Origin: a virus
Virus record (IMG/VR): IMGVR_UViG_3300044835_000117
Coordinates: 1-28,091 of that record
DNA length: 28,091 nucleotides
Strand: one strand, 5' to 3'
Positions 1-28,091 of the stretch are shown here, one piece after another. The notes beneath the pieces were generated by a model. That model worked only from the letters and a program-made list of their open reading frames with translations, was not told where the DNA came from and did not search any database. Position numbers and translations under genes: made by a program. Within the stretch, counting starts at the first letter, position 1. Each line of letters opens with the position of its first letter.

Positions 1-3000
1 AGCCATTGATCTCATCATTCCAGAGAGTCGTCACGATATTTTTGATAAAGTTGATGGCGTCGGTGATATTGGATGTTAGATTATTCCATCCAGTACGCAC
101 GACGGACACAATGGCATTCATGGCAGTTTCAAGGAATGTGCGAATCTGTGTCCAGTGTTGGATGATGAGCACAACAATGAGCCCGATAGGACCAAGGATG
201 ACGGCAAGGAGAAGCAATGCTGCTCCCTTGGCAACGTTGACGATAAATGCCCACGCGTTTTGCAGGAATGATTTTACTCCGTTAAATACGTCAGTAAAGA
301 CTTGACCGACTTTTCGGACCGCTGGCGTAATCCATGATACGAAGCCCTGCCAAGCTCCTTGAAGGAAAGCGACAACCTGTTTCCAGTGTGTAACGAGAAG
401 ATAGATGCCCACAACAAGCAAGGCGACAACGGCAATGATCAGAAGTATAGGTGCAGCTGCAGCGAGCGTAGCCAGTGCAGCTGCGCCAGCCGAAACAGCC
501 CATGCAGCAAAGCCAAGGATAAGTCCCGGAATCGCTGTTACTGCTGCGATGCCCGCCTCGACGACAACACTGACAATGGCTGGCACGAGGGAGGCAACCA
601 TGGTTGCCCCTGTCACGATGGCTTGACCTGCCGTGGTGATCAGTGATCCGACAAAGGATGCGACAATTTGAGCACCGGCAATCACCGCCTTGAGTCCAGC
701 CTGAACCATGGAGCCGATAAAAGACGCGGTCACGATGGCTCCCTGGGTAATAGCTTGAGCACCGCTTGCGATCATGGAGCCGATAAAAGAGACGGTTACT
801 TTTGCTCCATTGATCACGGCTTGTGTTCCGCTTGCGATCATGGAGCCAATGAACATCACCATTTTTCCTGCTGATGCCCATCCCTGCATCCCTGCTGCGA
901 TCATGGAGCCGATAAAAGAGACGGTTACTTTTGCTCCATTGATCACGGCTTGTGTTCCGCTTGCGATCATGGAGCCAATGAACGAGACGGTTACTTTTGC
1001 TCCATTGGCAATGGCTTGTGTTCCGCTTGCGATCATGGAGCCAATGAACGAGACGGTTACTTTTGCTCCATTGGCAATGGCCTGAGCGCCAGATGTAATC
1101 ATGGAACCGATAAAGTTTGCTGTTACTTTCGCTCCATTGATCACGGCCTGAACACCTGCCTTGATGAGTGCAGGCGCAAAGAAAACAGTAAGGGCCAGCG
1201 CCGTGTTCATGATTGGCGTGTGCCATTTTTCGAACCAACCGATGACGGATGAAATGACCCCAATTGCTCCTTGAATGAAGCCTTTTACCCCGTTGACAGC
1301 GGTTCCCACACCATTTAATACCGCATGGAGTGGTTGTGTTTTCTGGTTCCACTCCACGATTTTCTCCACAATATTTTTAATGTCCGTCACGACATTTTGA
1401 ATGAATCCACTTACCGAATGTAGTGCCGATAAAAAAGTGGATGAAATCAATTGTGCGAGATTATTGACGGCATCATGGAATGGCTTGATGTTGTTGTATG
1501 CCAGAACAAAACCTACGACAACGATAGCGATGCCAGCACCGATCAAGAGGAATGGTCCAACGATGGTCATGATCGATGCTGTAGCGGTTCCCATCGATGC
1601 AACAATCATTCCGGACATGGTACCGAAGGTCGATGTCATCGTGGCAGCGCCAGTGAGAGTCCCCTCCACTGCTGTGAGCATAGAGAGTCCGTATTCCAAG
1701 AGCGATAGGATCATGTCAGCAGCAGTACTGGCAGCGAAGTATGCCATGATCCCGCCGAGTATCCCAACCGCAACGCCGAGTGCAGCCGTTACGACTTGGC
1801 TATGCAAGAAAAACGAGATGATATTTGCTCCAATGGTCACAATGGTGGTGATTGCACCCACGAGATCGCCTATTACCGTTTTGAGTACGCCGCTTGTGGT
1901 AATCCAAGTGGTAAAAGAGGAAACAATAGGCGTGATTTGCGACACAACATTCGAAAATATCGGCAGTAACTGATTTCCAATTGTGATGAGGAGTACCTGT
2001 CCTGCTGCATTCAACCGACTCATCTGCTGATTGGCACCGCTCTGTGTGATGGTCCATGCTTGTTGTGTCTTGTCTGCCATCGCTTGTTTATCGGAAAGCT
2101 TGCCAAGGTCACTATTGTACGTGCTGATATGCCCAGCAATGGTCGAGATCGCCGCCGATGCCTGTGCCGTAGCGCCAGTGATCGCAACGTGCTTATCACG
2201 CGCCTGCTGTAGTGCATTGTTCATGTACACCACTTGCTGCCCATAGCTCATCGCGTTAAATTTTGTTTCGTTGAACGCGATCCCGTTTTTCTGGAGACTC
2301 GTTACCACCTTGCCAATACTGCCATCCATGACCTTCAAGGACTGGTCGTAGTCCGTTGTTGCGACGCCAGCCGGAATTCCTGCGGCAGTAAGCGTGGCCC
2401 ACGCGGCACCCATGGTCTCCATGCTTTGACCGTACTGCACTGATGTGCTAGCGGCTTTTGTGATATTATTGGCATATTGAGAAAAAGTAGCTTTACCTAA
2501 TGTGACCGTTTCTAGCATCTCTCCGTTGACTAAATTTGCACCAGATGCAGAAACTTTAAAATTTGCCATAACGTTAGTAAGAGCAGTTGTCGTCGTGGCG
2601 GCGTCGGTCATTCCAATTTTCGAATCCTGTGTTGCCAATGTCAGCTCATTTATGGCTGACGCGCCTGAATAGCCCGCTGATATCACATTATAGAGCCCCT
2701 CTGAGAGTGCCTGTGGAGCCACGCCAGCATTAACTGCAAGGGTATTCAGAGAAGCATTATATTGTTGCATCTGCTGATTGCTGGACCCGGTAAGTGCTTG
2801 GATTTTGTCCATTGATTGCTGAAAATTCGCCGCCATCTTCTCTGATGCAACAGCAACCCCCACTGCTGCGACCGCCGCCGCCGCTCCAACTGCCAACAGA
2901 GCGCCACCAAGACCACCTGATCCGAGAGCAGAACCAATGGATTTGACGGCGCTGATGACGCCAGCACCGCCAACAGAAGACAATAAAATATTTAATGGAA

Positions 3001-3010
3001 TGTCTGCCAT
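1..3010 (-). CDS. Tape measure protein (3' end outside window)
   Basis: Long minus-strand frame with no stop from an ATG at 3010 to the left edge, giving 1003 residues with the C-terminus missing. AGGAG lies just upstream and the ATG follows the stop of the GT chaperone directly. The N-terminus is Gly/Ala/Val rich and is followed by a helical region typical of phage tape measure proteins (residues about 60-330). Several strongly hydrophobic helical stretches follow at roughly 385-530, then eight 22-residue repeats at about 618-792, then more hydrophobic segments. Family knowledge: this protein sets tail length, is chaperoned by G/GT, fills the tail tube and takes part in DNA delivery. The order tube, G/GT, tape measure is canonical. 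At about 0.15 nm per helical residue the visible part alone implies a tail of at least 150 nm, which is an inference. No peptidase or lysozyme motif was recognised in the visible part. Confidence 0.95.
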   Translation of the reverse strand, partial: MADIPLNILLSSVGGAGVISAVKSIGSALGSGGLGGALLAVGAAAAVAAVGVAVASEKMAANFQQSMDKIQALTGSSNQQMQQYNASLNTLAVNAGVAPQALSEGLYNVISAGYSGASAINELTLATQDSKIGMTDAATTTTALTNVMANFKVSASGANLVNGEMLETVTLGKATFSQYANNITKAASTSVQYGQSMETMGAAWATLTAAGIPAGVATTDYDQSLKVMDGSIGKVVTSLQKNGIAFNETKFNAMSYGQQVVYMNNALQQARDKHVAITGATAQASAAISTIAGHISTYNSDLGKLSDKQAMADKTQQAWTITQSGANQQMSRLNAAGQVLLITIGNQLLPIFSNVVSQITPIVSSFTTWITTSGVLKTVIGDLVGAITTIVTIGANIISFFLHSQVVTAALGVAVGILGGIMAYFAASTAADMILSLLEYGLSMLTAVEGTLTGAATMTSTFGTMSGMIVASMGTATASIMTIVGPFLLIGAGIAIVVVGFVLAYNNIKPFHDAVNNLAQLISSTFLSALHSVSGFIQNVVTDIKNIVEKIVEWNQKTQPLHAVLNGVGTAVNGVKGFIQGAIGVISSVIGWFEKWHTPIMNTALALTVFFAPALIKAGVQAVINGAKVTANFIGSMITSGAQAIANGAKVTVSFIGSMIASGTQAIANGAKVTVSFIGSMIASGTQAVINGAKVTVSFIGSMIAAGMQGWASAGKMVMFIGSMIASGTQAVINGAKVTVSFIGSMIASGAQAITQGAIVTASFIGSMVQAGLKAVIAGAQIVASFVGSLITTAGQAIVTGATMVASLVPAIVSVVVEAGIAAVTAIPGLILGFAAWAVSAGAAALATLAAAAPILLIIAVVALLVVGIYLLVTHWKQVVAFLQGAWQGFVSWITPAVRKVGQVFTDVFNGVKSFLQNAWAFIVNVAKGAALLLLAVILGPIGLIVVLIIQHWTQIRTFLETAMNAIVSVVRTGWNNLTSNITDAINFIKNIVTTLWNDEING
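635..1159 (-). repeat. Eight tandem 22-residue (66-bp) repeats inside the tape measure gene
   Basis: In frame, units of the form SGTQAVINGAKVTVSFIGSM plus two residues recur eight times, at residues about 618-792, with a weaker ninth unit after them. The period is 66 bp, except for one 63-bp unit at about 840-902 whose sequence is clearly different (Trp, Gly and Lys in the middle). An 88-bp stretch is identical at 767-854 and 896-983. The two units left of 1101 also share about 70 identical bases. Identity at the DNA level points to recent unit gain or loss by recombination. Confidence 0.95.
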
Positions 3011-3624
3011 TTATTGTCTCCTCTTTTGCCGTTCTAGCTCTCGTTCCATTTCTTCCTGCTTCCGTTGCTGTTCTTTGTTTTGCTCTGCCTGAACATTGAG
3101 TTCTGCAATGATGCGTATGCGGTGGCGTTGGATTGTGCGCACTGGAGTTTGCTCGTATCCAACATAGCCACCAAACAACTCGAAGAGCTTTGCCTCAACA
3201 AACTCTTCTGGGATTAGCTCTCCTGACTTGAGGTCGTCTCTAAGGGTGCGTTCGCAGATTTCAAAAAATCGATCTGCTCCTGTGCGGTCATCGGCTTCGA
3301 GATGGCGTCGATCTGTGCAGAGATGTATTTCAGGTCATCAGAGAAGAGGTTCTCTGCATCGTTGGGCAAGTTCACCTCGTAGGTGGTCCCGTCGCGAAGC
3401 ATCACGGCAACGACACTGTTAGGGAGGACCATGCGCTGGATCTTGAGCAGTCCCTGGTTGCCTGATTTCATTACAACATTTACATTGTCGGTGCCAGTGC
3501 CTTCCACGGATGTGATGTTGTTCACAACGTATGCTTCGTCACCTGCGAGATACAGTGATTTGAGGGTTACAATACTGTGGGGAAGCCACCACTTGGCGTT
3601 GGTAATTCCGATTGCGTTTGCCAT
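3011..3624 (-). CDS. Tail assembly chaperone GT (product of -1 frameshift)
   Basis: This is the long form of the tail chaperone, read from ATG 3624 through the slippery site at 3268-3262 and then in the -1 frame to TAA 3013-3011, about 204 residues (121 before the slip plus 83 after). The -1 frame has no ATG, GTG or TTG between its upstream TGA and the slip site, so the downstream part can hardly be made otherwise. The extension is a plausible protein: an acidic start, then FGGYVGYE, then a charged, Glu/Gln/Arg-rich helix ending in KRRQ. In lambda-like phages GT binds the tape measure and recruits tube subunits. Here the GT stop abuts the tape measure ATG with no gap. The frameshift is inferred from sequence, not measured. 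Confidence 0.82.
3214..3624 (-). CDS. Tail assembly chaperone G (short form)
   Basis: 136-residue protein between the tail tube and tape measure genes, the usual position of the G chaperone. It starts MANAIGITNAKWW and ends in a Ser/Thr/Glu tail after the frameshift site. No close family member is recognised from sequence alone. The call rests on gene order, size and the overlapping -1 frame that continues to the tape measure start. The ribosome-binding site is weak and A-rich. It shares its first 121 residues with the GT form. In known systems the short form is made in large excess over GT and the ratio matters for tail assembly. Confidence 0.8.
   Translation of the reverse strand: MANAIGITNAKWWLPHSIVTLKSLYLAGDEAYVVNNITSVEGTGTDNVNVVMKSGNQGLLKIQRMVLPNSVVAVMLRDGTTYEVNLPNDAENLFSDDLKYISAQIDAISKPMTAQEQIDFLKSANAPLETTSSQES
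3262..3268 (-). promoter_or_regulatory. Programmed -1 ribosomal frameshift slippery heptamer
   Basis: On the minus strand the zero frame reads GAT TTT TTG, giving the heptamer T TTT TTG, which fits X XXY YYZ. Slipping back one base lets both tRNAs re-pair with T-rich codons (TTT TTT). It lies at codon 121 of the short chaperone, 16 codons before its stop, and the new frame runs 83 codons to the tape measure start. No clear strong downstream stem-loop was worked out by eye. Confidence 0.8.
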
Positions 3625-3658
3625 TGTTTTTCTCTATCTTTCTATGAATTGATGCGAT

Positions 3659-3871
3659 TTAGATGTTACCAATGTGTCGATGTATTTCGTCGCTTATTGT
3701 CTTTAATGTGTGCGCTGTTGCCTCGTCTTTCGCTGCTTCCATGCGCTTTTCCAGTGTCTCAACGCGATCATGGAGTTCAAAAACAATATCGATGAGCGTC
3801 TTTTGCGCTGGCTTTATCTCAGGTACTGGCGTTGTTTCTTCCATGGTGCCTATCTTTCTAGAGGAGCGCAT
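3659..3871 (-). CDS. Small coiled-coil-like protein of unknown function
   Basis: 70-residue protein between the tail tube and chaperone genes. The ATG at 3871 has AGGAG six bases upstream, better than the GTG at 3877 or the ATG at 3844. After a Pro-rich start (PVPEIKPAQK) the rest is charged and helical (HDRVETLEKRMEAAKDEA), consistent with a short coiled coil. No family is recognised. The position suggests a tail-assembly accessory role, but that is inference only. Confidence 0.75.
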   Translation of the reverse strand: MRSSRKIGTMEETTPVPEIKPAQKTLIDIVFELHDRVETLEKRMEAAKDEATAHTLKTISDEIHRHIGNI

Positions 3872-3893
3872 CAACACTCCTCATTTCATCAAT

Positions 3894-5564
3894 TTACGAT
3901 GTGTATGTTGGCGGCGTCTGACTTATACAGGAAACTTTAAATGCATATCCTAAATTTGCGAAAGAATATTCACTTAGAAACTTTAACGGCAATTCGACAG
4001 GATTTTTCGAGGCATCGGCTTTTGCAGTGTCTATTTTCGCAGGCACAATCCATTGCATCCCCTCGTAGTAGGGCGTGCCACTAATTGATCCGAGCAGATT
4101 GCCCTGAAAATTGGCACCAAGGATAAGCGCCTGGTTCTGTTTGAAAAAGTTTATGTAATTTGCATAGTTCTGAAAAATCATTGTGCCGTCAAGCGAGATG
4201 TCAGGCTCTGAATCCCATGTAACAAACGACGGTCGCTGCATACCATCCCCGGCATAGACGTACTTGCGACCGGTCGTAAAGCCGAATTTGAAACTTGTAA
4301 GACTGCCGTCTTGTGTCGTAAACGGCGTGCCTGTCCCTGGATCGAGGTACCACGATGCAGGCCATGAAACAATGGGGACGCTTGTTGGTTGCGCTAATGT
4401 CGCAAAGGGATTGACTCCACTTGGATAGGTCGTTGGGTTTGGGTCTCCGACAATAAGGTAGTCCATTGACGAGCCTTTTGCCGTAAATGCTATTTCTTTT
4501 TCTTTTTCCCATGCCCATTGACCGTCAGTGAATATCGTTCCTGGCAACTTCTTACCCATTACGCCGTCAAAGAATTCCATACAGCCTGAGTAGGGTGTGT
4601 AGTTATTTACGCCATCATATGTCCAAGAGAAATTCCATGCGAACGCACCACTTACAGCAATCGTGGCACCGACAGAAAACCCTGTCGTGGCGAATTGATT
4701 TGCACCAGGAATCGTCAACGATGAATACCTGCGTGTGCTATACACGGTCGTTTGTGAAGTGCTGACGTTGATCGTCTCGGTTGCTGTATACCCATAGTTG
4801 TCGAGCCCACTCAGCGTGATCGTGCCCACAACGCTGTTGGCTGCGATCGTAAAAATTAAGAACATACCGGGTGCATTTGGTGCCGTTGTGAGTGTCATGC
4901 TTGCCGCTTTGGCTGTAGCGACGAGCAGTGATGGTGGCGAAGCAGGGACTGGCGTGATATTCGGGCTACTGCCAAATAACATGTACAGTGCCCAGAGACT
5001 ATCTGGATACCACGACGAATCGAATTTACCAACGTCGGTCGCTTTAGTCAGTTGCGATACACGCGTGTTTTTGAACAGGATGCCGCGTTTATCTGGTGGG
5101 CTAAAGTGCGCGATCTTTTCCTCTGCATCAGCCGTGATCGGAATTAGAAACTTAGCTGCATATGACCCCATTACAATAATCTGGCAACTGGATACAAGCC
5201 CACCTGTCAGCGTAATGCCGCTGGATGTCACGGTTGCAAAGACTTCCTTTGTGGTAAATTCGGTGAATCCCTGCGCATTCTGTGGAGCAGGGCTAATGTG
5301 ATAGGTTTGCGATGTGATGCTAGTGCCTGCTGGGGTTGTCCCTGCGATAGTGACAGTCCCCGACGCTGAGTTTCCAATGACATAGAAATGCAAAGCCATG
5401 CCAGTCGTTGGCGAAAGGGTATTCGGCTGTGTAGCGAGAGACAGCGTAGATGCCCCGACGGTTTGAGGCATCAACACTTGCTCTCCTAGTAACGGTTCCA
5501 GTACAAGTCGTAATTGCTGGATAAGGCTTGTCTGCCCCTGAACGCCTCCTGTATATATGGGCAT
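3894..5564 (-). CDS. Major tail (tube) protein with two internal beta-sandwich repeats
   Basis: 556 residues, starting at ATG 5564 with AAGGAG upstream. It lies between the tail terminator and the G/GT-tape measure genes, where the tube protein sits in siphoviruses. It is rich in Thr, Ser, Gly and beta-type sequence. Two segments, about 38-134 and 214-306, look like copies of one domain: each has GMxLxF, then GTxTxxG, then an aromatic/Thr strand and a closing Ile-Val-Gly strand. They resemble Ig-like decorations. The N-terminal 30 residues and the region after about 310, which contains a Trp/Phe-rich core and ends near AFKVSC, probably make up the tube fold. At 556 residues it is about twice the usual tube subunit, explained by the insertions. 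The tube assignment comes mainly from synteny. Confidence 0.82.
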   Translation of the reverse strand: MPIYTGGVQGQTSLIQQLRLVLEPLLGEQVLMPQTVGASTLSLATQPNTLSPTTGMALHFYVIGNSASGTVTIAGTTPAGTSITSQTYHISPAPQNAQGFTEFTTKEVFATVTSSGITLTGGLVSSCQIIVMGSYAAKFLIPITADAEEKIAHFSPPDKRGILFKNTRVSQLTKATDVGKFDSSWYPDSLWALYMLFGSSPNITPVPASPPSLLVATAKAASMTLTTAPNAPGMFLIFTIAANSVVGTITLSGLDNYGYTATETINVSTSQTTVYSTRRYSSLTIPGANQFATTGFSVGATIAVSGAFAWNFSWTYDGVNNYTPYSGCMEFFDGVMGKKLPGTIFTDGQWAWEKEKEIAFTAKGSSMDYLIVGDPNPTTYPSGVNPFATLAQPTSVPIVSWPASWYLDPGTGTPFTTQDGSLTSFKFGFTTGRKYVYAGDGMQRPSFVTWDSEPDISLDGTMIFQNYANYINFFKQNQALILGANFQGNLLGSISGTPYYEGMQWIVPAKIDTAKADASKNPVELPLKFLSEYSFANLGYAFKVSCISQTPPTYTS

Positions 5565-5596
5565 CGATGTGTCTCCTTATCGATCTATGGTTGTTG

Positions 5597-5863
5597 CTAC
5601 TGTTCAGTAGTGAGTGTTTTGATTTCGTCTTCAAGATGTGCTATCTCAGTAGCCGTAAAATCAACCGGTTGTGATGGTTGTACTGACTGCGCAGGCTGCA
5701 CTATGTCCGGCAAAGGCTCAGTGGGTCCACTGGTATCCTCGATAGACACAGGACGTATCGTGCGAGCGTCGTAGTCTACGAGATATGACCCCGGCGCGTG
5801 GTTGTCTCCTGGAATACCCGGTAAAGCGCCGCCTGATGGTAAATCAATGCGTTGTTCTGACAT
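5597..5863 (-). CDS. Hypothetical protein in tail module
   Basis: 88 residues with AGGAG seven bases before the ATG. The N-terminal part is Gly/Pro-rich (LPSGGALPGIPGDN). A Pro/Gln/Ser linker follows, then an acidic helical end (EIAHLEDEIKTLTTEQ). It lies between tail terminator and tail tube. Low-complexity linkers plus a short helix suggest an interaction peptide or small accessory tail protein. No family is recognised. Confidence 0.7.
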   Translation of the reverse strand: MSEQRIDLPSGGALPGIPGDNHAPGSYLVDYDARTIRPVSIEDTSGPTEPLPDIVQPAQSVQPSQPVDFTATEIAHLEDEIKTLTTEQ

Positions 5864-5873
5864 CTATGTACTC

Positions 5874-6386
5874 CTATGGCTGAACTAACTGAATTGTGTA
5901 GTTTTGCTTCGCTGTTACAAAAATATGCCAAGCGAGGTACGTGAGTCCGTTTGGGTAACGTGTGGGTATTGACCTATCAGGTTGATCTACAAGCACGCTA
6001 TAGAGACTTTGTACGGCATTGGTCGGATTGTTGGCGTCGGGCAGTTGGAAATGTTGATGCAGGGTAGGCAACAGAATATCTTGAAGCGCCAACATATTCT
6101 GTTGTGCAGCCGAATCATCTGATTCATATGGACCAACCGCGCTCGTGATCTGATACCGAATCGCGTCATCAATAAGCCATCCGATTTGATTTCCTCCGGA
6201 GCCAGCAGGACTACCTTGACCTTGGTAGTGATGCACCTCGCACCATGTCGTAGCCGCACCAGGATTAAAAACAGCCCCAAGCTTTACAAAGTTATAGAGA
6301 GCCTCACTTGTGTTTGGGTTTTGAATTGTTTTCAAAAGGGCAACTATCGCATTTGCAATTGCCAATCTACTGCTTACAAGTGGCAT
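5874..6386 (-). CDS. Probable tail terminator / tail completion protein
   Basis: 170 residues. Its ATG overlaps the stop of the preceding connector gene by one base (TAATG), suggesting coupled translation. It starts with an amphipathic helix (SRLAIANAIVALLKTI) and then alternates beta strands with a long central helix. Size, this N-terminal helix and position immediately before the tube genes match the tail-terminator family (lambda gpU-like), which caps the tube and joins it to the head. No diagnostic motif is available by eye, so the call is mainly synteny. A minor tail protein is the alternative. Confidence 0.65.
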   Translation of the reverse strand: MPLVSSRLAIANAIVALLKTIQNPNTSEALYNFVKLGAVFNPGAATTWCEVHHYQGQGSPAGSGGNQIGWLIDDAIRYQITSAVGPYESDDSAAQQNMLALQDILLPTLHQHFQLPDANNPTNAVQSLYSVLVDQPDRSIPTRYPNGLTYLAWHIFVTAKQNYTIQLVQP

Positions 6387-6796
6387 TATCCTGTAATCCT
6401 TCCAAGTGCTGTGTTGACAGCCATCTCCATAATCTCCGCTATCTCTTGTTGGTTGTCGTCTACAGCAGGCCTCATATAGGGCCTAGCCCGGTCGGTGCCG
6501 ACTCTCCCAAGAGAGTCAACTTGGCCAACGAATCCTAGCTCCCTGCGACGCCCGTAAATAATTCCTGATGCAATCGCCACCTCAGTCGGACTTATCACAT
6601 AAGCGTAAATTTCGCTTGCCAGAGCCCCACTTGGATTGTCGAACACGTTCCATGTATTCGCGACCGCTGCATTCACTAATAGCGTGCTGCTTTCAGTGAG
6701 CCCCTCTTGCACTGCCGGATTGAGTAGCCCTGCGAAACCTTCCAACTGCACTAACTCGGAGAGGCTCCCTGGATCGAACCCAAAGTTAAAATCCAT
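6386..6796 (-). CDS. HK97 gp10-like neck/tail-connector protein
   Basis: 136 residues from ATG 6796, which has AGAGGAG a few bases upstream. A longer in-frame start at 6847 would overlap the upstream gene and lacks this signal. It has an N-terminal alpha-helical segment, a central YGRRRELGF motif and a C-terminal ARPYMRPAVDDNQQEI stretch. The arrangement (Y/G-hR-xE-G..., then RP-P-h...A.....I) is typical of the HK97-gp10/putative neck protein family found between head closure and tail terminator. It probably takes part in the head-tail joint. Confidence 0.72.
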   Translation of the reverse strand: MDFNFGFDPGSLSELVQLEGFAGLLNPAVQEGLTESSTLLVNAAVANTWNVFDNPSGALASEIYAYVISPTEVAIASGIIYGRRRELGFVGQVDSLGRVGTDRARPYMRPAVDDNQQEIAEIMEMAVNTALGRITG

Positions 6797-6806
6797 TTTT
6801 ACTCCT

Positions 6807-7115
6807 CTAGGGCGTTGAGCCACTGTAGCGCGTACATCTGACTTCAAGATGATCGATATACACAGCCGTTACCGAGCGTACTTGATATTTGGTGTTCGTT
6901 GTCTGATCCACAAAATAATTGCCACGAGCAGGCACTGGTGTCGTCCAGAACCGAGAGTAAATATCAAACCAGTCATCAGGTATCCCGCCCTGCACTTCCA
7001 TGTTCCAGTCAAGATTCACGGTATCAATTTGCACTGGCAAGTCTCGTGCTATCTCTGCATCATTGATATCAGTGAGTGTCATAATGGCGCTCAAAAACGG
7101 AAGATTCATACTCAT
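6807..7115 (-). CDS. Head closure / head-tail connector protein
   Basis: 102 residues whose ATG overlaps the stop of the upstream adaptor gene (ATGA). The sequence is mostly beta-type with FVDQTTNTKYQVRSV in the middle and a conserved-looking final strand (HLEVRCTRYSG). Small beta-barrel proteins at this position between the adaptor and the gp10-like protein are usually head-closure (stopper) proteins. The assignment is by size, predicted strand content and gene order. No motif alone proves it. Confidence 0.62.
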   Translation of the reverse strand: MSMNLPFLSAIMTLTDINDAEIARDLPVQIDTVNLDWNMEVQGGIPDDWFDIYSRFWTTPVPARGNYFVDQTTNTKYQVRSVTAVYIDHLEVRCTRYSGSTP

Positions 7116-8044
7116 CTCTTATATTCTGCTAGTGCATCTTCCGCTGCCTGGACGTTCGGCGTTTTGCTTCCCGTATTATTCGTGCTCCGGTTGAACACCA
7201 TGGTTTGTTTTCCCGTTGTCTGCTGCATAATGCCAAATGGATTGATATAGTTCGCCAACTCATCTTTGAGGTAACTCATCACGGCAACCTGGATATCGTC
7301 TGGTATCATTTGATACCCGGCAGTATAAGTGGTCTTGAGCAACCCCCCTGAGAGAATGAAGGTTCCCACACTGAACTTCAAACGCGACCTCGCAGACTCG
7401 ACAAGCAAGGACGGTACATCCACAGCCTGATACTCAGCGGTATAGGGATAGGCGTGCAACATGCCATTGATCTGTATGAGCGGATACTGATCAAGCCAGT
7501 GATATCGCGTGCGATCTGCATTGAGAAAGTCATAGCCACCACTGTGCGCCGCTGCAATCTGAGCTTGCTGTGTGATCACGTCTTCATAGATATCATCCTG
7601 CGACGATGACCCAGTACGCCGCGTCTCGATGTAGACACCATTGACCGCTTCGCCCTCCTCGTGGTTGTATTGGAGTGGCGCCGCAAGTGTAAATGTCCCC
7701 GGATACGGCGCAACAGGTGAACTTACTTTGACGCCACCGGGCTGCAATAACACCGTCTCCTGAGATCCACCACTCCCAATTGTGACCGCAAATTCATCAA
7801 GATTATCAGTGCCGAGTGTCGATACAACGGGAATCATCGTGTCTCCCGCTGCTGTGCCAGGGCTTGCTACGGTCGTCGATTGCGGTGCTTGTAACCGACG
7901 CTTTGTGAAGGTATCGCACCGCTTCGAGGCTCTCATGAGCATCTGATCAAGCACGCCACTGCTCAACTGTGAAAGCAATCCCTGCAACGTCAAACCCAGA
8001 GGCTCCGCTAGAAGCTCTGAAGGCGTCATGTAGAGCAATGGCAT
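7112..8044 (-). CDS. Head-tail adaptor protein (connector, gp6-like), with inserted domain
   Basis: 310 residues, with AAAGGT as ribosome-binding site. The N-terminal helical part (LTLQGLLSQLSSGVLDQMLMRASKRC) and the C-terminal part (IPDDIQVAVMSYLKDELAN, then a polar tail) resemble head-tail adaptor proteins that dock on the portal, where helices carry a YxxG(x)IPxDI-type element. Here YTAGYQMIPDDIQ is visible at about residue 240. Known adaptors are about 100-200 residues. The middle, about 60-150, is Thr/Gly/Val-rich and beta-like and probably an insertion. It sits after the capsid gene, as expected. Confidence 0.72.
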   Translation of the reverse strand: MPLLYMTPSELLAEPLGLTLQGLLSQLSSGVLDQMLMRASKRCDTFTKRRLQAPQSTTVASPGTAAGDTMIPVVSTLGTDNLDEFAVTIGSGGSQETVLLQPGGVKVSSPVAPYPGTFTLAAPLQYNHEEGEAVNGVYIETRRTGSSSQDDIYEDVITQQAQIAAAHSGGYDFLNADRTRYHWLDQYPLIQINGMLHAYPYTAEYQAVDVPSLLVESARSRLKFSVGTFILSGGLLKTTYTAGYQMIPDDIQVAVMSYLKDELANYINPFGIMQQTTGKQTMVFNRSTNNTGSKTPNVQAAEDALAEYKR

Positions 8045-8056
8045 ACAATGACCTTT

Positions 8057-8362
8057 CTACGATCCGCTACTAGACTGATCAGTCGACTTCGCACCCTTGG
8101 ACTCTTTGATCGAAGCGCCTTTGCTCACTTGTGCCTGCGCCTTGGTGTAATCTTCCTGCTCTGTGCTCGTTGCAAGTCGGAAGCCGGTCTGTGCAATGAT
8201 AAGCTCAGCATCCTCTGATACAAAGATTGCATCGGGGTCATCGACGAGAATGGTGTGACCGTCAGATGCGTAACTTCGCGACTGACGATGCACTCCATTG
8301 ATAATTGCGGCAGGTAAACCCACGTTCGCGTTTTCCTGCTCGCTATAAATGAGAATTGCCAT
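8057..8362 (-). CDS. Small head-region protein of unknown function
   Basis: 101 residues with a GGAAGGG ribosome-binding site. The N-terminal half is beta-like (MAILIYSEQENANV, then HTILVDDPDAIFV). The C-terminal quarter is Ser/Lys-rich and disordered, ending SSSGS. It lies directly between the major capsid and adaptor genes. In other phages this slot often holds a small head or head-completion protein. No family is recognised. Confidence 0.7.
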   Translation of the reverse strand: MAILIYSEQENANVGLPAAIINGVHRQSRSYASDGHTILVDDPDAIFVSEDAELIIAQTGFRLATSTEQEDYTKAQAQVSKGASIKESKGAKSTDQSSSGS

Positions 8363-8385
8363 GATCGTGTTCCCTTCCTCGCTGT

Positions 8386-9825
8386 CTATGCAGAGCGAAT
8401 ACGATCGACTTTGGCGGCGAAGGCACCAGCTCGTAGCGCCAGTGTCATGTCAGCAATAAGCGCAAATTGTGAACTACGGGCGAGCGTCGGGGCCAACACA
8501 ACTGGTGTCATTTCGTTGAGAACAGGAATCAGCGCAAAGTCAGGATTACGCGGCACAAGGTAAATGCTGGCAGGCTTCTGCCCGGCGCTAGCGATGAAAC
8601 GTGGGAAGTCCAGTCCATCAGGAACCGCCTGTGTGCCATTGGTGTTGGTCGCGACCGTTGTGTACAAGTTCGTGAATGACTGATTAGCAATAGGGACTGA
8701 CGGTGCGCCGTTGTCGACGAATGTCACAATTGCAGCATCGCTCGCATCGTAGGCAGAGACAACTGCATAGAGGGACTCGCCGCCACTCGCAGAGCCACGG
8801 TAGACGCGGTAAGAGAGAACATCGATGACATTGAGAAATGGGTCAAGGATTGCTGGTGTTGTCCATGTGAGCGTGGCGCTCTGTCCAGACGTGGTTGTTA
8901 CCGTGACTTCAGCGCTCGCATAGGTGACGCCGTATCTCGTCACAGCCTCGACTTCGTAGTAGTAAGTGCTGGCAGGGAGAACCGCGCCGCTTCCACCAGC
9001 AGCACCAGTGACCGTAGTCATCGAGCCAACACTCTCCATGAAACTGGAGAAGATGAGTGGAACGCTACGATACGTTGCCACTTCCACACCAGCATCAAGA
9101 TAATTGTCGGCTGGCTGTGCATTTGGATCACCGTAGTCGTCACGTGCAAAAATGCGAACCATGTCTTTGTTGTAGCGCACCTGATTGGTGAGCAACGAAT
9201 TGATTTTTGTCTGCATGGTTGATGGCATCACAAAGGCAAAGTCATCAGTGAGATCCTGCGCAACCAATGGACGCACTGCATCATACAGATTGTCCAAGGT
9301 ACCCAGTGATACAACGTTGTTCCCGCCGTCCTGACGGTTATTGGTGTTCATTGCGATCTGCTGGTCAATGCCGTTCCACTGTGGGCGCTTTGATGCCAGC
9401 GTTGCGTTCGCGTTGCCCCAAATGTGCGTCATGTCTTCGAGGCGCTTCATGCTTTCGCCAGCGCCCGCTAGCTCCAAATCGTACACAGATCCGTTGACAA
9501 CGGCGACCTGCTGGTCCAGCTTTGCGATGCTGAGGTCAACTTCAGTATGCTTGATGTCATAGGAGCCAGGGACAAAGGTTGATTGCGAGTACTGAATTTG
9601 CCCTGCGCTTGGGTTTTTCGTCGTGAACTGTGCCGATGGCAATGCATTTCGCTGATTGAATTGGTACTGAAGTGTCTGCCACGTTTTCCGTGCAAACACG
9701 CGCCCCAGTGGGCTCCATTTTCTCGATGCTTCGAGCAATGCGCGGTCGATAATGACCGGCATTAATGGGGTGTATGCTTGATTCGCGCTGTAACTTTCTC
9801 GTAAATCTGCTGCTGAGACTGGCAT
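8386..9825 (-). CDS. Major capsid protein (HK97-like fold) with FN3/Ig-like insertion
   Basis: 479 residues, GAGG eight bases before ATG 9825. It follows the protease/scaffold gene and precedes the connector genes, the standard order. The N-terminal part, about 30-260, has the long helix and beta segments of HK97-type coat proteins (GPxSYDIKHTEVDLSIAKL-like P-loop/E-loop region, then VMPSTMQTKINSL). The C-terminus (LVPRNPDFALIPVLNEMTPV, then LIADMTLALRAGAFAAKV) matches the closing strands of the coat fold. Residues about 268-383 break the fold: STYYYEVEAVTRYGVTYAS and LSYRVYRGS are fibronectin-III-type strands, and the segment probably forms a surface domain. No capsid cross-linking residues can be assigned. 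Confidence 0.9.
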   Translation of the reverse strand: MPVSAADLRESYSANQAYTPLMPVIIDRALLEASRKWSPLGRVFARKTWQTLQYQFNQRNALPSAQFTTKNPSAGQIQYSQSTFVPGSYDIKHTEVDLSIAKLDQQVAVVNGSVYDLELAGAGESMKRLEDMTHIWGNANATLASKRPQWNGIDQQIAMNTNNRQDGGNNVVSLGTLDNLYDAVRPLVAQDLTDDFAFVMPSTMQTKINSLLTNQVRYNKDMVRIFARDDYGDPNAQPADNYLDAGVEVATYRSVPLIFSSFMESVGSMTTVTGAAGGSGAVLPASTYYYEVEAVTRYGVTYASAEVTVTTTSGQSATLTWTTPAILDPFLNVIDVLSYRVYRGSASGGESLYAVVSAYDASDAAIVTFVDNGAPSVPIANQSFTNLYTTVATNTNGTQAVPDGLDFPRFIASAGQKPASIYLVPRNPDFALIPVLNEMTPVVLAPTLARSSQFALIADMTLALRAGAFAAKVDRIRSA

Positions 9826-9878
9826 TGCTTACCTCGTTTTCTTGTCGCGTTCCTTGTGACAAGCTATTGATCATTTTA

Positions 9879-10325
9879 TTAGCTATGTGATGGTCGGACA
9901 GATTGGTTTCCATATTTTTGCTGGTGATCGTGAAGCATCAAACGCCCAAAGTGCTCAAGAAGCATTTCTGGAGATACGCCAGTTGGAAGCGGCTCAGATC
10001 GGTCAGCGAGTTTTTCCCAGTCAGCGCTCATCAAGTTTTCCTGAATGCGTGTGCGGCGAGTGCGTGGGCTGTCAGTAAGTGGCTGCTGCTCGTTTGTATT
10101 GCTCTCGACAAGCGTCTTACGTTGTGCTCGTGGTGCCACTGGCTGGCTCTCTGCGATCTGTTTCGCGATCGCTTCCTGCTGCTGTTTCAGCATCGCTTCA
10201 AACTGTGCCTGTTGCGCAGCGAACTTGGCATCAAACGACTCTTGCAACTTTTCAGCTTCGGTCTTGGGAGGCACAGTCGTGTAGCCTTGCGCCTCAAGAA
10301 GTGCTCTGGCCGCTTCTAGTGACAT
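9879..10325 (-). CDS. Nested scaffold protein (internal start within protease fusion)
   Basis: Inside the fusion gene, and in the same frame, ATG 10325 is preceded by AAAGGAG at nine bases, stronger than most starts in this window. Translation from here gives 148 residues: a helix (SLEAARALLEAQGY), a long coiled-coil (QAQFEAMLKQQQEAIAKQIAE), a linker and a C-terminal segment with basic Arg residues. This is the usual shape of a phage scaffolding protein. Nested scaffold genes in the 3' part of the protease gene are known from lambda (C/Nu3). A second possible internal start is ATG 10820 (MAANKATAPVPEK) with AGGAGG about 11 bases upstream. Use of either start is inferred. Confidence 0.6.
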   Translation of the reverse strand: MSLEAARALLEAQGYTTVPPKTEAEKLQESFDAKFAAQQAQFEAMLKQQQEAIAKQIAESQPVAPRAQRKTLVESNTNEQQPLTDSPRTRRTRIQENLMSADWEKLADRSEPLPTGVSPEMLLEHFGRLMLHDHQQKYGNQSVRPSHS

Positions 10326-12221
10326 TGGTTTGGTCTCCTTTGTAGGGATTATCTTGAGTGTGGAAGGCTGTTGTACGCTCTCCAGATTGTTGCTGTCGTC
10401 GTCATCGTCGGTCGGGTTCTGTGGGCTAGCCATCTGCTGATACGAGCCAACACATTCAAGGCCAAGCTTGCCAGCGTGCATATCGTGGATCGCCACCATG
10501 TGCGACTCAGCGGCTTTGTTGAACTTGCGCCCGGCTTCCTGTGTCTTTGGAGCACAGGGCATACCAAGCGCTGCTGCAATGTGGTCGTGGGTCTGACGTG
10601 ACTCATTCATGCTCGTGCTCGCCATGAGCCCATCGGGCGGCGTTGCATGGAGTTGTGGGTAAGTCTTCGTGAACGCACTGCCAGGAGTAGAATCGTCCAC
10701 GCCTTGGCTGTCGCCTGAAACCAGCGGCTTCAGAATTTGATTTGCGTCTTCCTGAGTGATCTCCTGTTTCGTTGTTTCAGGCTTCTCAGGGACTGGCGCA
10801 GTGGCTTTGTTCGCTGCCATTGTTGATTCATCCTCCTGTTCAGAGATGAGGGATATATCGGATAGATAAAAACTGTCGTGGAGTGATCCTTCGGACTCGA
10901 TTGCGGCATTTTCCAAGACAATATTTTCGATGCGTGCATCTGGAAGCCCAGGACGCGCTGTGAAATCAATGCCATCCAATGTAATGTTGTTGCCAACGAC
11001 TTGCGGGAGCCCCTTGCCCTTGACGACTTGCATCTCAGCATTGGAGGCACGTAGTGACATTGTGGGCGGGATATACCCGCCGTTGAGCAGGGATACCATG
11101 TCGCGTCCTGTGTTGGTGTCCGGGATGTCGAACATGGCATAGGCGAGATTGCCTTCTTTCCAGATGTTGGTCGCTTTGCCGCTGACGACGAGCGGGTTAT
11201 CCTCATCTGCGACACCGTGGCAAATATAGGCATTGATGATTTGCCCGCTTGTGATGGCATTTTGCCCAGTCGATACCAGTCGATTGACGGTCGTGGCTGG
11301 GTATTGGCGACCGTTGCGTGAGATGGCATCGTCGGAGAGAAAGCGCACTTTGAGTTGCGCAATACGCGCCTTGGGTTGGAAGGTCGTCTCGGCTTCTGTT
11401 GTAGACTCTGTGGTGCCATCTTTCCATGTATCAGGCAGTTGGAGTTTGTTGCGCGTGGCTATAGTGATGGCTCGTTTCTTAATGGCGGGTTGTTTGTCCT
11501 CTGGTGCATGCCCGATCAATGTGGCGGCTGAGTCAAGATGATCCTGCGTGTCAATCGGATATTTTGGACCGCCTGGTGCATCGGGCCATGCAAAATTACT
11601 GTCATCGATCTTGGCACGCTGTTTGACGGTGAGCGCCTCTTCGGCATGCGTTGGACGTTCACCGGGTGGTTGTGTGCCATGGAGATCAAAATACGTGCGA
11701 TCATCACCAACGACAAGACAGAGTGTGTCAAGATTGAGCGCTATCGTTGGAACAGATTCAATTGGCATATCAGCACTCGCGTCGATGTAGGCAAGGGTGA
11801 TGTGAGGCTGGTAAGCAAAGGAGAGATTGACTGGATAGCCACAACTGATCAGGCGTGTACAAAGACGATCACGAAGACTGTGGAGTCCCTTGACATCGAC
11901 AGAGACATAGATCGGTGTCACGTCAGACCCTTGCGGTGCAAAGCGTCCAATGCCTGATGTCTCTCCAACGAGCGAGTGCTCATCAGTGGCAAAGTGCGCC
12001 AGTACCTGCTTGAGGTTCTCAGTGTCTCCAGTGAAATCAGCACTATCTCCCAGAAACGACAACGTGATATGGAGTTGATCGACGGGCTCACCGCCGGGCA
12101 AAGCGAGACGTTGCGCGGCACTGGAGTCAAGGAAGAATGCCACCATGATGCCAGTGTGGGTGCCGTCCTCTTGGATGTGCGCTGCTTCTTCGGTTGTCGT
12201 TGAGATCTCAGTACGAGCCAT
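9879..12221 (-). CDS. 2H phosphoesterase - prohead protease - scaffold fusion protein
   Basis: 780 residues starting at ATG 12221 with GAGG upstream. (1) Residues about 20-185 form a 2H phosphoesterase (2'-5' RNA ligase-like) domain with both catalytic motifs, H51-I-T53 and H140-I-T142. (2) Residues about 200-265 (AKIDDSNFAWP..., KYPIDTQDHLDSA..., RAITIATRNKL) match the DUF6582-type module seen in phage proteins. (3) Residues about 285-440 form a prohead serine protease of T4 gp21/HK97 gp4 type, with candidate His335 and Ser389 or Ser393 in TMSLRAS. (4) From about 465 there is a low-complexity, Gln/Glu-rich, helical scaffold-like part. The order before the capsid gene fits a capsid maturation protease/scaffold. 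A 2H domain on the same chain is unusual; its substrate is unknown and its target cannot be read from sequence. Confidence 0.85.
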   Translation of the reverse strand: MARTEISTTTEEAAHIQEDGTHTGIMVAFFLDSSAAQRLALPGGEPVDQLHITLSFLGDSADFTGDTENLKQVLAHFATDEHSLVGETSGIGRFAPQGSDVTPIYVSVDVKGLHSLRDRLCTRLISCGYPVNLSFAYQPHITLAYIDASADMPIESVPTIALNLDTLCLVVGDDRTYFDLHGTQPPGERPTHAEEALTVKQRAKIDDSNFAWPDAPGGPKYPIDTQDHLDSAATLIGHAPEDKQPAIKKRAITIATRNKLQLPDTWKDGTTESTTEAETTFQPKARIAQLKVRFLSDDAISRNGRQYPATTVNRLVSTGQNAITSGQIINAYICHGVADEDNPLVVSGKATNIWKEGNLAYAMFDIPDTNTGRDMVSLLNGGYIPPTMSLRASNAEMQVVKGKGLPQVVGNNITLDGIDFTARPGLPDARIENIVLENAAIESEGSLHDSFYLSDISLISEQEDESTMAANKATAPVPEKPETTKQEITQEDANQILKPLVSGDSQGVDDSTPGSAFTKTYPQLHATPPDGLMASTSMNESRQTHDHIAAALGMPCAPKTQEAGRKFNKAAESHMVAIHDMHAGKLGLECVGSYQQMASPQNPTDDDDDSNNLESVQQPSTLKIIPTKETKPMSLEAARALLEAQGYTTVPPKTEAEKLQESFDAKFAAQQAQFEAMLKQQQEAIAKQIAESQPVAPRAQRKTLVESNTNEQQPLTDSPRTRRTRIQENLMSADWEKLADRSEPLPTGVSPEMLLEHFGRLMLHDHQQKYGNQSVRPSHS

Positions 12222-12249
12222 AGTGCCTCATAGGGGATGTGGCACACGC

Positions 12250-12288
12250 AAAAAGGGAGCCACACCAACATTCTTTGGTGTGACCCCC
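12250..12288 (-). terminator. Rho-independent terminator or attenuator in the structural operon leader
   Basis: On the minus strand a perfect 8-bp stem CACACCAA/TTGGTGTG with a 6-base loop is extended outward by G:C pairs (GGG/CCC with two mismatches). It is followed at once by TTTTT at 12254-12250. The T run is on the minus strand only. It lies 28 bases before the ATG of the protease fusion and downstream of a candidate minus promoter. It could stop antisense readthrough from the plus-strand region or act as a leader attenuator for the structural genes. Confidence 0.75.
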
Positions 12289-12333
12289 TGGGATCTCGTC
12301 CCTATGGGCTCTCAAGTTATATTATTTGTTCCA

Positions 12334-12363
12334 ATAATAGCACATCGTAATGTACGAATGCAA
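12334..12363 (-). promoter_or_regulatory. Candidate promoter for the structural operon (extended -10)
   Basis: On the minus strand TGC-TATTAT (12342-12334) is an extended -10 element, with TTGCAT (12363-12358) as a partial -35 at 18 bases. Transcription would start near 12327, about 105 bases upstream of the protease fusion start, and pass through the hairpin at 12288-12250. It is a sigma-70 type reading by eye only. Confidence 0.5.
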
Positions 12364-12379
12364 GCATATCTAGTATAAT
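12351..12379 (+). promoter_or_regulatory. Candidate promoter for the plus-strand gene block
   Basis: A perfect TATAAT at 12374-12379 has a weak -35 TGTACG (three of six consensus bases) at 12351-12356, spacing 17. The predicted start lies near 12386, which excludes the GTG at 12381 as start of the first gene and supports the TTG at 12429. It shares the same bases as the minus-strand -35 region. Confidence 0.6.
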
Positions 12380-12387
12380 TGTGCAAG

Positions 12388-12403
12388 ATGCAAATAATTG
12401 CAT
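12388..12403. promoter_or_regulatory. Operator-like inverted repeat at plus-strand transcription start
   Basis: ATGCAAATAATTGCAT is a perfect palindrome of two 6-bp arms around ATAA, lying on the predicted transcription start of the plus block. The same half-site ATGCAA occurs at 12358-12363, inside the minus-strand -35. This spacing suggests a shared regulator contacting both promoters. No regulator gene is recognised in the window. Confidence 0.4.
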
Positions 12404-12428
12404 TATGAGAAACAGAGGAGAGATTCAA

Positions 12429-12737
12429 TTGACACAAGATGAAGCAACTGAACTTGTAGACTACTACGAAGAGCATCGACAAGAGCGAGCCAAGATGAAG
12501 CAGGAGATAGGGATCGAGCATCCTGCTTCACACTATATCGAAGCTCTTGAGAGATACATCGAGCATCTCGAAGACGAATATGCACCGTCACAAGATGCCT
12601 GTACGATATCCGATATACGAAATGCAAGCGTTGGCACAAACATGCAGCCACTCCTCATACCGGAAACATGGGACAAACTCTTAATGGAAAGCGCGCTACA
12701 ACATCACGCTGCTCGATACACAAAGAATAGTCAATGA
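12429..12737 (+). CDS. Hypothetical charged helical protein, first gene of the plus block
   Basis: 102 residues from TTG 12429, chosen because AGAGGAG lies eight bases upstream and because the TATAAT box makes the GTG at 12381 impossible on this transcript. An ATG at 12405 is in frame but has no ribosome-binding site. The N-terminal 55 residues are strongly charged and helical (ELVDYYEEHRQERAKMKQEI, then YIEALERYIEHLEDEY). No family is recognised. As first gene after the divergent promoter it is a candidate regulator, but no helix-turn-helix is evident. Confidence 0.72.
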   Translation: MTQDEATELVDYYEEHRQERAKMKQEIGIEHPASHYIEALERYIEHLEDEYAPSQDACTISDIRNASVGTNMQPLLIPETWDKLLMESALQHHAARYTKNSQ

Positions 12738-12886
12738 AACAGCAAACTCCGCCGCCGCAGTCTAACGCCGATTGGATCGAGGCTGTCCCTAACTACAACA
12801 AATTTCCAATGATGGTCATCATGATCGTCAGTGTCGTGCTCGTTGTAGCGTTGGTATTCGTTGCGATACTGCATCAGATAAGATAG
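12734..12886 (+). CDS. Single-pass membrane microprotein (50 residues)
   Basis: ATG 12734 overlaps the stop of the upstream gene (ATGA). It has a short polar, Pro-rich head (KQQTPPPQSNADW), then one hydrophobic helix from about residue 25 to 47 (Met, Val, Ile, Leu only) and a short basic tail HQIR. Its topology is probably N-in or N-out single pass. No family is recognised. It has the size and shape of phage membrane microproteins that act on the host envelope; a holin role is possible but untested, since there is no lysin next to it. Confidence 0.7.
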   Translation: MKQQTPPPQSNADWIEAVPNYNKFPMMVIMIVSVVLVVALVFVAILHQIR

Positions 12887-12897
12887 GAGTGCACGGT

Positions 12898-13221
12898 ATG
12901 AGTACGGTAGAAGGTACGCTAGCCATCTACGGGAGATCTGTAAATGGCATAATTATCACCAAAGAGGCAGCAATCAATCTTGTGCAGAAAGCAATGGTGC
13001 AAGGGCTCATCGTCTCTTATCGTATTGAAGAAGAAACAGAGGCAGTCGGTAAGCTTATTGGATCTATGGAAATGAATGGATCTCTTGATCAGGCATTGAA
13101 AGCGAGCAGGGGATTTAACGAGGGAATGCAAGCCGTGCAGAACCTGCACTATTCCGATGGGACTGTAAGCTTGCAGCAAGCGAAAGATGCGCTGTTTCGC
13201 ATGGGTAAGGAGATATCATGA
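12898..13221 (+). CDS. Hypothetical protein
   Basis: 107 residues from ATG 12898 with AGGAG eight bases upstream; the GTG at 12889 is too close to the AGGAG. It is a mixed alpha/beta protein without Cys: an N-terminal strand region (STVEGTLAIYGRSVNGIII), then helices (AAINLVQKAMVQGLI, LDQALKASRGFNEGMQAVQNL). No family is recognised. Its stop overlaps the next ATG. Confidence 0.75.
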   Translation: MSTVEGTLAIYGRSVNGIIITKEAAINLVQKAMVQGLIVSYRIEEETEAVGKLIGSMEMNGSLDQALKASRGFNEGMQAVQNLHYSDGTVSLQQAKDALFRMGKEIS

Positions 13222-13505
13222 ACGACATGTTAACGATCGTCAACCTAAATGCCTATATCCAGCACACAGGACAGATCTTCCTTGACGGCAAAGCAGTACT
13301 GTGCATATCCTTGGATCGTACGTGTACTTTCCAAGCCAAAGGTGAGAGTGACATTATTCTTACCGATGCTCAACTAGAGGACTTGGTGAGACAGATCGCC
13401 CGTCCGATGATACCGCAAGATAACGACAATAGCCGTCGCAATGGGCTTGTGAAAAATCTAAGGATATCTCCGCTACTACGGACAGTGAACGAGGTGCAAG
13501 AATGA
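13218..13505 (+). CDS. Hypothetical protein
   Basis: 95 residues, coupled by ATGA overlap to both neighbours. The N-terminal half is beta-like (LTIVNLNAYIQHTGQIFLDGKAVLCISL). A helix follows (DAQLEDLVRQIARPM), then a polar C-terminus. No recognisable domain. The strict overlap chain from 13218 to 13505 indicates one polycistronic message with stoichiometric translation. Confidence 0.75.
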   Translation: MNDMLTIVNLNAYIQHTGQIFLDGKAVLCISLDRTCTFQAKGESDIILTDAQLEDLVRQIARPMIPQDNDNSRRNGLVKNLRISPLLRTVNEVQE

Positions 13506-13828
13506 CAACGGAAACAACATTAATCCCACAATACGCTGCATCGTTACATCCAAGCGCACAAGACATCGCTGCTGTTTTCGACGGCTTTCGTCATGCAGTA
13601 GTGGTCATCAAAGATGCATTTAGTGGCATCGCCAATGCTGTCAAGAACGCAGTGCAAACCATTGCCAATTGGTGGAAACGATATGTTACACCGTGTCCAC
13701 CTCGCATTCGTCGTCATTCCAAGCAGAGCAGAGCCTTTCTGAGTATCGTCAAGGTGACGAAGAAAAGCAATGTAATCCATGCGAAGCCTCGCAGGCGTCG
13801 TAACAGAAGAATGTTGGTGGAAGGATAA
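13502..13828 (+). CDS. Hypothetical basic protein with amphipathic helix
   Basis: 108 residues. Residues about 20-60 form an amphipathic, weakly hydrophobic helix (VVVIKDAFSGIANAVKNAVQTIANWWKRY). The last 45 residues are very basic, with KPRRRRNRR near the end and a predicted pI far above neutral. It looks like a nucleic-acid or membrane-surface binding protein. No family is recognised. The ATG overlaps the previous stop by four bases. Confidence 0.7.
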   Translation: MTTETTLIPQYAASLHPSAQDIAAVFDGFRHAVVVIKDAFSGIANAVKNAVQTIANWWKRYVTPCPPRIRRHSKQSRAFLSIVKVTKKSNVIHAKPRRRRNRRMLVEG

Positions 13829-13830
13829 AT

Positions 13831-14082
13831 ATGCAATATTCATATGCGTTAATAGATGAAATACAACAACGTCAACTCGCCTTTACTCATGGACTACATG
13901 AGGCTGGCTTATCTAGACGAGACACCTTAGAGCAGGCGTTTAAATTTACCTTGCTACTCTTTGAGGCAGAAGAGGAGAAGCGATTACGTGCTGGTGAGCA
14001 CATCTCACCAGCGAGAAAAGCACAGTTAATGGAAGAGGCACAAAAGTTGTTGAGTAAGATGTACACAGAAACGTGGGAGTAA
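13831..14082 (+). CDS. Hypothetical small helical protein
   Basis: 83 residues, all predicted helix: an ORF of the form QRQLAFTHGLHEAGLSRRDTL, then EQAFKFTLLLFEAEEEKRL, then ARKAQLMEEAQKLLSKMY. It starts two bases after the previous stop, with GGAAGGA upstream. No family is recognised. The first half could be read as a short DNA-binding-like helical pair, but no reliable helix-turn-helix can be claimed. Confidence 0.72.
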   Translation: MQYSYALIDEIQQRQLAFTHGLHEAGLSRRDTLEQAFKFTLLLFEAEEEKRLRAGEHISPARKAQLMEEAQKLLSKMYTETWE

Positions 14083-14095
14083 AGGATAATTAATT

Positions 14096-14266
14096 ATGAC
14101 TGTTGGTATGCGCGTGCTCATTTTAACAGGCATGTGGACAGGAAAAGAAGGTAAAATCATCGAAGTCATTCATAGCGACCACACCGATGATCGTTACGAC
14201 GTTGATTGCGCGCCGGGTCGCTGGTTCTATCCTTATGAGATGAGCGCAATAGTGGAGGCTGCATAA
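14096..14266 (+). CDS. Small KOW/SH3-like protein (56 residues)
   Basis: ATG 14096 with AAAGGA upstream, ending in TAA that shares one base with the next ATG. The sequence MRVLILTGMWTGKEGKIIEV... followed by YDVDC and RWFYPYEMSAI has the pattern of a KOW-type or small SH3-like barrel: a basic strand, G-x-x-G-K-E-G-K turn and closing strand. Such barrels bind RNA, ribosomal protein or nucleic acid. The fold is an inference from pattern. The 182-base gap between 14083 and 14265 is fully accounted for by this gene. Confidence 0.7.
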   Translation: MTVGMRVLILTGMWTGKEGKIIEVIHSDHTDDRYDVDCAPGRWFYPYEMSAIVEAA

Positions 14267-14487
14267 TGATTAAGAAAACACTCCTAGCATCGGCACCATG
14301 TACAGTCGACGGAAAGCCTCTTCCAGGATTCATATCAGGTAGTATTGAGATGGAGTTCATCGTAACTATTCATAGCGATACCACAGACGAAAAGACGACG
14401 CCTACCACTACGATCATCGACTCCACCGCTACCGTGATAGACGATGATACAAAGTTGTTGTCAGTGACAAGCGAGGTGAAACAATGA
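14266..14487 (+). CDS. Hypothetical Thr-rich small protein
   Basis: 73 residues, starting in the TAATG overlap with the previous gene. It has an N-terminal beta region (LLASAPCTVDGKPLPGF, then EMEFIVTIHSD) and a Thr/Asp-rich C-terminal part (DSTATVIDDDTKLL). No signal peptide or membrane segment is convincing. No family is recognised. Confidence 0.65.
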   Translation: MIKKTLLASAPCTVDGKPLPGFISGSIEMEFIVTIHSDTTDEKTTPTTTIIDSTATVIDDDTKLLSVTSEVKQ

Positions 14488-14765
14488 GTTTCGATGATAG
14501 CATTGCCGAAATCAAAGCCTTCGAAGAGGCAAATAAGCCATACTACAGGATACTTGCCGATGACGCAAAGGAATCTCTTGAAGTCGTTGAACTCCAGCCG
14601 TTTGACGAGGATGGGTACAATCAATCAAAGTTCATCACGACAGAGCGCTACGAAACTGAAGAGGTAGCAGAGCAAGCATTGTTGGCATTTAAGCTCAAGT
14701 TAGACATGCGGTTGACGCTCAGTGATAGAGCAAAGGTCATTGCGCTATTGGAGGGAAATCAATGA
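14484..14765 (+). CDS. Hypothetical acidic protein
   Basis: 93 residues with ATGA overlaps on both sides. It is acidic, with two helices (DSIAEIKAFEEANKPYY, EEVAEQALLAFKLKLDMRL) and a short strand pair between (SLEVVELQPF). No motif for catalysis is visible. No family is recognised. It sits just before the ABA-sandwich gene in the same message. Confidence 0.72.
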   Translation: MSFDDSIAEIKAFEEANKPYYRILADDAKESLEVVELQPFDEDGYNQSKFITTERYETEEVAEQALLAFKLKLDMRLTLSDRAKVIALLEGNQ

Positions 14766-15235
14766 AATGGTCGGAGATGACATCAACACAGCGAGACGCA
14801 TTGATTGCAAAGAAAGTCATGGGCTATACGCCTGTCATGTGCGATGTAGAGGGGCGTGACGAAGAGCATGTGACCGTGTACGTTACCGGCGATGCATATT
14901 GTCGTAAGTGCCATGGGCGTGGGCATCTCGGCTATGAGGATGGGCATGTGAATGCATTTAATCACCAAATCATCCCGCCCCTACCGTATAGCACTGATAT
15001 GAATGCAGCATGGCTCATTATCAATTATTTCATCGATCAAATAAGTCCTACAATCGCATGGACCGAGCAATCGATGCTCTTTGTTAATTATCTTGATGGA
15101 GAGCCAGAGGCATGGGATCGCGACGCAAGGGTTACAGAAATGTATTTTTCACTTGCTCAAATCGGATCTTTTACGCCTGAAAGAATAGGTCTGGTTGCAC
15201 TTCGAGCAGTAGGAGTTGAAATAGAATCAAAATGA
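14762..15235 (+). CDS. Phage ABA-sandwich domain protein with DnaJ-type CxxCxGxG insertion
   Basis: 157 residues. The framing pattern (AKKVMGY near residue 20, YSTDMNAAWLIINYF at 76-90, and a C-terminal RIGLVALRAVGVEI) is that of the small phage ABA-sandwich proteins, whose function is not established. Between the first strand and the YSTD motif is an extra segment with C47-R-K-C50-H-G-R-G, an exact single CxxCxGxG motif, followed by several His residues. It may hold a metal ion, either alone or in a dimer. Overlaps ATGA with neighbours. Confidence 0.75.
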   Translation: MKWSEMTSTQRDALIAKKVMGYTPVMCDVEGRDEEHVTVYVTGDAYCRKCHGRGHLGYEDGHVNAFNHQIIPPLPYSTDMNAAWLIINYFIDQISPTIAWTEQSMLFVNYLDGEPEAWDRDARVTEMYFSLAQIGSFTPERIGLVALRAVGVEIESK

Positions 15236-15714
15236 CCAACAACAATAACGATCCATTTAACCTTCTCCCGCCTCTTAATCGCAGCCTTATAGAGCCAAAG
15301 AACTACAAGGAAAACTTCAAAATGAGCAGCAATAATAATCTTGAAAACGATCCTATCACGCTGGACCCAAGACTCTCTGGGTCAACGAAACCCACAAAAA
15401 CGAAGTCAACAGAGAGCAACGATCTCGGCGCTGCCATTGGTTTCCTCGTCTGCGGAGTGATTTGCTTTGGCTTCACAAAGTACGTCGGGCTTAGTGGGAT
15501 CTTCGCATGGGGCTTCGATATCTTTGGGCTTCTCTGTGTGCTCGGTGGCAGCATGGGTATATGCATTGAGTCCGTGAAGATTGCACGGGTAGCTCATCGT
15601 AAATCAGAGCAAAGGCTGTATGGCTTCATGAAGGAACTGCCTAACTATGACCCACGCTTAAAAACAATTGAACGGCATGGCTTAGGGATGCCTCGTTTTA
15701 GAACAAAGGAATAA
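15232..15714 (+). CDS. Two-pass membrane protein, paralogue of the gene at 18964-19188
   Basis: 160 residues from ATG 15232 (ATGA overlap). An internal ATG at 15322, with AAGGA nine bases upstream, is a good alternative that would give 130 residues. The N-terminal 65 residues are Asn/Thr-rich and disordered. Two hydrophobic helices follow (LGAAIGFLVCGVICFGF, and FDIFGLLCVLGGSMGICI) joined by TKYVGLSG. The C-terminus is basic and cytoplasmic-like. The helix region matches the minus-strand protein at 18964-19188 in pattern, including the T-K-x-V-G-L-S-G turn. Function unknown. Confidence 0.75.
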   Translation: MTNNNNDPFNLLPPLNRSLIEPKNYKENFKMSSNNNLENDPITLDPRLSGSTKPTKTKSTESNDLGAAIGFLVCGVICFGFTKYVGLSGIFAWGFDIFGLLCVLGGSMGICIESVKIARVAHRKSEQRLYGFMKELPNYDPRLKTIERHGLGMPRFRTKE

Positions 15715-15716
15715 TC

Positions 15717-16067
15717 ATGGATATAGCCATCACTATCATTGTCTGTATCGTATTACTCTGCATCATACCGAGCATTGGAACACGACGCCCACGAGGATAT
15801 CGTCCAACGCGACACATTGAACATCCGGTGCCACCGCGTGGGTTTGGGAGTGACGTTGCAGGCATTGGTCAACCACCGTTAAACGAGGAGCAATACAATG
15901 AACTCCTCGAATGGATTGTGAGCCGTCAGGATTCAGTGACTGAAAGAACTTTGCTCAGTGACCGTTATTGCTCAGTTCATAAGAAAACTCTCTTGAGCAA
16001 ATCGACAAACCCACTACTAAACCGACCGCCTAATCCTGATCTCGATATTATCATCAAAAGACATTGA
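15717..16067 (+). CDS. Membrane-anchored hypothetical protein, last gene of the plus block
   Basis: 116 residues, two bases after the previous stop. A hydrophobic N-terminal helix (DIAITIIVCIVLLCIIPSI) is followed by a basic stretch (RRPRGYRPTR) and a soluble polar domain. It could be a signal anchor rather than a cleaved signal peptide. No family is recognised. The 21 bases after its stop separate it from the convergent gene at 16089-16370, and no terminator hairpin is apparent there. Confidence 0.7.
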   Translation: MDIAITIIVCIVLLCIIPSIGTRRPRGYRPTRHIEHPVPPRGFGSDVAGIGQPPLNEEQYNELLEWIVSRQDSVTERTLLSDRYCSVHKKTLLSKSTNPLLNRPPNPDLDIIIKRH

Positions 16068-16088
16068 GATAACTCAGGGAGCAGAGCA

Positions 16089-16370
16089 CTAGCACGCTTC
16101 CTGATCCCCATGATGCACGACACTTTCACCCTTGGACCACGCCTCTCTGTATGTATTAATTTCGTTCCAAGTGATTATATGTGATTTTCTTTCGTACAGA
16201 CACCAAATACTAATCCCTTGTTCTGTCATAGTGGCAATGAGCTTATGATTCTGTTCACAGAGAATACGCTTCGGTTGTGATGACACATGATGATTTGGCG
16301 CAACGGTTGCAATAAGCTTATTGTTTTCCTCGCATTTGACCCGTATTTTCTCTGATTGCTCTGCGTTCAT
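16089..16370 (-). CDS. Degenerate Com-like zinc-finger protein with duplicated half
   Basis: 93 residues. Two similar halves: VKCEENNKLIATV near residue 11 and ILCEQNHKLIATM near residue 36, the second followed by GISIWCLYERKSHI. This resembles the Com-type finger, CxxCxKLLAxx...GIxIWCxxCxxxHxI, but the second Cys of each pair is Asn and the last pair is Cys/Glu. So the fold may survive without the full metal site. Com of Mu is an RNA-binding translational activator; a like role here is only a possibility. Its ATG overlaps the next upstream gene's stop by four bases. Confidence 0.62.
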   Translation of the reverse strand: MNAEQSEKIRVKCEENNKLIATVAPNHHVSSQPKRILCEQNHKLIATMTEQGISIWCLYERKSHIITWNEINTYREAWSKGESVVHHGDQEAC

Positions 16371-16642
16371 TGTCCGCTCGCTTTCCGTTGTTCTGCAAAA
16401 TAGACTTCGAGTCCCTTGACCTCCGCATCGAAGGCATTGTCATCTTCGAGTGTCGTGGCATCCTTGGACACTTGACTATAGAGTCGATAGGGATACTCAC
16501 CTTCGAAGAACAGTGCCAGCACCTCACGCATACGATCGGAAGCATGGATGATGTACCACCAGTGGTCGCTAGGGATATTGACTGCACTGGTGAGTTCAAT
16601 GCTTCCTTGTATGTGAGTGTAATTAGTGTGTTCATTGTTCAT
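16367..16642 (-). CDS. Hypothetical protein
   Basis: 91 residues from ATG 16642, which overlaps the stop of the upstream gene (TCATGA). In-frame Mets further upstream would only extend into that gene. It is acidic and mixed, with a Trp/Tyr-rich stretch (SDHWWYIIHASDRMREVLALFFEGEYPYRLY) that looks like a helix and strand. No family is recognised. Confidence 0.7.
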   Translation of the reverse strand: MNNEHTNYTHIQGSIELTSAVNIPSDHWWYIIHASDRMREVLALFFEGEYPYRLYSQVSKDATTLEDDNAFDAEVKGLEVYFAEQRKASGQ

Positions 16643-17079
16643 GACACTACCTTCAATAGCCATTGCAAGCCACCGGATACAGGGACAGTCCGTTGTGCAT
16701 GTACCTTGATCTCGACGAGATGTATCGTGCCATCGGGCTCGCAGCAATACACCGGGTTGATATGCGGAAATTCATACTCATCCCACGAGAACTCATTGGC
16801 ATCAGGGAGATCAGGAGATTCAACAAAGACATCCCAGAGTCCTCTCAGGTGCTCATAGAAGACGTTGCGTACTATGTAGTTATCAGGAAACAGGAAACGA
16901 TCGTGAAGGCGAGCAAACACGCCTGTATCACGAAGATGACCTTGTGTGTCGGTATTATCAATGCTGATCTCTGGCATGCGCAGGAGCATCATTGAGGTAT
17001 TGACCTGAAAAATACCACAATGGTTACCCTCTGGCTGTTCTGTGACTGACTGCGTGATCGATGTATCTGTGGTGTTCAT
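16639..17079 (-). CDS. Hypothetical protein
   Basis: 146 residues. The sequence has a polar start, a region rich in Phe/Asp/Arg (RLHDRFLFPDNYIVRNVFYEHL), an acidic stretch (DLPDANEFSWDEYEFPHI) and a beta-like end (TIHLVEIKVHAQRTVPV). No metal or nucleotide motif is certain. No family is recognised. It is coupled to its downstream neighbour by ATGA overlap. Confidence 0.72.
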   Translation of the reverse strand: MNTTDTSITQSVTEQPEGNHCGIFQVNTSMMLLRMPEISIDNTDTQGHLRDTGVFARLHDRFLFPDNYIVRNVFYEHLRGLWDVFVESPDLPDANEFSWDEYEFPHINPVYCCEPDGTIHLVEIKVHAQRTVPVSGGLQWLLKVVS

Positions 17080-17080
17080 G

Positions 17081-17374
17081 CTATTCTGTCTTTCGTGGTG
17101 ATGATTGCGTGTGTACGTATTTTTCTAATGCCTCTTGCCCGGCATCTTTTAACAGTCTTGTTACTAGCAAATGTATCTGTATATATGACAGCGTAATATT
17201 TTGGGCACTAGTATATTCATCAGCAAGTCCACGGGCATAGTCAAAATTAAGCTCTAGTGATTTGCTTATACCAAGCCCTGCTTCAATCAGATTGTCGACA
17301 GCCTTGCTCAGACATCGCTTGGTATCGATGTATAATTTGCCTTCAAAGTCAACCGTTGGTTTATCGTCGCTCAT
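17081..17374 (-). CDS. Hypothetical helical protein
   Basis: 97 residues, starting right after the upstream stop (TAA ATG). It is almost all helix: KLYIDTKRCLSKAVDNLIEA, then ITLSYIQIHLLVTRLLKDAGQ, then a basic tail. No membrane segment long enough for a span. No family is recognised. Only one base separates its stop from the ATG of the next gene. Confidence 0.72.
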   Translation of the reverse strand: MSDDKPTVDFEGKLYIDTKRCLSKAVDNLIEAGLGISKSLELNFDYARGLADEYTSAQNITLSYIQIHLLVTRLLKDAGQEALEKYVHTQSSPRKTE

Positions 17375-17704
17375 TTATTTGTTCCCTTTACTATATCTAT
17401 GATTATTGTGTTTTCGTTGTGCTGCTCTGCGTTGTCGTTTACGCAGCTTTGCGCTCTGTATTTTGCGCTTGTATTCTGGCGCGTAGGGTATAGTGCTCCA
17501 TGAGAAGTTCTTAGCCATCGAACTAGCCGGTGAGAATGTGTACGTCCACGACTCATGCTCAACACCGTTCTCATCGGTTTGCTTGTTGTGTCGAGGCTCT
17601 TCGGATACAGTGTTGGTAGCCATGTAATATGCATAGATTGAAGTGTCTACGCCTTCGAGGGTTCCATTTACGTTGAACTTTGGTAGCGATGAGAAATCAT
17701 ACAT
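17375..17704 (-). CDS. Hypothetical basic C-terminal protein
   Basis: 109 residues from ATG 17704, overlapping the YopX-like gene by eight bases. The N-terminal two thirds are polar with aromatic patches (SIYAYYMATN, ESWTYTFSPAS). The last 30 residues are very basic (KRKIQSAKLRKRQRRAAQRK). A nucleic-acid-binding tail is likely. No family is recognised. Confidence 0.7.
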   Translation of the reverse strand: MYDFSSLPKFNVNGTLEGVDTSIYAYYMATNTVSEEPRHNKQTDENGVEHESWTYTFSPASSMAKNFSWSTIPYAPEYKRKIQSAKLRKRQRRAAQRKHNNHRYSKGNK

Positions 17705-18122
17705 TGTCTACCTCTAATAGCTCTGGGTTCTCATAGATATTCCCAATGACATACTGCTTCTTATTCATGAGATCTTCTTCTAGCCCAATGCTACCCTCAA
17801 GATAAACACCATAATACGGCATGGTAAATGAGTTTTCATAGGTATCCACAGAGATTTCCGAAGCCCCAATGCGCACCACAGACCGTACGTAGTCCCTGTC
17901 GTCTAACCCGCCAACAACGACATCCCCTTCGAATATCTCTTTGCCCACGGGGTCATTGAAGCCGATGTATTGCATAAGAGCAGGCATTGTGCCATACATA
18001 TCGACAATGGCGTCACCTTTCTCACTAAAGACATGGTAGTTTTTTGTGTGTGGGCTAAGACCAACATCGTAATACATTGTCTTTTCAACGGTATTCCATG
18101 CCCGAAACTTAATGACTCTCAT
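17697..18122 (-). CDS. YopX family protein
   Basis: 141 residues. It begins IKFRAWNTVEKTMYYD and ends KKQYVIGNIYENPELL, with MQYIGFNDPVGKEIFEGDVVV at about residues 50-70. These three blocks are the signature of the YopX family, common in phages of Gram-positive and other bacteria. YopX forms a beta-rich oligomeric barrel. Its molecular role is not established. Its ATG overlaps the upstream gene by four bases (ATGA). Confidence 0.92.
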   Translation of the reverse strand: MRVIKFRAWNTVEKTMYYDVGLSPHTKNYHVFSEKGDAIVDMYGTMPALMQYIGFNDPVGKEIFEGDVVVGGLDDRDYVRSVVRIGASEISVDTYENSFTMPYYGVYLEGSIGLEEDLMNKKQYVIGNIYENPELLEVDNV

Positions 18123-18427
18123 AGCTTCTCCTTGAGCAGTTCATTGAACACTTCGTTGCCCTTCCACTCATCCTTGATAATCTCCATGTATTCCGAAGGT
18201 GCATGCATCTCCCATAACTTCAATAGGTCATGAAGACATATGCGGTCTTCAATGGTATGCATGAGCGTCAGTGTCTCGACATTGGATTGACCACCAGGAA
18301 GACACTGCCTAGTATCCAGCACACTCGTCATACCCTCGCTGTACTGCGAGGGATCGTCGTTCTTTGGGTCCCATTGACTTCTCGGTCGTGGGAATGTGGG
18401 CATTAACTTCGGTGGCACTGTACCCAT
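18119..18427 (-). CDS. Hypothetical protein
   Basis: 102 residues. The N-terminal 50 residues are Pro/Ser/Asp-rich and probably unstructured (MPTFPRPRSQWDPKNDD). From there it is helical and ends LKLWEMHAPSEYMEIIKDEW plus a Lys/Glu-rich tail. No family is recognised. The gene starts three bases after the exonuclease stop region and is in the same run of overlaps. Confidence 0.7.
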   Translation of the reverse strand: MGTVPPKLMPTFPRPRSQWDPKNDDPSQYSEGMTSVLDTRQCLPGGQSNVETLTLMHTIEDRICLHDLLKLWEMHAPSEYMEIIKDEWKGNEVFNELLKEKL

Positions 18428-18430
18428 TGT

Positions 18431-18967
18431 TTACCCCTCACATTTTTCAAGCTCAACAGGAACAGCATCGACACCAGCATGTATCCCATCGAGCCATTTA
18501 GCTAACTGAAGAATATAGCGAGCATCAGTGAGTGCATTGTGCTGCACACCATCATGGTCATCTGCTGGCAGTTCATCATCAGAGATGCCAAGATCATCAA
18601 GGTCTGCTTGAATTTCACGAAAGTAGTGTGGATAGCCGCGGGGAAGATCCATGAACGTGCCAAAGATCTGGCAGAAGACATAGAAATCATAGGACGCGCA
18701 CCAGCCATAGATGACAGGATTGCCATACTTCACTGGGTCAAGGAACGCTATAATCTCCTCTTTGATCGTGACGATCTCTGTCCAGCCAATGCCAAGATGT
18801 GGAATAACATGCTCTGTTAGCCATGCGCTCGGATTGCCGTACTGAAGATATTCAGCAGATTGTGCGTAAAGTGTTTGTCCATCCTCTGCTATGATGCCTA
18901 TCGAGATGAGATCAACTGTCCTTGTCTCTGTGTTCTCTTGAAACTCGGTGTCCAGTCCATATTTCAT
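18431..18967 (-). CDS. DEDDh 3'-5' exonuclease (Rv2179c-like exoribonuclease family)
   Basis: 178 residues from ATG 18967 with GAGGT upstream; an upstream in-frame Met at 19069 lies inside the membrane gene and is not used. Exo motif I is D6-T-E8 in GLDTEF, motif II is D94 in GWCASYDFYVF, and motif III is H143 and D148 in HNALTDARYI. All four acidic residues and the His are present, so the active site looks intact. The size and the D-T-E-F start match the 3'-5' exoribonuclease Rv2179c-like family (PF16473 type), seen in many phages. Substrate unknown; RNA or DNA 3' ends are both possible. Confidence 0.85.
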   Translation of the reverse strand: MKYGLDTEFQENTETRTVDLISIGIIAEDGQTLYAQSAEYLQYGNPSAWLTEHVIPHLGIGWTEIVTIKEEIIAFLDPVKYGNPVIYGWCASYDFYVFCQIFGTFMDLPRGYPHYFREIQADLDDLGISDDELPADDHDGVQHNALTDARYILQLAKWLDGIHAGVDAVPVELEKCEG

Positions 18968-19188
18968 TGCTTTAACCTCACTACTTCTTTGATGTACTCT
19001 GGGATCTCGATGCTCATCGCTGTAACGCCTAGCAGTGCCAGCAAGAAGCCTATGCCGTACAGAAGCCACATAATCCAGCCAGACAGCCCTACGAGCTTCG
19101 TGGCAGACAGCAGCAGTAACCCTGCAACAGTAAGTGCAATGGCGACACCGAGTCCCTTGTCTGTATCGGTGGCTTCGTTGTTATCCAT
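18964..19188 (-). CDS. Small two-pass membrane protein, paralogue of 15232-15714
   Basis: 74 residues from ATG 19188 with AAGGAGA about ten bases upstream. An in-frame ATG at 19218 is less well placed. It has a short polar N-terminus, then LGVAIALTVAGLLLLSA, TKLVGLSGW and MWLLYGIGFLLALLGVTAM, making two helices with the same T-K-x-V-G-L-S-G turn as the plus-strand protein at 15232-15714. Its stop overlaps the exonuclease ATG (ATGA). Function unknown. Confidence 0.8.
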   Translation of the reverse strand: MDNNEATDTDKGLGVAIALTVAGLLLLSATKLVGLSGWIMWLLYGIGFLLALLGVTAMSIEIPEYIKEVVRLKQ

Positions 19189-19234
19189 TGATTTTAGATT
19201 CTCCTTGAAGATTAGCATCCAGTGCGTATTTCAT
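19181..19234 (-). pseudogene. 17-codon remnant copy of the exonuclease start
   Basis: ATG 19234 preceded by GTGAGGTGACC encodes MKYALDANLQGESKING and then TAA. The exonuclease at 18967 begins MKYGLDTEFQENTE after GTGAGGTTAAAGCA. The ribosome-binding site, ATGAAATA, ACTGGA and TTCAAG are shared. The mini-ORF stop overlaps the membrane gene's ATG at 19188. This looks like the old exonuclease 5' end, left when the membrane gene was inserted, and perhaps kept as a coupling leader. Confidence 0.65.
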
Positions 19235-19236
19235 GG

Positions 19237-19599
19237 TCACCTCACTGACAGCGCGACAACGGCGAGCACAAAGATATGCGCCGCCTGATCACTCCACAGC
19301 GCCACGTGCAGCGCTACATCGCCTTCCACGGTCTGCCTGAATGTACGACGCCACCATGTTAGCGGCACCCGCGTATCGATGAGCAGGTGAAGCACTGCAA
19401 TGATCATCGCTGCATACCAAGGGAATATCAATAAGAGTCCGATGAGATGAATGCCAGAATGAATATAGGCTGCTGGATGACGTAGGTTCGACTTATTGCG
19501 AGCTTGCCAGTCATTTTGTCCTAACCAGTCTAAACATAAGTGCATTGCGATACCCCATATAAGCAGGATCGTCGCTTGAATCGTTGGGTGTAGTAACAT
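19237..19599 (-). CDS. DUF3307 family membrane protein
   Basis: 120 residues from ATG 19599 with GGAGG at five bases, directly after the upstream TAG. Hydrophobic segments at about 5-25, 48-70 and 103-118. Conserved-looking features are a histidine/aspartate pair in MHLCLDWLGQNDWQARNKS, a central HSGIHLIGLLLIF and HLLIDTRVPLTWWRR. This His/Asp pattern in a small integral membrane protein is typical of DUF3307 proteins, which occur in phages and plasmids. Function unknown. Confidence 0.82.
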   Translation of the reverse strand: MLLHPTIQATILLIWGIAMHLCLDWLGQNDWQARNKSNLRHPAAYIHSGIHLIGLLLIFPWYAAMIIAVLHLLIDTRVPLTWWRRTFRQTVEGDVALHVALWSDQAAHIFVLAVVALSVR

Positions 19600-20052
19600 C
19601 TATGCCTCCATGCGACGCAATGTGTTGTCGATGATTTTATAGAGCTGATCATCGATCCCAAAGCGCTTCTTGTTGATCACCAGGCTTTTGCCGATATCGC
19701 CGTTCTTCGTTCGCTTGACGGCTGCCATCCAATCACAGAGCATCTCAATGAGATCGATGAGAGTCATGTCATTGATGCCGTCTGGGTAGTGCTCAGGATG
19801 GTGGCTATTGACCGCATAGTGATGGCTGAGTGCCGGTTTCATCTGATGCAGCATGATGCCGTACTCTTCAGATCCATATTCGAGCGTCTTGAGTAGCGGC
19901 GTGACTGCTTCGAATACGTCGAACTCTTCTGGGGAGAACTTCGAATAATCGTGCACAACGGCTCGTTCAAAAAGATCAGATGCAACAACTTGCATATACT
20001 TGGCTACGAGCTTCTTGTGTTCAAGGACACCTTCAATGTTTTCACTTGGCAT
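19600..20052 (-). CDS. DUF5662 family protein
   Basis: 150 residues, AAGGA before ATG 20052. Signature blocks: VVHDYSKFSPEEF, SHHYAVNSHHPEHYPDG and MTLIDLIEMLCDWMAAVKR, then SLVINKKRFGIDDQL. These match the phage DUF5662 family. Conserved His and Asp residues spread over helices suggest a metal-binding, HD-like helical fold, which is an inference. Phage role unknown. Confidence 0.88.
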   Translation of the reverse strand: MPSENIEGVLEHKKLVAKYMQVVASDLFERAVVHDYSKFSPEEFDVFEAVTPLLKTLEYGSEEYGIMLHQMKPALSHHYAVNSHHPEHYPDGINDMTLIDLIEMLCDWMAAVKRTKNGDIGKSLVINKKRFGIDDQLYKIIDNTLRRMEA

Positions 20053-20182
20053 GATTATTTATTCCTTCATTCAATGTCGTCGAGTTGCTCACAATGATGC
20101 GAGGCTGATAGAGCCAATATTCGTAGAGAGCAAGCGCTTGTATAGTCTCTGAATATAATTGCAGAATTATGTCAATGCTCAT
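20042..20182 (-). CDS. Hypothetical microprotein (46 residues) filling an intergenic gap
   Basis: ATG 20182 overlaps the stop of the upstream gene (ATGA), and the frame stays open to TGA 20044-20042, a few bases inside the next gene. It encodes MSIDIILQLYSETIQALALY, then EYWLYQPRIIVSNS and a polar end. A hydrophobic, Tyr/Leu-rich helix fills the first half. The next gene's AAGGA lies within it. Support is the overlap pattern shared by all neighbours and the otherwise empty 126-base gap. Confidence 0.6.
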   Translation of the reverse strand: MSIDIILQLYSETIQALALYEYWLYQPRIIVSNSTTLNEGINNHAK

Positions 20183-20445
20183 TCACTCTGCTCCGATGGC
20201 AATGCTGGCAGGTCTGGAACGATGTCAATCATGGCATCCAAAGTTATCCTTGACTCATATTTCTGCTCTTCGTCGTTCACTGCCTCGCATGCATGGGCAA
20301 CGAGATCATAGGCACGTCGAGCAATCAGTTCCTCAAGCTCGTCACTAACGATATCCATACGAAGTGCGTACACCTCATCCAAATCTTTTATGACGCGTCT
20401 TGCAAAGCCGAGAAACTGTGTATCTCTTTGCGGTTTATTGCTCAT
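20179..20445 (-). CDS. Hypothetical protein, paralogue of 20702-20965
   Basis: 88 residues, with ATGA overlaps at both ends. It has RDTQFLGFARR at the start, a helix ELIARRAYDLVAHACEAV and a C-terminal IVPDLPALPSEQSE. These three blocks recur in the protein at 20702-20965. The pattern suggests a small helical protein with a conserved acidic tail. No family is recognised. Confidence 0.78.
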   Translation of the reverse strand: MSNKPQRDTQFLGFARRVIKDLDEVYALRMDIVSDELEELIARRAYDLVAHACEAVNDEEQKYESRITLDAMIDIVPDLPALPSEQSE

Positions 20446-20705
20446 ACAGTTTGCTCCTTATCACTTTTCGGGCAACTCAATTCTGCTTTCTCGACACGCC
20501 CACTAAGTTTCAGTACATTAGGTGGATACTGAGCCACTGGGTAATGAAGCAGTAGATCAAAAAAAGATCGCGCATCACGCCAATCCGTCTCCAAATTCAT
20601 GGAGAAGTGCTGATCTATTTTGATGTTCAGTATCTCTTCAAAGACTTGTCCTTGCTCATCGGTATGCTCGACATGAACCGTGATTTTTGTTGGGAGTCCG
20701 CTCAT
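20442..20705 (-). CDS. Hypothetical protein between two paralogues
   Basis: 87 residues, ATGA overlaps on both sides. Strands at the start (KITVHVEHTDEQGQVFEEIL), then an aromatic-rich middle (DWRDARSFFDLLLHYPVAQYP), then a polar Lys/Glu-rich end. No family is recognised. It is sandwiched between the two related proteins at 20179 and 20702 and may act with them. Confidence 0.72.
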   Translation of the reverse strand: MSGLPTKITVHVEHTDEQGQVFEEILNIKIDQHFSMNLETDWRDARSFFDLLLHYPVAQYPPNVLKLSGRVEKAELSCPKSDKEQTV

Positions 20706-20965
20706 GAATTCTGCTCCTCTGGCAATACCGGCATGTCTGGTATTTCACTGATGTCATTGACGACATCCTTGTCATAGAGTCCAACGCAATGCTCTAATGT
20801 GTGCTGAACCAGCGCATACGCATGACGAGCTAGGATACCCTCAACCATTGGCAAGAATGTCTTGCGTGTCGTTTGTCCTTCTGGGATGAAATCAATACTC
20901 GCCTCTAGTTCGCGCCACGACGACTTCGCGAAGCCTTGAAACTGTGTATCGCGATTTTCGCTCAT
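20702..20965 (-). CDS. Hypothetical protein, paralogue of 20179-20445
   Basis: 87 residues from ATG 20965 (GGAG about seven bases upstream). An ATG at 20980 is also in frame but the shorter start aligns with its paralogue. Blocks: RDTQFQGFAKS, ILARHAYALVQHTLEHC and IPDMPVLPEEQNS, each matching the 20179-20445 protein in order and position. Function unknown. Confidence 0.78.
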   Translation of the reverse strand: MSENRDTQFQGFAKSSWRELEASIDFIPEGQTTRKTFLPMVEGILARHAYALVQHTLEHCVGLYDKDVVNDISEIPDMPVLPEEQNS

Positions 20966-20983
20966 ACCCTTGCTCCACATTCT

Positions 20984-21349
20984 TCAATCATTAGGACCAA
21001 ACAACACGACTCGTTCAAGCTTTACATCACGCAGTAGTCGTGTTGCAGTAGCCTTTGAGCGTTCCTCTGTAAGGTATTCGTGTTCCCTGTCACATATCCA
21101 ACACGGGCTCTTGTGACACATTCGTACATGGTTGAATGCAGAGGCACACCTATTGCAATATCGAGGCTTGCGCAAAATTGCATGCCACGCGCCCACAAAG
21201 AGAGGCTTTTTAATCACCACGTGTTGACAATAATCACACAGGTGGTATCTATATGGATTTGCCCAACGATTCACAAAGCAGGTCATGATGAAGTCTTTGA
21301 AGCCATCGGACACGCGGTAAAGCATGATATACCGATGAATGATGCTCAT
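20984..21349 (-). CDS. Small Cys-rich (zinc-binding-like) protein
   Basis: 121 residues, ATGA overlap with its upstream neighbour. C38-D-Y-C41, C65-N-R-C68 and C78...C83-W-I-C86 give three Cys pairs, enough for one or two zinc sites, with a basic segment between. The C-terminus is Lys/Arg-rich and helical. Overall it looks like a small nucleic-acid or protein-binding zinc protein. No named family is recognised. Confidence 0.7.
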   Translation of the reverse strand: MSIIHRYIMLYRVSDGFKDFIMTCFVNRWANPYRYHLCDYCQHVVIKKPLFVGAWHAILRKPRYCNRCASAFNHVRMCHKSPCWICDREHEYLTEERSKATATRLLRDVKLERVVLFGPND

Positions 21350-21570
21350 TGCACACCTCGTATCGGCACCATATTGCGCGTCGGTGTTTGCGCCAACTGC
21401 GTTGCTAGTCGAAGAGACAACTGTGCAAACTGCGCATCGCTGAGTTTGAGGACAGCAGCAACAAGCTTTGTTGTCTGAGCTTCTTCGTAGGCGTCGGGTG
21501 TGAGCGACAGGACATCCAGGATTAGCTGTGCTCGACGACGACGCTTTTGTTTGGCTATGCGCTCACTCAT
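21346..21570 (-). CDS. Hypothetical helical basic protein
   Basis: 74 residues from ATG 21570, with AAGGA six bases upstream and overlapping the region right after the neighbouring TAA. The start at 21606 would lie inside the upstream gene. It begins with a basic helix (AKQKRRRRAQLILDVLSL), then KLVAAVLKLSDAQFAQLSLRLATQL. A DNA- or RNA-contacting N-terminus is possible. No family is recognised. Confidence 0.68.
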   Translation of the reverse strand: MSERIAKQKRRRRAQLILDVLSLTPDAYEEAQTTKLVAAVLKLSDAQFAQLSLRLATQLAQTPTRNMVPIRGVQ

Positions 21571-21571
21571 G

Positions 21572-22009
21572 TTAGTCCTTTTCTGGCAGTCTCTTAACAT
21601 CCTCATCCATCACAGGTCCTATTGCTTTTGCGACCCTAGACGCTCGTGTTCCACTTTTTGTCGTGACCTCTTGCTCTCTCTTGAAGTCAATGGCTAACAG
21701 GGCAGCATCGTGCTCGCGTTGCACCTCAATGCCCATCTCTGCCAATCGAATTGACACAGAGCGATCTAGCTCCTTGGAGTGCATCAAATCAGCGTGCTCT
21801 TTAGCTACACGTGCAAGGTCGCTCGCTCTATTTTGCGCACTCCGCTCCATGTCTTCTGCCCTCATCTGCTTATTCCACTCAAGCCATGCGCGGCTCGACT
21901 CCTTGGACTCATCGTGCTGCCGCTGATTTGCATCGAACATGTGTGTTGCGATGTTGTTCTCTGCTTCCAATGCGTCGGCGATGCGTTTGAGTTGCTCAAT
22001 AATATCCAT
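21572..22009 (-). CDS. Coiled-coil protein following the portal gene
   Basis: 145 residues, starting three bases after the portal stop region. It starts with a leucine-spaced helix (DIIEQLKRIADALEAENNI) and continues as long charged helix to about residue 115 (AKEHADLMHSKELDRSVSIRL), then a polar tail. It probably forms an extended coiled coil. No family is recognised. As first gene after the portal it could be head-associated or the first accessory gene. Confidence 0.72.
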   Translation of the reverse strand: MDIIEQLKRIADALEAENNIATHMFDANQRQHDESKESSRAWLEWNKQMRAEDMERSAQNRASDLARVAKEHADLMHSKELDRSVSIRLAEMGIEVQREHDAALLAIDFKREQEVTTKSGTRASRVAKAIGPVMDEDVKRLPEKD

Positions 22010-22011
22010 AG

Positions 22012-25000
22012 TTATTCCTCTTCATTATCTATATCAGCCTCACTAGCTGTGCAATCGCATCTTACGTGAGCAGGTGGCACTGTGTCGCCGCTCGGTAGGT
22101 CAACGCCAATCCGTACAGGTGACGCGGCAGCATTTGCCTTACACCGGTCACATGCGTTCGGTCCAGCGTTCCAGATGATCGCGTTATGCCCTTGGTTTTG
22201 GGTCTCGGCAACAACGGCTGACTCAACGGCTGTATGGACTTCTGATTGCGCCACCATCTCACCGTAATTCTCTGCCCACGCCCCGACCTGCTTCTCGACG
22301 ACCTGCTCCACATCACTGGGATCAACGCTATCGTCGGCAAGCGCTGCATCAATGATGCTCTGAGCCTTCTCTTTGAGTTGGGCAATGATAGCAGCGATAA
22401 CCGATGCAGCATGGCTAGCAAAGTCTTTAGCAGTGCTCACAACGCCTTCTTGAGCACCTCGAATAATCTGCACGCCTTCGTGATTAGCGGCTGTCAAAGC
22501 AACGTGCAATGTGTATTGGAGATGCTCATGGGCTACCTCGTCGGGAAGAACCACGCCGCCTTTGGTGATCTTTGCGGTGGCGATGAATGCTTTGATCGAT
22601 GTGGTGAGATTCTTTTCGAGTGCAAGTTGGGCAGCAGACGGTGGACGCCAACCCGTCTTGGCTGTTTTCTTTTCGGCGAGCAGGTCTACTGCTGTGTCAC
22701 CACCTTGGATGGCAGTTTCGAAGATGGCTCTAATGGCTTCTTCGGACGTGGCACCTTCAAGCTGTACTTGGATATCATTGATTGTTCGTAGAGGGAGAAT
22801 ATCTGACTCAAAGGGACGTAGACTTCTCCGTGCCCGCGTATCACGCACCGCACGAGTACGCCATCGGATGAGTTCAGTTCCTGAAGTGTGGACGTGGGCG
22901 CTGGATTGTTTGACCTGTTCGCCTCCAGTGTCGCTATCCTCTCTTCCAACAGAGACGTGTTCGACAGTGGCGGGGATAGCGGTGTGATCTTCTTCCATGG
23001 GTTCTTCATTGATATTCTCGCTTTCTTTGTCGTGTTGTTCTGATCTGTCTTCATCGGTTTCTCCTTCATTTTCAGTGGATGTTATTGGAAACGCTGTGTC
23101 TATACTGGCATAATTGTTGGCGCTATAGGTCGTGTATGGTTGCAGATCGAGTATTTCGTGCACAGCCTGTCCTTTCTGATCTGTACCGCTTACTGTGATT
23201 ATTCTCGATGCAGGCTTATTCTCTTGCGTTGCCTGCAACGACTGGGTAAGATACCCTTCTTGCCGATTGATCGCCTGCTTGATCTCAGTTAAGTACCGCC
23301 TCTCTTCGTCACTGAGAGCAGTGCCAACCTTCTCCATACGAATCATACGCAGATGCTCATCTGCACGCGTGAGCACCTCGTCAACCTGCACAACTGCACA
23401 CTGGAGATCTCGCAGATAGCGATTGTGTGCTTCTTTGTCTGTTCCAGATGATTCCTGTGGATCATCCTGCGACTGTGCAGACGGCGTTTTGGGCTTGCTC
23501 GGTGGATTCGTTGGTGGTTGTGGTTGATCTGGCTGTCCTGGCGCAACAACAACGGGCGCAGGCGGTGGCGGCGGTGGATTCTTTGCCTTATCGATCTGCA
23601 CTTTAGTCATGTCGAGTTGCGCTTGGGCTTGACCTATGGATAGTTGTGACTGCTCGGTTTGTTCTGCTGAGAGCTGGTCCAGTCTGTCCAATGGAGTGAC
23701 CTCTTTTGTCGTTACAATGACTGGCGTGTCACCCATACCCTTGTACTTGGTTTTGCCTTGAGCAATACGTGCTTCGTTCGGCGTCGATGAGCCATTACGA
23801 ATGCGCTTGTCTTCGAGCTCAGCTACAGCCTCGTCATCGGCGTATGAGGCAGGGTGAAGTACTAACTTCCACTGGTTAGTATTGAAGCCCTTACGAATGA
23901 TCAAGTAGTTGAACTTTTCCATGATCAACCGATCTACTGGTTTCACGGCATTGTTCAAGAAGGTCTTGGATTGTGAGTCGCCAGTCCCTGATCCCAGGTT
24001 TGCAGATTCAACAATTCCAATGCTCGCAGGAGGCGTTTGCAGATTAGAGAGCGTCTCCTGACGAACCCATTCCAACCCTTTCAGAAAGTCCAGCTCAATG
24101 GGTCCAGATGGCGCGTACTGCATCTTGACGCCATCATAGGTCATGAGTGGTATGTGCGCGTTCTGCTTGCCGGTGAAGTTCTCTTTGAGCCACAACAGGA
24201 ACTCATCGGCTTTGCGCTTATCCCCAGGGTGCTCAAAGGAAAACGGTGGTCGTGCACCCTTCTTGAAGAAGGACCGAGCCCACTCCATCATTTGCTCGTA
24301 CAACATCGCGCTGTTCATGAGCTTCGCAATGGGGCTCAGTGCTTTCTTGCTCGACTCAGGTGAGGGGAACCATGTGCGCATGACGCGGTAGGGTTCAAGG
24401 GGAATCGGTTCTGTCTGATGGGTCAGCAGTTGCTTGTACATCTTGATGTTGCCGTGATCATCAAGGTCGTACACCATCGTCTGACAATCGACTTTGTGGA
24501 GCGACTGGATAGGGCTCGTTGGATTGCCGTCCTTTTCACGCACCAACTCAATAAATGCTTCGCCGTAAATCATCAAGTCGAGGCCGTAAGAGTAGATGAG
24601 CTGCATCAGGTCTTCATCGTCATTGATGTACAGCAACAACTTCAGAATCTCGTCTCTGACACCCTCGTCGGCATCCTCACATGTTGGCTCAAGCTCCCAT
24701 GTGCCGCTCACCAAACGCAGCACACGCGCATCGATACACGCTGCAATCCACGGCATGTTGATATAGGCTTTGCAGAGCGTGTCCTTGTACTCTTTGTCGC
24801 TGAGATTATTGATGCGTCTCGCAGTGGACGGGATGCCCAGAGCCTCTGACTCATCCCATGCCATTGACTTGGTGAGTTGCCCACGCGACGAATTACGAGC
24901 CTCCCATAGTGCCTGCTCGACACGTTGGAGTGTTTCTTCGAGTTGCTGTACGTGATCTGGCTGTCGCTCAACAAGCTGGATATTGCTGTTACGATGCTGC

Positions 25001-25029
25001 TGCTGTCTTCTTGACCTGCTGCTACTCAT
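22012..25029 (-). CDS. Portal protein fused to MuF-like minor head protein
   Basis: 1005 residues, AAGGA before ATG 25029. Residues about 75-450 are a portal of the HK97/SPP1 type: MPWIAACIDARV, a GEAFIELVREKDG wing region, then ETLSNLQTPPASIGI and a clip/crown. A Pro-rich linker (PPPPPP, about 483-530) and a charged coil follow. An acidic low-complexity stretch (about 648-680) precedes WRTRAVRDTRARRSLRPFESD. The C-terminus has the MuF head morphogenesis end: SEVHTAVESAVVAETQ, N-A-C-D-R-C at about 960 and PPAHVRCDC near 987. MuF proteins are normally separate and sit just downstream of the portal, and their C-terminus is often where toxins or other domains attach. Here both are on one chain, which would place one MuF end on each portal subunit unless cleaved. 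Confidence 0.92.
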   Translation of the reverse strand: MSSSRSRRQQQHRNSNIQLVERQPDHVQQLEETLQRVEQALWEARNSSRGQLTKSMAWDESEALGIPSTARRINNLSDKEYKDTLCKAYINMPWIAACIDARVLRLVSGTWELEPTCEDADEGVRDEILKLLLYINDDEDLMQLIYSYGLDLMIYGEAFIELVREKDGNPTSPIQSLHKVDCQTMVYDLDDHGNIKMYKQLLTHQTEPIPLEPYRVMRTWFPSPESSKKALSPIAKLMNSAMLYEQMMEWARSFFKKGARPPFSFEHPGDKRKADEFLLWLKENFTGKQNAHIPLMTYDGVKMQYAPSGPIELDFLKGLEWVRQETLSNLQTPPASIGIVESANLGSGTGDSQSKTFLNNAVKPVDRLIMEKFNYLIIRKGFNTNQWKLVLHPASYADDEAVAELEDKRIRNGSSTPNEARIAQGKTKYKGMGDTPVIVTTKEVTPLDRLDQLSAEQTEQSQLSIGQAQAQLDMTKVQIDKAKNPPPPPPAPVVVAPGQPDQPQPPTNPPSKPKTPSAQSQDDPQESSGTDKEAHNRYLRDLQCAVVQVDEVLTRADEHLRMIRMEKVGTALSDEERRYLTEIKQAINRQEGYLTQSLQATQENKPASRIITVSGTDQKGQAVHEILDLQPYTTYSANNYASIDTAFPITSTENEGETDEDRSEQHDKESENINEEPMEEDHTAIPATVEHVSVGREDSDTGGEQVKQSSAHVHTSGTELIRWRTRAVRDTRARRSLRPFESDILPLRTINDIQVQLEGATSEEAIRAIFETAIQGGDTAVDLLAEKKTAKTGWRPPSAAQLALEKNLTTSIKAFIATAKITKGGVVLPDEVAHEHLQYTLHVALTAANHEGVQIIRGAQEGVVSTAKDFASHAASVIAAIIAQLKEKAQSIIDAALADDSVDPSDVEQVVEKQVGAWAENYGEMVAQSEVHTAVESAVVAETQNQGHNAIIWNAGPNACDRCKANAAASPVRIGVDLPSGDTVPPAHVRCDCTASEADIDNEEE

Positions 25030-25044
25030 ATGTTTGTATCCTTA

Positions 25045-26454
25045 TCACCAGAAGGGGTTATAGCCTTCATCATCAGTTAGTGAGTTGATGGAGATCATAC
25101 CGCCGTCTCCAGGTCCATCCTTCACCATCAACTCTGTGAATGCCCACACATTTGCATCTAGTCGATCTGGTGACCTCATCCCAGGAATCCAATTGCATTG
25201 TTGATCCTCTGTATCTGGAAATGTCCCCACGTGATGGATCTGATCACGTTGGTACAGGTCTGAAATGGGTTCTGCTCGAAGCTGCTTGCCACGTGTCGCC
25301 CGAACCGATATAAATGGCACGTGTCCCATGTCCTGCTCTTTGGCAATGTTGCGAATAATCGCTTCGATCATTTCGCCGCCATTGTTGATCTCGCCCACAA
25401 TAGCGTCTGCTTGAAAGAGTGTGTACGCCGTGAGCGCAGCACTTGCCCACTCGTTGGGAGTCCCTGTCTGACTATAATCAGCGAGCATGTATCCATGCCC
25501 ATCGACACCCACACCAGCCACCACAATGCCTGCTTCTGCTGGATCTTCACTTGTCGCCAAGCTTGTCGCAGGCGGGTCAAGTGCCACCACAATGCGAACA
25601 AGCTCAGGATGCTTAACAACCCGATTGCGCTCTATCCAGTCCCGCTTCCACAATGCCCCATCGATGTCATCAATGATGTCCCCGTCCAGTTCCTGCCTGC
25701 CCAGACGAGTCCCGGCATACTTGCGCTCCATCTCCCGAATAAAGCGAGGCGAAAGATTATCCAGATTGTCATAAGTTGATCCATTCGTAACAACCGTGGT
25801 CGGATCTCTCACTAAAGCTTTCATCGCTTTAGTATTGCGCGGCGTCGTCGTCACAATACATTGCGGTACGACACCCGGCGCGGGTTCAATGCGCAATCCG
25901 AACATAAGTTGATCATAAGAATCGTCATATAACCAAGCCGCCCTTTCATCTGCCCATGCAAAGGAATGCTGCGGCCCTCTCAACTGGTCGGGCACATCCG
26001 CGCTATAGGTCGTCGCAGTTGTGCCATTAGGCCATACCATCAAACGTAGGGAAGGCGTATACGTGGGCATAAACCAGGGAGGCGATACTTTTAAAATACC
26101 GCTTCGCCCACGTATCATCACATCACGCACATCGGCTACAGTTCTGCCAACTAAGGCAATGTGGCAACCGGGATATTGCTTTGCCTTTTCGATGACATAT
26201 TCAGCCCCCGTCCTCGTCTTACCAAAGCCACGTCCCGCCTTGATGACCCATGTTGACCACTCGCCATCAGGCGCTAATTGCTTATCACGCGCCCACGCTT
26301 TCCACGTATACTTGAGCCGAAAGGCTCGCTCTTTGGGCAGCTTTTTAATGTACTCGTATTTGCGCTTCTTTGACCATGAGGCAAAGAGACGAAAGAGCTT
26401 TATCTCTTGTTCTTGGGTGAGATTATTCTTTGTCAGGCGACTCTTTGTTTTCAT
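25045..26454 (-). CDS. terL: Terminase large subunit
   Basis: 469 residues. The N-terminal ATPase has Walker A GRGFGKT at 74-80, Walker B-type FAWADE at 165-170 and the coupling motif TTTPR at 202-206. The C-terminal RNase H-like nuclease has D293 (ALDPP), E355 (GEINNGG) and D433 (RLDANVWA), the expected triad. So the packaging motor and the genome-cutting nuclease look intact. It works with the small terminase and the portal. It overlaps the small terminase gene by 32 bases, and the portal gene follows at 15 bases. Confidence 0.97.
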   Translation of the reverse strand: MKTKSRLTKNNLTQEQEIKLFRLFASWSKKRKYEYIKKLPKERAFRLKYTWKAWARDKQLAPDGEWSTWVIKAGRGFGKTRTGAEYVIEKAKQYPGCHIALVGRTVADVRDVMIRGRSGILKVSPPWFMPTYTPSLRLMVWPNGTTATTYSADVPDQLRGPQHSFAWADERAAWLYDDSYDQLMFGLRIEPAPGVVPQCIVTTTPRNTKAMKALVRDPTTVVTNGSTYDNLDNLSPRFIREMERKYAGTRLGRQELDGDIIDDIDGALWKRDWIERNRVVKHPELVRIVVALDPPATSLATSEDPAEAGIVVAGVGVDGHGYMLADYSQTGTPNEWASAALTAYTLFQADAIVGEINNGGEMIEAIIRNIAKEQDMGHVPFISVRATRGKQLRAEPISDLYQRDQIHHVGTFPDTEDQQCNWIPGMRSPDRLDANVWAFTELMVKDGPGDGGMISINSLTDDEGYNPFW

Positions 26455-27034
26455 TTGCCATTGCCGCCGCTAAATCTGCTAATAATTCATCCTTGGCTTG
26501 ATCTGCCATGTTGGTGATTTGCGCATTGAGATCGATGGTCTGTTTCTCTTTGTATTCAGGAAGATTTGCCTTCGCATAGAGAGCAGCCAGTGAATCACTC
26601 CACTTGTGCGTCGTCATCAGGTCTCCTCGCGTCATCTTCAACCGACCCTTTTCGTAGACCTGATTCCCATCCTCATCCTCAACAGGTTCCATCTCATAGA
26701 CTGCTTGACCTTGACTTACGATTGGCTCGTCCCACCCAAGGATGCCGCGTTTGTAAATGGAGCTTCGTGCCACATTCTTTAATCTTTCAATGGCGTCTTC
26801 CCACCCAGTGGCAAACTTCTGATCCTTTTCTCGCCATGTGTAAGCAGTCTCACGTGAGATTAGTGCTTCGTCACAAGCTGCTGAGACGTTAGGGTCGGAC
26901 TTGAGATAATCAAGAAATACCTGCTTGGCTTCGCTTCGTTGGGCAGCAGTCATTGGACCACCTAAACGCCACGTGCGCGTAATGGTCGTCAAGTTGTCAA
27001 GATTTGTGCTCTCCTGTTGCTGCTCTTCACTCAT
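26423..27034 (-). CDS. terS: Terminase small subunit
   Basis: 203 residues with a helix-turn-helix at about 36-80: FLDYLKSDPNVSAACDEALI, then SRETAYTWREKDQKFATGWEDAIE, the standard terS pattern for DNA recognition. Residues about 95-150 continue with YKRGILGWDEPI and a two-strand segment followed by KWSDSLAALYAKANLP, typical of this group. The C-terminus is charged and probably contacts the large subunit. It overlaps terL by 32 bases in another frame. Confidence 0.95.
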   Translation of the reverse strand: MSEEQQQESTNLDNLTTITRTWRLGGPMTAAQRSEAKQVFLDYLKSDPNVSAACDEALISRETAYTWREKDQKFATGWEDAIERLKNVARSSIYKRGILGWDEPIVSQGQAVYEMEPVEDEDGNQVYEKGRLKMTRGDLMTTHKWSDSLAALYAKANLPEYKEKQTIDLNAQITNMADQAKDELLADLAAAMANENKESPDKE

Positions 27035-27379
27035 TTATGCTTCCTGCTCTGACTCAAATCGTTCAATATGCTCCACATTGCCGGGTTTACATAGCCCGTA
27101 GTCAATCTCTCGCTCATCCATGCGACCTTTGACATACATCTCTACCTCTGCTTCAAACTGGATCTCGTCGCATTTTCGAAGCGGTGTGTACACATAGTCC
27201 CATGGTCGCAGTGGAACCCATGTGTGGTGCGTGACATACTCACCACGCTCGTTGTACACATCCTTGATCAGCATCCAATGGACACGGCTACCATCAAATA
27301 AATACGAATTGCCAAACCGGATAAATGTCGCACGAAATGTACATCGTTGTCCTACAAACTTCTCTAATCGTTTTCTCAC
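27035..27379 (-). CDS. Phage OB-fold-like hypothetical protein
   Basis: 114 residues from GTG 27379; a GTG at 27433 is in frame but overlaps the microprotein gene and has no ribosome-binding site. The pattern GQRCTFRATFIRFGN, MLIKDVYNERGEYVTHHTWVPL and FEAEVEMYVKG followed by DYGLCKPGN is typical of small OB-like beta proteins found in many phages. Function unknown. Its stop adjoins the terS start. Confidence 0.75.
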   Translation of the reverse strand: MRKRLEKFVGQRCTFRATFIRFGNSYLFDGSRVHWMLIKDVYNERGEYVTHHTWVPLRPWDYVYTPLRKCDEIQFEAEVEMYVKGRMDEREIDYGLCKPGNVEHIERFESEQEA

Positions 27380-27396
27380 TACACTCTGTCCGTAAA

Positions 27397-27501
27397 CTAC
27401 ATGGGGATATTGGTACAAAAGACAATCCAGCACGCAAAGGCAAGGACTGCCACGACAAACACACTGCCACCAATAAGCATCAATATGCCACTGCTCTTCA
27501 T
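27397..27501 (-). CDS. Single-pass membrane microprotein (34 residues)
   Basis: ATG 27501 overlaps the stop of the upstream gene (ATGA). The frame ends at TAG 27397. After KSSG one hydrophobic helix of about 24 residues follows (ILMLIGGSVFVVAVLAFAC, then WIVF), with TNIPM at the end. No cleavage site is seen. Fits a membrane peptide. No family is recognised. Confidence 0.6.
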   Translation of the reverse strand: MKSSGILMLIGGSVFVVAVLAFACWIVFCTNIPM

Positions 27502-27863
27502 CGTTTCGCCGCCTTATCCTGCTCTCTTATTGCCAAGGTCAAAATCAATTGCCGCACGTCTTGAATGTTCCGACAGCCAGCGAGCGCAACATTGATATCA
27601 GCAAGTAGTTGATGAGTACCCCCACCGTCGCTCGGTGCATTGCAGACGCATTGCCGCAGCATTGGATACGAGATCGATCCTGTCTTCAGATTGTGCCCTG
27701 GCTGCAGTTCTTGCTCTGTTGGATTTTGATGCAGACTCACATCACGCATACCTCCGCACCGAAGGCATTTAAGCATCGTTGAGTGATAGGTGCTGATGAG
27801 AAATGAGCCTTCTCTGGGAAAAGACTCTACCTTAATATCAGGGTTCACACTAAGATTACTCAT
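27498..27863 (-). CDS. Hypothetical protein with Cys pairs
   Basis: 121 residues, GAGGTGGAAC before ATG 27863. C33-L-R-C36-G-G is followed about 36 residues later by C-V-C in QCVCNAPSDGGG. These Cys pairs could form a zinc ribbon. The C-terminal helix (DINVALAGCRNIQDVRQLI) is regular. No family is recognised. It starts a run of overlapping genes leading to terS. Confidence 0.7.
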   Translation of the reverse strand: MSNLSVNPDIKVESFPREGSFLISTYHSTMLKCLRCGGMRDVSLHQNPTEQELQPGHNLKTGSISYPMLRQCVCNAPSDGGGTHQLLADINVALAGCRNIQDVRQLILTLAIREQDKAAKR

Positions 27864-27872
27864 TGTTCCACC

Positions 27873-27980
27873 TCATTTCTCATCAAAAACACCGAATATC
27901 GCGAAATACAGCGACCACACAAATACACCGAGCAACAGCAACACCAAGAAAAAACGGAGCACTGCAAGGATGTCATCCAT
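27873..27980 (-). CDS. Single-pass membrane microprotein (35 residues)
   Basis: ATG 27980 to TGA 27873, 35 residues: DDILAVLRFFLVLLLLGVF, then VWSLYFAIFGVFDEK. One hydrophobic helix fills nearly the whole chain. The ATG comes three bases after the preceding stop and TGA precedes the next start by nine bases. No family is recognised. Confidence 0.6.
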   Translation of the reverse strand: MDDILAVLRFFLVLLLLGVFVWSLYFAIFGVFDEK

Positions 27981-27982
27981 GG

Positions 27983-28091
27983 TTACTGTCCATTTTTGAT
28001 GAGACGAAAACGCTTTGTGCGATCAGGGATGCGCGATGGTTCGTTGGATACATCGTCGAGCGTCGGGTCTTCTGACGCGCCCTCGTCTTGG
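27983..28091 (-). CDS. C-terminal end of an acidic protein gene (start outside window)
   Basis: Open minus frame from the right edge to TAA 27985-27983. The 36 visible residues run QDEGASEDPTLDDVSNEP, then SRIPDRTKRFRLIKNGQ: acidic tail followed by a short basic end. It is too short to identify. It lies upstream of terS in the same direction. Confidence 0.6.
   Translation of the reverse strand, partial: QDEGASEDPTLDDVSNEPSRIPDRTKRFRLIKNGQ

Follow-up and report, generated by a model that had tools for sequence, protein, structure and literature searches.

Enzymes of the 2H phosphoesterase superfamily have been linked to phage heads before. In 2017, Iyer et al. reported MuF and portal proteins that bear 2H domains, and proposed that these domains are packaged in the head, with RNase or anti-signal roles (PMC5512222). 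A 2022 follow-up restates the MuF and portal fusions and adds Nudix domains fused to a capsid-processing peptidase (PMC9503650). In phage T4, the head carries internal proteins and a targeting tag localises foreign proteins to its core (PMC9958956), while type IV restriction is blocked by Ip2 and Ip3, two proteins that T4 injects (PMC12373910). The T4 head also holds about 55 copies of the protease gp21, which is activated by self-cleavage of N-terminal residues that block its active site, and which breaks the core down into peptides that then exit the head (PMC9958956). Another T4 protein, the 2H enzyme Acb1, degrades CBASS signals (PMC9117128).

The DNA studied here, hereafter the window, is the 28,091-base IMG/VR virus record IMGVR_UViG_3300044835_000117 (positions 1-28,091), a single metagenomic contig. 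It has in common with the systems of Iyer et al. an enzyme of the same superfamily on a head protein and the same proposed role; the carrier differs, being a T4 gp21-type protease-scaffold chain (PMC5512222, PMC9503650). Head-packaged 2H domains on MuF and portal proteins had already been proposed, and what is new relative to the passages considered from both papers is the fusion to a protease and the switching of partners. Neither a partner switch within one capsid lineage nor a chain of 2H domain, protease, scaffold and capsid protein is described in those passages (PMC5512222, PMC9503650). More generally, no description of a 2H domain on a head protease was found in the main texts of the literature searched.

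A four-part fusion protein upstream of the capsid gene

The head genes of the window lie on the minus strand, in the order small terminase, large terminase (25045-26454; Pfam Terminase_6N, 4.3e-20; 75% identical to its homologue in contig L023), a portal-MuF fusion that lacks a 2H domain (22012-25029; Pfam Phage_portal, 9.5e-27), many small genes, and a 780-residue fusion protein (9879-12221). These are followed by an SU10-like major capsid gene (8386-9825; Pfam SU10_MCP, 4.6e-4; PHROG_752), connector genes and a tape measure gene that runs off the end of the window. SU10-like major capsid homologues also adjoin the protease in contigs L021, L024 and L091.

The fusion protein is encoded by one uninterrupted open reading frame, from an ATG at 12221 to a stop at 9879 with no internal stops. 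This confirmed the original prediction that a 2H domain, a protease and a scaffold share one chain, but placed that chain on the minus strand. The 2H phosphoesterase domain, recognised by Pfam, AlphaFold2 and Foldseek, spans residues 21-182 (11676-12161, minus strand). It is followed by a DUF6582-like module (residues 204-259; 11445-11612, minus strand), the core of an S77, T4 gp21-type prohead protease (residues 281-460; 10842-11381, minus strand) and a scaffold-like C-terminal region (residues 461-780; 9882-10841, minus strand). When the whole 780-residue protein was used as a query no relatives were recovered, but narrower alignments did find them. The closest counterpart, on contig L091 from a different metagenome, is a 793-residue protein with the same four parts in the same order, 65% identical overall and 61% identical in the 2H domain, and its gene is followed by a homologous capsid gene. 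Between the two proteins, dN/dS in the 2H domain was about 0.1, a rough figure since dS is near saturation, which suggests that amino acid change in this domain is strongly limited.

The protease part matched PHROG_207 ('head maturation protease') at 3.5e-10, and Pfam Peptidase_S77 at 20.3 bits (E 4.2e-4), below the cut-off of 27 bits. Foldseek gave T4 gp21 as the best match (5JBL; E 4.9e-4, probability 1.00) for a model of moderate confidence, with an overall pLDDT of 60. When the protease half was searched as a profile, no PDB sequence matched, gp21 structures included, so that gp21 was found by fold comparison only. Residues H335 and S389 are invariant in 16 protease relatives, and we infer that they are candidate catalytic residues. 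Like T4 gp21, to which its fold is similar, the protease is encoded immediately ahead of the major capsid gene; unlike gp21, it is preceded on its chain by a 2H domain and a DUF6582 module, and has a scaffold fused at its C-terminus. The label 'scaffold' reflects the position directly upstream of the capsid gene, low complexity, a coiled-coil-like stretch and homologues in L020, L021 and L024.

The 2H domain is closer to LigT than to Acb1

The two HxT motifs are intact and lie exactly where they had been predicted, at H51-I52-T53 (12063-12071, minus strand) and H140-I141-T142 (11796-11804, minus strand). In an alignment of 80 family members, H51, T53 and H140 were present in 80/80 and T142 in 77/80, the remainder having Cys. 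These relatives have a signature of their own, TGxMVA...GGEP...LHxTL...TPHITLAY. The 2H domain matched Pfam 2_5_RNA_ligase2 (2.9e-9) and LigT_PEase (2.8e-6), both above cut-off, as well as PHROG_14859 (2e-30), while the NCBIfam equivalog 2_5_ligase (TIGR02258) scored 35.5 bits against a cut-off of 65.7. The AlphaFold2 model of the domain was confident (mean pLDDT 90.8, core mostly 93-98), and both HxT motifs fall within the 2H fold when the predicted structure is compared with known ones. Members of the superfamily have two HxT/S motifs about 70-90 residues apart and a bilobal alpha/beta fold, and the window domain agrees with both. On sequence and model, the N-terminal domain is an intact LigT-like 2H enzyme fold and a predicted phosphoesterase.

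Foldseek placed the model closest to the solved folds 5H7E, 1IUH and 5LDM. The top matches were bacterial 2',3'-cyclic phosphodiesterases and LigT, with a query TM of 0.54-0.65 (5H7E, a CPDase, E 1.6e-9; LigT, E 1.8e-7); viral 2'-5' phosphodiesterases, Usb1 and Acb1 came after these (query TM 0.41-0.45). Profile searches gave a similar ranking, the best archaeal and bacterial enzymes reaching 7e-12 and Acb1 5e-4. The domain thus resembles LigT/ThpR in its two HxT motifs and in its closest solved folds. It differs in being part of a head protein and in its family signature, and E. coli ThpR has another residue where the 2H family has a near-invariant Tyr.

The original prediction had pointed to phage 2H enzymes of the Acb1 type. 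Structure prediction and fold search against Acb1 and LigT upheld the 2H fold and went against the Acb1 type, LigT/ThpR and CPDase being nearer both by fold (TM 0.65 versus 0.41-0.45) and by profile. That the 2H domain is an Acb1-type anti-CBASS enzyme hydrolysing cyclic di- and trinucleotide alarm signals, the activity for which Acb1 is known (PMC9117128), is therefore unlikely in our view. T4 Acb1, the product of gene 57B, has a 2H fold with metal-independent HxT chemistry; its record labels it 'RNA ligase', and its gene lies next to ipI, which encodes an internal head protein. With the window family it has in common a TG-x-x-VA N-terminus, the TPHITL(A/S)Y stretch (TPHITLSY in T4) and an aromatic residue near W74 (F94), and a few 2H relatives matched Pfam Acb1 weakly (best 7.1e-6). 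The window protein, however, gave no match to Pfam Acb1 (PF23474) at E values up to 1, and T4 Acb1 is a small stand-alone protein. Of the base-stacking residues of Acb1 (Y12, W74, F107 and W147), Y12 is replaced by M26 and F107 by an acidic or polar position, so that two of the four are not conserved, and W147 has no alignable position in the window.

Carriers of the 2H domain

In fifteen contigs, including the window, at least one of the portal, S77 protease and capsid genes is a homologue of the window's and the position of the 2H domain can be seen. The 2H domain is at the C-terminus of the portal in L020, L063, L021/L056, L024/L062, L054 and L036, and a separate gene adjoining the portal in L057 and L061, while the window and L091 have it on the protease; in L051, L055, L058, L059 and L060 the stretch from portal to protease showed none. 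The matches of L021 and L024 to the window are at 36-38% for the portal, 39-43% for the protease and 44-46% for the capsid protein. The domain thus occurs on the portal, on the protease, as its own gene or not at all within one capsid lineage, which argues that it is a separable cargo that changes its carrier, and not a part of the assembly machinery. The special importance that had been given to the link with the protease was not supported: in sister phages whose portal, protease and capsid genes are homologous, the 2H domain lies on the portal or in a gene of its own.

For a wider sample, IMG/VR scans yielded 29 and then 80 retained loci, and a tree was built from 92 non-redundant 2H proteins; the sampling is biased because the search motifs were derived from head-fused members. 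The partners of these 92 proteins were a portal in 41, a protease in 34, MuF in 4 and other in 13, where five of the 34 protease labels were given by inspection (L030, L094, L106 and L109 from reading the sequence, L032 from order alone). Pfam searches of the C-terminal parts of L030, L094 and L109 gave no match. A 2H domain on a head protein, as in the systems of Iyer et al., is thus found in the window and in the 79/92 relatives joined to portal, protease or MuF. Pfam recognised Phage_portal in 34 proteins of a 40-member set, and XkdF in 14, S77 in 2 and MuF in 5 of the other 52. Three of the 79 (L026/L027, L032 and L127) have a single open reading frame in which the 2H domain comes ahead of a protease, a scaffold and the major capsid protein. 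Some relatives are stand-alone genes, and a head-gene neighbourhood was not established for L006, L037, L120, L125 and L136. Searching with a degenerate DNA pattern based on GGEP..LHxT hit four stretches (L015-L018), none with a recognised 2H open reading frame, and a scan of genome contigs gave only three distant archaeal 2H proteins (L048-L050).

In the 2H tree the window and L091 form a pair (support 99) inside a mostly portal-fused group (11/15 rows, support 89), with L076 nearest to the pair (support 84). Nine switches between portal and protease are needed on the best tree, but branches with strong support require no more than two changes of each label.

Related 2H domains were also detected by tblastn in 300 records of annotated phages, nearly all of them actinophages. 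In the regions retrieved, the domain lies in the capsid protease gene of Gordonia phage Barsten (gp17) and of Tiamoceli, and between MuF and protease in Mischief19 and Streptomyces phage BabyGotBac (gp11), while GMA6 and ChisanaKitsune have a 2H gene of their own between the portal gene and an ADP-ribosyltransferase gene. Some records label relatives of the PHROG_14859 type RNA ligase or aldolase. We rejected a true RNA ligase or aldolase as the identity of the domain: Arthrobacter phage Laroye gp18, annotated as 'RNA ligase', is a 2H domain joined to an XkdF capsid protease (Pfam 1.9e-14). Laroye gp18 resembles the window protein in that one chain starts with a 2H domain and continues into a capsid protease; it differs in that the protease is XkdF/S78_2 instead of S77, and in having no fused scaffold. 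The neighbour of Laroye gp18 that is annotated as 'head maturation protease' is MuF.

Proposed loading, release and action of the 2H domain

The reading that we favour, and hold to be reasonably probable, is that an interchangeable LigT-like cargo enzyme rides into the prohead on an inner head component, which in the window is the S77 protease-scaffold chain. It builds on the demonstrated fusion, predicted fold, conserved catalytic tetrad and change of head partner. What the carriers have in common is a place inside the prohead, and this is the main argument for packaging of the 2H domain; the repeated fusion to prohead-internal proteins also supports the general idea of the original prediction, a head-associated 2H enzyme acting on nucleotides. 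The fusion protein would assemble inside the prohead with the scaffold core, and the compact 2H domain may then persist in the mature head, whether or not the protease does. As the core peptides made by T4 gp21 leave the head, cargo borne by a protease could also be lost. A retained domain would enter the cell with the DNA, or it may act late in the producing cell. Its likeliest chemistry would be the opening of 2',3'-cyclic phosphates or the cutting of 2'-5'/3'-5' linkages, at small RNA ends or in signal nucleotides, and this action may counter host defences that signal through nucleotides or cut RNA. The copy number of the 2H domain would depend on the carrier: portals are made of 12 subunits, and T4 has about 55 copies of its protease. 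We put forward only tentatively, as a possible extension, that the 2H family is loaded via any inner head protein, kept, and delivered as an immediate-early eraser of alarm signals or healer of RNA, with the carrier tuning the dose. The literature search found no virion proteomics, enzyme assay or phenotype for the 2H fusion family.

It seems doubtful that the domain acts in the producing cell only, where fusion to a late protein would mean late, high expression and the enzyme would heal RNA or remove signals with no delivery at all. Such a role would fit the existence of stand-alone relatives, a fold closest to that of RNA 2',3'-cyclic phosphodiesterases, whose targets are RNA ends, and the extensive degradation of T4 core proteins (PMC9958956). 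Expression alone, however, would not favour prohead-internal partners, yet nearly all sampled fusions are of this kind. No fusions of 2H domains to tail or lysis proteins were seen, though the sample was drawn from head-fused queries.

Proteolytic release had been the core of the original prediction: the protease would free the 2H domain during maturation at a hinge formed by the DUF6582 module, so that assembly switches the activity on. Activation of T4 gp21 by removal of its first residues (PMC9958956) makes N-terminal release conceivable, and low-pLDDT linkers, which are likely flexible, flank the module on both sides. The module itself was weakly matched in the window (Pfam DUF6582 below threshold, E 0.06; PHROG_16160, 0.004) and better in relatives (DUF6582 1.1e-5 in one family member; PHROG_16160 1.7e-6 in L091). 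As a 2H-specific hinge it was rejected, since it also begins the 2H-less proteases of L021 and L023, and large indels between the window and L091 show that the length of the surrounding linker is not conserved. As a guide to cleavage sites we used [LIMV]xE, which we take to be a T4-like cleavage motif and which may not apply to this phage. Neither the window protein nor that of L091 has such a T4-like site between the 2H domain and the protease, while sites common to both follow closely behind the protease and recur within the scaffold (461, 643, 661, 706 and 728 in the window). Release of a free domain is therefore not indicated, and if the specificity is T4-like, the expected product would keep the 2H domain joined to the protease. 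The 2H portal fusions, moreover, need no link to a protease. Hinge release appears improbable.

Far less likely still is a non-catalytic role, in which the 2H domain would be a prodomain or an RNA/DNA-binding module that aids assembly or holds the protease inactive. Its place ahead of the protease core, a position taken in T4 gp21 by the inhibitory peptide (PMC9958956), would agree with this, but the catalytic H, T and H are kept in every one of the 80 aligned relatives and the second T in all but three, and sister phages have 2H-less proteases, some without any 2H domain between portal and protease. An assembly chimera or chance join of 2H domain and protease, which might be suspected of a lone metagenomic contig, is ruled out for practical purposes by L091, since the same four-part fusion there comes from a separate metagenome and is 65% identical.

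In records of actinophages, a capsid protease joined to a 2H enzyme can be concealed behind the label 'RNA ligase'. The change of carrier within one capsid lineage amounts to a natural experiment in which the cargo stays constant and the vehicle changes, and the occurrence of the 2H family in cultured actinophages opens the head-cargo proposal to test. If the 2H domain is truly carried in the head, the phage would disarm nucleotide- or RNA-based defence ahead of any phage gene expression.

Genes between portal and protease, and the tape measure repeat

The portal-protease interval of the window carries a gene for an Rv2179c-like 3'-5' exoribonuclease (18431-19069, minus strand), as does that of another phage contig (L059:5894-6508). 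In both phages, the gene places a second RNA enzyme within the run of head genes. The window's portal-protease interval also contains a cluster of small ORFs (12381-16067) on the plus strand, opposite to the head genes, within which the ORF at 14762-15235 showed a weak match to the phage ABA sandwich domain. Elsewhere in the window, the ORF of the tape measure protein (minus strand, 2-3010) contains a tandem repeat (707-1151; unit of 66 bp or 22 residues, ∼6.8 copies).

Composition and record labels of 2H proteins

Arthrobacter phage Laroye gp18 (L002:5890-7011) joins a 2H domain to a downstream XkdF (S78_2) capsid protease, as does PHROG_14859, the family matching the window's 2H domain. Despite this make-up, their records are labelled 'RNA ligase' or 'aldolase class I', while the adjoining Laroye gp17, labelled 'head maturation protease', is actually a MuF protein. 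Phage T4 57B (L144:92-911), a direct neighbour of ipI, the gene for an internal head protein, is the anti-CBASS enzyme Acb1, yet its record label remains 'RNA ligase'.

2H genes among head genes

In Gordonia phages GMA6 (L009:3737-5826) and ChisanaKitsune (L010:3770-5826), the 2H gene is flanked by the portal gene and a VIP2-like ADP-ribosyltransferase gene, the two enzymes possibly forming a set of head-borne effectors. An apparent join of 2H and head protease (L046:5941-7475) is interrupted by a frameshift, reflecting either a sequencing error or a fusion in decay. At three further entries (L026/L027:5779-8763, L032:5836-8640 and L127:5019-7619), a single ORF begins with 2H and continues through a protease and a scaffold-like region to the major capsid protein. 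Since 2H there shares its ORF with the major capsid protein, the output of the enzyme would equal the capsid-protein copy number.
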